Assembly (NCBI GenBank): GCA_938016515.1
Contig: CALILP010000044.1
Location: 1 to 53,124 of the forward strand
Source of the DNA: an uncultured Paracoccaceae bacterium
Lineage (GTDB): Bacteria; Pseudomonadota; Alphaproteobacteria; Rhodobacterales; Rhodobacteraceae
Direction of reading: 5' to 3'
Length of the DNA: 53,124 nt
The first letter of the stretch is position 1. The number at the start of each line of letters is the position of its first letter. Positions 1 through 53,124 of this stretch are shown piece after piece. Below the pieces are notes generated by a model. That model was not told the origin of the DNA, made no database searches, and worked only from the letters and a program-made list of their open reading frames with translations. A program made the position numbers and the translations under genes.

Positions 1-39
1 ATTTTCGCCCGAACTGAGGGCCCGCACCACTTGGAATGA

Positions 40-686
40 TCCCAGCACATTGACGGTTTTTGTGAACGAACAGATCCCAGCCATTGGGCCTAACCGGTCA
101 ATGCGCTCACGAACTTGACCTTCATCCTCGTGGCGGCGGCCATTTCTACCCGCACAACTGTAGACTGGTCAGCACGTTGGCTCTGTTTTGTCTTGTTTGC
201 AATTGGGGTTGGGTCCAACCTGTTTCACACACATGCGACTGCTTGGGCGGCCTTGGCTGACGTTGTTCCGATTGGCCTATTCATTCTGAGTTACCTGATC
301 CTGGTAAATCACAATATTCTGGTCTGGCCTGCGTGGGGTGCCCTTTTGGGAACGATAGCCTTTCTGCCTTATGCGGCAGGCATTGTCACAGTAACAAACC
401 ACATTCCTTTTTCGCGGTTTCAAATTTTTACTGGAGCATTCCTCTTTTGCTGGTCATCTATGTGCTCGCGTTGTGCCGCCGCCACCCGGATACGGCAAAA
501 GGGATTCTCGTCGCCGCCGCGATTCTCAACCTGTCAATCACGCTTCGCTCGCTCGATGAACCTTTGTGTGACGCTTGGCCTATCGGCATCCATTTTCCGT
601 TGCATTGCCTGAACGGCCTTATGTTGGGGTACATGATCCACGTTTACCACGCCCATGTCCTTGCAGGCCGCGCACACCAGAGGTAA
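40..686 (+). pseudogene. Ceramidase-family membrane protein, disrupted
   Basis: The remains encode a multi-pass membrane hydrolase of the alkaline ceramidase-like family. In frame 1 the sequence reads HIDGFCERTDPSHWA, then a TAA at 91-93, then PVNALTNLTFILVAAA. Family members usually have an acidic residue at the stop position, so a GAA to TAA change is the simplest explanation. The family's His/Asp motif follows (SNLFHTHATAWAALADV). Near 430-450 the homology passes from frame 1 to frame 3, which carries the C-terminal motif LDEPLCDAWPIGIHF and ends at 684-686. No good start codon is seen in frame 1 upstream of the stop; an ATG at 36 is in another frame. With a nonsense codon and a frameshift the gene is probably dead, although assembly error cannot be excluded. 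The family call rests on the motifs. Confidence 0.72.
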
Positions 687-716
687 ACGCGAACCCAAGT
701 TTAGACGGAGACTTCC

Positions 717-1004
717 ATGTCCATTGATACCGAAACCGCCCGCCGGGTCGCCAAACTGGCCCGGATCAAGGTTGAAGACGACGCGTTGCCAGCGCTGGCT
801 TCTGAATTCAGCGCAATTCTTGGGTTCATCGAACAACTCAATGAGGTCGATGTTGATGGCGTCGAGCCGATGACATCTGTCACCCCGCAACGCCTGAAAC
901 GGCGCGAAGATGTGGTCACGGACGGTGATCAGCAGGTCAAAGTACTGGCCAATGCGCCAGATGCCCGCGAGGGCTTTTTCGCCGTCCCGAAGGTGGTTGA
1001 ATAA
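717..1004 (+). CDS. gatC: Asp-tRNA(Asn)/Glu-tRNA(Gln) amidotransferase subunit C
   Basis: GatC is the small subunit of the GatCAB complex, which converts misacylated Glu-tRNA(Gln) and Asp-tRNA(Asn) to the correct amide forms. It stabilises the GatA-GatB interface in the cytoplasm. The 95-residue length is normal. The N-terminal [12 protein letters not shown]-type helix and the central VEPMTSV segment are family hallmarks. The ATG is preceded by a GACGGAG ribosome-binding site. The stop overlaps the start of gatA (TAATG), so the two genes are translationally coupled. gatB is not in the window. Confidence 0.95.
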
Positions 1005-2485
1005 TGACCGATCTTAGCAAACTCACTATCGCCGGGGCCCGTGATGCGATGCGCAAGGGCGATATGTCCTCGGCCGAACTGACTGGCGCATTCTTGAAAG
1101 AAATCGAAGGGGCCGGTGCCCTGAACGCTTTCGTCCACCACACGCCAGAGATCGCGCAGAACCAAGCCAAAGCCGCAGATGCCCGGATCAAAGCAGGCGA
1201 TGCGCCTGCTATGTGTGGCATCCCGCTTGGGATCAAAGATCTGTTCTGCACCAAAGGCGTACCATCACAGGCGGCGTCTGGCATCCTTGAAGGGTTCAAG
1301 CCGGAGTACGAATCCACCGTTACAACCCAGCTATTCGATGCGGGCGCTGTCATGCTGGGCAAGCTGAACATGGACGAATTCGCAATGGGCTCGTCCAACG
1401 AAACCTCCGCTTATGGCAACGCAGTCAATCCGTGGAAAGCAGGCAATGACGGCGCTGATCTGACCCCAGGTGGGTCGTCTGGTGGATCTGCTGCGGCCGT
1501 GTCCGCAGACCTCTGCTTGGGGGCTACGGGCACAGACACCGGCGGCTCGATCCGCCAGCCTGCCGCGTTCACTGGCATCACTGGTATCAAGCCCACTTAT
1601 GGCCGCGTCTCGCGCTGGGGCGTTGTGGCCTTCGCGTCCTCTTTGGATCAAGCTGGTCCAATGACCAAAGACGTCCGCGACAGCGCCATCATGTTGGAAG
1701 CGATGTGCGGTCATGACCCCAAAGACAGCACCTCTGCTGATCTGGCTGTTCCCAACTTCGAGGCCATGCTGACCGGAGATATCAAAGGAAAAGTCATCGG
1801 TATTCCTAAAGAGTACACGATGGATGGTATGCCAGCCGAGATCGAAAAGCTGTGGGCGGATGGCAAAGACATGCTGAAAGACGCAGGCGCCGAAATCCGC
1901 GATATCACGCTGCCGCACACAAAATACGCGCTGCCAGCCTACTACGTGATCGCACCTGCCGAAGCATCATCTAACCTTGCCCGCTACGACGGCGTGCGCT
2001 TTGGCCACCGCGCCAAACTGGACGCAGGTGACGGCATCACCGAGATGTACGAGAAAACCCGCGCCGAAGGTTTCGGCCCCGAGGTTCAGCGCCGCGTGAT
2101 GGTCGGGACTTACGTTCTATCCGCCGGTTTCTACGATGCTTATTACAATCGGGCCCGGAAGGTTCGTGCTCTGATCAAACAGGATTTTGAGACCGTCTTT
2201 GCAGATGGCATCGACGCGATCCTGACACCCGCAACGCCGTCTGCTGCGTTCGAATTGGGCGCAAACTTTGACCCCATTCAAATGTATCTCAATGATGTTT
2301 TCACGGTCACGGTAAACCTTGCAGGTCTTCCGGGTATAGCAGTCCCGGCTGGCGTTGACGCCAAAGGTCTGCCGCTTGGATTGCAGCTGATCGGGCGTCC
2401 TTGGGAAGAAGGCGATTTGCTCAACGTGGCCTATACACTGGAACGTGCAGCCGGTTTTGTAGCCAAACCGGACAAGTGGTGGTAA
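1004..2485 (+). CDS. gatA: Asp-tRNA(Asn)/Glu-tRNA(Gln) amidotransferase subunit A
   Basis: GatA is the glutaminase subunit of GatCAB. It releases ammonia from glutamine and passes it to GatB for tRNA-dependent transamidation. The 493-residue protein has the amidase-signature fold. Lys78 lies in [10 protein letters not shown], the glycine/serine-rich GGSSGGS stretch is near residues 156-162, and the nucleophile is Ser182 in [11 protein letters not shown]. Together these form the Ser-cisSer-Lys catalytic triad. Length is standard for the family. The gene starts on the last base of the gatC stop codon and appears complete. Confidence 0.96.
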
Positions 2486-2523
2486 GACACTTCGGGTTTG
2501 AGTGCGCAACGGGAGGGGTCTCC

Positions 2524-3297
2524 TTGAAGACAGGTACGTGGATTTTGGGCGTTGCCCTTTTTGTGGCAGGCTGTGCAGCCCCGCCTGTGCCCGACAGCGG
2601 TGCAGGGGTTGGCTTTGGCGACTACGCTGATTTCGAACTGGATCGCGCGCGCAGAGATGCCCAACTCAGTGGCCAGCCAGTTGGCGCGCCACTGAGTGCC
2701 TCGTCACTGCCGCAAACCACGCCCGGCCCGAACCCGAACCCCAATGGCATTGCGTCATCTGATTTGGCGGCTGCCGGGATTGGCGTGACCCAACCAGACG
2801 GCAGCGTCACTACAGGCGGGCTTGGTAACGCCAGTACCGTTGATCCGAATGCCGCACCTTTGGGAGAGACAGCAGCCGAACGCGAATTGCGTCTAGCGAA
2901 TAACCCCGAAATCTCGGACGAGCAAAGCTTTGAGGCTGTCACCTCTCGCGAGACGATCGAAAGCGATGCACAGCGCCGTGCCCAACAGGCCGAGAACCTG
3001 ATCGTCGTAGAACCAGTGCCTTTACCTGCCGAACGGGCGAACTCGGGGCCCAATATTGTCCAATACGCTATCAACGCCCCGAACCAGAAGGGTCAACAGT
3101 GGTATTCCCGCTCGATCTTGTCGGGTGACAACCGATTCCAGCGGAACTGCGCGACCTATGCCAACCCGGACGCCGCACAACGTGATTTCCTGACCCGTGG
3201 TGGCCCGGAACGTGACCCACGTGGAATTGACCCGGATGGAGATGGTTTTGCGTGTGGGTGGGACCCCCGGCCATTCAAGTCGGCAGGCAGCAACTGA
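2524..3297 (+). CDS. Lipoprotein with C-terminal excalibur-like calcium motif
   Basis: This is a predicted envelope lipoprotein of unknown function. A TTG start at 2524 follows a strong GGGAGGGG ribosome-binding site. It gives an N-terminus with a short hydrophobic signal and a lipobox (VAGC, Cys at residue 16). The frame stays open upstream into gatA, but that extension would bury the lipobox, so the TTG is preferred. The middle is low-complexity and rich in Pro, Asn, Gly and Ala. The C-terminus has NCATYANPDAAQ followed by DPDGDGFACGWDP, resembling the excalibur DxDxDGxxC calcium-binding motif. The 3' end overlaps the amidase gene. Partner and substrate are unknown. Confidence 0.8.
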   Translation: MKTGTWILGVALFVAGCAAPPVPDSGAGVGFGDYADFELDRARRDAQLSGQPVGAPLSASSLPQTTPGPNPNPNGIASSDLAAAGIGVTQPDGSVTTGGLGNASTVDPNAAPLGETAAERELRLANNPEISDEQSFEAVTSRETIESDAQRRAQQAENLIVVEPVPLPAERANSGPNIVQYAINAPNQKGQQWYSRSILSGDNRFQRNCATYANPDAAQRDFLTRGGPERDPRGIDPDGDGFACGWDPRPFKSAGSN

Positions 3298-3983
3298 GCC
3301 TGACAGATCCATCGCCCAATTTTGGCCCGCGCCGGGATGGCGCGGTGCCGGATATGGTGGTCATACACTACACCGCAATGAAAAGTGCAGCGGCGGCGTG
3401 CCGAACCTTGTGCAATCCAGACACCGAGGTATCAGCGCATTACCTGATCGCCGAGGACGGCACTGTGATGTCACTGGTCGCCGAGCGGATGCGGGCTTGG
3501 CATGCTGGGGCGGGGGCATGGGGCGCTGTAATTGATGTGAACAGTCGGTCTATCGGGATCGAACTTGCGAACAACGGCGTATCCCCCTTTGCTGCGGCAC
3601 AGATGGATGCGCTGTCGACACTTCTGACGGGGATCAAACAGCGCTGGGCGATCCGGCCCGAACGCGTGATCGGCCATTCCGACATGGCGCCGGGACGCAA
3701 GATTGATCCGGGGCGGCGGTTTGACTGGAAACGATTGGCGCTTGAGGGGCATGCAGTCTGGCCGTCAGCGTCTCTTTCAACAGGTCTCGCAGTGTCTGAT
3801 GCGGCTTTCGCGGAACAAGCGGCCCAGTTCGGATATGTTCATACAGATTCTGTACAGCTTCTTGACGCGTTTCGTATGCGCTTTCGACCGTGGGCAAATT
3901 GTTCTCTGGACGGAACCGATATGGCGATCATCACTGACCTCGCGACATGCTTTCCCGTTGACGCACCGCCAATCACGGCTTAA
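3252..3983 (+). CDS. N-acetylmuramoyl-L-alanine amidase (AmiD-like)
   Basis: This is a zinc amidase that cleaves the MurNAc-L-Ala bond in peptidoglycan or its fragments. An Amidase_2 domain fills roughly residues 30-170. The zinc-ligand and catalytic motifs are VVIHYTA near the start and GHSDMAPGRKIDPG near residue 140. About 60 C-terminal residues form a helical tail typical of this subfamily. The listed GTG start overlaps the preceding lipoprotein gene by 46 bases. A later start near the Pro-Asn-Phe-Gly-Pro segment is possible, so the N-terminus is uncertain. No clear signal peptide is visible, so periplasmic or recycling roles cannot be separated. RNase P RNA begins a few bases downstream. 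Confidence 0.85.
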   Translation: MWVGPPAIQVGRQQLSLTDPSPNFGPRRDGAVPDMVVIHYTAMKSAAAACRTLCNPDTEVSAHYLIAEDGTVMSLVAERMRAWHAGAGAWGAVIDVNSRSIGIELANNGVSPFAAAQMDALSTLLTGIKQRWAIRPERVIGHSDMAPGRKIDPGRRFDWKRLALEGHAVWPSASLSTGLAVSDAAFAEQAAQFGYVHTDSVQLLDAFRMRFRPWANCSLDGTDMAIITDLATCFPVDAPPITA

Positions 3984-3989
3984 CCGCAG

Positions 3990-4376
3990 CGAAGCGCGGA
4001 TGGCTGGATGATCGCGGGGTGGCAACGCTTCGAGGAAAGTCCGGACTCCACAAAGCACGGTGCCGGGTAACGCCCGGCGGGGGTAACCCTAGGGAAAGCG
4101 CCACAGAGATGAAACTACCCTCTACACGGGGGAAAAGGTGAAACGGTGGGGTAAGAGCCCACCGCGGACGTGGCAACACGTACGGCACGGCAAGCCCCAC
4201 CGGGAGCAATGCCAAATAGGGACCGCGTGCTGCTTCGGCGGCGGGGATGCTTGACCCCCAGCAGGTCCGGGTTGGCAGCTAAAGGTGCGTTGGTAACAGC
4301 GGGCCTAGATGAATGGTCATCCATCCGAAGGCAACTTCGGGGGACAGAATCCGGCTTACAGGCCATCCGCGCAAAA
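3990..4376 (+). ncRNA. rnpB: RNase P RNA (M1 RNA), class A
   Basis: This is the catalytic RNA of ribonuclease P, which matures tRNA 5' ends. The ends pair as helix P1: GCGCGGATGGC at 3994-4004 with GCCATCCGCGC at 4362-4372, 11 perfect pairs. Conserved landmarks are GAGGAAAGTCCGGACTCC after P3, the GGTAACGCCCGG segment, GAAACGGTGGGGTAAGAG, and the 3' ACAGAATCCGGCTTACAGG. The approximately 385-nt size fits an alphaproteobacterial class A RNA. Open frames crossing this region on either strand are not genes. The exact 5' and 3' ends are estimated. Confidence 0.96.
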
Positions 4377-4459
4377 CTGCCACTTTGTTCCATTGGTCAC
4401 ATAATTCTTTTGACATGTGTTTTTTTGAGCCTAACCTTCTCATGAGTGAGGAGCGCGAG

Positions 4460-4861
4460 ATGCAAGTTATTCACGACCAGACCGCACGGGACCTGCTTGG
4501 GGCAGCAGAGGCGGCACTTGACCTGGACGCGCTGCGCTCGCATCCCGATTGTGTTTCGATGATCAATGAAAACGGGCTTGTCATGCAGGTCAGTCGCGGC
4601 TCGCTTACCGCGCTGGATGCCGACACCGATGCGGACCTGATTGGCAGCGTCTGGACGCAAATGTGGCCAAAGACCGTGCAAACCGCACTGCAAGTCGCTG
4701 TCGAACGCGGGTTCAGCGGTCATATCACCCAATATTGGAGCACGTTTGAACACGCGGACGGCAGTATCAGCCAATGGGATATACGCCTGTCGCCGGTGCA
4801 TGATGCCCGCGATCAAGTCAAATCCGTGCTGGCCGTGTCCCGCAAGCTTAGCCCGCAGTGA
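4460..4861 (+). CDS. Small PAS-domain protein
   Basis: This is a cytoplasmic single-domain sensor-like protein of 133 residues. The sequence shows a PAS-like core: SMINENGLVMQVSRGSL, a helical stretch, then FEHADGSISQWDIRLSPVHD and VLAVSRKL, the usual strand pattern of a PAS fold. There is no output domain, so it may act by partner binding; ligand and partner are unknown. The ATG at 4460 is chosen because GTGAGGAG lies 6 bases upstream. Another in-frame ATG at 4442 would add six residues. It stands alone between rnpB and rpmG. Confidence 0.7.
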   Translation: MQVIHDQTARDLLGAAEAALDLDALRSHPDCVSMINENGLVMQVSRGSLTALDADTDADLIGSVWTQMWPKTVQTALQVAVERGFSGHITQYWSTFEHADGSISQWDIRLSPVHDARDQVKSVLAVSRKLSPQ

Positions 4862-4976
4862 ATTGCCGCGCGGTTTGCCGCAATAGCGGTTGACTCGGGC
4901 TGCTGCGCGCGTAAAAGGCAGCTTCAATTGATATTCACCCGCAGGCGTTCGCGCCGCGAACCCGGAGAGATGCGCC

Positions 4977-5144
4977 ATGGCGAAGCCTACCACCATCAAA
5001 ATCCGCCTGAACTCCACTGCGGGGACCGGGCACTTCTACGTGACCAAGAAAAACGCACGTACAATGACCGAAAAGATGGTCATCAAAAAGTACGACCCCG
5101 TTGTGCGCAAGCACGTCGAGTACAAAGAAGGCAAGATCAAGTAA
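4977..5144 (+). CDS. rpmG: 50S ribosomal protein L33
   Basis: This small protein of the large ribosomal subunit reads [20 protein letters not shown] and ends YKEGKIK, 55 residues, the usual length. It has lost the zinc-binding cysteines found in the other L33 type, as is normal in alphaproteobacteria. The ribosome-binding site is CCGGAGAG upstream of the ATG. The gene is monocistronic and followed by a clear Rho-independent terminator. Confidence 0.96.
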
Positions 5145-5169
5145 ACTGATCCTGACTTTATTGCTGATG

Positions 5170-5192
5170 GGCCGCGCATAGCGCGGCCTTTT
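5170..5192 (+). terminator. Rho-independent terminator of rpmG
   Basis: A perfect 8-bp GC-rich stem (GGCCGCGC at 5170-5177 with GCGCGGCC at 5181-5188) closes a three-base loop and is followed by TTTT. It lies 25 bases after the rpmG stop. Confidence 0.9.
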
Positions 5193-5253
5193 GCGTTTCG
5201 GGTTGGCGTCAGATTTGTTTTGGCAAGCGCGCCAACAGTGCTAAGCAAAGCAC

Positions 5254-6300
5254 ATGAAATATATGCAGAATACCCCCGCGTCGCGCGCGGCCATTGCCGC
5301 AACACTCCGCGATGTTCCTGACCCCAGCGTTGATGCCACCCGGACCCAATCTTTGCTGTCTCGGTGTCCCGTTGCAGCCGAAACCCCGCTGGTGACGTCG
5401 GCAAATTTGGCTACGATGGCCGAGGTTGCTGCGGTCCATGTCAAAGATGAACGCGAGCGGATGGACCTTGGCAGCTTCAAGGCTTTGGGTGCGGCCTATG
5501 TCATTGCCCGTGATGCGGACGACGGACAGGCGGCAGGCCAAACCTATGTGACCGCAAGTGCTGGGAACCACGGCATGTCTGTCGCCGCCGGTGCTGCGGC
5601 TTTCGGCGCCAAGGCTGTTGTCTATATCGCCGAAACCGTCCCGGAAGACTTTGCGAACCGCCTGCGCGAAATAGGGGCTGACGTGGTCCGACATGGTGCG
5701 ATCTATGAGGACAGCATGGCTGGGGCCGCTGATGCCGCTGACAAGCATGGGTGGATCTTGTTGTCCGACAGCTCTTGGCCCGGTTATTTCGAACGGCCCC
5801 ACACGTTGATGGAAGGGTATCTGGTTTTGATGCAGGAAGCGGTAAGCCAAATACCCAAGCCGCCAACACACATCTTTTTGCAAGCGGGCGTCGGTGGTTT
5901 GGCGGCGGCCAGTGCGGCCTATGCCCGACATGTTTGGGGCGATATCCCCCACATCGTCGTCGTTGAACCGGACGCCGCACCGGCGATCTATGCATCGATC
6001 CAAAAGGGCAGTGCGCAAGTCACAACTGGGCCAGCTTCGGATATGGGGCGGCTTGATTGCAAGGAACCGTCGCTGATCGCCTTGAAGGGTTTGGCCCGCG
6101 ATGCCGATGGCTTTATGCTGATTTCCGAAGCGCAGGGCCTGGCGGGCAGCGAGGTTTGTGCGGCGGCTGGACTGTCCTCGACCCCATCGGGGGCGGCGGG
6201 TGTTGCCGGGCTGATCGCGGCACAGTCGCAACGAGACCAGCTGCACCTGACTGATAAGTCGCGTGTTCTGGTCATCCTAAGCGAAATGGAAACCGCATGA
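5254..6300 (+). CDS. PLP-dependent lyase, diaminopropionate ammonia-lyase/EutB-like
   Basis: This is a fold-type II pyridoxal-phosphate enzyme of the threonine dehydratase superfamily, predicted to eliminate ammonia from an amino-acid substrate. Lys76 in DLGSFKALGAAYV is the expected Schiff-base lysine. TASAGNHGMSVA is the phosphate/carboxylate loop (usually SxGNHxQA), and QAGVGGLAAA is the glycine-rich phosphate-binding loop. At 348 residues it is shorter than E. coli-type diaminopropionate ammonia-lyase (about 400) and near the length of EutB-type dehydratases. Its stop overlaps the next start by 4 bases (ATGA), so it is coupled to an M24 peptidase and an Asp/Glu-racemase-like enzyme. No strong ribosome-binding site precedes the ATG. 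Substrate is not assignable from sequence. Confidence 0.75.
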   Translation: MKYMQNTPASRAAIAATLRDVPDPSVDATRTQSLLSRCPVAAETPLVTSANLATMAEVAAVHVKDERERMDLGSFKALGAAYVIARDADDGQAAGQTYVTASAGNHGMSVAAGAAAFGAKAVVYIAETVPEDFANRLREIGADVVRHGAIYEDSMAGAADAADKHGWILLSDSSWPGYFERPHTLMEGYLVLMQEAVSQIPKPPTHIFLQAGVGGLAAASAAYARHVWGDIPHIVVVEPDAAPAIYASIQKGSAQVTTGPASDMGRLDCKEPSLIALKGLARDADGFMLISEAQGLAGSEVCAAAGLSSTPSGAAGVAGLIAAQSQRDQLHLTDKSRVLVILSEMETA

Positions 6301-7460
6301 TCCTGCCACAGCGGGGCTTCAAGACGTCCGAGTATCGGCAGCGCACCACACGTGCGCAGGCTTTGATGGTTGCGGAAGGCCTGTCTGCGCTACTTTTAAC
6401 AACCGAGCCAGAGCTCCGCTACTACACCGGATTTCTTACGCGTTTTTGGGAAAGCCCAACGCGGCCCTGGTTTGTCGTGGTGCCAGCACAGGGTGATCCG
6501 ATTGCAGTGATCCCATCTATCGGTGCGCATCTGATGGGGCAAAGCTGGATCACGGACATCCGAACATGGCAGGCCCCGGACTATGACGACGATGGTGTCG
6601 GCCTGTTGCTGGATGCCTTGCAAGAAGTGACAACGCAAGAGGGCAGGATCGGGGTATCTGACCAGCTGGAAAGCCATGTTCGGATGCCTCGCGCGGACCT
6701 GCTCCGGCTCGAGGCTGGCCTTGCACCGCGCCAGATCGTAGGTGACGCTGCCATCACTCGCCGGTTACGGATGATAAAATCCGACGACGAGATCGCCAAG
6801 ATCAAACACGCAGCAGGCATCGCTGACCGCGCCTTTGACCGCGTGCCAGAGATCGCAAAAGCGGGCGTACCTTTGTCGCAGGTGTTCCGCCAGTTTCAAA
6901 TGCTTTGCCTGGATGAAGGCGCCGACTGGGTGCCCTATCTTGCCGGTGCAGCCGGGCAGGGTGGTTATGGCGACGTGATTTCCCCGGCGACCGACCAGCC
7001 GTTGCAGCATGGTGACGTTTTGATGCTGGACACAGGCTTGGTATGGGACGGGTATTTCTGTGATTTTGACCGGAACTTTCATCTGGGCGCACCGACTACA
7101 GCGGTCGTGCAGGGTCACGCCCTGCTGATTGAAGCGACCGCCGCTGCCTTTGAAATCGCACAACCGGGTGCCGTCATTGCTGACCTACACAAAGTGATAG
7201 AGACAATCACGAATCCGGGTGGCGCGGTCATGTCTGCGGGCCGGGTGGGCCATGGCCTTGGGATGCAGTTGACGGAATGGCCCTCGATCATTTCCCAAGA
7301 CATGACACCTTTGGAGCCTGGAATGGTGCTGACGCTTGAGCCATCTGTTGCGTTAGAAGATGGTAAGATCCTCGTGCACGAAGAAAACATCGTCATTGGC
7401 CAAGGCGGGGCGACATACCTGTCCTCCCCTCAGGCCCCAAAGATAAGACAGCTTGGATGA
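6297..7460 (+). CDS. M24-family metallopeptidase/amidohydrolase (Xaa-Pro peptidase or EutD/DoeA-like)
   Basis: This is a two-domain pita-bread enzyme: a creatinase-type N-terminal domain (about residues 10-150) followed by the M24 catalytic domain. The five metal ligands are visible: Asp245, Asp256, His319 in GRVGHGLGMQ, Glu348 in LTLEPS, and a Glu at 362/363 in VHEEN. The family includes Xaa-Pro dipeptidases, creatinase and ectoine hydrolase. The 387-residue size matches ectoine hydrolase. Overlapping start and stop codons on both sides (ATGA) tie it to the PLP lyase and the racemase-like enzyme. That argues for opening a specific small amide rather than general dipeptide turnover. This is inference; the substrate is unknown. 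Confidence 0.8.
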   Translation: MILPQRGFKTSEYRQRTTRAQALMVAEGLSALLLTTEPELRYYTGFLTRFWESPTRPWFVVVPAQGDPIAVIPSIGAHLMGQSWITDIRTWQAPDYDDDGVGLLLDALQEVTTQEGRIGVSDQLESHVRMPRADLLRLEAGLAPRQIVGDAAITRRLRMIKSDDEIAKIKHAAGIADRAFDRVPEIAKAGVPLSQVFRQFQMLCLDEGADWVPYLAGAAGQGGYGDVISPATDQPLQHGDVLMLDTGLVWDGYFCDFDRNFHLGAPTTAVVQGHALLIEATAAAFEIAQPGAVIADLHKVIETITNPGGAVMSAGRVGHGLGMQLTEWPSIISQDMTPLEPGMVLTLEPSVALEDGKILVHEENIVIGQGGATYLSSPQAPKIRQLG

Positions 7461-8194
7461 CCCTGCCTTACACCCTAAGCGCCACGCGCCCCAAACAGAT
7501 CGGGCTGATTGTTCTGCAAGCTGATGAAACGCTGGAACGGGATATGCGGTGCTTGCTACCCGCCGATCTGGAGCTGCTGGTGTCTCGGGTTCCGTCTGGG
7601 GCAACGTTAAACCCAGATACCTTGCGGGCAATGGAAGATCATTTGACAGCCGCGGCCGCCTTGCTGCCGCGTGGTGCGGATTGTGCTGCTGTGGGCTATG
7701 GCTGCACCTCGGGAACAGCGGAAATAGGTGCAGCGCGGATCAGCGCACTTGTGCAGGCCGGGATAGCGACCCCGGAGGTAACAGAACCTGTCAGCGCTTT
7801 GATTGCGGCCTGCAGCCACTTGAAAGTCACCAACATTGGGGTCGTCAGCCCATATATAGCCTCGGTCTCGGACACGTTGCGGCGCGTGTTGCGAACCGCA
7901 GGAGTAGAGGTCTCGGCCTTTGCCAGCTTCGATGAGGATCAAGAGGCGCGGGTTGTTCGGATCGCACAGACAGCTATTCGGGACGCCGCCATCGCGATGG
8001 GCAAGCAGTCGGAATGTCAGGCCATTTTTCTGTCATGTACCAATCTTCGGACGCTGTCGGTCATTGATGAGATCGAACAAGAGATTGGCAAACCCGTCCT
8101 CTCAAGTAATCAAGTATTGGCATGGCATCTGTGTCAGATTGCAGGGGTCGCATGCTTGAAGGACGCGCCGGGTCGTCTGAACCGGGTGACCTGA
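7457..8194 (+). CDS. Asp/Glu racemase superfamily protein (maleate isomerase/EutA-like)
   Basis: This cytoplasmic enzyme belongs to the two-cysteine aspartate/glutamate racemase superfamily, closest in layout to maleate isomerase, arylmalonate decarboxylase and EutA. The catalytic cysteines are Cys83 in VGYGCTSGTA and Cys194 in FLSCTNLRT. The 245-residue length is typical. It is the last gene of a coupled trio, overlapping the M24 gene by 4 bases. In ectoine-utilisation loci a EutA protein accompanies a PLP dehydratase and an M24 hydrolase; the same three folds occur here. The reaction (racemisation, cis-trans isomerisation or decarboxylation) cannot be told from sequence. Confidence 0.75.
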   Translation: MTLPYTLSATRPKQIGLIVLQADETLERDMRCLLPADLELLVSRVPSGATLNPDTLRAMEDHLTAAAALLPRGADCAAVGYGCTSGTAEIGAARISALVQAGIATPEVTEPVSALIAACSHLKVTNIGVVSPYIASVSDTLRRVLRTAGVEVSAFASFDEDQEARVVRIAQTAIRDAAIAMGKQSECQAIFLSCTNLRTLSVIDEIEQEIGKPVLSSNQVLAWHLCQIAGVACLKDAPGRLNRVT

Positions 8195-8294
8195 TTGCGC
8201 AAATACGCCGAGGGCTCACCAATGCGACAAGGCTTCCCTTGACAGTCGTTGGTCTTCAAGGGTGTCCTGTGAGGATATCATCTGGAGGCACAGC

Positions 8295-10145
8295 ATGAAG
8301 ATTTTCGGCCCCGCCCTTGCGGCAACTTTTGTTCTAGCAACACCTGCTGTCGCAGAGGTCACCATCAGTCATGGCTATTCTGCCTTTGGTGATCTGAAAT
8401 ACGGGCCGGACTTTACCCATTTTGATTATGCCAACCCCGATGCACCCCAAGGCGGAACCATGAGCCAACGGCAGCTTTATGGGACCCCGACCTTTGACAG
8501 CCTGAACATCTTCATCATCAAGGGTGACAATGCGCCGGAAATTGGGGTGCATATGTACGACACGCTGATGGTGCGCGCTTATGACGAACCCGACGCATTG
8601 TATGGTTTGCTTGCCGAAACCATCGAATACCCAGATGATCTGTCCTACGTCACCTTTAATCTGCGCCCCCAAGCCCGGTTTCACGATGATGTCCCCGTGA
8701 CCGCAGCAGATATGGTTTTCACCATCAACGCGCTGAAAACTGATGGGCACCCTTACTACCAAAACCTTCTGTCTGACGTGATAGAGGTCACCGCAGAAAC
8801 AGATCACAGGGTTCGCTTTGATCTTGCGCCGGGTGCAGGCGGATCCTATCCGGGCGATCTGGCCGAATTGCCGGTGTTGCCCGCACATTTCTATGATGAC
8901 GTGCCATTCGACGAAAGCTGGATGGATGTGCCAATCGGGTCTGGTGCATACCTTCTCGACACGGTTGATCAGCCCCGCACAATCAAGTTCTGCAAGGACC
9001 CAGAGTATTGGGCTGCTGACCTGCCGGTGAATGTGGGACGGAACAACTTTGAATGCTATGCCTACGAATACTTCACCGACGACACCGTCGGGTTAGAGGC
9101 CTTTGCCGCAGGTGAATACCTGATGCGGGTCGAATACCGGTCGGCGTCTTGGGCGACGGGCTATGATTTTCCAGCGGCCCAAAACGGCTGGGTCAAGCAA
9201 ATGATGATCCCGGATGGGCGCCCGGCCAACGCACAGGGGGTCTGGTTCAATCTGCGCAAACCCAAGTTTCAAGATATTCGCGTGCGCCAAGCGATTGAAT
9301 ATGCGTTTAATTTCGAGTGGACGAACGAAACCCTGTTCTACGGAACATACAATCGTAGCGACAGTTTCTTTGAGAACACCGACATGGAGGCGACAGGTCT
9401 TCCTCAAGGTACAGAACTGGCGATCCTGGAAGAGTTTCGTGCTGATCTACCAGCTGAGATTTTCACGCAGCCGCCCCATGTGCCGCCTGCAGGTGGGCCC
9501 AACCCACGCGACCGGTCATCACTGCGTGCGGCGTCTGCACTTCTGGATGCGGCGGGGTGGATCGCAGGTGATGATGGGATCCGTCGCAATGCAGCTGGCG
9601 AAAAGCTGGTCATCGATATGCCTGACGACAGTCGCAGTATCGAAAGGGTCTTTTTGCCCTTCGTCGAGAACCTCAAAAGCCTTGGCATCGAAGCCACTTT
9701 TGACCTGATCGACCCCACAGCGCTGAGCGAGCGGCGCCAGCAGTTTGACTATGACCTCTCGTTCACCGCTTGGCAGGTGCAGGTCACACCGGGCGCCGAG
9801 TTGCGGGCGTTCTATGGCTCTGACGCCGCCGCAGCCGAAGGCAGCAATAACTTAAGTGGTCTGGCTGATCCAATCGTAGATGCGTTGATTGAACGTGTTG
9901 CCGCCTCAAAGACCCGCGACGACCTGACCGCGGCGGCCCGCGCATTGGACCGCGTATTGCGGTCGAAGAACCCATGGATCGGGACGTGGCACATTGGGGC
10001 GCATCGGGTCGCCCTGTGGGATATTTTTGGGATGCCAGAAAATCCCGCGCCCTACGATTTCAATCGCAATGTTGATTTTTGGTGGTTCGATCAGGGCAAG
10101 TATGATGCACTTGTCGCCGCAGGGGCGCTTGCGGACGAATTCTGA
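8295..10145 (+). CDS. ABC transporter substrate-binding protein, YejA-like (SBP family 5)
   Basis: This is a periplasmic binding protein of the peptide/oligopeptide class. The start at 8295 follows GGAGG by 6 bases and gives a signal peptide ending near PAVAE (about 20 residues). The mature part opens with HGYSAFGDLKYGPDFTHFDY, a signature of the YejA subgroup. It is about 616 residues, as expected for YejA. No permease or ATPase lies next to it, so it must use a transporter encoded elsewhere or be an orphan. It lies 100 bases after the lyase/peptidase/racemase trio and may deliver their substrate, which is an inference from position. Its stop is one base from the end of the convergent gntR-type gene. 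Confidence 0.85.
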   Translation: MKIFGPALAATFVLATPAVAEVTISHGYSAFGDLKYGPDFTHFDYANPDAPQGGTMSQRQLYGTPTFDSLNIFIIKGDNAPEIGVHMYDTLMVRAYDEPDALYGLLAETIEYPDDLSYVTFNLRPQARFHDDVPVTAADMVFTINALKTDGHPYYQNLLSDVIEVTAETDHRVRFDLAPGAGGSYPGDLAELPVLPAHFYDDVPFDESWMDVPIGSGAYLLDTVDQPRTIKFCKDPEYWAADLPVNVGRNNFECYAYEYFTDDTVGLEAFAAGEYLMRVEYRSASWATGYDFPAAQNGWVKQMMIPDGRPANAQGVWFNLRKPKFQDIRVRQAIEYAFNFEWTNETLFYGTYNRSDSFFENTDMEATGLPQGTELAILEEFRADLPAEIFTQPPHVPPAGGPNPRDRSSLRAASALLDAAGWIAGDDGIRRNAAGEKLVIDMPDDSRSIERVFLPFVENLKSLGIEATFDLIDPTALSERRQQFDYDLSFTAWQVQVTPGAELRAFYGSDAAAAEGSNNLSGLADPIVDALIERVAASKTRDDLTAAARALDRVLRSKNPWIGTWHIGAHRVALWDIFGMPENPAPYDFNRNVDFWWFDQGKYDALVAAGALADEF

Positions 10146-10146
10146 C

Positions 10147-10830
10147 CTACGGGTCGAAGTAGTCTGGGTTAAGCGTCGAGATCGACTCGATCGTGGCGTC
10201 CAAGCGCGTGAGGTGCAGCATACCCGCAGCGACCGCACCGTCAGGGTCCTTCGCGGCGATACAGCTGGAAATCGCCTCATGGTCTTCCAGCAATTGGGCA
10301 ACGCGGTCTTCTTTCGCGATGCTGAGCATGCACAAGCGGTCGACGCTAGCTTTTTCTGCCGAGATGACTTCAAAGGCAAAATCGACCCGTGCGACTTCGC
10401 ACAGTGTTTTGTGAAACTCGTAGTCAAGCGCGCCGAACCGTTCGTAGTCCAGCGCATCTACAACGACCTTTTGTTGCGCCAGGCACATCTTCAGGCTTGC
10501 TTCATCCGCTTCGGTGCAATGCATTGCCGCGCGGCGCAACACTTCGGCTTCGACCGCCGCCCGGACAAAACGAGACTTGGTGATTTCGCGAGCAGAGAAC
10601 CGACGCACTTCGGTGGCGCGCTGCGGGCGAATTAACAGAAGGTCCAGGTTTTCAAGGCGGCTGAACGCATCCCTGACTGGCTGTCGAGAGACGCCGAATT
10701 TCGTCGCAATTTCGGCCTCTGAAATCTTGTCGCCCGGCAGCAACTCTAGGGACACGATCGCCTCGTAAAGATGATCGAACACCACATCCACACTGGTGCG
10801 GCGGTCTTTGAGTTGCGTTGTCTGCGGCAT
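10147..10830 (-). CDS. GntR-family regulator (FadR/FCD type), likely of the alginate operon
   Basis: This is a DNA-binding repressor or activator of about 227 residues. A winged helix-turn-helix covers about residues 10-75 (motifs LPGDKISEAEIATKFGVSR and QPVRDAFSRLE). An FCD effector domain follows, with DYEFHKTL and LEDHEAI supplying likely metal-binding Asp and His residues. The ATG at 10830 is preceded by TTGGAGACC; a GTG nine codons upstream is an alternative but less likely start. It is transcribed divergently from the algS-type operon. The gap between them contains palindromes of the TAGTATACTA kind typical of FadR-subfamily operators. The effector is predicted to be an alginate breakdown product (DEH or KDG), by inference. 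Confidence 0.85.
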   Translation of the reverse strand: MPQTTQLKDRRTSVDVVFDHLYEAIVSLELLPGDKISEAEIATKFGVSRQPVRDAFSRLENLDLLLIRPQRATEVRRFSAREITKSRFVRAAVEAEVLRRAAMHCTEADEASLKMCLAQQKVVVDALDYERFGALDYEFHKTLCEVARVDFAFEVISAEKASVDRLCMLSIAKEDRVAQLLEDHEAISSCIAAKDPDGAVAAGMLHLTRLDATIESISTLNPDYFDP

Positions 10831-11007
10831 AGTCAGGTCTCCAAGCTCAAAAGTCACTTACAGTCGGATCGCGCGAGTTTCCAGTCACTGTGGCTTGCAA
10901 GTTGGCAGGAATAGCCATGTGACGATGGCAATGCCTAACGCGGAACATGTGCGAAGCGGGCTGGGCGCTCCGTAGGGTGTTAAAGCATGTAAATATTAAA
11001 AAAACAA

Positions 11008-11042
11008 TACTAGTATACTAGTAAATCAACTAGTATACCAGA
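11008..11042. promoter_or_regulatory. Paired GntR operator palindromes before algS
   Basis: TACTAGTATACTAGTA at 11008-11023 is a perfect 16-bp palindrome with core TAGTATACTA (11011-11020). A second core, TAGTATACCA, lies at 11031-11040. Their centres are 20 bp apart, about two helical turns, so two dimers could bind the same face. The site lies in the 299-bp gap between the divergent gntR and algS starts, about 90 bases before the algS ATG. The same TAGTATACCA core recurs at 19319-19328. No other gene is seen in the gap. Confidence 0.72.
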
Positions 11043-11129
11043 CGTCAGGGTTGGTGAATCTGATTCGATGTTGGTGGGGAGTCGGCATCGAAGGGTTCGT
11101 CACCGTATCAGACATCTTAGGGAGGGTTT

Positions 11130-12233
11130 ATGTCTGGCGTCAAACTGGAAAGCATCGTCAAGACCTACGGGGCGCTTCAGGTTGTCCATGGGATTGATCT
11201 GGAAGTTCTTGAAAAAGAATTCGTCGTTCTTGTCGGTCCATCAGGTTGCGGTAAATCCACAACTTTGCGGATGATTGCAGGTCTCGAGGAAATCTCTGGC
11301 GGTCAGTTGACGATTGATGGGCGCATGATGAACCGCGTCGCCCCCAAGGACCGTGACGTTGCGATGGTGTTCCAGAACTACGCTCTCTATCCCCATCTAA
11401 ACGTTGCCGAAAACATCGCTTTTGGTCTGCGCATCCGCAAGGAAAGCAATGCCGCCGTCGATGCGGCAGTGGCAGAGGTGTCGGGCATTCTAGGTCTTAC
11501 AGACTATCTAGATCGTCGTCCTGCGGATCTGTCAGGCGGCCAGCGGCAGCGTGTTGCAATGGGCCGCGCCATTGTCCGTCGCCCCAAGGTCTTTTTGTTC
11601 GACGAGCCGCTGTCGAACCTTGATGCCAAACTGCGCACCCAGATGCGCGCTGAAATCAAACGCCTGCACAAGCGGCTTGGTGCCACCAGCATTTACGTAA
11701 CCCACGATCAGGTTGAGGCGATGACCCTCGCGGATCGGATTGTCGTGATGCAAGATGGCCGGATCGAGCAGGTCGGCACCCCAATGGAGCTGTTCCTGAA
11801 CCCTGCGAATTCTTTCGTGGCGGGCTTTCTCGGTGCGCCACCCATGAACCAGATCGAAGCTGTGATCGGCGAGGGGGCAGACGCCCCAATGGCCGAGTTC
11901 GCAGGCGGCAAGATCGCCCTGCCAAAGCTGCCGGGCTTGCAAAACGCGGTCGGTCGGGAGGTCATCGTGGGTATTCGCCCGGAATACGCGCAGATCGCGA
12001 CCGCGCCCGCCGAGGGTGTCGTCGATTGCGACCTTGACCTGGTCGAAACCCTCGGGTCTGAGGCGCTGTTGCACATGTCTATTCACGGCAAGCCGTTTGT
12101 GATCCGCACAGAAACCTTAGGTCAGGTGGCCGAGCTGGAACATGTCACCGGATTTTCTGCGGCCCCTGATCTGATCAAGGTATTCGACGCAAACACAGGC
12201 GTTGCCCTGTCCGGTCAGATGCGGGTCGCATGA
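11130..12233 (+). CDS. algS: Alginate oligosaccharide ABC importer, ATP-binding protein (AlgS/UgpC type)
   Basis: This is the cytoplasmic ATPase subunit of a carbohydrate importer. It has Walker A GPSGCGKST (about residues 37-45), the signature LSGGQRQR, Walker B VFLFDEP and the switch YVTHDQVEA, then a C-terminal TOBE regulatory domain. The 367 residues compare with about 363 for AlgS of Sphingomonas A1. GGGAGGG stands a few bases before the ATG. The stop overlaps the next permease start (ATGA). The substrate is inferred from the neighbours: a PL15 alginate lyase, DEH reductase, KdgF and KdgK. The generic family also serves other sugars, so the symbol is contextual. Confidence 0.85.
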   Translation: MSGVKLESIVKTYGALQVVHGIDLEVLEKEFVVLVGPSGCGKSTTLRMIAGLEEISGGQLTIDGRMMNRVAPKDRDVAMVFQNYALYPHLNVAENIAFGLRIRKESNAAVDAAVAEVSGILGLTDYLDRRPADLSGGQRQRVAMGRAIVRRPKVFLFDEPLSNLDAKLRTQMRAEIKRLHKRLGATSIYVTHDQVEAMTLADRIVVMQDGRIEQVGTPMELFLNPANSFVAGFLGAPPMNQIEAVIGEGADAPMAEFAGGKIALPKLPGLQNAVGREVIVGIRPEYAQIATAPAEGVVDCDLDLVETLGSEALLHMSIHGKPFVIRTETLGQVAELEHVTGFSAAPDLIKVFDANTGVALSGQMRVA

Positions 12234-13219
12234 CGGCATCAGATCAAGATATCACCGACGCCTCGGATGAGGCAGTGGGCAAGAGCGCCCCCCATATCTA
12301 TGCGCCCACGCGCAAAGAACGCATCATCGATCACCTGCGCAACGAATGGCAGATCTATGTGATGCTGATCCCGACAGTCATCTGGCTGCTCGTGTTCCTT
12401 TATAAGCCGATGTACGGACTGCAGATCGCCTTCAAGGACTACAGCATCTTCCGGGGCGTCGCGGCCAGCCCTTGGATCGGACTGGAACACTTCGAAACAC
12501 TGTTTGGAAGCGATCAGTTCCTGCGCGCATTGCGGAACACAATTTATATCAGCCTTTACAGTCTGTTAATCGGCTTTCCTGTCCCGATTTTGCTGGCGTT
12601 GATGTTCAACGAAGTGTTGAACCCCTTGTTTAAGAAGTCCGCGCAAACCATTGTTTATCTTCCGCATTTTATCTCAACTGTTATTATCGCGGGGATTGTC
12701 ATTACGGCGTTCTCACCGTCGGCTGGTATCGTGAACACGGTGATCGGCTGGTTTGGATACGACCCGATCTACTTCCTGACAAAACCAGAATGGTTCCGCC
12801 CAATCTTCATCGGCACAACCATCTGGCAAGAGGCTGGCTTCCAATCCATCGTTTACCTCGCCGCCATCGCGGGAGTGTCACCTACACTGTACGAAAGCGC
12901 GGTGGTGGATGGTGCCAGCCGTTGGCAGATGATGTGGAAGATCACCATTCCGTCGATCCTGCCGACGATCATCATCATGTTGATTATCCGCATCGGGAAC
13001 ATGCTGGAAGTCAGTTTCGAGATGATCATCGTCCTTTACCAGCCAGCCACATACGAAACCGCGGACGTCGTAAACACTTACATCTATCGTCAGGGTTTGC
13101 AGAACGGGCAGTATGATATCGCCGCTGCTGCGGGCCTCTTCAACGCCGTCGTCGCCTTTGTTCTGGTGATGGCCGCCAACACAATCAGCAAGCGCTATTC
13201 GCGCACATCGCTGTGGTAG
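12230..13219 (+). CDS. algM1: Alginate oligosaccharide ABC importer, permease 1 (AlgM1/LplB type)
   Basis: This is an inner-membrane permease subunit of 329 residues; AlgM1 is about 324. A hydrophilic N-terminal segment (about 45 residues) precedes WQIYVMLIPTVIWLLVFLY, the first of six membrane helices. The EAA loop that contacts the ATPase is visible as YESAVVDGASRWQMMWKITIP. The YKPMYGLQIAFKDYSIFRG segment is typical of the LplB-like group. It is coupled to algS by a 4-base overlap and lies 12 bases before algM2. It ends in TAG, showing that TAG works as a stop in this genome. Confidence 0.85.
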   Translation: MTASDQDITDASDEAVGKSAPHIYAPTRKERIIDHLRNEWQIYVMLIPTVIWLLVFLYKPMYGLQIAFKDYSIFRGVAASPWIGLEHFETLFGSDQFLRALRNTIYISLYSLLIGFPVPILLALMFNEVLNPLFKKSAQTIVYLPHFISTVIIAGIVITAFSPSAGIVNTVIGWFGYDPIYFLTKPEWFRPIFIGTTIWQEAGFQSIVYLAAIAGVSPTLYESAVVDGASRWQMMWKITIPSILPTIIIMLIIRIGNMLEVSFEMIIVLYQPATYETADVVNTYIYRQGLQNGQYDIAAAAGLFNAVVAFVLVMAANTISKRYSRTSLW

Positions 13220-13231
13220 GGGGCTGACGCA

Positions 13232-14113
13232 ATGGCAAACATGAACCTCTATTCGCGCGGCGATAAGACCTTTGTCATTATCAACATGGTGCTGATCGGG
13301 ATCTTCACGCTGTCGACGCTGTACCCGTTCATCTACATCACAGCCCTGTCGTTCAGTTCTGGCTTTGCGGCCACAGCGGGCAAGGTCGTGCTGACGCCGG
13401 TGGAGCGCACCGCAGAGGCCTACAACTACATCCTGTCCGACCGGATGTTCTGGGTCAGCTACGGCAACACGTTTATCTACACTATCGGCGGCACGCTAAT
13501 GTCGCTCGCCTTCCTGATTCCCGGCGCGTATGCGCTGTCGCGGCCGCAGCTATACGGCCGCAGGTTCTGGAACCTGATGGTGGCCTTCACCATGTGGTTC
13601 AACGCAGGCCTGATCCCGTTCTTTCTGAATATGCGCGACCTTGGGCTGCTTGACAGCTACTTCGGGATCATCATTGGCTTTGCGGTGAATGGCTTCAACC
13701 TGATCCTGCTCCGCAACTTCTTTGAAGGAGTCCCAAGGTCCTTTGAAGAAGCGGCGCGGATGGACGGGGCGAACGATTTTCAGGTGCTGTGGAAGGTCTA
13801 TGTGCCCCTTGCCAAACCGGCCATCGCAACGGTCGCGTTGTTTTGCATGGTGTCGCGCTGGAACGGGTTCTTCTGGGCGATGGTGCTTTTGCAGGATCAG
13901 GACAAGATCCCACTGCAGGTCTATCTGCGCCACACAATCGCAACCCTGTCAGACGATCCGGAGTTCACAGCCACGCAGCTGAACGCCAGTTACTCGTTTG
14001 AGACCGTCTCAGCCGCAATCATCGTCTGTTCGATTATCCCGGTCCTGATCATCTATCCGTTCATCCAAAAGTACTTTGAGAAAGGTATCTTGATGGGCGG
14101 CGTCAAAGAATAA
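13232..14113 (+). CDS. algM2: Alginate oligosaccharide ABC importer, permease 2 (AlgM2/LplC type)
   Basis: This is the second inner-membrane permease; its 293 residues equal the size I recall for AlgM2. It has about six membrane helices, starting with VIINMVLIGIFTLSTLYPF. The EAA loop is FEEAARMDGANDFQVLWKVYVP. The C-terminal FIQKYFEKGILMGGVKE is characteristic of this carbohydrate permease subgroup. It follows algM1 by 12 bases and precedes the binding-protein gene by 25 bases. It should pair with AlgM1 to form the channel. Confidence 0.85.
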   Translation: MANMNLYSRGDKTFVIINMVLIGIFTLSTLYPFIYITALSFSSGFAATAGKVVLTPVERTAEAYNYILSDRMFWVSYGNTFIYTIGGTLMSLAFLIPGAYALSRPQLYGRRFWNLMVAFTMWFNAGLIPFFLNMRDLGLLDSYFGIIIGFAVNGFNLILLRNFFEGVPRSFEEAARMDGANDFQVLWKVYVPLAKPAIATVALFCMVSRWNGFFWAMVLLQDQDKIPLQVYLRHTIATLSDDPEFTATQLNASYSFETVSAAIIVCSIIPVLIIYPFIQKYFEKGILMGGVKE

Positions 14114-14138
14114 GAACGACCGCATTAGGGAGGAAAAA

Positions 14139-15701
14139 ATGCGTAAACTAACCATGCTATCAGCCATTTTGGCGAGTACCGCCATGACCATGCCCGCCTT
14201 TGCAGATGGGCACCTGCGGATTGTGGAGGAACCGCTGGAACTGACCATCCAGATGAACCATGCACGCTACCCGAACTACGACGAAAACTGGCCGGTTGAA
14301 CAAGCTGCCCGCGCCATGACAGGTATCCACCTGATCGACGACACAGTTGGTGCCAACATGCGCACGGACGAAAACACCGGTAAGACCGAAGCGTTGAACC
14401 TGATGCTTGCAGCTGGCGTGATCCCCGACATCGTCGGCTCCAGCCGTCTGAAAGACTTTGTGAACCAGTACGGGCCGGAAGGTGCTTTCTACCCACTCAA
14501 CGATCTGATCGCAGAGCATGCGCCGAATATGGCCGCCTACTTTGCCGAGCGGCCCGAAATTGCGGCTGCGATCTCTGCCGCTGACGGCAACATGTACTAT
14601 ATTCCGTACCTGCCCGACGGCAAATATGGCCGGGCCTATTTCATCCGCTACGACTGGCTTGATGCCCTTGGACTGCCTGTCCCGGAGACTGTCGAAGAGG
14701 TCGAAGCGACCCTGCGTGCCTTCAAGAATGACGATCCAAACGGCAACGGTTTGGCAGATGAAGTTCCATATTTTGCGCGTCAATGGCCAGAGCTGATCCG
14801 CCTTGTCACGCTGTGGGATGGTCGGTCATCAGGGTCTGATACCTATCACGACTTCTACGTCGATGAGGGGCAGATCCAACACCCTTATGCCGGTGAAGGC
14901 TACCGCGAAGGCATCAAGAACCTTGCGCGCTGGTACGCAGAAGGCTTGATCGACGTCGAAGTTTTCACGCGTGGCAGTTCTGCGCGTGAATTCCTGCTGT
15001 CCGAAAACCTCGGCGGGATGACCCACGACTGGTTTGCCTCGACCTCTGGCTACAACACATCTTTGGCCGACAGGATCGACGGATTTGCGTTTAAGGCCTT
15101 TGCGCCACCGGCCTCTGTCTCTGGTGTCCGCATGGAAGAGCACCGCCGCATACCGATCAAACCGGACGGCTGGGCAATCGGTGCCACGAACGAGCATCCG
15201 ATTGAGACCATCAAGTACTTCGACTTCTGGTTCACCGAAGAAGGCCGTCGTTTGGCCAACTTTGGCGTCGAAGGCGAGCAGTATACGATGGTTGATGGCG
15301 CACCGAAGTTCACGGAAGAATTCCTGACCAACGGCGAGCCGGTAAACAACCAGCTTTATGCAATTGGGTCCCAACTGCAGGCCCGTGGTTACTTCCAGAA
15401 CTACGAGTACGAAAAGCAGTGGTCGAACGAATTCGCCCTCGAAGGCATCGCGCTTTATGATGAAGGCGACTATCTGATCGACCAATTCCTGGGTGTCGCA
15501 TTCAACGCAGAAGAGCAGCGGGTCTATGACCGTTACTGGTCTTCCATCCGCGACTACATGCTGGAACGTCAGCAGGGTTGGATCCTTGGCAACGGCGACG
15601 TCGAAGCAGATTGGGATGCCTACATCGAAACGCTGAACGAGATGGGCCTTCAGGACGTATTGGACGTCATGAACTCTGCTTACGCCCGCCAATACGGCTA
15701 A
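14139..15701 (+). CDS. algQ: Alginate oligosaccharide-binding protein (AlgQ type)
   Basis: This periplasmic solute-binding protein delivers oligosaccharide to the AlgM1-AlgM2-AlgS importer. GGGAGG precedes the ATG. A signal peptide ends near PAFADG (about 23 residues), and the whole protein is 520 residues. A calcium-loop motif DPNGNGLADE starts at Asp199, with Asn201, Asn203, Asp207 and Glu208. It matches the EF-hand-like site known in Sphingomonas AlgQ2 (Asp179-Glu188 as I recall). This is strong evidence for the AlgQ subgroup within the LipO-like binding proteins. A hairpin follows the gene, which may keep its mRNA more abundant than the enzymes downstream. Confidence 0.87.
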   Translation: MRKLTMLSAILASTAMTMPAFADGHLRIVEEPLELTIQMNHARYPNYDENWPVEQAARAMTGIHLIDDTVGANMRTDENTGKTEALNLMLAAGVIPDIVGSSRLKDFVNQYGPEGAFYPLNDLIAEHAPNMAAYFAERPEIAAAISAADGNMYYIPYLPDGKYGRAYFIRYDWLDALGLPVPETVEEVEATLRAFKNDDPNGNGLADEVPYFARQWPELIRLVTLWDGRSSGSDTYHDFYVDEGQIQHPYAGEGYREGIKNLARWYAEGLIDVEVFTRGSSAREFLLSENLGGMTHDWFASTSGYNTSLADRIDGFAFKAFAPPASVSGVRMEEHRRIPIKPDGWAIGATNEHPIETIKYFDFWFTEEGRRLANFGVEGEQYTMVDGAPKFTEEFLTNGEPVNNQLYAIGSQLQARGYFQNYEYEKQWSNEFALEGIALYDEGDYLIDQFLGVAFNAEEQRVYDRYWSSIRDYMLERQQGWILGNGDVEADWDAYIETLNEMGLQDVLDVMNSAYARQYG

Positions 15702-15714
15702 GCGGCAAGACACT

Positions 15715-15741
15715 GGGTGTGGCCTGATCCGGGCCGCACCC
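15715..15741 (+). promoter_or_regulatory. Intercistronic hairpin after the binding-protein gene
   Basis: GGGTGTGGCC at 15715-15724 pairs with GGCCGCACCC at 15732-15741 (10 bp, one G-T pair) around a 7-base loop. No T-run follows, so it is probably not a full terminator. Such hairpins after binding-protein genes often protect the upstream mRNA from 3' decay. The role here is inferred. Confidence 0.5.
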
Positions 15742-15768
15742 ATCACGACAGTATTCGAAAGCAGCCTC

Positions 15769-18093
15769 ATGCCAAGCCAAGCACTTCCCGCTCTTGACGA
15801 GCCTCAAACCGGGCGTCTGACAATCCAATACGGCCCCAGCGATGGTGCCGCAGTGATCGAAAACCCGCCTCGTTTCACATGGCTGCCGGTGATCGAAGAG
15901 GAAGCGCACTATGTGCTGCGCATATCGCAGAGCGCGAAATACCCGCCGAAATCGACATATGATTTTGCCAATATCCCCCTGAATTTCTTTACCCCGGACG
16001 TCGTTTTACCTACGGGCGACTATGTCTGGTCCTACGCCGTGTGCGACGCCAATGGTCAGCCGACAACCGCATGGAGCAGCGACCGCGCGTTTACGGTCGC
16101 CCCCGAATTGCCCGAGACACCTTTAACAGAGCGTGCAACACGTCTGAGTAAGGCCACCCGCGCGCATCCTCGATTGTGGCTGACAACAGACCGGCTGGAG
16201 GCTTTTCGCGCGCAGGTCGATGCAAATCCAGAGCATTGCACATGGTCCACGTTCTTTGAAAAATCCGTCCTTCCTTGGATGGACCGGGATATCTTGCCGG
16301 AACCTGTTGGCTACCCCAACCACACGCGTGTCGCCGCAGTCTGGCGCCAGACCTACATTGACTGTCAGGAACTGCTTTATGCGATCCGCCACCTCGCCAT
16401 CGGTGGGCAGGTCACGCAGGATCCTAAGATGCTGGAACGCGCCAAGGAATGGTTGCTGAGTGCCGCGGCATGGAACCCAATCGGCACCACATCCCGAAGC
16501 TACACTGACGAATGGGCCTTCCGGGTGAATGTGGCACTGGCTTGGGGTTACGACTGGTTGCACGACCAGTTGACCGAAGAAGAACGGGCGACCGTACGCA
16601 CCGCACTTTTGGCGCGTACCCGCGAGACGGCGGATCACATCATCCAGAACGCGAAAATTCACCTCTTTCCCTTCGACAGCCACGCGGTTCGGGCGGTCTC
16701 TGCCGTACTGATCCCGGCCTCCATCGCTTTGCTGGATGACGCGGAAGAAGCGGAAGACTGGCTGCATTACTCCATCGAGTTCCTTTTCACCGTCTACTCG
16801 CCTTGGGGCGACGCGGAAGGCGGCTGGGCCGAAGGGCCGCACTATTGGATGACCGGCATGGCCTATCTGATCGACGCGGCGAACCTGCTGAAAAGCTACA
16901 CAGGTATCAATGTCTACGACCGCCCGTTCTTCCAACGGACGGGGGATTTCCCGCTTTACACCAAAGCCCCAGATACCTGCCGTGCCACCTTTGGCGACGA
17001 CAGCACTATGGGTGATCTGCCGTCGGTCAAGATCGGCTACAACCTGCGCCAATTCGCAGGCGTCACCGGCAACGGCGCGTACCAGTGGTACTACGACGAG
17101 ATCAAACGGACGAATCCTGGCACTGAGATGGCATTCTACAACTGGGGCTGGTGGGACTTCAATTTCGACGAGCTGGCCTATCAGACAGACTTCCCGATGA
17201 TTGAAGCCACCCCGCCCACCGATGACGATCAGCTGCGCTGGTTCAAAGACACTGGCTGGGTCGCGATCCAGCACCGGATGCAAGACCCGGACAACCACAT
17301 CCAGTTTGTGATGAAGTCCAGCCCCTTTGGGTCCATCAGCCACAGCCACGGCGACCAGAACGCCTTTTGTCTGGCAGGTTTTGGCGAAGATTTAGCCATT
17401 CAGTCCGGTTATTACGTCGCGTTCAACAGCACGATGCACCAAAACTGGCGCAGGCAGACGCGGTCAAAGAACGCGATCCTGATTAACGGCAAGGGGCAAT
17501 ACGCAGGCAAGGACAAACCGCAGGCGATGAAGGCCAAAGGTGACATCCTAACTGCGGAAGATCGCGGCGACCATATCTTCATCCAAGGTGACGCAACCGC
17601 AGCCTACCAGTCTTTGTCGCCCGAGGTCACCTCTGTCCAGCGCGACGTCCATTTCGTCAACAACAGCTATTTCGTCATCGTGGACAACATCGACGCAGAT
17701 ACACCGGTCGAGATCGACTGGCTGTTCCACGCTAACGCGCCGATGACTTTGGGGGACACGACCTTTCGCTACGCAGGCGAAAAAGCTGGGTTCTACGGTC
17801 AGTTCCTGTGGTCCGAAGCCGGGGCGCCAAAATTGACCCAAGAAACCGGTTTTCCTGATGTGGACCCCGTCGACTACGAGGGCCTGTCGGTCAGCACCTG
17901 CCTGCACGCCACATTCCCAAAGGCCATTCGCCACCGGATCGCTACGCTTGTCGTGCCTTATCCACTTTCGGCGCCGCGCCGGATCTTCAGCTTCTTGGAT
18001 GATCAAGGCTACGACTGCGACCTCTATTTCACCGACGCCGACGACCGCAGTTTCAAAGTGGTGGTCCCGAAAACATTTGATATCGGCCGCTGA
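15769..18093 (+). CDS. Exo-type oligoalginate lyase, PL15 (Atu3025-like), cytoplasmic
   Basis: This lyase is predicted to release unsaturated monouronate from imported alginate oligomers. It has 774 residues; Atu3025 of Agrobacterium has about 776. There is no signal peptide, as expected for a cytoplasmic enzyme fed by an ABC importer. The order is an N-terminal beta domain (to about 110), an (alpha/alpha) toroid (about 115-430) and C-terminal heparinase II/III beta domains. Arg193, His305, Tyr359, Trp461 and His525 sit a constant six positions before the residues I recall as active-site Arg199, His311, Tyr365, Trp467 and His531 of Atu3025. That constant offset is the main evidence. PL17 or a heparinase with another uronate substrate is the alternative. 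It lies between algQ and the DEH reductase. Confidence 0.88.
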   Translation: MPSQALPALDEPQTGRLTIQYGPSDGAAVIENPPRFTWLPVIEEEAHYVLRISQSAKYPPKSTYDFANIPLNFFTPDVVLPTGDYVWSYAVCDANGQPTTAWSSDRAFTVAPELPETPLTERATRLSKATRAHPRLWLTTDRLEAFRAQVDANPEHCTWSTFFEKSVLPWMDRDILPEPVGYPNHTRVAAVWRQTYIDCQELLYAIRHLAIGGQVTQDPKMLERAKEWLLSAAAWNPIGTTSRSYTDEWAFRVNVALAWGYDWLHDQLTEEERATVRTALLARTRETADHIIQNAKIHLFPFDSHAVRAVSAVLIPASIALLDDAEEAEDWLHYSIEFLFTVYSPWGDAEGGWAEGPHYWMTGMAYLIDAANLLKSYTGINVYDRPFFQRTGDFPLYTKAPDTCRATFGDDSTMGDLPSVKIGYNLRQFAGVTGNGAYQWYYDEIKRTNPGTEMAFYNWGWWDFNFDELAYQTDFPMIEATPPTDDDQLRWFKDTGWVAIQHRMQDPDNHIQFVMKSSPFGSISHSHGDQNAFCLAGFGEDLAIQSGYYVAFNSTMHQNWRRQTRSKNAILINGKGQYAGKDKPQAMKAKGDILTAEDRGDHIFIQGDATAAYQSLSPEVTSVQRDVHFVNNSYFVIVDNIDADTPVEIDWLFHANAPMTLGDTTFRYAGEKAGFYGQFLWSEAGAPKLTQETGFPDVDPVDYEGLSVSTCLHATFPKAIRHRIATLVVPYPLSAPRRIFSFLDDQGYDCDLYFTDADDRSFKVVVPKTFDIGR

Positions 18094-18116
18094 GCGGCTT
18101 CAAGAAAGGACGACGA

Positions 18117-18860
18117 ATGAAACTACAGGGCAAGACAGCCATCGTGACCGGCGGCGGACGCGACATTGGACGGGCCTGCGCGCTGCGCCTTGCGGCCGAA
18201 GGCGCAAACGTGGCGATCAACTACTTCGCCAGCAGCGATGGGGCAGACAGTGCGGTCGCCGAGATCACAGCGAACGGTGGCAAAGCCTTTGCCCGGCAAG
18301 GCGACCTCAGCTGTTCCGCAGGCGTCGATGCCTTGGTCAACAAGACCGTTGCGGAATTCGGCGGCGTTGATGTTCTGGTGAACAATTCAGGCGGTCTGAT
18401 TGCGCGCAAAACGATCTCAGATATGTCACTGGAACACTGGACAGCCGTGATGGATCTGAACTTGACCAGCACATTCCTGATGGTCAAAGCCTGCCTTGCA
18501 CACATGACGTCCGGGACCATCGTGAACCTTGCCAGCCAAGCAGGCAGGGACGGTGGCGGTCCGGGCTCTGTGGCTTATGCAACGTCCAAAGGCGCGGTGA
18601 TGACGATGACACGGGGCCTTGCCAAGGAACTGGGGCCAAACATCCGGGTTAATGCGTTGTGCCCCGGCATGATCGACACGGACTTCCATAACATCCACAC
18701 CAAGCCCGAAGTGCGGACCATGGTCGAGAACGCAGCCCCCGTGAAACGGCAGGGTACACCAGAGGATATCGCGAACCTTGTGGCGTTTCTGGCCACTGAT
18801 GACAGCGGGTTTATGACTGGGACAAATGTCGACATCAACGGCGGGATGCTGTTCAGCTAA
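18117..18860 (+). CDS. SDR oxidoreductase, probable DEH reductase
   Basis: This short-chain dehydrogenase/reductase is predicted to reduce 4-deoxy-L-erythro-5-hexoseulose uronate (DEH) to 2-keto-3-deoxygluconate. The cofactor motif is TGGGRDIGRA (residues 11-20). The catalytic set is Asn90, Ser140, Tyr154 and Lys158. The 247 residues are near the usual size. The basic Arg in the glycine loop could favour NADPH, but cofactor choice is not decided by sequence alone. It follows the PL15 gene by 24 bases, like the lyase-reductase pair of Agrobacterium. Without this context it would be called a generic 3-oxoacyl-ACP-reductase-like SDR. Confidence 0.8.
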   Translation: MKLQGKTAIVTGGGRDIGRACALRLAAEGANVAINYFASSDGADSAVAEITANGGKAFARQGDLSCSAGVDALVNKTVAEFGGVDVLVNNSGGLIARKTISDMSLEHWTAVMDLNLTSTFLMVKACLAHMTSGTIVNLASQAGRDGGGPGSVAYATSKGAVMTMTRGLAKELGPNIRVNALCPGMIDTDFHNIHTKPEVRTMVENAAPVKRQGTPEDIANLVAFLATDDSGFMTGTNVDINGGMLFS

Positions 18861-18896
18861 GCGACTGCGTGTGGGTCATCAAACCCGCACGTATCT

Positions 18897-19208
18897 TCAC
18901 AAGAAGTCGTCGCGCCGGGGGGTGAAACAGTCGATCAAACGGCCCGGTTCAAGGCACACGCAGCCATGCACGGCGTTGGACGGAATGACAAAGCTATCGC
19001 CCGGTCCTACTTCGGTCTCTTCACCAGCAACCGAAAACCGAAACCGGCCGCTTTCGACAAATGTCGATTGAACGTGGGGATGGTTGTGCAACGCACCCTC
19101 AGCCCCTTCTGCCCCAAACGAGAATGCAACGACCATTAGGTCTGCGTGGTCTGCAAGCACTTGGCGGGTGACGTTTTCGCCGGTGTCCACAACGGGATAG
19201 TCTGACAT
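18897..19208 (-). CDS. kdgF: KdgF-type cupin, uronate-linearising enzyme
   Basis: KdgF speeds ring opening of 4,5-unsaturated monouronates to the linear keto sugar (DEH from alginate, DKI from pectin). This is a single cupin domain of 103 residues. Metal-ligand candidates are His41, His43, Gln47 and His81 in GALHNHPHVQSTFVESG and NAVHGCVCLEPGRLID. The C-terminal FTPRRDDFL is a KdgF signature. The ATG at 19208 follows AAGGAGA; the open frame extends 23 codons upstream without a better site. It converges on the SDR gene and diverges from kdgK, sharing an operator-bearing gap with it. Confidence 0.85.
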   Translation of the reverse strand: MSDYPVVDTGENVTRQVLADHADLMVVAFSFGAEGAEGALHNHPHVQSTFVESGRFRFSVAGEETEVGPGDSFVIPSNAVHGCVCLEPGRLIDCFTPRRDDFL

Positions 19209-19309
19209 TGATTGGGTCTCCTTGGTGCGTCCTGTGCCCTGTTTGCCGGGGCTGGTTTCGGGTATGTCACCGCACATCAGGATCGGCGGTTGTCGATACG
19301 TTAATACCG

Positions 19310-19329
19310 CTGGTATGATAGTATACCAG
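19310..19329. promoter_or_regulatory. GntR-type operator between kdgF and kdgK
   Basis: CTGGTAT (19310-19316) and ATACCAG (19323-19329) form an inverted repeat. The 10-mer TAGTATACCA at 19319-19328 is identical to the second core before algS (11031-11040). It ends 26 bases before the kdgK ATG and about 100 bases before the kdgF start, so one site could control both. This places kdgF and kdgK in the same regulon as the importer operon. Confidence 0.68.
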
Positions 19330-19354
19330 TTTATTCGAGGAAAGCGCCTTTACC

Positions 19355-20311
19355 ATGTCTGCACCAAATTCACCGGCCGCTGGCCGTCTGCCAACTGACC
19401 GGCCGCTCAAGTTTGTGGCGATTGGGGAATGCATGGTTGAGATGGCCCCTGCGGGTGAGGTCGGTCAGTTTGCGATGGGTTTTGCGGGCGATACGTTTAA
19501 CACGATCTGGTATCTGAAGCGGCTGTGTCCTGACTGGCAGGCGCAGTATATTACGCGTGTCGGGACCGACGCGGTGTCCGACGACATGCTGGCCATGATG
19601 GCCGAGGCTGGGATCGACACGGGCCATGTCGTGCAATCGGCAGATCGGTCAGTGGGCCTCTACCTGATTTCGTTGATGAACGGCGAGCGCAGCTTTTCTT
19701 ACTGGCGCGACCGGTCCGCAGCCCGGCAATTGGCCGCAGATCGCGCGGATCTGGACGTCGCTTTGGATGGTGCCGACCTGATCTACTTTTCGGGTATCAC
19801 AATGGCGGTTTTAGAGGGCGAGGGGCGGTCCACTTTGCTGGCCGCCATCGCACAGGCGCGGGCAAACGGGGCAACAATTGCCTTCGACAGCAATTTGCGT
19901 CCGCGCTTATGGGCATCGACCGTTGATATGTGTGCTGCCGTCATGGACGCCGCGTCGGTCAGCGATATCGTTTTGCCCTCTTACGACGACGAAGTGCTGT
20001 ACTTCGGCGATACCGCGCCGCAAGACACCCTAGAGCGGTACCGCAAAGCAGGTGCAGGCACCGTCATCGTCAAAAACGGAGAGGGCAGCGTTCTGTTCGC
20101 TCATGGCGCGGAAAGCGGATCGGTCACCCCGCAACCAGCCAAAGACATTCGCGACACGACAGCCGCAGGCGACAGCTTTAACGCAGGCATTTTTGCGGGT
20201 CTCGCCCAAACCGGCGATATGAGGAAGGCGATCACGCTGGCATCCGATATCGCTGGGCAAGTCATTGGGCAGCGCGGCGCGCTGGTCCCGGTCAAACAGT
20301 CAGCGGCTTAG
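19355..20311 (+). CDS. kdgK: 2-dehydro-3-deoxygluconokinase
   Basis: KdgK phosphorylates 2-keto-3-deoxygluconate (KDG) to KDPG for the Entner-Doudoroff aldolase. It is a PfkB-family kinase of 318 residues. The N-terminal motif is GECMVEMAP, the FAGDTFNTIWYLKRL segment binds sugar, and the catalytic base is Asp273 in DTTAAGDSFNAG. It completes the predicted route from alginate oligomer to KDPG. KDPG aldolase (eda) is not in the window. The stop overlaps the stop of the convergent hydratase gene by 4 bases. Confidence 0.9.
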   Translation: MSAPNSPAAGRLPTDRPLKFVAIGECMVEMAPAGEVGQFAMGFAGDTFNTIWYLKRLCPDWQAQYITRVGTDAVSDDMLAMMAEAGIDTGHVVQSADRSVGLYLISLMNGERSFSYWRDRSAARQLAADRADLDVALDGADLIYFSGITMAVLEGEGRSTLLAAIAQARANGATIAFDSNLRPRLWASTVDMCAAVMDAASVSDIVLPSYDDEVLYFGDTAPQDTLERYRKAGAGTVIVKNGEGSVLFAHGAESGSVTPQPAKDIRDTTAAGDSFNAGIFAGLAQTGDMRKAITLASDIAGQVIGQRGALVPVKQSAA

Positions 20312-21093
20312 CGGCCTTTCCAAACAGGATCGCGTTTTTCGGCGAATGCCTTTGCGCCCTCCAGTTGATCTTCGGAGGTATAAAGGGTCTCGACCGTCGG
20401 AAATTGGCTGCGGGTGATCCGGTTCATGGCGTCCTGAAACTTCATGTTTTCGGCCTCGCGCACAACTTCCTTGATCGCAGCCATCACTAGCGGTGGGCCG
20501 CTTTCCAGCAACCGTGCAAGATCCCAAACAGTGTCCAGCAATCGATCTTGCGACACGACCTCTCGCAACAAGCCCCAGCGCAGTGCTTCATCCGCATCGA
20601 ACCAACGTCCTGTCAGCAATAGGTCCATCGCAACGTGATACGGAATGCGTTTTGGCAGCTTGACTGACGCCGCATCAGCCACAGTCCCAGATCGAATTTC
20701 GGGCAAGGCAAAGCTGGCGTTTTCCGATGCCACAATCAGATCGCAGCTGAGCGCCAATTCCAGCCCGCCACCACAGCAAATGCCGTTCACGGCAGCGATC
20801 ACTGGCTTGTTCAGGGCGGGCAACTCTTGCAAGCCCCCAAAGCCCCCGACGCCGTAATCTCCATCGACGGCATCGCCGTCAGCGGCGGCTTTCAAGTCCC
20901 ATCCGGGACAGAAGAACTTGTCACCCTCCGCACGCATGATCGCCACGCGCAGGCTGTCGTCGTCCCGAAAATCGCGAAACGTCTCGCCCATGATCCGGCT
21001 CGTCGCGAGGTCAATCGCATTCGCCTTGGGCCGGTCGAGCGTGACCTCCAGAATGCCCCCTTCACGGCGGGTTTTGATCGGGCTGTCAGTCAT
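20308..21093 (-). CDS. Enoyl-CoA hydratase/isomerase, CaiD-like (carnitinyl-CoA dehydratase)
   Basis: This crotonase-fold enzyme is predicted to interconvert crotonobetainyl-CoA and L-carnitinyl-CoA. The 261-residue protein has CaiD-type motifs: FCPGWDLKAAADG, the oxyanion loop GICCGGGLELALSCDL with a Glu, and PEIRSGTVADAASVKLPKRIP. Its start overlaps the stop of the CoA-ligase gene (ATGA), making it third in a three-gene operon. The divergent neighbours are carnitine genes, which supports the substrate. Another short acyl-CoA is possible. Confidence 0.75.
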   Translation of the reverse strand: MTDSPIKTRREGGILEVTLDRPKANAIDLATSRIMGETFRDFRDDDSLRVAIMRAEGDKFFCPGWDLKAAADGDAVDGDYGVGGFGGLQELPALNKPVIAAVNGICCGGGLELALSCDLIVASENASFALPEIRSGTVADAASVKLPKRIPYHVAMDLLLTGRWFDADEALRWGLLREVVSQDRLLDTVWDLARLLESGPPLVMAAIKEVVREAENMKFQDAMNRITRSQFPTVETLYTSEDQLEGAKAFAEKRDPVWKGR

Positions 21094-23087
21094 GAGGTTT
21101 CCTTTCGGATCAGGGCGTCCACAGCGATAGCGCCAGAGTGGCAGACCATCAAAGGGTTGATCTCAATCTCTGCGATTTCAGGGTTGTTGGCCATGGCGGA
21201 TTGGAGCTTCAGGACAATATCAACCACGGTTGCGACATCGGCCAGCGGTCCGCCGCGATGTCCATTCAACAAAGGCGCGAGCCTAAGCGCATGTATCGCC
21301 GCATGCACCTGTGCCGCAGTGACCGGCAACACCAATGTTTGTGTGTCCGCCAAGATCTCTGCCTGCACGCCGCCAAAGCCGACCATTAGGGTTGCGCCGT
21401 AAACCGGATCTCGGACAAGACCCACGATGATTTCGGCAACTGACCCGGTCACCATCTCTTCTGCAAGATAACCGGAAGCATCAGGCATCGCGGGCACTGC
21501 ACCCAGATGTTGGATGTTCAAATGCACAGCGCCTGCTTCGGTTTTATGGGCAAAGCCTAGGCCTTTGACGGCAAGTGGTCGGGCGAGCCCTTCTGCACTT
21601 TCGGCAAGCGCGTCCAAGGTCACCGCCGAAACGCCGCGTGGAACACGCACGCCCCAATCGGACAGCAGGGCTTTCCCCGCGACCTCATCCAGAACGTGCG
21701 TCTCACCAAGTTTTGAACGCGACCACGGTCGCCACCCGTCACTTGCGGGAACGCGCGCAGCCGCAACCGCAGCAAGCGCTGTTTCAATCCCTTGCAGTGG
21801 GACGACACCTGCCCGCATCATGGCAATCGCGCGCTGCTCATCAATGTTTTCAGGCAGTGATGCGACGGCAAATGCAGGCTTGCTGGTGGCTTTGCCAGCC
21901 AAGGCGATCGCTTCTAACGCGGGCTCAAACGATGCTGGATCGCAAAGATCGCTGCGGGGCGGGTCGATGATGTAAAGTCCCGCGTCATAGGGGCGCAACA
22001 TCTCGGCAAAGACTGATGTCGTCTTATCCAGATCGCCCCAAATAAACGTGTGGTAATCCAAGGGGTTCGACAGGGTAACCAACGGTCCCAGCACGGAACG
22101 CAGGCTGTCTTCCTGCACGGTGGAAAGTGGGGGGAATGCAAGCGGTGTATCGTCGGCCAGATCCGCAACCAGCCCTGCCTCGCCGCCTGAACAAGACAAC
22201 GCGCACACCTGCCGCCCAGTTTGGGGGCCGTGAACATGTAAGATCTTTAACGTCTCGATCAATTCGGACAACGTCGCAACCGACCCAATCCCGGCCTGTT
22301 GTAAGAACGCCTGCGACGCGGCATGGGTGCCGGACATCGCGGCAGTGTGGGAAAGTGCGGCAGAGGCCCCGGCCTCTGACTTGCCGGACTTTAGCACGAC
22401 AATACCCTTACCCATCCCACGGGCCGCATCGGCCAAACGCGCCAAGCTTGCCGGGTCATCAAACCCTTCGGCATAGACGCCCAAAGCGGTGACGCGGTCG
22501 TCCTGCAGCATGGCCTCCGCCAGTGCGACCAAACCGGTTTGTGCTGCATTGCCCAGACAACCGACATAGGCCAGGGGCAAGCCGCGTTTTTGCATCGTCA
22601 GATTGATCGCGATGTTCGAGCTTTGCGACAGGATCGCAACGCCAGTGTCGCATCGCCGCCCACCGTGCTGATCCGGCCAGATCACCGCCCCGTCCAACAT
22701 ATTCAGAAGGCCATAGCAGTTCGGACCAAGGATCGGCATGTCTCTGGCGGCACTCACCAGTTCGGCCTGCAAGTCGGTGTCACCGGTTTCCGCCCACCCG
22801 CTTGCAAAACAGATCGCACCCCCTGCACCCATGTCCGAAAGCGTCTTGATCACATCAAGGGTCGCATGACGGTTCACACCAACAAAGGTGGCATCCGGCG
22901 CACGCGGCAAATCCTGCAAAGAGCGATAGCAAGCCCACCCGCCAATGTTTGCTCTTGTCGGATGTACCGGCCAGACGTCGCCTTCAAATCCGATCTTTTC
23001 GCATTGCGCGACGACGTTTTCGGCCCAGCCGGAGCCCAGAACCGCAATCGATTTTGGCCGCAGCAGTCGCGACAGATCGCGTGTCAT
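21090..23087 (-). CDS. Acyl-CoA synthetase, ADP-forming type (acetate-CoA ligase family)
   Basis: This is a 665-residue fusion with the layout of NDP-forming acyl-CoA synthetases. A CoA-binding Rossmann domain opens with LSRLLRPKSIAVLG. A succinyl-CoA-ligase-like domain carries a likely phospho-His region in ALSHTAAMSGTHAA. A C-terminal ATP-grasp domain includes GLGFAHKTEAGAVHL and EIEINPLMV. It probably activates the acid substrate of the operon, for example gamma-butyrobetaine, crotonobetaine or carnitine; this is inferred from context. The ATG overlaps the dehydrogenase stop by one base (TGATG). An upstream extension of 23 codons is open but lies inside the preceding gene. Confidence 0.78.
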   Translation of the reverse strand: MTRDLSRLLRPKSIAVLGSGWAENVVAQCEKIGFEGDVWPVHPTRANIGGWACYRSLQDLPRAPDATFVGVNRHATLDVIKTLSDMGAGGAICFASGWAETGDTDLQAELVSAARDMPILGPNCYGLLNMLDGAVIWPDQHGGRRCDTGVAILSQSSNIAINLTMQKRGLPLAYVGCLGNAAQTGLVALAEAMLQDDRVTALGVYAEGFDDPASLARLADAARGMGKGIVVLKSGKSEAGASAALSHTAAMSGTHAASQAFLQQAGIGSVATLSELIETLKILHVHGPQTGRQVCALSCSGGEAGLVADLADDTPLAFPPLSTVQEDSLRSVLGPLVTLSNPLDYHTFIWGDLDKTTSVFAEMLRPYDAGLYIIDPPRSDLCDPASFEPALEAIALAGKATSKPAFAVASLPENIDEQRAIAMMRAGVVPLQGIETALAAVAAARVPASDGWRPWSRSKLGETHVLDEVAGKALLSDWGVRVPRGVSAVTLDALAESAEGLARPLAVKGLGFAHKTEAGAVHLNIQHLGAVPAMPDASGYLAEEMVTGSVAEIIVGLVRDPVYGATLMVGFGGVQAEILADTQTLVLPVTAAQVHAAIHALRLAPLLNGHRGGPLADVATVVDIVLKLQSAMANNPEIAEIEINPLMVCHSGAIAVDALIRKETS

Positions 23088-24247
23088 CAAGCGCCCAAAG
23101 GCCGCAATAAGTCGCGGCTGATGATATGGCGTTGGATTTCGGAGGTCCCGTCCCAAATCCGTTCCACCCGTGCGTCGCGCCAGAATCGTTCGATGGGAAA
23201 GTCATCCATCAGGCCCATACCGCCGAAAATCTGCAAGGTGGTGTCGGTAACACGGGCTAAGGCTTCTGACGCATAAAGCTTGGCAGAGGCGATTTCGCGG
23301 TTCGCGGGCAACCCTTCATCAAGCCGCCAGGCAGCGGCCAGCGTCAGCCAATCTGCGGCATCGATCTCTGTGATCATATCGGCGATCTGAAAGCTGATGC
23401 CCTGAAATTTGCCAATCTTCTGGCCGAATTGTTCACGTTCGGCCGCGTAGTTCAGGGCATAGTCAAAGCACCGGCGGGCCCGGCCCACGCTAAAGGCGGC
23501 AACTGTGATGCGGGTTGCGTAAAGCCACTCATTCATCACTGCAAACCCACCATCGACCTCGCCAAGCACTTGGGCATCGGGCAGGCGACAGTCATCGAAT
23601 GTCAGGATATAGTTTTTGTAGCCCTTATGGCTGACCGAGGTGTAGCCTTCGCGCACCTCAAATCCCGGATGTCCGCGATCGACCAAAAACGTGGTGATCC
23701 GTTTCTTGGGGCCTTTGGGTGTTTCATCTTCGCCGGTTGCGATGAAGACAATAAAGAAATCAGCGTGTTCCGCGCCAGAGATAAAGTGCTTTGAGCCATT
23801 CACGACCCAATCGCCGCCATTGCGAACCGCCTGACATTTCATGCCCCGCACGTCCGAGCCGGCGTCGGGCTCGGTCATCGCCAAAGCATCCATCCGCTCG
23901 CCCCGCACCGCAGGCAGCAAGTAGCGGTCGCGCTGTTCGTCATTACAGGCCATCAGGATATTCTGTGGGCGGCCAAAGAAGTGGGTCAGGGCCATCGACC
24001 CGCGGCCCAATTCGCGTTCCACCAGCGTAAAGTCCACATGGCTTAGCCCCGCGCCGCCGACGCTTTCGGGAAAATTACAGGCGTAGAACCCCAGATCGAT
24101 GCATTTGCGTTTGATATCATCGCCAATCTCGCGGGGAACATGGCCTGTCTTCTCAACCTTAGCCTCGTGAGGATAGATCTCTTTCTCGACAAAGCTGCGG
24201 ACCGTATCGACGATCATTTCTTGTTCTTGGCTCAGGCCGAAATGCAT
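23087..24247 (-). CDS. Acyl-CoA dehydrogenase family protein (CaiA/butyrobetainyl-CoA dehydrogenase candidate)
   Basis: This FAD-dependent acyl-CoA dehydrogenase has about 386 residues. Hallmarks are LAMTEPDAGSDVRGMKCQA (FAD/substrate loop), YAAEREQFGQKIGKFQGISF and the C-terminal RIWDGTSEIQRHIISRDLL. The ATG at 24247 follows GCGGAGAC; the frame is open for 69 more codons but runs into the divergent gene's promoter. It is first in the operon with a CoA ligase and a CaiD-like hydratase. The three together could oxidise gamma-butyrobetainyl-CoA to crotonobetainyl-CoA and hydrate it. Substrate assignment is contextual. Confidence 0.77.
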   Translation of the reverse strand: MHFGLSQEQEMIVDTVRSFVEKEIYPHEAKVEKTGHVPREIGDDIKRKCIDLGFYACNFPESVGGAGLSHVDFTLVERELGRGSMALTHFFGRPQNILMACNDEQRDRYLLPAVRGERMDALAMTEPDAGSDVRGMKCQAVRNGGDWVVNGSKHFISGAEHADFFIVFIATGEDETPKGPKKRITTFLVDRGHPGFEVREGYTSVSHKGYKNYILTFDDCRLPDAQVLGEVDGGFAVMNEWLYATRITVAAFSVGRARRCFDYALNYAAEREQFGQKIGKFQGISFQIADMITEIDAADWLTLAAAWRLDEGLPANREIASAKLYASEALARVTDTTLQIFGGMGLMDDFPIERFWRDARVERIWDGTSEIQRHIISRDLLRPLGA

Positions 24248-24317
24248 GATGTGTCTCCGCTGTGCAGGGGTTGCGTCATCAGACCGGTTTACTAGGGTAG
24301 GTGTCGTGCGTGATTGG

Positions 24318-25271
24318 ATGGCGGCTGTGCAAAGTTCGACAAAAACCGACAGATGGGGGGCATCGTTTGATGTCTTGTTGTTTCCATCGTTTTCGAACCA
24401 CTGTCTTGCGAACATGGTAGAGCCGTTGCGGGCGGCGAATACATTGGCGCGCAAAGACTTCTACAGTTGGCGCTTTTTGACTGTTGATGGACAGCATGTC
24501 GAAAGTTCAAGTGGGATGCAGGTGGCCCCTCATGCAGCACTGATGCATGGGGCGGGGGACAGTCTGGTCGTCATGCCATCGTATGGATTTCGGGACTTAG
24601 ATCGCGGTGCAGTGCCGGGTTTGATGCGACAAGCCGCTCGGCGCTACGACTGCCTCATTGGGATGGATACCGGCAGTTGGCTGTTGGCGCGCGCTGGATT
24701 GCTTGACGATCGCCGCGCCACGATCCACTGGGAGGAACTGACCGGCTTTGCCGAGGCCTTTCCGCAGGTTGATGTGCTGCGCGAACGATATGTGTTGGAC
24801 GATGATCGGATCACATGTTCCGGTGCGATGGCCGCGTTCGATCTGGTCTTGCACCTGATCAGTGTACAGCATGGGCCGCTTTTGGCGGTTGAAGTCGCAC
24901 AGCTTTTCATGACCCGGGATTCCGCGCGATCTCATGCCAGCAGCTTGCGCAGTGGCAATCGGATCGTGGATCGCGCACTGACCTTGATGCAGGAAAACCT
25001 GGAAAGCCCACTGCTGATTGGACAGGTTGCCCGGCACCTTGGCATGACGCAAAAGTCGCTTGAGACGCGGATGCAGGCAGAGATGCAATGCACACCACAG
25101 CAGGTTTATCAGCGGCTGCGGCTTAACCTTGCGCGTAAACTTGTCTTGGACACCGACTTGTCTATCAGCGAAATCGCCTTGCGCAGTGGGTATGAAAACG
25201 CAAGTGCGATGACGCGGGCCTACAAAACATGGTTCGGGCAAACCCCGCGCACGATGCGCGCGAACTTGTAA
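24318..25271 (+). CDS. cdhR: GlxA/AraC-family regulator, likely carnitine regulator (CdhR type)
   Basis: This two-domain regulator has an N-terminal DJ-1/PfpI-like (GATase1) domain (about residues 15-195) and a C-terminal AraC helix-turn-helix pair (about 215-315). Clear motifs are SPLLIGQVARHLGMTQKSLET and STSISEIALRSGYENASAMTRA-like helices (here DLSISEIALRSGY). This is the architecture of CdhR, the carnitine-responsive activator of Pseudomonas. It lies directly upstream of the carnitine genes and is divergent from the CoA operon. The start is uncertain: ATG 24318 or GTG 24306, neither with a strong ribosome-binding site. Two 15-bp direct repeats just after its stop are the likely binding site. 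Confidence 0.8.
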   Translation: MAAVQSSTKTDRWGASFDVLLFPSFSNHCLANMVEPLRAANTLARKDFYSWRFLTVDGQHVESSSGMQVAPHAALMHGAGDSLVVMPSYGFRDLDRGAVPGLMRQAARRYDCLIGMDTGSWLLARAGLLDDRRATIHWEELTGFAEAFPQVDVLRERYVLDDDRITCSGAMAAFDLVLHLISVQHGPLLAVEVAQLFMTRDSARSHASSLRSGNRIVDRALTLMQENLESPLLIGQVARHLGMTQKSLETRMQAEMQCTPQQVYQRLRLNLARKLVLDTDLSISEIALRSGYENASAMTRAYKTWFGQTPRTMRANL

Positions 25272-25275
25272 GAAA

Positions 25276-25311
25276 TTTGGCGAAGACCGCATGATCTTTG
25301 GCGAAGATTGC
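25276..25311. promoter_or_regulatory. Direct-repeat operator before the carnitine genes
   Basis: TTTGGCGAAGACCGC (25276-25290) and TTTGGCGAAGATTGC (25297-25311) match at 13 of 15 bases and repeat at exactly 21 bp, two helical turns. Direct repeats with this phasing suit AraC-family dimers. They lie between the regulator stop and the cdhC start, 57 bases before its ATG. Confidence 0.65.
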
Positions 25312-25367
25312 GGGATAACACGCGAGTGCTTCCGGCTAGGCTTTCGCAACCGATTGGGAGAGATCAG

Positions 25368-26282
25368 ATGCCACTGACCATGAACCGCAACGTCTTTATC
25401 ACCTGTGCCGTCACCGGATCAGGTAGCACGCAAGACAAATCACCCCATGTGCCGCGCAGCCCTGCACAGATTGCGGCATCCGCAATTGACGCAGCCAAGG
25501 CGGGGGCGGCCATTGTGCATTGCCATGTGCGCGATCCTGACACCGGAACGCCGAGCCGCGATTTGGCACTGTACCGCGAGGTCACAGACCGCATTCGGGA
25601 TGCCGACGTGGATGTCGTCCTGAACCTGACCGCCGGTATGGGGGGCGACATGGTTTTTGGGGGCACGGAAACGCCCCTTCCAACGGTTGTGGGTACGGAC
25701 ATGGTTGGGGCGACCGAAAGAATGGCCCATATCGCAAACTGCCTGCCTGAAATCTGTACCCTGGATTGCGGCACGATGAACTTTGCCGAGGCTGATTACG
25801 TCATGACCAACACCCCTGGTATGTTACGGGCGATGGGGCAGATGATGACCGATTTGGGAGTCAAACCAGAGATCGAGGCGTTTGATACAGGCCACCTGTG
25901 GTACGCCAAACAACTGGTCAAAGAAGGTATCCTGACTAGCCCGGCTTTGGTGCAACTGTGCATGGGGGTACCGTGGGGCGCGCCGAATGATCTCAATACC
26001 TTTATGGCGATGGTCAACAATGTGCCGGACGATTGGCATTGGTCGGCCTTTTCGCTGGGCCGGGATCAAATGCCATACGCTGCGGGCTCTGTTCTGGCGG
26101 GCGGCAATGTGCGTGTAGGCCTAGAAGACAACCTGTTCCTTGAGAAAGGCGTGCTGGCCACAAACGCACAACTGGTCGAAAAGTCGGCGACTATCATCAC
26201 CAACATGGGGGCCACGATCATGGGGCCACAAGAAGTCCGCGACTTGCTGGGCCTGACCAAACGCGCGCCGGTGTCCGCATGA
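25368..26282 (+). CDS. cdhC: 3-dehydrocarnitine cleavage enzyme (BKACE family)
   Basis: This beta-keto acid cleavage enzyme (formerly DUF849) is predicted to condense 3-dehydrocarnitine with acetyl-CoA and release acetoacetate and betainyl-CoA. The zinc motif HCHVRDP (His51, His53) and the late NVRVGLEDN (Glu) are visible. The ATG at 25368 follows GGGAGAG; it is chosen over an open 20-codon extension. The 304-residue length is typical. The stop overlaps the carnitine dehydrogenase-thioesterase start by 4 bases, and that partner fixes the substrate. Without it the enzyme could act on other beta-keto acids. Confidence 0.85.
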   Translation: MPLTMNRNVFITCAVTGSGSTQDKSPHVPRSPAQIAASAIDAAKAGAAIVHCHVRDPDTGTPSRDLALYREVTDRIRDADVDVVLNLTAGMGGDMVFGGTETPLPTVVGTDMVGATERMAHIANCLPEICTLDCGTMNFAEADYVMTNTPGMLRAMGQMMTDLGVKPEIEAFDTGHLWYAKQLVKEGILTSPALVQLCMGVPWGAPNDLNTFMAMVNNVPDDWHWSAFSLGRDQMPYAAGSVLAGGNVRVGLEDNLFLEKGVLATNAQLVEKSATIITNMGATIMGPQEVRDLLGLTKRAPVSA

Positions 26283-27715
26283 AGGCCGCGATCATCGGCG
26301 GCGGCGTCATCGGTGGTGGCTGGGCGGCGCGGTTCTTGCTGAACGGCTGGGACGTCGCAGTGTTCGACCCAGACCCAGAGGCGGAACGCAAGATCAACGC
26401 GGTTTTGGGGAACGCGCGCCGGTCGCTCCCCTCGCTTTACGATAAGGCCTTGCCGCCAGAAGGGACGCTCACTTTTGTGTCCACCCTGCAAGAGGCGGCT
26501 ACTGGTGCTTCCTGGATACAGGAAAGCGTGCCAGAGCGGTTGGATCTGAAACACAAGGTCTACACCCAGATCACGGCTCTAGCCGGGGCGGACACGATCA
26601 TCGGGTCCTCGACGTCCGGGTTCAAACCGTCCCAACTGCAAGAGGGTCTTGATCACCCCGGCCAAATCATCGTGGCGCACCCGTTCAACCCGGTTTATCT
26701 GCTGCCACTTGTAGAAATCGTGGGGTCCGACAAAACCACCCCGGACCTGCCGCAAAAGGCGTCTGACCTTTTGACCAGCCTTGGCATGAAGCCCTTGATC
26801 GTGCGCAAGGAAATCGACGCGCATATCGCGGATCGCATGCTCGAAGCGGTCTGGCGCGAGGGATTATGGCTGATCAAAGACGGCATCTGCACGACGGAAG
26901 AACTCGACGATGCGATCCGGTACGGCTTTGGCCTGCGCTGGGCGCAGATGGGTCTGTTCGAGACCTACCGCATCGCGGGCGGCGAGGCAGGAATGAAGCA
27001 TTTCCTCGAACAATTCGGCCCCTGCCTGACGTGGCCCTGGACCAAACTGATGGACGTCCCAGAGTATGATGATGCACTCGTGGACTTGATCGCAGGCCAA
27101 TCCGACGCGCAATCCGGACACATGACGATACGTGAGCTGGAACAACTGCGGGACGACAACCTTGTCGGCATGATGCGGGCTTTGCGCAAAACAGGCAGTG
27201 GGGCTGGTGGGGCGATCACGGCACATGAAGCGACGCTGACGGATCCTGCGGGTAATGACTTACCAGTGACGGTCCAACGTCAAATCCCCCAGACATGGAC
27301 GGATTACAACGGGCACATGAACGAGGCGGCCTACATGGAAGCAGCCTCGCTCGCGTCAGATCGGTTTATGGAGATGATCGGCTGCGATGCGGCCTATATC
27401 GCTGAGGGCGGCAGCTATTTTACTGCAGAAAGCCACGTGCAATTCCTCAACGAGCTGCACCATGGGCAGATGCTGACGATCACAACGCAAGTGTTGCAGG
27501 GGGCAGGTAAAAAGCTGCATCTGTTCCACCGGCTTTACGGACCAGATGACATGTTGGCAGCAACGGTCGAAACGTTTCTGCTGCACATGGACCTCACATC
27601 GCGACGTACGTCGCTGCCAAGCGCGGCGGTGGCAGGGCTGACTGCGCAATTCGCGACCGCCCACGCGGATCTGCCGCACCCGGAAGGGGCAGGGCGTTAC
27701 GTCGGTCAACGCTGA
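26279..27715 (+). CDS. lcdH: L-carnitine 3-dehydrogenase fused to betainyl-CoA thioesterase
   Basis: This bifunctional enzyme has 478 residues. The N-terminal part is a 3-hydroxyacyl-CoA-dehydrogenase-like NAD enzyme: GGGVIGGGWAARF binds NAD, and His134 lies in IVAHPFNPVYLLPLVEIVG. This part oxidises L-carnitine to 3-dehydrocarnitine. From about residue 325 a hot-dog thioesterase domain follows, with DYNGHMNEAAYM and ESHVQFLNELHHGQ. It would hydrolyse betainyl-CoA to glycine betaine. In other bacteria these are separate CdhA and CdhB proteins; the fused form is known in rhizobia. It is coupled to cdhC and followed by a terminator. Confidence 0.88.
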   Translation: MKAAIIGGGVIGGGWAARFLLNGWDVAVFDPDPEAERKINAVLGNARRSLPSLYDKALPPEGTLTFVSTLQEAATGASWIQESVPERLDLKHKVYTQITALAGADTIIGSSTSGFKPSQLQEGLDHPGQIIVAHPFNPVYLLPLVEIVGSDKTTPDLPQKASDLLTSLGMKPLIVRKEIDAHIADRMLEAVWREGLWLIKDGICTTEELDDAIRYGFGLRWAQMGLFETYRIAGGEAGMKHFLEQFGPCLTWPWTKLMDVPEYDDALVDLIAGQSDAQSGHMTIRELEQLRDDNLVGMMRALRKTGSGAGGAITAHEATLTDPAGNDLPVTVQRQIPQTWTDYNGHMNEAAYMEAASLASDRFMEMIGCDAAYIAEGGSYFTAESHVQFLNELHHGQMLTITTQVLQGAGKKLHLFHRLYGPDDMLAATVETFLLHMDLTSRRTSLPSAAVAGLTAQFATAHADLPHPEGAGRYVGQR

Positions 27716-27736
27716 CCCAGCCGCCCGTCAAAGAAA

Positions 27737-27768
27737 AAGCCCCCCCTGACAACCATCAGGCGGGGCTT
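27737..27768. terminator. Bidirectional Rho-independent terminator
   Basis: The left arm (27737-27749) and right arm (27756-27768) pair over 12 bp with one C-C mismatch around a 6-base loop. TTCTTT follows on the plus strand and an A-rich AAGAAAAA lies before it, giving a U-run for minus transcripts. It separates the convergent carnitine and Bax-inhibitor genes. Confidence 0.85.
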
Positions 27769-27790
27769 CTTTAATCAAATGTTGGCGGTC

Positions 27791-28528
27791 CTATTCGCGG
27801 TTGCCGAACAACTGCAGCAGGAACATAAACATGTTGATAAAGTTCAGGTACAGGCCCAATGCGCCCATGATCGCTGATTTCGTCAACCACTCCTGATCGC
27901 CGTGCTGTGCGTGCGCGATATATTCTGTCTTGATCCGCTGCGTGTCGTAGGCTGTGAGGCCCGCGAAGATCAAAACACCCAGAACCGAGATCGCAAACAT
28001 AATCATTGGCGAGCCAAGAAAGATGTTCACAATAGAAGCTACGATCAGGCCGATCACACCCATGATCAGGAAGCTACCCCATGCAGAGATATCCTTTTTC
28101 GTGGTGTAACCCCAAAGGGACAGACCCGCGAAAGAGATCGAGGTGATCAGGAAGATCTGCGCAATCGACATGCCTGTGAAGGCAGCGAAAATCCATGCGA
28201 TGGACAGGCCCATAACGGCCGCAAAGACGTAAAAGAACGTCTGCGCGCCAGCGGCGGACAACTTGTTGATGGCCGCGCCAAAAGCAAAGACCATGCCAAG
28301 TGGTGCGAACATCGCAACCCAACCAAGAATGTTTGGCTGCAACGTCACTGGATCACGGAAAATGCCCAGAAGTGCGGGGCTGGACCCAACGGCCCAAGCG
28401 ACCGCAAATGTGACCAGCATACCTACAGACATCACGCTGTAGACTTTATTCATGTGGGCGCGAAGCCCTTCGTCAATCGCCGCCGTGCGGACCCCGCCCG
28501 CCGTCCGGATTGTTTGATATTCAGCCAT
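27791..28528 (-). CDS. Bax inhibitor-1/YccA family membrane protein
   Basis: This integral inner-membrane protein of 245 residues has about seven membrane helices, starting near HMNKVYSVMSVGMLVTFAVAWAV. The family's C-terminal signature is present as LTAYDTQRIKTEYIAH with an acidic Asp-Arg pair, then GALGLYLNFINMFMFLLQLFGNRE. The ATG at 28528 follows GGAGGT. Bacterial members have been linked to FtsH modulation or to calcium/proton leak, but no role is shown here. It is monocistronic. The 244-bp gap upstream holds no visible gene. Confidence 0.9.
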   Translation of the reverse strand: MAEYQTIRTAGGVRTAAIDEGLRAHMNKVYSVMSVGMLVTFAVAWAVGSSPALLGIFRDPVTLQPNILGWVAMFAPLGMVFAFGAAINKLSAAGAQTFFYVFAAVMGLSIAWIFAAFTGMSIAQIFLITSISFAGLSLWGYTTKKDISAWGSFLIMGVIGLIVASIVNIFLGSPMIMFAISVLGVLIFAGLTAYDTQRIKTEYIAHAQHGDQEWLTKSAIMGALGLYLNFINMFMFLLQLFGNRE

Positions 28529-28772
28529 GGATACCTCCAAATAAGACCTGCGAGCGCCACCACGGCGCATCGCATAGGATATTGGCAGGGAACGGCGCAA
28601 GTTCAAGGGCAATCGGCGCGGTTTCCGCGCTATCTGAGCGTTTTGGGCGGGAATGTCGCAGTGGCAACAGTGATTTGTTGGGTTTTTAACAATTTACTTA
28701 AATAAACATCGGATTTTGTCCGGATTGTTCGCGATGGCGCTGGATCACTTCAGACGACTATCAGGCCGCGCC

Positions 28773-29732
28773 CTATGGGGTCACAACAACTTTGCCGGTT
28801 GATTTGCGTGATGACATCAAATCAAGCGCATCTTGCGCCTGATCCAGCGGGACAACATGCGACACATGCGGGTGCAACTTTCCATCCGCATACATCTGTA
28901 ACAAGTCAGCAAGGCTTTCGGTCAAGGCCTCGGGATGGAACTTTAGGTACCCGCCCCAATAAAACCCGATGACACTGATATTTTTCACCAGCAGATGGTT
29001 GGCCTTAATCTGGGGAACATCGCCGCTTGCAAAGCCGATCACGATCATGCGCGCCTCGCGATTGCAGGCTTTCAGTGCCGCAGTAAACAACGCACCGCCA
29101 ATCGGATCATAGACTACGTCTGCGCCGCCCAGTGCCTTGACCTGCGCTGTCAGATCCTCGGTTTCGCTGTCGATCAGATGATCTGCGCCCGCCGCTTTCG
29201 CGACAGCCAGCTTTTCTGCTCCGCGGGCGACGGCAATCACGGTGGCCCCCATCGCTTTGCCGATTTCGACGGCGGTCAGGCCCACCCCGCCAGCAGCCCC
29301 CATCACCAACAACGTTTCCCCAGCTTGCAAGCGCGCCCGGCGCGTTAACGCCAGATGCGACGTGCCATAAGCCACCATAAATCCGGCCGCAATTTCAGCG
29401 GGCATTGCATCCGGAACCTCGCGGCACAGGGCGGCAGGAAAGACGCCAGCCTCGGCCATGCCGCCTTGACCGCCAAAAACTGCAACCCGCGTCCCAAGAG
29501 CCGGTTCCGTGACGCCAGTGCCAAGGGCGGTGACGGTGCCACATACCTCCATGCCCAAAGTGAACGGTGTGGGAGGCGTATCTTGATAGGTGCCTTTCGC
29601 CATCAGCAAGTCCGCAAAGTTCAGTCCGCAGGCGGCAATCTCAATCACAACCTCTCCGGGTCCGGGCGAAGGAACCGGCGTCTCTGTGATTCGAGGGGGT
29701 GACGCTACGTCACTGACTTGAAAGGCGCGCAT
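28773..29732 (-). CDS. NADPH:quinone oxidoreductase family protein (zinc-free MDR)
   Basis: This medium-chain reductase of 319 residues is predicted to reduce quinones or activated double bonds with NADPH. The N-terminal GroES-like part has ETPVPSPGPGEVVIEIAACGLNFADLLMAKG, and the Rossmann part has VMGAAGGVGLTAVEIGKAMGA. Cys residues for catalytic or structural zinc are absent, placing it in the quinone reductase branch. The ATG at 29732 follows AGGAG; an 18-codon upstream extension is open but weaker. No operon partner. Physiological substrate unknown. Confidence 0.85.
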   Translation of the reverse strand: MRAFQVSDVASPPRITETPVPSPGPGEVVIEIAACGLNFADLLMAKGTYQDTPPTPFTLGMEVCGTVTALGTGVTEPALGTRVAVFGGQGGMAEAGVFPAALCREVPDAMPAEIAAGFMVAYGTSHLALTRRARLQAGETLLVMGAAGGVGLTAVEIGKAMGATVIAVARGAEKLAVAKAAGADHLIDSETEDLTAQVKALGGADVVYDPIGGALFTAALKACNREARMIVIGFASGDVPQIKANHLLVKNISVIGFYWGGYLKFHPEALTESLADLLQMYADGKLHPHVSHVVPLDQAQDALDLMSSRKSTGKVVVTP

Positions 29733-30007
29733 CGGGTGATCTCCTGTCGATACTATCGTTGTCTTAACCTTAAGCAGCGTGGCCAAAATAGGGAATATGC
29801 GGCTTTTTTATGAGCGAATGACCTCAATCTCGCCGCGATGCACAATCCAACCTGTCCTAAAGGTCAGGTCACGGGCTGCAACCGTTGCGTGTTTGTTTTT
29901 CTGACCCCATGCATTCTTTCAGCCGGAATCGAAACGTTAGATTCCACCGGGATGAGATGCTGGGCTTGGGACAAGTCGCGGCGCTGTTAAAGTGAGAAAG
30001 TTTTGGA

Positions 30008-30382
30008 ATGAGCCACCCTGTTGATGTGCACGTAGGAAAAAGAATTCGTCATCGCCGTTGGATGAGTGGGACCACTCAACAACAACTTGCGGAACGAGTC
30101 GGGATCAAATTTCAACAAATCCAAAAGTATGAAACAGGCATGAACCGGGTCAGCGCGTCACGTCTTTGGGACATCGCCAATGTGCTGGATGTGCCGGTCT
30201 CATTTTTCTTTGAAGGCATGGATGCGGCAGATCAGCCGGGTCAGGCGGGCGGTGCAGACATGCCCGCAGACATCATGACAGACAAGGAAGCGCTTGAATT
30301 GCTGCGTTCTTATTACGCCATACCTGAAAATCAACGCCGTCGCCTGTTTGATCTGGCGCGGGTCCTTAGCGAAGCTGCGTAA
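30008..30382 (+). CDS. XRE-family transcriptional regulator, small
   Basis: This 124-residue DNA-binding protein has one N-terminal helix-turn-helix (residues 10-65): IRHRRWMSGTTQQQLAERVG, then IKFQQIQKYETGMNRVSASRL. It is followed by SFFFEGMD and a short helical tail (ALELLRSYYAIPENQRRRLF). The same size and layout are common in alphaproteobacteria, often in two or more copies per genome. No antitoxin partner or sensor is adjacent. The target is unknown. The broken hisN gene starts 114 bases downstream. Confidence 0.85.
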   Translation: MSHPVDVHVGKRIRHRRWMSGTTQQQLAERVGIKFQQIQKYETGMNRVSASRLWDIANVLDVPVSFFFEGMDAADQPGQAGGADMPADIMTDKEALELLRSYYAIPENQRRRLFDLARVLSEAA

Positions 30383-30496
30383 AAACTTTACGCCTTTTCG
30401 GCAGGCTGTGTCTTGCGATGCAGCGCCCTATTGCCGGTTGACCTAATCTTGCGGCGCAAGCTACCCAAGCTAAGAATTTAAATGGGGGCTTGCGCC

Positions 30497-31309
30497 GTGT
30501 CGCGTTTCGACCAATCCACAAAAGATGATTTGCAGCGGGTCGCTCATTTGGTGGCGGACGCCGCGCGCCCGGAAACGCTGCGGTATTTCCGGCAAGCTGA
30601 CTTGGTGACGGACAACAAGGACGGATCGGGCTTTGATCCGGTGACGATTGCCGACCGCGCCGCCGAAAAAGCAATGCGCGCTGTAGTTGCGAAAGAGAGA
30701 CCGCAAGACGGCATCATTGGTGAAGAGTTTGGCGTGACTACCGGAACGTCGGGTTTCACTTGGGTTTTCGATCCGATTGATGGCACCCGTGGGTAGATCA
30801 GTGGGACACCAACTTGGGGCATCTTGATATCGGTGGCGGACGAAAGTGGCCCGCTGTTTGGCATCATTGATCAACCCTACATCGGGGAACGGTTTGTAGG
30901 GGGCTTTGGGGTGTCAACGCTCATCGGACCGCACGGAACCGCACCTTTGAAAACGCGACAAACGACGTCCCTTGCAGATGCTATTGTCATGACAACGTTT
31001 CCCGAGGTTGGCACCACGTCAGAGGGACGCGCCTTTCACAAGGTTGCCGCACAAGCAAAACTGACACGGTACGGCATGGATTGCTATGGCTACGCACTTG
31101 TCGCGACGGGTCAGGTCGATTTGGTGATCGAGGCCCAATTGCAACCCTACGACATCCATGCACCGATTGCCGTGGTGCAGGGGGCAGGGGGGATCGTGTC
31201 AAACTGGCGGGGTGGGGCGGCCCATCATGGTGGTCAGGTGATCGCTGCTGCCAACCGTGAAGTCCACACAGCGGCTTTGGCAATTTTGCAAGATTGTCTC
31301 GATGAGTAA
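30497..31309 (+). pseudogene. hisN: Histidinol-phosphatase-like inositol monophosphatase, interrupted by TAG
   Basis: One frame encodes an almost complete FIG/inositol-monophosphatase-type enzyme, but TAG at 30794-30796 splits it. Before the stop are the metal motifs GEEFG and VFDPIDGTRG. After it the same frame continues ISGTPTWGILISVADES to AAANREVHTAALAIL, including the C-terminal QPYDIHAPIAV metal segment. Relatives read RG-aromatic-ISG here, so a Tyr codon (TAC or TAT) changed to TAG by one base explains the break. Everything else looks intact, suggesting a recent loss or a sequence error. TAG ends other genes here, so recoding is unlikely. The start is GTG 30497 or ATG 30482. Histidinol-phosphate as substrate is a family-level guess. 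Confidence 0.8.
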
Positions 31310-32636
31310 AATGCTTTTGAAGAATGCGCAGGTCATTGTCACGATGGATGACACGCGATCTGAACTGGCACAGGCGGACATTCTGATCACAGACGGTGTG
31401 ATTGCAGCGGTTGGGCAAGGCTTGTCGGTTGACGATGCACAGGTCGTGTCCGTTGAAGGCTGCGTCGTCACTCCCGGCCTCGTGAACACTCACCACCATC
31501 TGTACCAGACCCTGACCCGCGCGGTGCCCGGCGGGCAAGACGCGCTGCTGTTCGGTTGGCTGCAAACGCTTTATCCGATTTGGGCGCAGTTCGGGCCAGA
31601 AGAAATGTTTGTCTCAGCCCAAATAGGTCTTGCTGAACTGGCTCTCTCTGGCTGCACGCTCACCTCTGATCATCTGTACCTTTATCCCAACGGGGCGCGC
31701 CTTGATGATACGATCGCGGCGGCAGCAGAGGTCGGATTGCGCTTTCATCCGACCCGTGGGTCGATGAGCATTGGCGAAAGTGACGGTGGTTTGCCCCCCG
31801 ATGCACTTGTCGAAAACGAACACTCCATCTTGCAGGACTGCATCCGCGTGATCGATACCTTTCACGATCCGAACCCCGGCGCGATGGTGCGGGTTGGCGT
31901 AGCACCTTGTTCACCTTTTTCGGTCAGCCGCGATCTTATGCGCGACGCGGCCCTTTTGGCGCGCGACAAAGGTGTTATGTTGCATACACATTTGGCAGAG
32001 AATGACGAAGATATCGCCTATTCCCTCGCAAAATTCGGCTGCCGCCCCGGTCAATACGCCGAGGACCTTGGCTGGACTGGCGACGATGTCTGGCACGCCC
32101 ATTGCGTGAAGCTGGATGGTGCCGAGATTGACCTGTTTGCCCGCAGCAAGACAGGGGTTGCGCATTGTCCCTGTTCCAATTGCCGCCTTGGGTCCGGGAT
32201 CGCCCCGGTTCGCGCGATGCGCGATGCAGGTGTGCCGGTTGGCCTAGGCGTGGATGGATCAGCCAGCAATGATATTGGCAATCTTGTGGGCGAAGCACGT
32301 CAGGCCATGCTTTTGCAACGGGTGGCCAACGGGGCCGACGCGATGAGCGCGCGTGAGGCGCTAGAGATCGCCACGCGGGGCGGTGCACAGGTGCTTGGTC
32401 GAAAGGATTGTGGGCAGATCGCGGTCGGCAAACGCGCTGATATCGCGGTTTGGGACGTTTCTGGCATCGAAAGTGCGGGCAGCTGGGACCCGGCAGCACT
32501 GCTGCTGGCAGGGCCCACCAAGGTGCGAGACCTCTTTGTTGAAGGCCGCCGCATCGTGGCCGACGGTCAGGTCGTTTCTTTCGACCTCAACCGCGCCATT
32601 TCCAAGCAAAACAGGTTGGTTAAGCGGTTCCAGTAA
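31302..32636 (+). CDS. 8-oxoguanine deaminase/ATZ-TRZ-type amidohydrolase
   Basis: This TIM-barrel amidohydrolase of about 444 residues is predicted to deaminate 8-oxoguanine (or a related purine or triazine) to urate. Metal and active-site motifs appear in order: VNTHHHLYQTLTRAVPGGQD, HTHLAENDEDI, WHAHCVKL and GVDGSASND. The NTHHH...RAVPG block is typical of the 8-oxoguanine deaminase branch. The ATG at 31302 overlaps the end of the hisN frame by 8 bases; ATG 31311 is the alternative. Its 3' end overlaps the convergent guanine deaminase gene by 17 bases. Both neighbours point to purine salvage or catabolism. Confidence 0.8.
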   Translation: MSKMLLKNAQVIVTMDDTRSELAQADILITDGVIAAVGQGLSVDDAQVVSVEGCVVTPGLVNTHHHLYQTLTRAVPGGQDALLFGWLQTLYPIWAQFGPEEMFVSAQIGLAELALSGCTLTSDHLYLYPNGARLDDTIAAAAEVGLRFHPTRGSMSIGESDGGLPPDALVENEHSILQDCIRVIDTFHDPNPGAMVRVGVAPCSPFSVSRDLMRDAALLARDKGVMLHTHLAENDEDIAYSLAKFGCRPGQYAEDLGWTGDDVWHAHCVKLDGAEIDLFARSKTGVAHCPCSNCRLGSGIAPVRAMRDAGVPVGLGVDGSASNDIGNLVGEARQAMLLQRVANGADAMSAREALEIATRGGAQVLGRKDCGQIAVGKRADIAVWDVSGIESAGSWDPAALLLAGPTKVRDLFVEGRRIVADGQVVSFDLNRAISKQNRLVKRFQ

Positions 32637-33918
32637 CCCGCGCACCCGCCACCCAGACGTCGCGGACAGATCGGTCATCGCCCATCATGATGGTCGGAAA
32701 TAGCTGATCCCAGAATGTCTCGGCCTGTGCGGCGCGCTGGGCGATCACGGGGGTTGCTGCCAAATCCAGAACAGTGATGTCAGCGGCAGCACCCACGGCC
32801 AACCGGCCGATCTGACTGCATTTATGCAAGGCCGCAGCGGATCCTTCGGTGGCCAGCCACATCAGCTGGGCCGCGTGCAGGACATCGCCCCGTAACTGGC
32901 CGATCTCATAGGCGGCAGCCATCGTGCGCAGCATCGAAAACGAAGATCCACCACCAGTGTCCGTCGCCAGACCAACGGTCACAGCTTTGCGGGCAAGGCC
33001 CATCACGTCACACAAGCCGGACCCGATAAAGGTGTTGGACGTCGGGCAATGAACCACGGCGGCACCCACCTCTGCCAGCCGATCCACCTCGCGCGGATCC
33101 AGATGGATCGCGTGGCCATAAAGACCCTTCGGGCCGATAAGGCCGTGTGCCTCGTAGGTATCCAGATAGTCGCGGGCCTGTGGAAACAAGTCTTTCACCC
33201 AGGCAATTTCCGGGTGTTGCTCGCTCAGGTGCGTTTGCATCAGGCAATCGGGGTTTTCGGCCCACAACGCACCCAAGGCATCCAATTGATCCGGTGTTGA
33301 TGTCGGGGAAAACCGAGGGGTGATCGCATATGAGGCACGACCCCGTCCATGCCACTTTTCAAGCAATGCCTTGCTGTCGTCATAAGCGGTCTGGGCGGTG
33401 TCCTGCAAAGTTGCAGGGGCGTTGCGATCCATGCAGGTCTTACCCGCAACAACAGCCATATTCCGCGCGGCGGCCGCCTCAAAAAAAGCATCGACGCTTT
33501 GTGGGTGGATCGTGCAAAAACTTGTCAGGGTCGTGGTCCCGTTGGCCAGGGCGATGTCCAGCGTATCAGCCGCCACAGCGTCCGCATAAGCGCGATCTTC
33601 GAAGCGGCTTTCTTCGGGGAAGGTGTATGTATTCAGCCAGTCAATCAGCTGCTTGCCCCAGCTGGCGATCATGCGGGTCTGGGGGTAGTGCATATGGGCG
33701 TCAATGAACCCGGCATGGATCAGGGCATCGCCGTAATTCACGGTGTCAGCGTCCGGGTGTGCAGCGCGCATCGTGGGGCTGTCCCCGATGTCAGTGATGA
33801 CGCCATCTGCGATAAGAATAGCGCCCGCGCTGTTATGGTGGCTCACAGCCTCCCAGGGTCCGCGTAGCGGATTGCCCGAAAACGACAGCGTTTGGCCAAG
33901 TAAAAGTGTCTTTGTCAT
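32620..33918 (-). CDS. guaD: Guanine deaminase
   Basis: This zinc amidohydrolase converts guanine to xanthine. The 432-residue protein shows the family order: FIDAHMHYPQTRMIASWGKQL, KTCMDRNAP, QTHLSEQHPEI, GHAIHLDPREVDRL and LATDTGGGSSFSMLRTM. Length is standard. It converges with the 8-oxoguanine deaminase gene, a distant paralogue, and their coding ends overlap by 17 bases. It reads away from mgtE, with about 100 bases between their starts. Confidence 0.92.
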   Translation of the reverse strand: MTKTLLLGQTLSFSGNPLRGPWEAVSHHNSAGAILIADGVITDIGDSPTMRAAHPDADTVNYGDALIHAGFIDAHMHYPQTRMIASWGKQLIDWLNTYTFPEESRFEDRAYADAVAADTLDIALANGTTTLTSFCTIHPQSVDAFFEAAAARNMAVVAGKTCMDRNAPATLQDTAQTAYDDSKALLEKWHGRGRASYAITPRFSPTSTPDQLDALGALWAENPDCLMQTHLSEQHPEIAWVKDLFPQARDYLDTYEAHGLIGPKGLYGHAIHLDPREVDRLAEVGAAVVHCPTSNTFIGSGLCDVMGLARKAVTVGLATDTGGGSSFSMLRTMAAAYEIGQLRGDVLHAAQLMWLATEGSAAALHKCSQIGRLAVGAAADITVLDLAATPVIAQRAAQAETFWDQLFPTIMMGDDRSVRDVWVAGARVTGTA

Positions 33919-34020
33919 GCGTCAGGCCTACGCCCTTCACGCGGACGGGTAAATCCCGCAAGCCCATTGTGCACCCGTGCCGTTGGCTTATGTTGCGGAC
34001 CAGAGCCAAAGGGGACCGCG

Positions 34021-35406
34021 ATGAGCGATGCAGAGCCGATCCTTCCAGACACCGATGACGAGGCCTTTGGGATTGCCAAAGGCCTTGTGGATGACGTGCT
34101 GGCTGCCGTCGATCGGGGGGACAAAGCCGCCATCGACGCGCTTTTGGATCCAGAACACCCTGCCGACATAGCGCATTTGCTGGAACTGATCGACGGACGT
34201 AACCGGACCGATCTTCTAAAGCTGTGGAAAGGCGGCGTTGACGGCGATATTCTCTCTGAACTTGACGACAACCTGCGCGACGAGGTGATCGACACGCTGG
34301 CGCCAGCAGAATTGGCCGTCGCGGTTCGTGATTTGGACAGCGATGACGTTGTTGATCTTGTGGAAGACCTTGATCTTAAACAGCAAGAGGCGGTGCTGGA
34401 CGCTCTCGACGATGCTGACAGGGTTCATGTCGAAAAGGCGCTGACCTACCCTGAAGAATCCGCTGGCCGTCACATGCAAGTAGAGGTCGTGCGCGCGCCT
34501 GAGCATTGGAATGTTGGCGAGGCTATCGATTTTCTTCGATCTGATGATCATACGTTGCCAGACCAGTTCTATCACCTCATTCTTGTTGATCCCCGTATGA
34601 AAGCACTGGGGTACGTGACCCTAGGTCGGATCCTCAGCACCCGGCGCGATGTGCCGCTCAAAGACATCGTCGAGGACAGCTTTCGGACGTTCAACGTCAA
34701 TCAGGACGTCGAAGAGGTCGCCAATGCGATCAACCATTATCACATGATCACAGCCCCGGTTGTGGACGATGACGACCGCATTCTGGGGGTCATCACCATC
34801 GACGACGCGATGGCCTTTTTGGAAGAAGAGGCCGAGGAAGACCTGATGCGCCTTGCCGGCGTCGGCGAAGGCAGCCTGTCGGATCGGGTGGTCAAAACGA
34901 CCAAACAGCGTTTTCCATGGCTTGCAGTGAACCTTGTGACCGCCATTCTGGCCTCACTTGTGATCGCATTGTTTGAGGAAACCATCGCAGGCCTTGTGGC
35001 CCTTGCGGTGCTGATGCCTATTGTTGCGTCCATGGGCGGCAACGCAGGCACACAGTCCCTGACGGTGGCGGTGCGGGCCATCGCCACACGCGACCTTACC
35101 CCTTCCAACGTATGGCGGGTTATCCGCAAGGAAGTGCTGGTGGGCTTGATCAACGGCGTGATTTTTGCGGTGATCATGGGCATTGTCGGCGTTGTCTGGT
35201 TTGGCCAGCCCATGCTGGGCGTGGTGATTGCTTTGGCTATGGTGATCAATTTGGTCGTGGCAGGGTTGGCAGGCACAGGTGTTCCGGTCTTGCTGGAAAA
35301 GATCGGGGTCGACCCTGCATTGGCCTCAGGGGCCTTTGTGACAACCGTGACGGATGTGGTTGGGTTCTTTGCCTTTTTGGGGCTGGCGGCGGTTTTGTTG
35401 CTATGA
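34021..35406 (+). CDS. mgtE: Magnesium transporter MgtE
   Basis: This is an inner-membrane magnesium channel of 461 residues. The cytoplasmic N-domain (to about 130, rich in Asp and Glu, with HPADIAHLLELID) and two CBS domains (about 135-260, HMQVEVVRAPEHW to VVDDDDRILGVITIDDAMAF) sense magnesium. The five-helix pore begins near residue 290 (RFPWLAVNLVTAILASLV) and carries MPIVASMGGNAGTQSLTVAVRA. The ATG at 34021 follows AAGGGGA; an open 18-codon extension is less likely. It is coupled to the next gene by ATGA. Confidence 0.95.
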   Translation: MSDAEPILPDTDDEAFGIAKGLVDDVLAAVDRGDKAAIDALLDPEHPADIAHLLELIDGRNRTDLLKLWKGGVDGDILSELDDNLRDEVIDTLAPAELAVAVRDLDSDDVVDLVEDLDLKQQEAVLDALDDADRVHVEKALTYPEESAGRHMQVEVVRAPEHWNVGEAIDFLRSDDHTLPDQFYHLILVDPRMKALGYVTLGRILSTRRDVPLKDIVEDSFRTFNVNQDVEEVANAINHYHMITAPVVDDDDRILGVITIDDAMAFLEEEAEEDLMRLAGVGEGSLSDRVVKTTKQRFPWLAVNLVTAILASLVIALFEETIAGLVALAVLMPIVASMGGNAGTQSLTVAVRAIATRDLTPSNVWRVIRKEVLVGLINGVIFAVIMGIVGVVWFGQPMLGVVIALAMVINLVVAGLAGTGVPVLLEKIGVDPALASGAFVTTVTDVVGFFAFLGLAAVLLL

Positions 35407-35969
35407 CCGAACTTGCTGCCATCAAATCAGATGCACGCAAGGCAGCCTTCGCACGGCGCAAAGCGGCACATGCTTTGGGGCAGGGTACAGCGGGTCACCT
35501 GTCCGAAGTTCTTGCGGGATACCGCGGTGTTCCGCTCGCCGGATACATGGCCATGCGGACCGAAATTGACCCGACCGCTGCTATGGAAGAGGCCAGCGCG
35601 CATGGGCCGGTTGGCGTCCCGGTCATTATGGGGGCAGGGCAGCCATTGCGGTTTCGGGCATGGACGCCGGGATGCGCTATGGTCGCGGGGGCCTTTGGGG
35701 CGGATATCCCAGCGGGCGGCGACTGGATCACACCCGAAATCCTGATCGTTCCATTGGTGGCTTTCACCCGGCAAGGTGAGCGGCTTGGGTATGGTGGGGG
35801 GTTCTATGACAGGACACTGGAAGGATTGCGATCAGTCAAGCCAACACTGGCTATCGGGTTTGCCTATGGTGCACAGCAAGCAGAGGAACTGCCATTGGAA
35901 CCCACGGATCAACCGCTGGATCTGATCGTCACGGAAACAGAGATCATCGAGATCGGCGCGTCCGGCTAA
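35403..35969 (+). CDS. 5-formyltetrahydrofolate cyclo-ligase
   Basis: This enzyme converts 5-formyl-THF to 5,10-methenyl-THF using ATP. The 188-residue protein has the N-terminal basic region (KAAFARRKAAH), MRTEIDP, and the C-terminal nucleotide motif ERLGYGGGFYDRTL. The start is the ATG that overlaps the mgtE stop. The frame is open farther upstream, but that part lies within mgtE. Three tandem hairpins follow its stop. Confidence 0.9.
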   Translation: MTELAAIKSDARKAAFARRKAAHALGQGTAGHLSEVLAGYRGVPLAGYMAMRTEIDPTAAMEEASAHGPVGVPVIMGAGQPLRFRAWTPGCAMVAGAFGADIPAGGDWITPEILIVPLVAFTRQGERLGYGGGFYDRTLEGLRSVKPTLAIGFAYGAQQAEELPLEPTDQPLDLIVTETEIIEIGASG

Positions 35970-35970
35970 A

Positions 35971-36041
35971 CAATTTCTCATCGAGAAATTGGCCTCAAAT
36001 TCTCGATGAGAATTTGCCTCCAAACTTTCTTCGAAAGTTTG
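35971..36041. repeat. Three tandem triloop hairpins with 25-bp period
   Basis: Three 21-bp inverted repeats start at 35971, 35996 and 36021, exactly 25 bp apart with 4-base spacers (gcct, cctc). Arms: CAATTTCTC with GAGAAATTG (loop ATC), CAAATTCTC with GAGAATTTG (loop GAT), CAAACTTTC with GAAAGTTTG (loop TTC). Each arm is a perfect 9 bp, starts with CAA and ends with TTG, yet the three differ in sequence, so pairing rather than sequence is kept. There is no T-run. They lie between the cyclo-ligase stop and the ymdB-like start. A terminator or mRNA-stability role is possible. Confidence 0.85.
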
Positions 36042-36115
36042 TGACGCGCGAAAACAACCCTATCCGATTGACTTTCCCCTAGCAGACTCGCGCTGCACCG
36101 CCTAAGCCCTTCCCT

Positions 36116-36931
36116 ATGAAGATACTTTTTCTCGGCGACGTCATGGGGCGCGCAGGACGTGCGGCGATCACAACCCATCTGCGGCGCCTGCGGACAGACT
36201 GGAAGCTTGATTTCGTCGTGGTGAACGGCGAAAATGCGACCGGTGGCATGGGCCTGTCTGGGGCACATGCCCAGACCATTCTGGACGCGGGGGCAGATGT
36301 CATTACCCTTGGCGATCATGCTTTCGATCAAAAGGACATGCTCACCTTCATCGCGCAAGAATCGCGTGTCATCCGGCCTCTCAATTATTCCAAGGCAGCT
36401 CCCGGTGCAGGGGCCCGCGTCTTTGAGGCCACGCGCGGCCGCAAGGTCCTCGTCACGCAGGTTCTGGGTCAGGTCTTTATGAAGCGCCCTTTCGATGACC
36501 CGTTCTCAGCCATCGATGCCACGCTGCGGCAATATCCGGTTGGCGGACAGGTGCAGGCCAGCCTTGTCGACGTGCATTGCGAGGCCACATCCGAGAAAAT
36601 GGCGATGGGCCATTTTTGCGACGGGCGCGCCAGCATCGTTGTGGGCACCCACACCCATGTGCCAACAGCGGACGCAATGATCCTGCCCAGCGGAACGGCC
36701 TATCAGACTGACGCAGGCATGTGTGGCGATTACAACTCGGTCATCGGCATGCAGAAAGAAGAACCGCTCCGGCGCTTCATCACTGGCATGCCCAAGGCAA
36801 GGTTTACACCCGCGATGGAAGAGGCCACCCTGTCAGGCCTTTACGTGGAAACCGATGACTTGACCGGCAAGGCCACCAAAGTGGCGATGGTGCGCGAGGG
36901 CGGCAAGCTTCAAATGGCGGGGCCCAGCTAA
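36116..36931 (+). CDS. YmdB-like metallophosphoesterase (TIGR00282 family)
   Basis: This two-metal phosphodiesterase of 271 residues is related to YmdB, which hydrolyses 2',3'-cyclic nucleotides. Metal-site motifs: FLGDVMGRAGR (Asp8), VVVNGENATGG (Asn, Glu), TLGDHAFDQ, VDVHCEATSEK and VGTHTHVPTAD. The usual GNH motif reads GDH here, an Asn-to-Asp change near the catalytic His. Length is normal. The ATG follows a CCTAAGCCCTTCCCT stretch without a strong ribosome-binding site. Next gene: SLC13 permease, 63 bases downstream. Confidence 0.85.
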   Translation: MKILFLGDVMGRAGRAAITTHLRRLRTDWKLDFVVVNGENATGGMGLSGAHAQTILDAGADVITLGDHAFDQKDMLTFIAQESRVIRPLNYSKAAPGAGARVFEATRGRKVLVTQVLGQVFMKRPFDDPFSAIDATLRQYPVGGQVQASLVDVHCEATSEKMAMGHFCDGRASIVVGTHTHVPTADAMILPSGTAYQTDAGMCGDYNSVIGMQKEEPLRRFITGMPKARFTPAMEEATLSGLYVETDDLTGKATKVAMVREGGKLQMAGPS

Positions 36932-36994
36932 GTTGCCTTGCGCCTGCTGCGCGAAACCGCAACACTGCCAATGACATAGCAAAACCGGATTGGC

Positions 36995-38773
36995 ATGGAC
37001 TTTCTGACGCTTTCAGACACGCAGGCAGCATTGCTGACACTTTTGGTAGTGGTCGGCATGTTTGTGATGTTCCTGCGCGAGGTCTACCCGACCGAAGTCG
37101 TGGCCATGATCGGCATGTCGGTCCTGCTGGTCGCGGGAGTGCTGAGCTACGACGACGCTGTGATGGCGTTAGCAAACCCAGCCCCTTGGACGATCGCTGC
37201 GATGTTCATCGTGGTGGGAGCGTTGGTGCGGACAGGGGCGCTGACAACTTTGACGGAATTGGTGGAACGTCAGGCAGCGATTAACCCGGCGCGGGCCATC
37301 GGTGGGTCGCTGGTGTTTGTGGCTTTGGCCAGCGCGATCATGAACAACACGCCCCTTGTGGTCGTGATGATCCCGGTCTTTATCCAACTGGCCAGCACTT
37401 TGGGTACATCGGCATCCAAGCTGCTGATCCCGCTTAGTTATGCAGCGATTGTTGGTGGGACCATGACATTGCTGGGGACTTCGACCAACTTGCTGGTGGA
37501 CGGGGTCGCGCGGTCGTCAGGTCTGGACCCTTTCACGATCCTTGAAATCACGCCCATCGGGGTGGTCGTTGTGATTTGGACCTTTGTGTATCTCTATTTT
37601 GCAGGTCCTCGGCTGCTGCCTGAACGATCCTCGATTGGGCAGATGCTCTCGGATCGATCCAAGATGAAATTCTTCACTGAGGCGGTGATCCCCCCAGACA
37701 GCAACCTGATCGGACGGCAAGCGACAGATGTGAAGCTGTTCCAGCGGGAAGGGGTGCGGCTGATCGACGTTGTCCGTGGGGACGCATCTTTGCGGCGTAA
37801 TCTGGACGCGGTGGACCTGCAAGTGGGGGACCGGGTGATCCTTCGAACAGCGATGACAGAGTTGCTGTCATTGCAGGCGACCAAAGACCTGCGGCGTGTC
37901 GATCAGATATCTGCAGTGGAAACCACAACGGTCGAAGTGCTGATCACACCCAATTGCCGTATGGTGGGCCGCAGACTTGGGGCCTTGCGGCTGCGGCGGC
38001 GCTATGCAGTCTACACCCTTGCCGTCCACCGGCGGGACGCAAACATCAGCCGGCAGATGGATGACCTCGTGGTGCGTGTCGGGGACACATTGTTGCTGGA
38101 AGGGGCACCCGAAGACATCCAACGGCTGTCGGACGACATGAACCTTGGGGATGTTTCGAAACCGTCAGGGCGGGCGTTCCGACGCGAAAAGGCACCGATT
38201 GCAATTGCAACGCTGCTGGGGATCGTCGTTCTGGCAGCCTTGAATGTGGCGCCGATCCTGTTGCTGGCGATACTGGGGGTCACAGTCGTCCTTATGACAG
38301 GTTGCATCGACGCAGACGAGGCTTTTGCGCAGGTCGATGGACGCCTTCTGGCGTTGATTTTCGCGATGCTTGGGGTCGGTGCAGCGCTGCAATCGTCGGG
38401 TGCGGTCACCCTGATCGCAGATGGGCTGGCACCGGTCATGCTGGTCCTGCCGCCTTTCGTGGTGGTGTTATCGGTCTACCTGTTGTCCAGCATCCTGACA
38501 GAACTCGTGTCCAACAATGCGGTGGCGGTGGTGATGACACCTGTTGCGATTGGTCTGGCAGCAGCACTTGGTGTGGACGCCCGACCGCTTGTCGTGGCGG
38601 TCATGATCGCGGCCTCAGCCAGTTTCGCGACACCCATCGGCTATCAAACCAACACGCTGGTTTACGGACCAGGGGGATATAAATTTACGGACTTCCTGAA
38701 GTTCGGGGTACCGCTCAACCTATCGCTCGCACCGATCGTGTCTTTTACGATCCCGTTCATCTGGCCGCTGTGA
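36995..38773 (+). CDS. SLC13/DASS family permease with two TrkA-C domains
   Basis: This inner-membrane transporter of 592 residues is predicted to move sulfate, dicarboxylates or another anion with sodium or protons. Membrane helices cover about 1-190, two soluble RCK_C/TrkA-C domains cover about 215-385 (VDLQVGDRVILRTAMTELL and DLVVRVGDTLLLEGAPEDI), and further helices follow to the end. SASFATPIGYQTNTLVYGPGGY and GTMTLLGTSTNLLVDG match the two family re-entrant motifs. Substrate is not decided by sequence. The gene is followed at once by a palindrome and a dispersed repeat. Confidence 0.88.
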   Translation: MDFLTLSDTQAALLTLLVVVGMFVMFLREVYPTEVVAMIGMSVLLVAGVLSYDDAVMALANPAPWTIAAMFIVVGALVRTGALTTLTELVERQAAINPARAIGGSLVFVALASAIMNNTPLVVVMIPVFIQLASTLGTSASKLLIPLSYAAIVGGTMTLLGTSTNLLVDGVARSSGLDPFTILEITPIGVVVVIWTFVYLYFAGPRLLPERSSIGQMLSDRSKMKFFTEAVIPPDSNLIGRQATDVKLFQREGVRLIDVVRGDASLRRNLDAVDLQVGDRVILRTAMTELLSLQATKDLRRVDQISAVETTTVEVLITPNCRMVGRRLGALRLRRRYAVYTLAVHRRDANISRQMDDLVVRVGDTLLLEGAPEDIQRLSDDMNLGDVSKPSGRAFRREKAPIAIATLLGIVVLAALNVAPILLLAILGVTVVLMTGCIDADEAFAQVDGRLLALIFAMLGVGAALQSSGAVTLIADGLAPVMLVLPPFVVVLSVYLLSSILTELVSNNAVAVVMTPVAIGLAAALGVDARPLVVAVMIAASASFATPIGYQTNTLVYGPGGYKFTDFLKFGVPLNLSLAPIVSFTIPFIWPL

Positions 38774-38780
38774 AAGACGT

Positions 38781-38831
38781 CTTTGTTTCTCTCTATATCC
38801 CGGGCGGAGCGGAGCGGGGGGCTGGCCCCCC
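38781..38831. repeat. Dispersed intergenic repeat, copy A
   Basis: Bases 38781-38804 (core CTATATCCCGGG) match the reverse complement of 40837-40860 at 23 of 24 positions. GGGGGCTGGCCCCC (38817-38830) is a further inverted-repeat element also found in reverse in copy B. The copy starts 8 bases after the permease stop, behind the palindrome AAAGACGTCTTT (38773-38784). Confidence 0.75.
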
Positions 38832-38907
38832 AACACCACTTGCAGCAAACGCCACGCTTCCCGTATAGAGACGCAAATCAACTCCAATTCGATTGAGGAG
38901 CCTCGCA

Positions 38908-39657
38908 ATGGCCGGCCACTCCAAATGGGCAAATATTCAGCACCGCAAAGGGCGTCAGGACAAGATCCGGGCCAAGCTGTTTTCCAAGCTTTCCAAAGAA
39001 ATCACAGTGGCGGCCAAAATGGGGGACCCGGACCCAGACAAAAACCCACGTCTTCGTATGGCGGTCAAAGAGGCCAAGTCATCCTCGGTGCCTAAGGATG
39101 TGATTGAACGCGCGATCAACAAGGCAGTCGGCGGGGACGCGGAAAACTACGACGAGATCCGCTACGAAGGCTATGGGCCGAACGGTGTTGCGGTGATCGT
39201 GGAAGCGATGACGGACAATCGGAACCGGACGGCCTCTACCGTGCGGTCAACCTTCACCAAGAACGGCGGTAATCTGGGCGAGACCGGATCGGTTGGGTTC
39301 ATGTTCGACCGCAAGGGGGCGGTCAGCTACCCGGCCTCTGTTGGGGACGCGGACACGGTGATGATGGCGGCGATTGAAGCTGGGGCAGAAGACGTCGAAA
39401 GCGATGAAGAGGGGCATGTGATTTACACAGGCGACACGGATTTGCATGAGGTTTCGACAGCGCTGGAAGCAGCGTTGGGCGAAAGCGATAGCACCAAGCT
39501 GATCTGGAAGCCTAACATCGCAACAGAGCTTGATCTGGACAGCCTCACCAAACTGATGAAGCTGATCGATGCGTTGGAAGACGACGAAGATGTGCAATCG
39601 GTAACAACCAATTTCGAAGCATCCGACGATGTGATGGCGGCCTTCGCTGAAAGCTAA
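38908..39657 (+). CDS. yebC: YebC/PmpR-family protein (TACO1 homologue)
   Basis: This cytoplasmic protein of 249 residues was long annotated as a transcriptional regulator; family members are also implicated in helping ribosomes through proline-rich stretches. The N-terminus [18 protein letters not shown] is the family signature, followed by [23 protein letters not shown] and [18 protein letters not shown]. The ATG at 38908 follows GAGGAG. It is monocistronic, with palindromic sequence after its stop. Confidence 0.94.
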
Positions 39658-39659
39658 GA

Positions 39660-39756
39660 CGATTTTTCTAGAAAAATCGGGATGCACCAGACCCGGTGCG
39701 CCCCGACCTCTCACGCTTTGCCACCAGATTTTATTGACAAAAAATCTGCGCATCCC
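39660..39756. repeat. Nested palindromes downstream of yebC
   Basis: A perfect 20-bp palindrome (39660-39679; arms CGATTTTT and AAAAATCG) begins 3 bases after the yebC stop. Next, GGGATGC (39679-39685) pairs with GCATCCC (39750-39756). That long stem encloses GCACC/GGTGC (39684-39688 with 39695-39699) and CAGATTTT/AAAATCTG (39725-39732 with 39741-39748). The result is a hairpin followed by a possible branched structure before the EamA gene. It may act as a terminator for yebC. Confidence 0.65.
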
Positions 39757-39810
39757 ATCAGCGACGCACCTTGTCTTTCCGACCCACCGGTGCCAGCCAG
39801 AGGCATGACA

Positions 39811-40698
39811 ATGTCACGGCCGACCCTTGGAATTGCGTGGATGGTTCTGACCGGACTGAACTTCGTCGCAGTTGTGGGCATCGTCAAATACATCGGATCT
39901 GATATACCAGCAGCCCAAGCGGCCTTTCTGCGCTACATCTTGGGTGCCGTTTTCGTCATCCCCATGATCCGCGCAATCCTGGCAGCACGCCTGACCAAAA
40001 GACAACTCCAGCTCTTCGCGTGGCGGGGTCTTGCGCATGCAGGCGCTGTGATCTTGTGGTTTTATGCAATGGCGCGGATCCCTATCGCAGATGTCACAGC
40101 GATGAACTACCTGACCCCGGTCTATGTCACGCTTGGGGCCTCTGTGCTCTTGAAGGAACGTCTGCCGGCCCGGCGGCTCGCAGCTGTCATCTGCGCCCTG
40201 GTTGGCGCACTGATCATCCTGCGACCCGGCCTGAAAGAGATTGAGGCGGGACATCTAGCGATGATCGGAACGGCCATCTTGTTCGCAGCAGGCTATCTGA
40301 TCGCCAAACAACTGTCGGACGAAGTCTCTCCGGCTGTGATCGTCGGTATGTTGTCAATCACGGTGACCTTCGGTCTTGCCCCTTTCGCTGCCGCAAATTG
40401 GGTAACACCAACCCTCACGCAACTGGGCTGGCTATTCCTTGTCGCCTGTTTCGCGACCGCTGGACATTATACAATGACATTAGCCTTTGCTGCGGCTCCT
40501 TTGACGGTGACGCAGCCGGTCACTTTTCTACAATTGATCTGGGCCGTGACGCTGGGGGCCGTTGTCTTTGGCGAAGCGGTCGATGGTTGGGTGATCTTTG
40601 GCGGGGCAGTGATTATGGCATCGGTCAGCTTTATCACTTGGCGCGAAGCAGTCGCCCGCCGCGCAGTGACGCCTGGCCCATCAAAACCCAAACATTGA
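39811..40698 (+). CDS. EamA/DMT-family transporter
   Basis: This inner-membrane transporter of the drug/metabolite superfamily has about 295 residues, ten predicted helices and two EamA repeats (about 5-140 and 150-285). Motifs include LNFVAVVGIVKYIGSDIPAAQAAFLRY and AMNYLTPVYVTLGASVLLKERL. The start at 39811 is 6-8 bases after AGAGG; ATG 39805 is too close to it. Substrate unknown; relatives export amino acids or other metabolites. It lies between two intergenic repeats and is followed by the tandem GGCC repeats. Confidence 0.87.
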   Translation: MSRPTLGIAWMVLTGLNFVAVVGIVKYIGSDIPAAQAAFLRYILGAVFVIPMIRAILAARLTKRQLQLFAWRGLAHAGAVILWFYAMARIPIADVTAMNYLTPVYVTLGASVLLKERLPARRLAAVICALVGALIILRPGLKEIEAGHLAMIGTAILFAAGYLIAKQLSDEVSPAVIVGMLSITVTFGLAPFAAANWVTPTLTQLGWLFLVACFATAGHYTMTLAFAAAPLTVTQPVTFLQLIWAVTLGAVVFGEAVDGWVIFGGAVIMASVSFITWREAVARRAVTPGPSKPKH

Positions 40699-40729
40699 TC
40701 CGTCTGCTGTGTTGAGAGGTTGGAAGCGA

Positions 40730-40860
40730 GGCCGGCCCCCAACGCGACCTTAGCTTTGGGGCCAGCCGCCAAACGCAACCTTCACTTTGGGGCCAACCCC
40801 CAAACGCCACCTTGCATGGGGGCCAGCCCCCAAACCCCCGGGATATAGAAAGAAACAAAG
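40730..40860. repeat. Degenerate tandem repeats and dispersed repeat copy B
   Basis: Four units of 30-31 bp start at 40730, 40760, 40791 and 40821, each opening GGCC(G/A)(G/A)CC and reading roughly CCCCCAAACGCxACCTT, with divergence between units. The last unit runs into a 24-bp segment (40837-40860) that is the reverse complement of copy A near 38781. Many units carry a GGGGCCAGCCCC-type inverted repeat. They lie between the EamA stop and the BetI operator. Confidence 0.75.
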
Positions 40861-40881
40861 AAATAGGTGTGTCGGTTTTTA

Positions 40882-40901
40882 TTGATTGACGAGTCAATCA
40901 A
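40882..40901. promoter_or_regulatory. BetI operator before betICBA
   Basis: TTGATTGACGAGTCAATCAA is an inverted repeat with 9-bp arms around GA. It resembles the BetI box of other proteobacteria and lies 20 bases before the betI ATG, so BetI should repress its own operon and be released by choline. Confidence 0.8.
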
Positions 40902-40921
40902 AAATCGGGCAGAGAGACGTC

Positions 40922-41491
40922 ATGCCAAAGCTTGGAATGGAACCCATCAGACGCGCCGCCTTGGTCGAGGCCACAATCGCCGAAATCGGCGCTGCCCGTT
41001 CGCTTGATGTGACGGTCAGTACGATTGCGAAACGGGCGGGTATGTCATCTGCTTTGGCGCATCATTATTTCGGTGGGAAAGACCAGATCTTTCTGGCAGC
41101 CATGCGCCACATCCTGTCTGAATATGGGGCCGAGGTCAGGACCGCCCTGCAGCAGGCCAACACACCGCAGGCGCGTGCCCGCGCGATCATCCACGCCAGC
41201 TTCGCACCGTCCTGTTTTGCCCCCGCTACGGTTAGCGCCTGGATGACGTTCTATGTGCAAGCCCAGACAAACCCAGACGCCATCCGGCTGCTGACAATCT
41301 ATCAGAACCGTCTGCGGTCCAATCTGACCCATGCCTTGCGACCCTTGTGCGACGATCCAGCCAGCGCGGCGGCAACTCTCGCGGCCCTCATCGACGGCTT
41401 GTATATCCGGGCGGCTTTGACCGCACCTGATGCCGATCCGCAAGGCCGCGCATTGGCCCTTCTGACGATCCTCACCAAAGGTGCCGCATGA
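40922..41491 (+). CDS. betI: Choline-responsive TetR-family repressor BetI
   Basis: BetI represses choline-to-betaine genes until choline binds. This 189-residue TetR-type regulator opens MPKLGMEPIRRAALVEATI, typical of BetI. The helix-turn-helix is VSTIAKRAGMSSALAHHYFGGKDQIF. The ATG at 40922 follows AGAGAGA. The stop overlaps the betC start (ATGA). It heads the order betI-betC-betB-betA, as in Sinorhizobium. Confidence 0.93.
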   Translation: MPKLGMEPIRRAALVEATIAEIGAARSLDVTVSTIAKRAGMSSALAHHYFGGKDQIFLAAMRHILSEYGAEVRTALQQANTPQARARAIIHASFAPSCFAPATVSAWMTFYVQAQTNPDAIRLLTIYQNRLRSNLTHALRPLCDDPASAAATLAALIDGLYIRAALTAPDADPQGRALALLTILTKGAA

Positions 41492-42996
41492 CCCAGCCGA
41501 ATATCCTGATCATCATGGTGGACCAATTGAACGGAACATTGTTCCCGGATGGCCCGGCTGCGTGGCTCCATGCGCCGCACCTCAAGAAGCTTGCGGCGCG
41601 GTCGACCCGGTTTCAGCAATGCTACACCGCATCCCCTTTGTGCGCTCCCGGCCGGGCCTCGTTCATGACGGGCCAGTTGCCCAGTCGGACTGGAGTTTAT
41701 GACAATGCGGCTGAATTCGCTTCTAGCCTTCCAACATATGCCCACCACCTGCGCCGTGCCGGATACCAGACCTGCCTGTCGGGTAAGATGCACTTCGTTG
41801 GTCCGGATCAGCTGCATGGGTTCGAGGAACGGCTGACGACAGACATCTACCCGCCCGACTTTGGCTGGACCCCGGACTACCGCAAACCCGGAGAGCGGAT
41901 CGACTGGTGGTATCACAACATGGGGTCGGTCACCGGGGCAGGCGTGGCCGAGATCAGCAACCAGATGGAATACGACGATGAGGTTGCCTACCATGCGACC
42001 CGCAAACTTTATGACCTGTCGCGCGGCCATGACGACCGGCCGTGGTGCCTGACCGTCAGTTTCACGCACCCGCATGACCCCTATGTGGCGCGCAAGAAAT
42101 ACTGGGACCTTTACGAGGACTGCGCGCACTTGATGCCGCAAGTGGGGCCGATCCCATACGAGGATCAGGATGCCCACAGCCAACGTATTCTCGATGCCAA
42201 CGACCGGGATAACTTTAACATCACCGAAGACATGATCCGGCGGGCGCGCCGGGCCTATTTCGCCAATATCTCTTACCTCGACGACAAAGTGGGCGAGGTC
42301 CTGCAAACGCTGGAAGACACGCGGCAAGAGGCAGTGATCATGTTCGTGGCCGACCACGGCGATATGCTGGGAGAACGGGGGCTTTGGTTCAAGATGTCCT
42401 TCTACGATGGCTCTGCGCGGGTACCAATGATGATCGCAGCGCCTGATATGGCGCCGGGCCTTATCACAACGCCTGTCAGCAACATCGACGTTTGCCCGAC
42501 GCTCTGCGATCTGGCCGGTGTAGACATGTCTGAGGTCATGCCATGGACCCAAGGCGAGAGTATCAAGCATCTGGGCCAAGGCGGCACGCGCGACACGCCG
42601 GTGGCGATGGAATACGCAGCAGAGGCCTCCTATGCGCCGCTGGTCTCGCTGCGGTATGGGAAGTGGAAGTTCAACATGTGCAGTCTTGATCCCGATCAGC
42701 TGTTTGACATGGAAAACGACCCTCACGAGAGAACCAATCTGGCAGAGCACCCGGATCATCAAGGGACGCTCAACAGCATCAAGGCCAAGGCACAAGCCCG
42801 CTGGGATCTTGCGGCATTCGACGCCGATGTGCGTCACAGCCAAGCAGGTCGCTGGGTTGTCTATGAGGCCTTGCGCAACGGGGCCTATTTCCCATGGGAT
42901 TTCCAACCGCTGCAAAAAGCATCCGAGCGGTACATGCGCAATCACATGGACCTCAATGTCCTTGAAGAAAACCAACGGTTCCCCAGGGGCGAATAA
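41488..42996 (+). CDS. betC: Choline-sulfatase
   Basis: BetC hydrolyses choline-O-sulfate to choline and sulfate. This type I sulfatase of 502 residues has the CxPxR signature at Cys52-Arg56 ([14 protein letters not shown]). Cys52 should be converted to formylglycine by a maturase not seen here. Metal ligands come from IIMVDQLN and [13 protein letters not shown]. The C-terminal EENQRFPRG is characteristic of choline sulfatases. No signal peptide, so cytoplasmic. A 606-residue open frame on the opposite strand is a shadow of this gene. Confidence 0.94.
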
Positions 42997-43042
42997 CCCC
43001 TTCATTTCGCAAATAACAACTCCCCCCGGAGGGGGCCGACTT

Positions 43043-44494
43043 ATGCAAAACCAACCCAAAGCCAGCCATTTTATCGATGGGGCGTACATGGAAGACACGA
43101 CAGGTGAGGTCTTTGATGTCATTTACCCTGCAACTGGCGAGGTGATCGCCAAGCTGCACGCTGCGACACCGGCCATCATCGACAAAGCGCTGGATGCTGC
43201 GCGCCGTGCGCAAAAAGACTGGGCGGCTATGACGGGAACCGAGCGGGGCCGGGTGTTGCGCCGGGCCGCAGATATCATGCGCGAGCGGAACCATGACCTG
43301 TCAGTGTTGGAGACCTATGATACTGGCAAACCCTATCAAGAGACGTCCGTGGCTGATGCGACCTCCGGGGCTGATGCTTTGGAATACTTCGGCGGGCTGG
43401 CAGGCAGCCTGACGGGTGAGCATATCCAATTGGGTGAAGATTTTGTCTATACGCGGCGCGAGCCTTTGGGGGTGTGCGTGGGCATCGGAGCGTGGAATTA
43501 CCCGACCCAGATTGCGTGCTGGAAAGGCGCGCCTGCTTTGGCCTGCGGCAATGCGATGGTCTTCAAGCCCTCTGAGACGACACCGCTTTGCGCGCTGAAA
43601 GTTGCGGAAATCCTGATCGAAGCGGGCGCGCCTGCAGGTGTCTATAACGTGGTGCAGGGTCTGGGCGCGGTTGGGGCAGCACTTGTGTCTGACCAGCGCG
43701 TCGACAAGGTGTCGTTGACCGGATCGGTGCCGACGGGCCGCAAGGTTTATGCCGCCGCCGCCGAAGGTATGCGTCATGTAACAATGGAACTTGGGGGCAA
43801 ATCGCCCTTGGTGATTTTTGATGATGCTGATCTGGAAAACGCAGTCTCTGGGGCGATTTTGGGGAACTTCTATTCCACCGGGCAAGTGTGCTCGAACGGG
43901 ACGCGAGTTTTTGTCCAGAAAGGGATCAAAGAGGCGTTCTTGTTACGCTTGGCAGAGCGATTGGCTGGTGTCGTCATGGGCGATCCGCAGGACCCGGCGG
44001 TGAACTTTGGCCCAATGGTCTCGGGGCGGCAACGCGATATTGTTGAAGGCTATATTGCCAAAGGTTTGGATGAGGGCGCCCGGCTGGTCTATGGCGGCAA
44101 GCGTGTTGATCGCGACGGGTTTTATCTGGAGCCGACTGTCTTTGCGGACGTCACCGACGACATGACAATTGCGCGCGAAGAGATCTTTGGCCCTGTCCTG
44201 TCTGTACTGGATTTCGACACCGAAGAGGAGGTTCTTGCACGGGCCAATGATACGGAATTTGGCCTGGCGGCAGGGGTCTTCACTGCCGACCTGACCCGTG
44301 CGCACCGCGTGGTGGCGGGATTTGAAGCCGGAACTTGCTACATCAACACCTACAATCTGGCACCTGTGGAGGCTCCGTTCGGAGGCATGAAGCAATCAGG
44401 CGTTGGCCGCGAGAACTCTAAGGCCGCGATTGAACATTATTCCCAAATCAAGGGGGTTTACGTGGCGATGGGTGATGTCGAGGCACCGTTTTAA
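43043..44494 (+). CDS. betB: Betaine aldehyde dehydrogenase
   Basis: BetB oxidises betaine aldehyde to glycine betaine with NAD(P). The 483-residue aldehyde dehydrogenase has catalytic Cys283 in [12 protein letters not shown] and Glu249 in [30 protein letters not shown] is the cofactor loop, and [19 protein letters not shown] is near the end. The start at 43043 follows GGAGGGGG. A frame open far upstream runs through betC and is not used. 46 bases separate it from betC. Confidence 0.95.
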
Positions 44495-44614
44495 AGTGCG
44501 GTGGTTTGATCCAATTGTGCGCTTCCGCGCATTTTTGATATTGCAAGACTGCGTGATCGTGCCATCGCTGGTGTGGCGTTGTGTGCAGGCGGTTTTTTCA
44601 TCTGCTGAGAGGTG

Positions 44615-44715
44615 CTTGAGGGATCATGGTGATCCTCAAGTCACCGCGTCCATGGTTTTGCGAGTCGGACCGGCCTCAAGGACAAGCCGCTGCGCGGGGC
44701 CTGCGGCCTCCTTGA
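44615..44715. promoter_or_regulatory. Two hairpins between betB and betA
   Basis: Hairpin 1: CTTGAGGGATCA (44615-44626) with TGATCCTCAAG (44630-44640), one bulged G, loop TGG. Hairpin 2: TCAAGGA (44676-44682) with TCCTTGA (44709-44715), enclosing GCCGC/GCGGC. The 249-bp gap has no gene. The hairpins may tune betA expression relative to betB or mark an internal promoter region. Confidence 0.55.
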
Positions 44716-44743
44716 CCCCGCCCCGAATCGCGGGTGTGTGCTG

Positions 44744-46402
44744 ATGCAGGCGGATTATGTGATTATCGGGGCTGGTTCGGCTGGCTGTGCGGTGGCTTAT
44801 CGTCTTGCGGAGGCTGGCAAGGATGTGCTGGTGATCGAACATGGTGGCTGGGACGGTGGACCGTTCATTCAGATGCCTGCTGCACTGTCCTATCCGATGA
44901 ATATGTCGATGTATGATTGGGGCATGCAGACCGAGCCGGAACCGCATTTGGGGGGGCGTCGTTTGGTGACCCCGCGAGGGAAGGTGATTGGTGGATCATC
45001 CTCGATCAATGGGATGATTTATGTGCGGGGCCATGCACTTGACTATGATCACTGGGCCGAAAGTGGGGCTGTTGGCTGGTCCTATGCGGATGTGTTGCCC
45101 TACTTCAAGCGCATGGAACATTGGCACTCGGGCGGTCATGGCGGTGATCCTGATTGGCGTGGCAAAGGTGGCCCGTTGCATGTCACGCGTGGTCCTCGGA
45201 AGAACCCGTTAACGCGGGCGTTTGTAGAGGCGGGTCAGCAGGCCGGGTATCAGGTGACAGGCGACTACAACGGTCAGCAGCAAGAGGGGTTTGGGCCTTT
45301 TGATGCGACGATCTGGAAGGGGCGACGGTGGTCGGCTGCTAGTGCGTATCTGCGGCCTGCGTTGAAGCGCGAGAATTGTCGGTTGGTGCGCGCTTTCGCC
45401 CGCAAAGTTGTGATCCGGGATGGTCGCGCTGTTGGGGTTGAAGTTGACATCAAAGGTGCCCGGCAAGTTATTGATGCAAATATAGAAGTGATCGTCGCGG
45501 CATCTTCATTGAACTCTCCGAAATTGTTGATGTTGTCGGGTGTTGGGCCCGCCGCGCACCTTGCCGATCATGGGATTGACGTGGTCGCAGATTTGCCCGG
45601 TGTCGGACAGAATTTGCAGGACCATCTGGAGCTTTATATCCAGCAAGCTGCAATCAAGCCGGTGTCGCTTTTCAAATATTGGACGCTGTTGTGGAAAAGC
45701 CGGATCGGGGTTGAGTGGCTTATTCGCAAAACTGGCTTGGGGACGTCTAACCAGTTTGAAAGTGCTGGGTTTATTCGGTCTCGGGCGGGGGTGAAATATC
45801 CGGATATTCAGTATCATTTCTTGCCGATTGCCGTGCGCTATGATGGCAAGGTTGCCGCCGAAGGTCACGGCTATCAAGCCCATGTCGGACCGATGCGGTC
45901 GGTGTCGCGAGGGGAGGTGACTTTGCGGTCCTCTGATCCGGCTGACAACCCGAAAATCCTGTTCAATTACATGTCCGATCCGTCGGATTGGGCAGACTTT
46001 CGAACCTGTATTCGCCTGACTCGAGAGATATTCGGGCAAGAGGCTTTCGCGCCTTACCGAGGCAAAGAAATTCAACCCGGTGATGACGCGCAAAGTGATG
46101 AAATGCTTGACGAATTCATCAAGGAGCATGTGGAGAGCGCCTATCATCCCTGCGGCACTTGCAAGATGGGTGCGGTGGATGATCCGACCGCTGTTGTGGA
46201 CCCGCAGGCGCGGGTGATTGGGGTGGATGGGTTGCGGGTTGCTGATAGCTCGATTTTCCCGCGGATCACAAACGGGAACCTGAATGCGCCGTCGATTATG
46301 GTCGGTGAAAAAGTGGCTGATTTCGTGCTGGGCAAGCAGCCGCTGGCCCCCGCGAACGATCGGCCTTGGGTGCATCCGGAGTGGGCGACAAAACAGCGGT
46401 GA
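44744..46402 (+). CDS. betA: Choline dehydrogenase
   Basis: BetA is a membrane-associated flavoprotein that oxidises choline to betaine aldehyde. It is a GMC oxidoreductase of 552 residues. The FAD motif is [21 protein letters not shown]-like at the N-terminus, GMC signature 1 is in [18 protein letters not shown], and the active-site His lies in [12 protein letters not shown]. The last helix [19 protein letters not shown] is typical. Start: ATG 44744; a GTG two codons earlier is also open, and neither has a strong ribosome-binding site. It lies 249 bases after betB, so it may have partly separate control. No choline transporter is seen here. Confidence 0.94.
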
Positions 46403-46418
46403 AATCGTCGAAAACGAT

Positions 46419-46462
46419 GTGCACCGCGCGTACACCGCGGGTACACCGCGCGTACACCGCAG
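46419..46462. repeat. Four 11-bp tandem repeats
   Basis: Units GTGCACCGCGC, GTACACCGCGG, GTACACCGCGC and GTACACCGCAG follow one another without gaps at 46419, 46430, 46441 and 46452. The 11-bp period is about one helical turn. The array fills most of the short gap between the convergent betA and pccR genes, ending 6 bases before the pccR stop codon. Confidence 0.85.
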
Positions 46463-46468
46463 TTGCAC

Positions 46469-47869
46469 TCATTCGATCTGGTAGGGCAGCATCCCGCGAT
46501 GGTCGGGGTCGACTTTGAGGTGTCGTTCCAGCGGTGGCACCGCCCGTTGGTGGCAGTTGCGCCGTTCGCAGATCCGGCAGGAAATCCCGATAGGCTCGTA
46601 GGCTTGTGCTGCCCCCGTCGTCATGTGGTCGGCGTAGACCAAGGCGTCGGCGTGTTTGACTTCGCAGCCGAGGCCAATCGCGTAGCGCCGTGTGGGCGCG
46701 TTGTAGGAGCCGCCGGGTTTCGAGACGTCGCGCGCAAGGCAGAAATAGCGCGCACCGTCCGGGGTTTCGGCGAGTTGGCGCAGGAACTGGCCCGGTGTTT
46801 CAAACGCCCGGTGCACGTTCCACAGCGGGCAGGCCCCGCCGTAGCGGGCGAATTGCAGAGTTGTGGCGGAGTGGCGTTTAGTGATGGTCCCGGCTTGGTC
46901 GACGCGCACAAAAAAGAACGGCACGCCTTTGGCACCAGGGCGTTGCAATGTGGATAGGCGGTGGGCGACCTGTTCGAGGGAGGCGCCAAAACGGGTGGCC
47001 AGGATTTCGAGGTCGTGCCGGGTGTCTTGGGCCGCTTGCAGGAACGCGCCATAGGGCATCAGCGCGGCCCCGGCAAAGTAGTTTGCCAGCCCAACTTTGG
47101 CGATGTTGCGGGCGTCTTCGGACTGGAACCGCGCGAGATCAAGCGTGGCGTCGAGCAGATCAGCCTTTGTAAGCAGGGCCAGCTGGAGCAGGATTTGAAA
47201 CGTTTGCGTGGCCAGCCCCGCGTCTTGTGACAGTGAGAGTGTTTTCGTTTCCGGATTGTAATCCCGGATCGCATTCTGGGGGGACAACAGGACGGTGATG
47301 CCTTGCCGGGCGAGGACGTCTGCGGTGGCTTCTGCCAAGGGCATGCTTTGCGGGATACTTGTCGCAAAAAGCTCTGCGGCGCGATCAATGGGATCTATGT
47401 AGTTGTCGCAATAATGAAAGAAGTCGCGGACCTCTTCCCATGGGCTGGGGGTTGGGCGGGCGTCTTCGCGGCCTAGCGCTTCGTCCAGTGAGGCAAGGCG
47501 TTCATGGGTCTGCCGATAGCCTGCATGCAGGTCCAGGAAGGCGCGGACCAAGGCGGGTGCGTTGGCTGCTGCAAGTCGCAAATCTGCAAGTGGTGGTGTG
47601 GGGCCGGTGAAGACGGGATCAGCCAAAGCCTCGCGCATGTCACCGACAAGACGGGCCTCGTCGCTCGCTTGCAGCTCTGTCACGTCGAAGCCAAATTCTT
47701 GTGCAAGGCCGAGGACGACCGAGGTACTTACCGGTCGGTTGTTGTTCTCCATCTGGTTAAGGTAGGGCAGCGAGACGCCCAGCTTATCCGCGAAGGCCTT
47801 TTGCGTCAGCGCCACGCGCCCGCGCAATTCGCGGAGTTTTGCGCCTGCGTAAAGTTTCTGGGTCGCCAT
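46469..47869 (-). CDS. pccR: Short-chain fatty acyl-CoA regulator (ScfR/PccR type)
   Basis: This regulator has 466 residues. An XRE helix-turn-helix (about 10-65: LRELRGRVALTQKAFADKLG, VSLPYLNQMENNNR) is followed by an IrrE-like central region and a C-terminal ScfR domain with a Cys-rich GISCRICERRNCHQRAVPP segment. In Rhodobacter, PccR binds TTTGCAAA pairs and activates propionyl-CoA carboxylase. Three such boxes occur here before pccB, which supports the call. The ATG at 47869 opens MATQKLYAGAKL; nine upstream codons are also open. Unlike a simple pccR-pccB pair, an MFS gene stands between it and pccB. Confidence 0.88.
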   Translation of the reverse strand: MATQKLYAGAKLRELRGRVALTQKAFADKLGVSLPYLNQMENNNRPVSTSVVLGLAQEFGFDVTELQASDEARLVGDMREALADPVFTGPTPPLADLRLAAANAPALVRAFLDLHAGYRQTHERLASLDEALGREDARPTPSPWEEVRDFFHYCDNYIDPIDRAAELFATSIPQSMPLAEATADVLARQGITVLLSPQNAIRDYNPETKTLSLSQDAGLATQTFQILLQLALLTKADLLDATLDLARFQSEDARNIAKVGLANYFAGAALMPYGAFLQAAQDTRHDLEILATRFGASLEQVAHRLSTLQRPGAKGVPFFFVRVDQAGTITKRHSATTLQFARYGGACPLWNVHRAFETPGQFLRQLAETPDGARYFCLARDVSKPGGSYNAPTRRYAIGLGCEVKHADALVYADHMTTGAAQAYEPIGISCRICERRNCHQRAVPPLERHLKVDPDHRGMLPYQIE

Positions 47870-47878
47870 TAAAGGGCC

Positions 47879-47926
47879 TTTGCAAGTTAGCAGCAATGGT
47901 AGCTAATGCTTGCTAAGCCTGCAAAT
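47879..47926. promoter_or_regulatory. Degenerate PccR half-sites at its own promoter
   Basis: TTTGCAAG (47879-47886) and CTGCAAAT (about 47919-47926) resemble the TTTGCAAA box and stand as imperfect inverted partners in the 56-bp gap between pccR and the MFS gene. They also enclose TTAGCA/TGCTAA-like half-sites. Autoregulation is possible but weakly supported. Confidence 0.35.
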
Positions 47927-49140
47927 CAAGCCCCGATCTGTTTTTCCCGCCAGATCACATAAAGCAACGCCAGCATCGCGAGGGTCGAGACGATAAACAT
48001 GATCCATTGCAGTGGGAATGTGCCCGCTTCCAGTGACAGTAGACTTCCCGAGAATTGTGCAAGCCCCGCACCGCCGCCCACCATGATCGCGCCGCCAAGC
48101 CCGCTTGCCGTGCCTGCCAGTCGTGGGCGTACCGACAGCAGGCCCGAGGTGGCGTTGGGCATCGTCATGCCGTTGCCGATCCCCATGAGGCTGCACAGAC
48201 CAAAGAAGATGACGGGGTGATGAAATCCTGCAAGGCTTAGGATCAGTGATATGACCATGCCTATCAATGTGATGATGGTGCCGGTCAGCGCCATCTTGTT
48301 GATGCCAAGGCGCACTGAATGCCGACCGGACAGGTAGTTTCCGAAGGCATAGCCAATCGCGGGGGCGCCAAGGGCCACACCGCTCCACAGCGGCGAGAGC
48401 CCGAAAACCGTTTCTGCGATAAAGGGTGCTCCGCCAAGGAACGCGAAGAAAGCCCCGGAGGCGAAAGCCATACACAGCGAGTAGCCCCAAAAGCGGGGGG
48501 AGGCGAAAAGGGCCGGGTAGCTTTGAAACTGTTCGCGGAAACCCAACCCGCCATCCTGCACCGTTTCGCCCAGGTCGAAGAAGGTAAGGGTCAGGACGCC
48601 GATGCCTGCAATGGTCAGGAACGCGAAGCTGGCCTGCCAGCCAAATGTGGTTTCGAGAGCCCCGCCGATCATCGGTCCAACCATCGGGACAAGCGCCATG
48701 CCCATCGTGACGTAGCCGATCATTGATGCTGCCTGATCCTGTGGGACCATGTCGCGCACGATGGTCCGGCTGAGGACCAGTGTTGTTGCGACGGCGGCTT
48801 GCAGCATGCGGAAGGCCAGAAAGACCTCTACCGTCCTGGAAAGCATTGCCCCAATGGATGCGACGATAAAGATGATAAGGGCGATCAGCACGACGCTGCG
48901 CCTGCCAACCTTGTCAGAAATCGGCCCGACAAAGATTTGCAGAACCGCTGTCAGTGCTAAATACCCGGACAGCGCGATCTGCATGACTGCGTAGGACGTA
49001 TCGAAATAGGCCGTCATCCGGTTGAGCGACGGCAGAAAGATCGACATGTTCAGCGCGCCAATGCCTGCCAGCAGGATCAGCGTAATGATATGAGGTGGGG
49101 TCGTGCGATCAAACAGCCGCACAGTTGGGGTGGTTGTCAT
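47926..49140 (-). CDS. Multidrug efflux MFS transporter, Bcr/CflA family
   Basis: This inner-membrane proton antiporter has 404 residues and 12 predicted helices. The motif-A loop FVGPISDKVGRRSVVLIAL lies after helix 2. SRTIVRDMVPQDQAASMIGYVTMGMALVPMVGPMIGG marks the drug:H+ antiporter-1 branch. It is upstream of pccR on the same strand and divergent from pccB, so it shares the TTTGCAAA-bearing gap with pccB and may be under PccR control. Exported compound unknown. Confidence 0.87.
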   Translation of the reverse strand: MTTTPTVRLFDRTTPPHIITLILLAGIGALNMSIFLPSLNRMTAYFDTSYAVMQIALSGYLALTAVLQIFVGPISDKVGRRSVVLIALIIFIVASIGAMLSRTVEVFLAFRMLQAAVATTLVLSRTIVRDMVPQDQAASMIGYVTMGMALVPMVGPMIGGALETTFGWQASFAFLTIAGIGVLTLTFFDLGETVQDGGLGFREQFQSYPALFASPRFWGYSLCMAFASGAFFAFLGGAPFIAETVFGLSPLWSGVALGAPAIGYAFGNYLSGRHSVRLGINKMALTGTIITLIGMVISLILSLAGFHHPVIFFGLCSLMGIGNGMTMPNATSGLLSVRPRLAGTASGLGGAIMVGGGAGLAQFSGSLLSLEAGTFPLQWIMFIVSTLAMLALLYVIWREKQIGA

Positions 49141-49209
49141 GCCCCAGTGCTATGTCTTGCGCGGCAAAGTGTCCACGACCGGTTTGTGAGGGGTACATCC
49201 AGCGCAAAG

Positions 49210-49257
49210 TTTGCAAATTTGCAAAAATTAGGTAGTGCTAACCTTGAATTTTGCAAA
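49210..49257. promoter_or_regulatory. Three PccR boxes before pccB
   Basis: TTTGCAAA occurs at 49210-49217, directly again at 49218-49225, and at 49250-49257, all in the 190-bp gap between the divergent MFS and pccB starts. The known Rhodobacter PccR site is two TTTGCAAA boxes with a 4-base spacer. Here two boxes abut and the third is 24 bases further on. Confidence 0.8.
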
Positions 49258-49330
49258 TCTTCCCCTTCATGCTTCTGTTGCCCGCTTTTAGCGGGTAAGC
49301 ATGTCGAAAGTCTGACTTGAAAGGCCTCTC

Positions 49331-50860
49331 ATGGATATTCTGCAAGAGCTTCAAACCCGCCGCGATACGGCCCGCCTCGGCGGCGGCGAGCGCCGGATTG
49401 CGTCTCAGCACGCCAAAGGCAAACTGACCGCGCGCGAGCGGATTGATCTGCTTTTGGATGAGGACTCGTTCGAAGAGTTCGACATGTTTGTTGCACACCG
49501 CTGCACTGATTTCGGGATGGAGCAGGACCGGCCTTCGGGGGATGGTGTCGTGACCGGATGGGGCACGATCAATGGCCGGATGGTCTATGTGTTTTCACAG
49601 GACTTCACCGTGTTTGGTGGATCGTTATCAGAGACCCACGCCCAAAAGATATGCAAAATCATGGACATGGCCGTCCAAAATGGCGCGCCAGTGATTGGGT
49701 TGAACGATTCAGGTGGCGCGCGAATTCAAGAGGGGGTTGCCTCTTTGGCGGGCTACGCTGAGGTGTTTCAGCGCAACATCATGGCCTCGGGCGTTGTCCC
49801 GCAGATTAGTGTGATCATGGGGCCGTGCGCCGGTGGGGCGGTGTATTCTCCTGCGATGACCGACTTTATCTTCATGGTGAAAGACACGTCGTACATGTTC
49901 GTCACCGGCCCCGATGTGGTGAAGACCGTGACCAATGAGGTTGTGACAGCCGAAGAGTTGGGCGGCGCATCGACCCACACAAAGAAGTCCTCGGTCGCGG
50001 ATGGCGCGTTTGAGAATGATGTCGAGGCGTTGATCGAGGTCCGCCGTTTGGTGGACTTTCTGCCTGCCAACAACCGCGAAAAGCCCCCTGTTCGCCCGTT
50101 CTTTGACGATGTGAACCGGTTGGAAGACAGCCTTGATACGCTAATCCCCGACAACGCGAACACGCCTTACGATATGAAAGAGCTGATCACCAAGCTGGGG
50201 GATGAGGGTGATTTCTACGAAATCCAGGAAGACTACGCCAAGAACATCCTAACAGGGTTTATCCGGATGGAAGGTCAGACTGTCGGTGTTGTCGCGAACC
50301 AGCCGATGGTGCTGGCCGGATGTCTGGACATTGATAGTTCCCGCAAGGCCGCACGGTTTGTCCGGTTCTGCGATGCTTTTGAAATTCCGATCCTGACGCT
50401 GGTGGATGTGCCGGGCTTCTTGCCAGGGACGTCGCAGGAATACGGCGGCGTGATCAAGCACGGCGCGAAGTTGCTGTTTGCGTATGGCGAGGCGACGGTG
50501 CCGAAGGTGACGGTCATTACGCGCAAGGCCTATGGTGGTGCCTATGATGTGATGGCGTCCAAGCATTTGCGTGGCGATTTCAACTATGCTTGGCCCACCG
50601 CAGAAATTGCAGTGATGGGGGCCAAGGGGGCTACCGAGATTATCCATCGTGCTGATCTTGGTGATGCCGACAAGATCGCAGCGCACACAAAGGATTATGA
50701 GGATCGCTTTGCAAACCCCTTTGTGGCCGCCGAGAAGGGCTTCATTGACGAGGTCATCATGCCGCATTCGACCCGCAAACGGGTGTGCCGGGCGTTTGCA
50801 TCGCTTCGAGGCAAGCAGGTGAAGAACCCTTGGAAAAAGCACGACAATATTCCGCTTTGA
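49331..50860 (+). CDS. pccB: Propionyl-CoA carboxylase beta chain
   Basis: PccB is the carboxyltransferase subunit that moves CO2 from biotin to propionyl-CoA, giving methylmalonyl-CoA. The 509-residue protein shows the two crotonase-like halves: [20 protein letters not shown] with [16 protein letters not shown], then [24 protein letters not shown] with [19 protein letters not shown]. Length is standard. It is preceded by PccR boxes and followed, after small genes, by pccA. Confidence 0.96.
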
Positions 50861-50921
50861 CGATCTTTCGCCCGCCCGAAGAGCGATCTCAGTCTTGTCA
50901 CGTCAGCAAAGGAGGCGTGTG

Positions 50922-51305
50922 ATGATCCGACCAATAGTATGCTGTGTTGGCATTTTGACGACCAGCGGCGTCGCTGCCCAAGATGTCACTGTGCCGTCTG
51001 GCCTTGATGTGGCGCTTTACGATGTGATCCTTGAGGACCCGACACAGACGGCACGGTTTCGGTTTTTGGTGCCGGCCATTGGCGGTGCGGATCCGGTGAC
51101 GTTCACGGACGTGGCCGATGACTTGCAATACTTATGTGACACGCTGGCGATTCCCGGATTGGCTGCAAACGGGTGGGCGGCGAAGGATGTCGTGATCTCG
51201 CTGTCGGCAGAAGAGGTCGATTTTGGCGTCGTCACCGATAACGTCACCCAATATTTCCAACCCTTCCGTGTCGAACAAGACACCTGCATCTGGGAGGACT
51301 TTTGA
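50922..51305 (+). CDS. Exported protein of unknown function
   Basis: This 127-residue protein has a signal peptide (MIRPIVCCVGILTTSGVAAQ) with cleavage likely after Ala19. The ATG at 50922 follows GGAGG; nine codons upstream are open but would spoil the signal. The mature part is acidic, with two cysteines (YLCDTL and DTCIWEDF) that could form a disulfide. It resembles small exported proteins often encoded between pccB and pccA in Roseobacter genomes, sometimes mis-annotated as acetolactate synthase. No function can be assigned. Confidence 0.75.
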   Translation: MIRPIVCCVGILTTSGVAAQDVTVPSGLDVALYDVILEDPTQTARFRFLVPAIGGADPVTFTDVADDLQYLCDTLAIPGLAANGWAAKDVVISLSAEEVDFGVVTDNVTQYFQPFRVEQDTCIWEDF

Positions 51306-51513
51306 GAATGCAACCACATATGGGTCAAACGGCTGCGCGCCGATCCGCTGCTGTCGCAACCACATCACAGGTCGGCGAAACTGGATCGTGCTGCTATGCA
51401 GAAACCATCCAAACGGGTAGTCTGTCTTCATGCGGGATTAACATCGCACAAGATATACGGCGGATGAGGGCGAATGCCCCGGCGCTTCAGGCAAAAAAGA
51501 GCAGGTATCACCC

Positions 51514-51642
51514 ATGTCTACTGGCACCAAAACCTTCATGGTTGCGGCCCTCATGGCGCTTGTCGCAATCAGCGGCAGCCTTGGGGCGTCGAACGCGCGC
51601 GCCGATGTCGTGGCCCCCATTGCGGGACACGCCGCCCACTAG
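51514..51642 (+). CDS. Short signal-peptide-like protein
   Basis: An ATG at 51514 opens a 42-residue frame with a classic signal peptide: MSTGTKTFMVAALMALVAIS, an SLGAS-NARA processing region, then a short DVVAPIAGHAAH tail before TAG. The ribosome-binding site (GCAGG) is modest. After cleavage only about a dozen residues would remain. A longer frame in another phase across this region looks non-coding. It could be a small exported peptide or the remnant of a larger gene. Confidence 0.45.
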   Translation: MSTGTKTFMVAALMALVAISGSLGASNARADVVAPIAGHAAH

Positions 51643-51672
51643 CACACCCGGCCACGTCGGCAGAGGTCTGTG

Positions 51673-52026
51673 ATGGAAAAGCATCGCGGATTTCCCGGCC
51701 GTCTTCCCGGCACTGACTTTCAATTCACCCTGCGGCGCGGGTCCAAAGATGGTGTCGCTACCAGACTGACAGAGCGCGAGCGTTACCCCGACCGCCGTCC
51801 CGCTGACCGGCGAGCTGATGCAGGTTTTATGCAGGCTTTGTGGGAACAGTTTGGCGCAGAGCCCTTTGTCCGCGGCAATCTGGACGCGGGCCGGCTAAGC
51901 TGGCTTTTGGGCCGTGAAGTGATCCCCGCTGAGGATCCGTTTGACCCTGAAAGCTATGATGCTTTGCTGCGGATCGACGTAAAGCGGGCCGCTATCAGTT
52001 TTCCTGAAATCGCGGGGCTGTCGTGA
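51673..52026 (+). CDS. Conserved-looking hypothetical protein
   Basis: This soluble protein of 117 residues has no signal or membrane segment. It is rich in Arg and Asp, with an N-terminal GFPGRLPGTDFQFTLRRGSKDG and a C-terminal half FMQALWEQFGAEPFVRGNLDAGRLSWLLGREVIPAEDP. The ATG at 51673 lies 6 bases after AGAGG. Its place between pccB and pccA suggests cotranscription with pccB, but I do not recognise the family. Confidence 0.65.
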   Translation: MEKHRGFPGRLPGTDFQFTLRRGSKDGVATRLTERERYPDRRPADRRADAGFMQALWEQFGAEPFVRGNLDAGRLSWLLGREVIPAEDPFDPESYDALLRIDVKRAAISFPEIAGLS

Positions 52027-52318
52027 TGATGGGGGCGGCATTCCAGAAAAATTCACCCTATGGTTGCAATGAATCGTTGACGGTTACTTTTGATTGTGCG
52101 ACGGTTATGTGTATTACACAGCGGTCTTTCCGCTGGTCAGCCCTCGATACTCCCCAACGGCAGCAGTACTTTGGTCGGTGCGTTTTTTTAACAAAGCGCC
52201 CGACCATTGCCGCCCGATTGTGCGCAAGAAAGCGCCGGAACCGCGATATTTCACTTGTCGTTCCGCGTGGCACGGCCCATTCATGGGGCACGGTATCAAC
52301 TTATAAGGGCACGAAAAC

Positions 52319-52528
52319 ATGCTTAAGAAAACTTGGATCATCGCAGCAGCAGCCTCATTCGCTTTGGCAGGGTGCCTGGAAACAGACCTCCAGCGTGGCG
52401 CTGTCGGCGCAGCCGCCGGTGCAGTCGCAGCTGACACACTTGGCACAGACCCAACCGCAACAGCGCTTGCCGGTGCGGCCGCTGGCCTGCTGTGTGACGA
52501 CGCGGGCATCTGCCGCCCAGCGCGCTAA
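52319..52528 (+). CDS. Small glycine-zipper-like lipoprotein
   Basis: This 69-residue predicted lipoprotein has a lipobox LAGC with Cys at about residue 19 after MLKKTWIIAAAASFALAG. The remainder is Ala/Gly-rich with repeated GAAAG-type steps (VGAAAGAVAADTLG, ALAGAAAGLL), suggesting a glycine zipper that packs in or on the membrane. It ends with two cysteines (LLCDDAGICRPAR). The 292-bp stretch before it (52027-52318) has no recognisable gene. A strong terminator follows. Confidence 0.75.
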   Translation: MLKKTWIIAAAASFALAGCLETDLQRGAVGAAAGAVAADTLGTDPTATALAGAAAGLLCDDAGICRPAR

Positions 52529-52565
52529 GACATCTACCGCGCCTGATGCGCGGACATCATCGAAT

Positions 52566-52600
52566 AATCGCCGTCGAGATTTCCCCTCGGCGGCGATTTT
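52566..52600 (+). terminator. Rho-independent terminator before pccA
   Basis: A 13-bp stem (52566-52578 with 52586-52598, including one T-G pair) surrounds a 7-base loop and runs into TTTT. It ends the small-lipoprotein transcript 20 bases before the pccA start, so pccA needs read-through or its own promoter. Confidence 0.85.
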
Positions 52601-52620
52601 GCGTTTAAAGGACCCATCAC

Positions 52621-53124
52621 ATGTTTAAGAAAATCCTCATCGCGAACCGGGGCGAGATTGCTTGCCGCGTGATCAAGACCGCCCGCAAGATGGGTATCAA
52701 GACCGTCGCGATTTATTCTGATGCTGACCGGAATGCCTTGCATGTGAAGATGGCGGATGAGGCGGTGCATATTGGGCCCGCACCTGCCAACCAGTCCTAT
52801 ATCGTGATCGACAAGGTGATGGACGCGATCAAACAGACCGGTGCCGAGGCTGTGCATCCCGGCTATGGTTTCCTGTCTGAAAACGCCAAGTTTGCCGAAG
52901 CCTTAGAGGCTGCTGGCGTTGCGTTTATCGGGCCGCCTGTAGGCGCGATTGAGAAGATGGGCGACAAGATCACGTCCAAGAAGATCGCCCAGGAGGCTGA
53001 GGTGTCGACCGTTCCCGGTTACATGGGGTTGATCGAGGATGCTGAGGACGCTGTTAAGATTTCCAACGAGGTTGGGTATCCCGTGATGATCAAGGCCTCT
53101 GCCGGTGGCGGTGGCAAGGGAATG
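52621..53124 (+). CDS. pccA: Propionyl-CoA carboxylase alpha chain (5' part)
   Basis: This is the biotin-carboxylase subunit of propionyl-CoA carboxylase, partner of PccB. The 168 visible residues show the biotin carboxylase N-domain, [19 protein letters not shown] and [15 protein letters not shown]. The start of the ATP-grasp domain follows, with the glycine-rich loop [11 protein letters not shown] at the window edge. The C-terminal biotinyl domain lies beyond the window. The ATG is 20 bases after a strong terminator hairpin. Confidence 0.94.

Follow-up and report, generated by a model that had tools for sequence, protein, structure and literature searches.

The locus described here raises the question of whether its host, an uncultured member of the Paracoccaceae, lives on alginate oligomers made by other organisms, and how the genes for such a diet would be controlled. 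Within the window (the whole stretch of DNA analysed, 53,124 nt), positions 10147-20311 encode a GntR regulator, AlgS-AlgM1-AlgM2-AlgQ, a PL15 exolyase, an SDR, KdgF and KdgK. The importer, PL15, SDR, KdgF and KdgK genes had been named in a first-pass annotation, and each was found again at its position. We read the whole, with a probability of roughly 0.88, as a substrate-induced oligo-alginate scavenging unit with GntR-operator control.

Beginning from its left end, the cluster contains a transcription regulator on the minus strand (10147-10857), divergent from algS and of the FCD type, in which a GntR winged helix-turn-helix (Pfam, 58.6 bits) and an FCD domain (73.2 bits) were both detected above cut-off; an AlgS-like importer ATPase on the plus strand (11130-12233, 367 aa) with Pfam ABC_tran and OB_MalK domains, which also exceeds the cut-off of the generic UgpC subfamily model (473 against 432 bits); AlgM1-like (12230-13219, 329 aa) and AlgM2-like (13232-14113, 293 aa) permeases, both on the plus strand and assigned by BPD_transp_1 domains and synteny with relatives; and an AlgQ-like periplasmic alginate-binding protein (14139-15701, plus strand). 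The last is closest to AlgQ1 (3vlu, 536 bits) and AlgQ2 (4tqu, 523 bits), the next family (5xs8/5gub) scoring 357 bits, and its calcium loop DPNGNGLADE aligns with DPNGNGKADE of AlgQ1, so that the AlgQ2-like loop reported earlier is indeed kept. An Rfam search of the window returned RNase P as its sole match, located outside the cluster.

The PL15 gene (15769-18093, plus strand) encodes a protein that aligns end to end with Atu3025 (PDB 3a0o) over residues 8-770 at 1075 bits, which keeps it within PL15. Its numbering lags that of Atu3025 by 5 until about residue 97 and from there on steadily by 6, so R193, H305, Y359, W461 and H525 fall on Atu3025 positions 199, 311, 365, 467 and 531, with identical residues at all five; the constant six-residue offset of the first-pass annotation thus holds for them. 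None of the five varies in any of the 81 sequences compared (the window plus 80 named loci). R199 and W467 are positions that we, like the first-pass annotation, take to belong to the Atu3025 active site. The catalytic residues His311, Tyr365 and His531, matched here by H305, Y359 and H525, are named as the Atu3025 catalytic centre in PMC8286568. The protein is accordingly assigned as an exolytic oligo-alginate lyase, with release of unsaturated monouronate predicted from its sequence, and it is probably cytoplasmic, since no obvious signal peptide was seen by eye. A second Hepar_II_III_C gene lies elsewhere in the same genome, on contig C117.

The remaining enzymes are assigned with differing precision. 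The SDR (18117-18860, plus strand), a presumed DEH reductase by its conserved operon position, matches 4yqy (378 bits) and 3edm (285 bits) far better than the Sphingomonas reductases A1-R/A1-R' (4tkl, 130 bits; 4w7i, 128 bits), and an A1-R type was rejected on that ground. KdgF (18897-19208, minus strand) matches the solved cupins 7zyb (named Cupin, 78 bits) and KdgF 5fq0 (68 bits); its open reading frame opens at 19277, the likely start being the ATG at 19208, which is preceded by GGAG. Read by eye, its sequence contains HNHPHVQ and DCFTPRRDD, presumably the metal-binding His and Gln and the C-terminal Asp, Phe and Arg of KdgF. The PfkB-family kinase (19355-20311, plus strand; PfkB 166 bits) reaches 242 bits against NCBI model NF052444, under its cut-off of 400, and is therefore called KdgK-like, a 2-keto-3-deoxygluconate kinase by context; like KdgK, the SDR falls below specific curated cut-offs.

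Neither the cluster nor the scavenging idea is new. A paper on Falsirhodobacter sp. alg1 already describes the operon (alyFRB, our locus L078), in which divergent GntR, ABC ATPase, two permeases, binding protein, PL15 and SDR stand in the same order and PL15 is 76% identical to ours. That strain differs in also having a PL7 endolyase, AlyFRA (PF08787 match), and in the lack of a KdgF match within the fetched locus; passages of PMC4866713 report that AlyFRB converts alginate to DEH, that the KdgK-like gene sits on another contig, and that gene order is conserved with the Agrobacterium fabrum Atu3025 cluster, with whose PL15 ours aligns over its full length. The pit/ABC system of Sphingomonas sp. 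A1 (AlgS, AlgM1, AlgM2, AlgQ1/Q2, A1-IV) has the same binding protein, importer type and cytoplasmic exolyase, and a regulator gene, algO, is mentioned for it in PMC8286568; it imports polymer and has three endolyases, according to PMC8778563, whereas no PF05426 or PF08787 was found in our 81.4%-complete assembly. Dependence on others is likewise in print for Yoonia SS1-5, a different strain presumed to belong to the same genus as our source: passages of PMC11482539 describe it as lacking PL5 and PL7, do not list PL15 as lacking, and infer cooperation with other bacteria. The pairing of an ABC importer with KdgF, singled out earlier as of special interest, loses that status, as operon and dependence are already published and a KdgF-like match occurs in the fetched stretch of 61 of the 80 named loci. 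The full core is present in 71 of 80, and we rejected the cluster as a rare combination. A MATE family found in 39 of the 80 loci has no ortholog in our genome (best match 26% identical).

The new element here is a tandem predicted operator at algS, CTRGTATACYAG twice, 20 bp apart, to which the GntR protein is predicted to bind: CTAGTATACTAG, a perfect palindrome, at 11010-11021 and CTAGTATACCAG at 11030-11041. Scoring was at no more than one mismatch upstream of algS and took in 76 of the 80 loci, the others lacking algS or the 330 bp before it. The operator occurs in 51 of the 56 loci with a divergent GntR (absent at algS in the other 5) and in 2 of the 20 without, and GTATAC precedes algS in 43 of 76 loci against 5.2 expected from shuffles. 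Where a locus has several sites, the last two keep a spacing of exactly 20 bp in 32 of 34 cases, and the second copy is conserved although it was left out of the alignment anchoring. Across the genus, an exact site is found in 13 of 15 genomes with PL15 and 2 of 41 without; at algS itself, all 11 with a divergent GntR have it and none of 3 lacking that gene does, a fourth being unassessable. Promoter-like sites (6 against 4.7 expected) and terminator-like sites (16 against 10.7, with the operator pair among the 16) support no claim. A search of open-licence literature found no description of the regulator or the operator, which may still have been published, and among the matches listed for the string TAGTATAC there was only one paper, on Bacillus CcpA. 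A functional parallel is AusR of Zobellia galactanivorans, a flavobacterial GntR-family repressor of alginate genes that binds one to three operator copies, according to passages of PMC7874173 and PMC8286568; the likeness lies in the GntR family and the operator copies, with no sequence relation claimed.

That the palindromes belong to a regulator other than the neighbouring GntR, or are kept by descent only, seems to us quite improbable. GTATAC-core palindromes are common to several FCD GntR proteins, and a paralog of the GntR, 50% identical, is encoded in our genome next to a TRAP operon that has a two-mismatch site; the compared loci are also related, and the counts not independent. Against this stand the co-occurrence of operator and divergent GntR and the fact that L089, one of the two operator-bearing loci without a divergent GntR, has a GntR homolog (63%) at another place in the locus. 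Moreover, both sites stand out among flanking intergenic columns that are mostly near random, and sites reappear at unlinked PL7, kdgK and TRAP genes.

Control by the neighbouring GntR may extend further. A one-mismatch variant, ATAGTATACCAG, lies between kdgF and kdgK (19318-19329) and shares two bases with a -10-like TATGAT (19314-19319). Of 22 relatives in which kdgF is antisense, only 6 have a site there. Among the PL7 alginate lyase genes of relatives, 9 of 19 carry the operator 20-90 bp upstream, which ties the cluster to alginate; it is absent from the other 10, of which 4 are in genomes with the operator at algS. These 19 places exclude one sub-threshold PF08787 row (G159:C5, 24 bits) and merge two rows of G154:C18, and a post hoc grouping, drawn up with the sites already known, gives 9 of 13 against 0 of 6 and counts G148 by its kdgF site. 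Exact sites away from algS number 16 in the genus, 5 of them with no related gene alongside, and in our own genome a perfect palindrome, which may be there by chance, lies 18 bp ahead of the start of an ABC exporter (C150:19412). A reversed control pattern matched 2 times per strand in our genome and one or more times in 46 of 56 genus genomes; at two mismatches it reached 139 and 130 matches in our genome against 8 and 6 for the operator. CTAG is rare in bacteria, which probably accounts for this excess; the reversed pattern, not being matched for that rarity, is a poor background. It is possible, though we hold it only tentatively, that a scattered Rhodobacteraceae alginate/uronate regulon under FCD-GntR via CTRGTATACYAG has this cluster at its core and would jointly take in PL7, kdgF/kdgK, uxaC/uxuA/kduI, ManD, a monouronate TRAP importer and a peroxiredoxin-like gene; an exporter venting reactive DEH is a speculative further member.

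Two readings of the diet compete with oligo-alginate scavenging. PL15 shares the Hepar_II_III_C domain, and KdgF serves pectin too (PMC8778563), yet a cluster for ulvan, pectin or a heparin-like polymer is very improbable given AlgQ1/Q2 scores well above the 357 bits of the 5xs8/5gub binders, a lyase that matches heparinase-like 6lja at just 76 bits against 1075 for Atu3025, and the operator at PL7 genes. The sequence matches and, independently, that operator thus support the oligo-alginate part of the earlier proposal, while its scavenging part holds as far as an 81.4%-complete assembly reaches. In that assembly a search for PF08787, PF05426 and PF14592 found none, extending to the assembled part of the genome an absence noted for the stretch. 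The KDPG aldolase had also been called absent, which is true of the window's contig, where there is no PF01081 aldolase-family gene, but not of the genome, which has two (C168, C92). With those endolyase families missing yet aldolase-family genes elsewhere, the cell most plausibly takes up oligomers that others have made. An endolyase could have been overlooked because of the incomplete assembly, or belong to a family outside the search, such as PL14/31/32/34/36/39, making the cell a full alginate degrader; PF08787 is present in 3, and PF08787 or PF05426 in 5, of the 15 PL15-bearing genomes of the genus, and PF08787 in 12 of 45 named PL15 genomes. We consider this unlikely, since 12 of those 15 genus genomes lack PF08787, 11 of them at least 95% complete, and 10 have neither family, so that absence is the usual state. 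PF05426 occurs in 14 of 56 genus genomes and shows no enrichment with PL15 (4 of 15 with, 10 of 41 without).

Under oligo-alginate scavenging, AlgQ would pick up short chains of alginate in the periplasm for ATP-driven import by AlgM1M2S2; cytoplasmic PL15 would peel off unsaturated monouronates, whose conversion to DEH KdgF would accelerate; the SDR would reduce DEH to KDG, KdgK would phosphorylate KDG to KDPG, and the Entner-Doudoroff route would be completed by an aldolase whose gene lies elsewhere in the genome. The divergent FCD-type GntR, as a putative repressor, would bind the two palindromes at the algS promoter and, less strongly, the third site between kdgF and kdgK, until an intermediate of the pathway releases it.

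Marine Rhodobacteraceae commonly carry PL15 clusters with this importer. The predicted operator offers a simple signature by which to recognise the regulon in sequence, and the regulon's control can now be tested directly. A PL7 endolyase is missing in most PL15 carriers searched (12 of the 15 genus genomes and 33 of the 45 named ones), and this PL7-less majority fits a guild living on oligomers released by other bacteria.

The cluster at 10147-20311 opens with a minus-strand gene whose profile matches mark it as a GntR/FCD regulator, followed on the plus strand by algS, algM1, algM2, algQ, the PL15 lyase and an SDR, in that order, then by kdgF on the minus strand (likely start ATG 19208) and by kdgK, again on the plus strand, which ends the cluster. 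The lyase aligns with Atu3025, the Agrobacterium fabrum PL15 exolyase (PDB 3a0o), at 1075 bits over 763 residues, with only 76 bits to the next family (heparinase II/III-like, 6lja). Alignment bears out the six-residue offset from Atu3025 at which the first-pass annotation had placed five active-site residues, and these are invariant in the window and in all 80 named relatives aligned. The AlgQ-like binding protein retains the calcium loop and scores 536 bits to AlgQ1 and 523 to AlgQ2, the alginate-binding proteins of Sphingomonas sp. A1, the next solved family reaching 357; KdgF matches solved KdgF proteins. The SDR is closest to 4yqy and 3edm rather than to the Sphingomonas A1 reductases, so the label 'DEH reductase' rests on operon position.

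The cluster itself is not new, as both the operon and the inference of dependence on others are already published. An account of Falsirhodobacter sp. alg1 describes the same operon and reports that the PL15 enzyme of that strain converts alginate to DEH (PMC4866713), and Yoonia strain SS1-5 has no PL5 or PL7 and so, according to its authors, may depend on cooperation (PMC11482539). The search found 217 relatives, of which the best 80 were compared, some with loci that end at a contig edge. In these 80, the full core AlgS-M1-M2-Q-PL15-SDR is present at >55% identity in 71, and a KdgF-like match lies within the fetched stretch in 61 (at least 60% identity in 33, below 60% in 29, both in one). 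Within this set of 80 loci, a MATE exporter family occurs near the PL15 cluster in 39 (e.g. L072:1276-2655, where it adjoins GntR); a homology search of our own assembly found no close homolog. A 3-hydroxyisobutyrate-dehydrogenase-like gene occurs in 18 of the 80 (e.g. L132:12717-13598, flanked by the SDR and a KdgF of lower identity); it may be another DEH reductase, belonging to the A-type that PMC7874173 names. Two PL15 clusters look decayed (L060 in G068, L059 in G077), with lyase matches in several pieces and, in L060, partial importer genes.

Elsewhere in the window, 3996-4374 encodes a bacterial class A RNase P RNA (Rfam, 292.8 bits). On the strand opposite kdgK, 20308-24454 holds a crotonobetainyl-CoA-hydratase-like gene (312 bits, below the cut-off of 500), then ORFs that read by eye as acyl-CoA ligase and acyl-CoA dehydrogenase, which suggests a carnitine-type pathway. 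Adjacent aldehyde dehydrogenase and GMC oxidoreductase genes at 42632-46402 are reminiscent of the betB/betA pair of betaine synthesis.

The new element of the cluster, as judged from sequence comparison, is a predicted operator of the divergent GntR regulator. Palindromes CTAGTATACTAG (11010) and CTAGTATACCAG (11030) lie upstream of algS, and a variant with one mismatch (19318) lies between kdgF and kdgK. GTATAC occurs within 330 bp of algS at 43 of 76 loci, versus 5.2 expected from shuffles. Scanning the same 330 bp at these 76 loci with up to one mismatch to CTRGTATACYAG found sites at 51/56 loci with a divergent GntR ortholog versus 2/20 without (Fisher p 4e-11, the loci being related and not independent); one of the two exceptions, L089, carries a 63% GntR homolog downstream of PL15. 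At least two sites are present in 34 of the 53 site-bearing loci, and in 32 of those 34 the final pair is spaced at exactly 20 bp, roughly two turns of the helix. When the alignment is anchored on the last site alone, the second emerges as a conserved block, with most other flanking columns near random. PL15 is present in 15 of the 56 genus genomes, our own included (from a search of 146 genomes containing these 56), and an exact operator site in 13 of these 15 versus 2 of the 41 lacking PL15 (p 5e-9). By coordinates, the exact site is at algS in all 11 genus genomes with a divergent GntR and in none of three without (G031, G038, G043); G023, whose contig ends within algS, is outside this count.

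The operator recurs at other genes. It lies 20-90 bp upstream of the PL7 open frame at 9 of 19 PL7 places, one of them a fragment (5/5 in the genus, 4/14 in named genomes), all nine being among the 13 places whose genome has a site at algS or kdgF, versus 0/6 otherwise (p 0.01, on a post hoc grouping). By chance it falls in 419 of 16000 random 450-bp windows (2.6%) of the 80 PL15 loci. The genus has 16 exact sites at places other than algS. By our reading, nine of them stand next to genes linked to alginate or uronates (PL7, kdgK, uxaC, kduI, ManD, TRAP, and a KdgK/UxuA/reductase run), two precede an oxidoreductase gene and five, including one on our own contig C150, have no related neighbour; in named relatives, operator sites also stand beside kdgF/kdgK and TRAP genes. 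This recurrence provides independent evidence, from predicted target genes, that the unit serves alginate. The kdgF part of the case is weaker, because, among 22 relatives with an antisense kdgF, only 6 have a site upstream of it.

The C150 site (19412-19423, = L157:7913-7924) is a third perfect palindrome in our genome; an MsbA-like ABC exporter of 618 aa starts 18 bp downstream, and the site may be a chance occurrence. On C20 (L158:2682-4677), a paralog of the window's GntR regulator, at 50% identity, is transcribed away from a TRAP DctP gene, and the gap between the two holds an operator with two mismatches; a pair of the same kind in a relative (L177) has an exact site. In four relatives, a peroxiredoxin-like gene family also recurs beside operator sites (L190:3806-4432, an AhpC/TSA member; L191:4155-4673; L188:4060-4578; L181:5590-6108).

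The absence of a KDPG aldolase from the cluster is no gap, since the whole-genome search for eda that the first-pass annotation had proposed found two PF01081 aldolase-family genes outside the window (C168, C92). Three endolyase domains were searched for, PF05426 (PL5/PL17), PF14592 (PL6) and PF08787 (PL7), and none is present in our assembly (3.43 Mb, 227 contigs with the window as C44, 81.4% complete). In the genus, PF08787 is found in 3/15 genomes with PL15 versus 0/41 without (Fisher p 0.016), and both PF08787 and PF05426 are absent from ten of the 15; among named PL15 genomes, 12 of the 45 searched (of 80 loci) have PF08787. Most PL15 carriers searched thus lack this endolyase family, which fits a predicted feeding on oligomers.

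GntR-family repression of alginate genes is already known from AusR of Zobellia (PMC7874173, PMC8286568), and by analogy the predicted control of this cluster would be of that kind. The 19318 operator shares two bases with a -10-like hexamer, an arrangement to be expected if the regulator is a repressor, the hexamer match alone being not above chance. At rest, the GntR protein would keep the cluster repressed; trace uptake and PL15 action would then yield a pathway intermediate that releases it, upon which importer, lyase, SDR, KdgF and KdgK would increase together.
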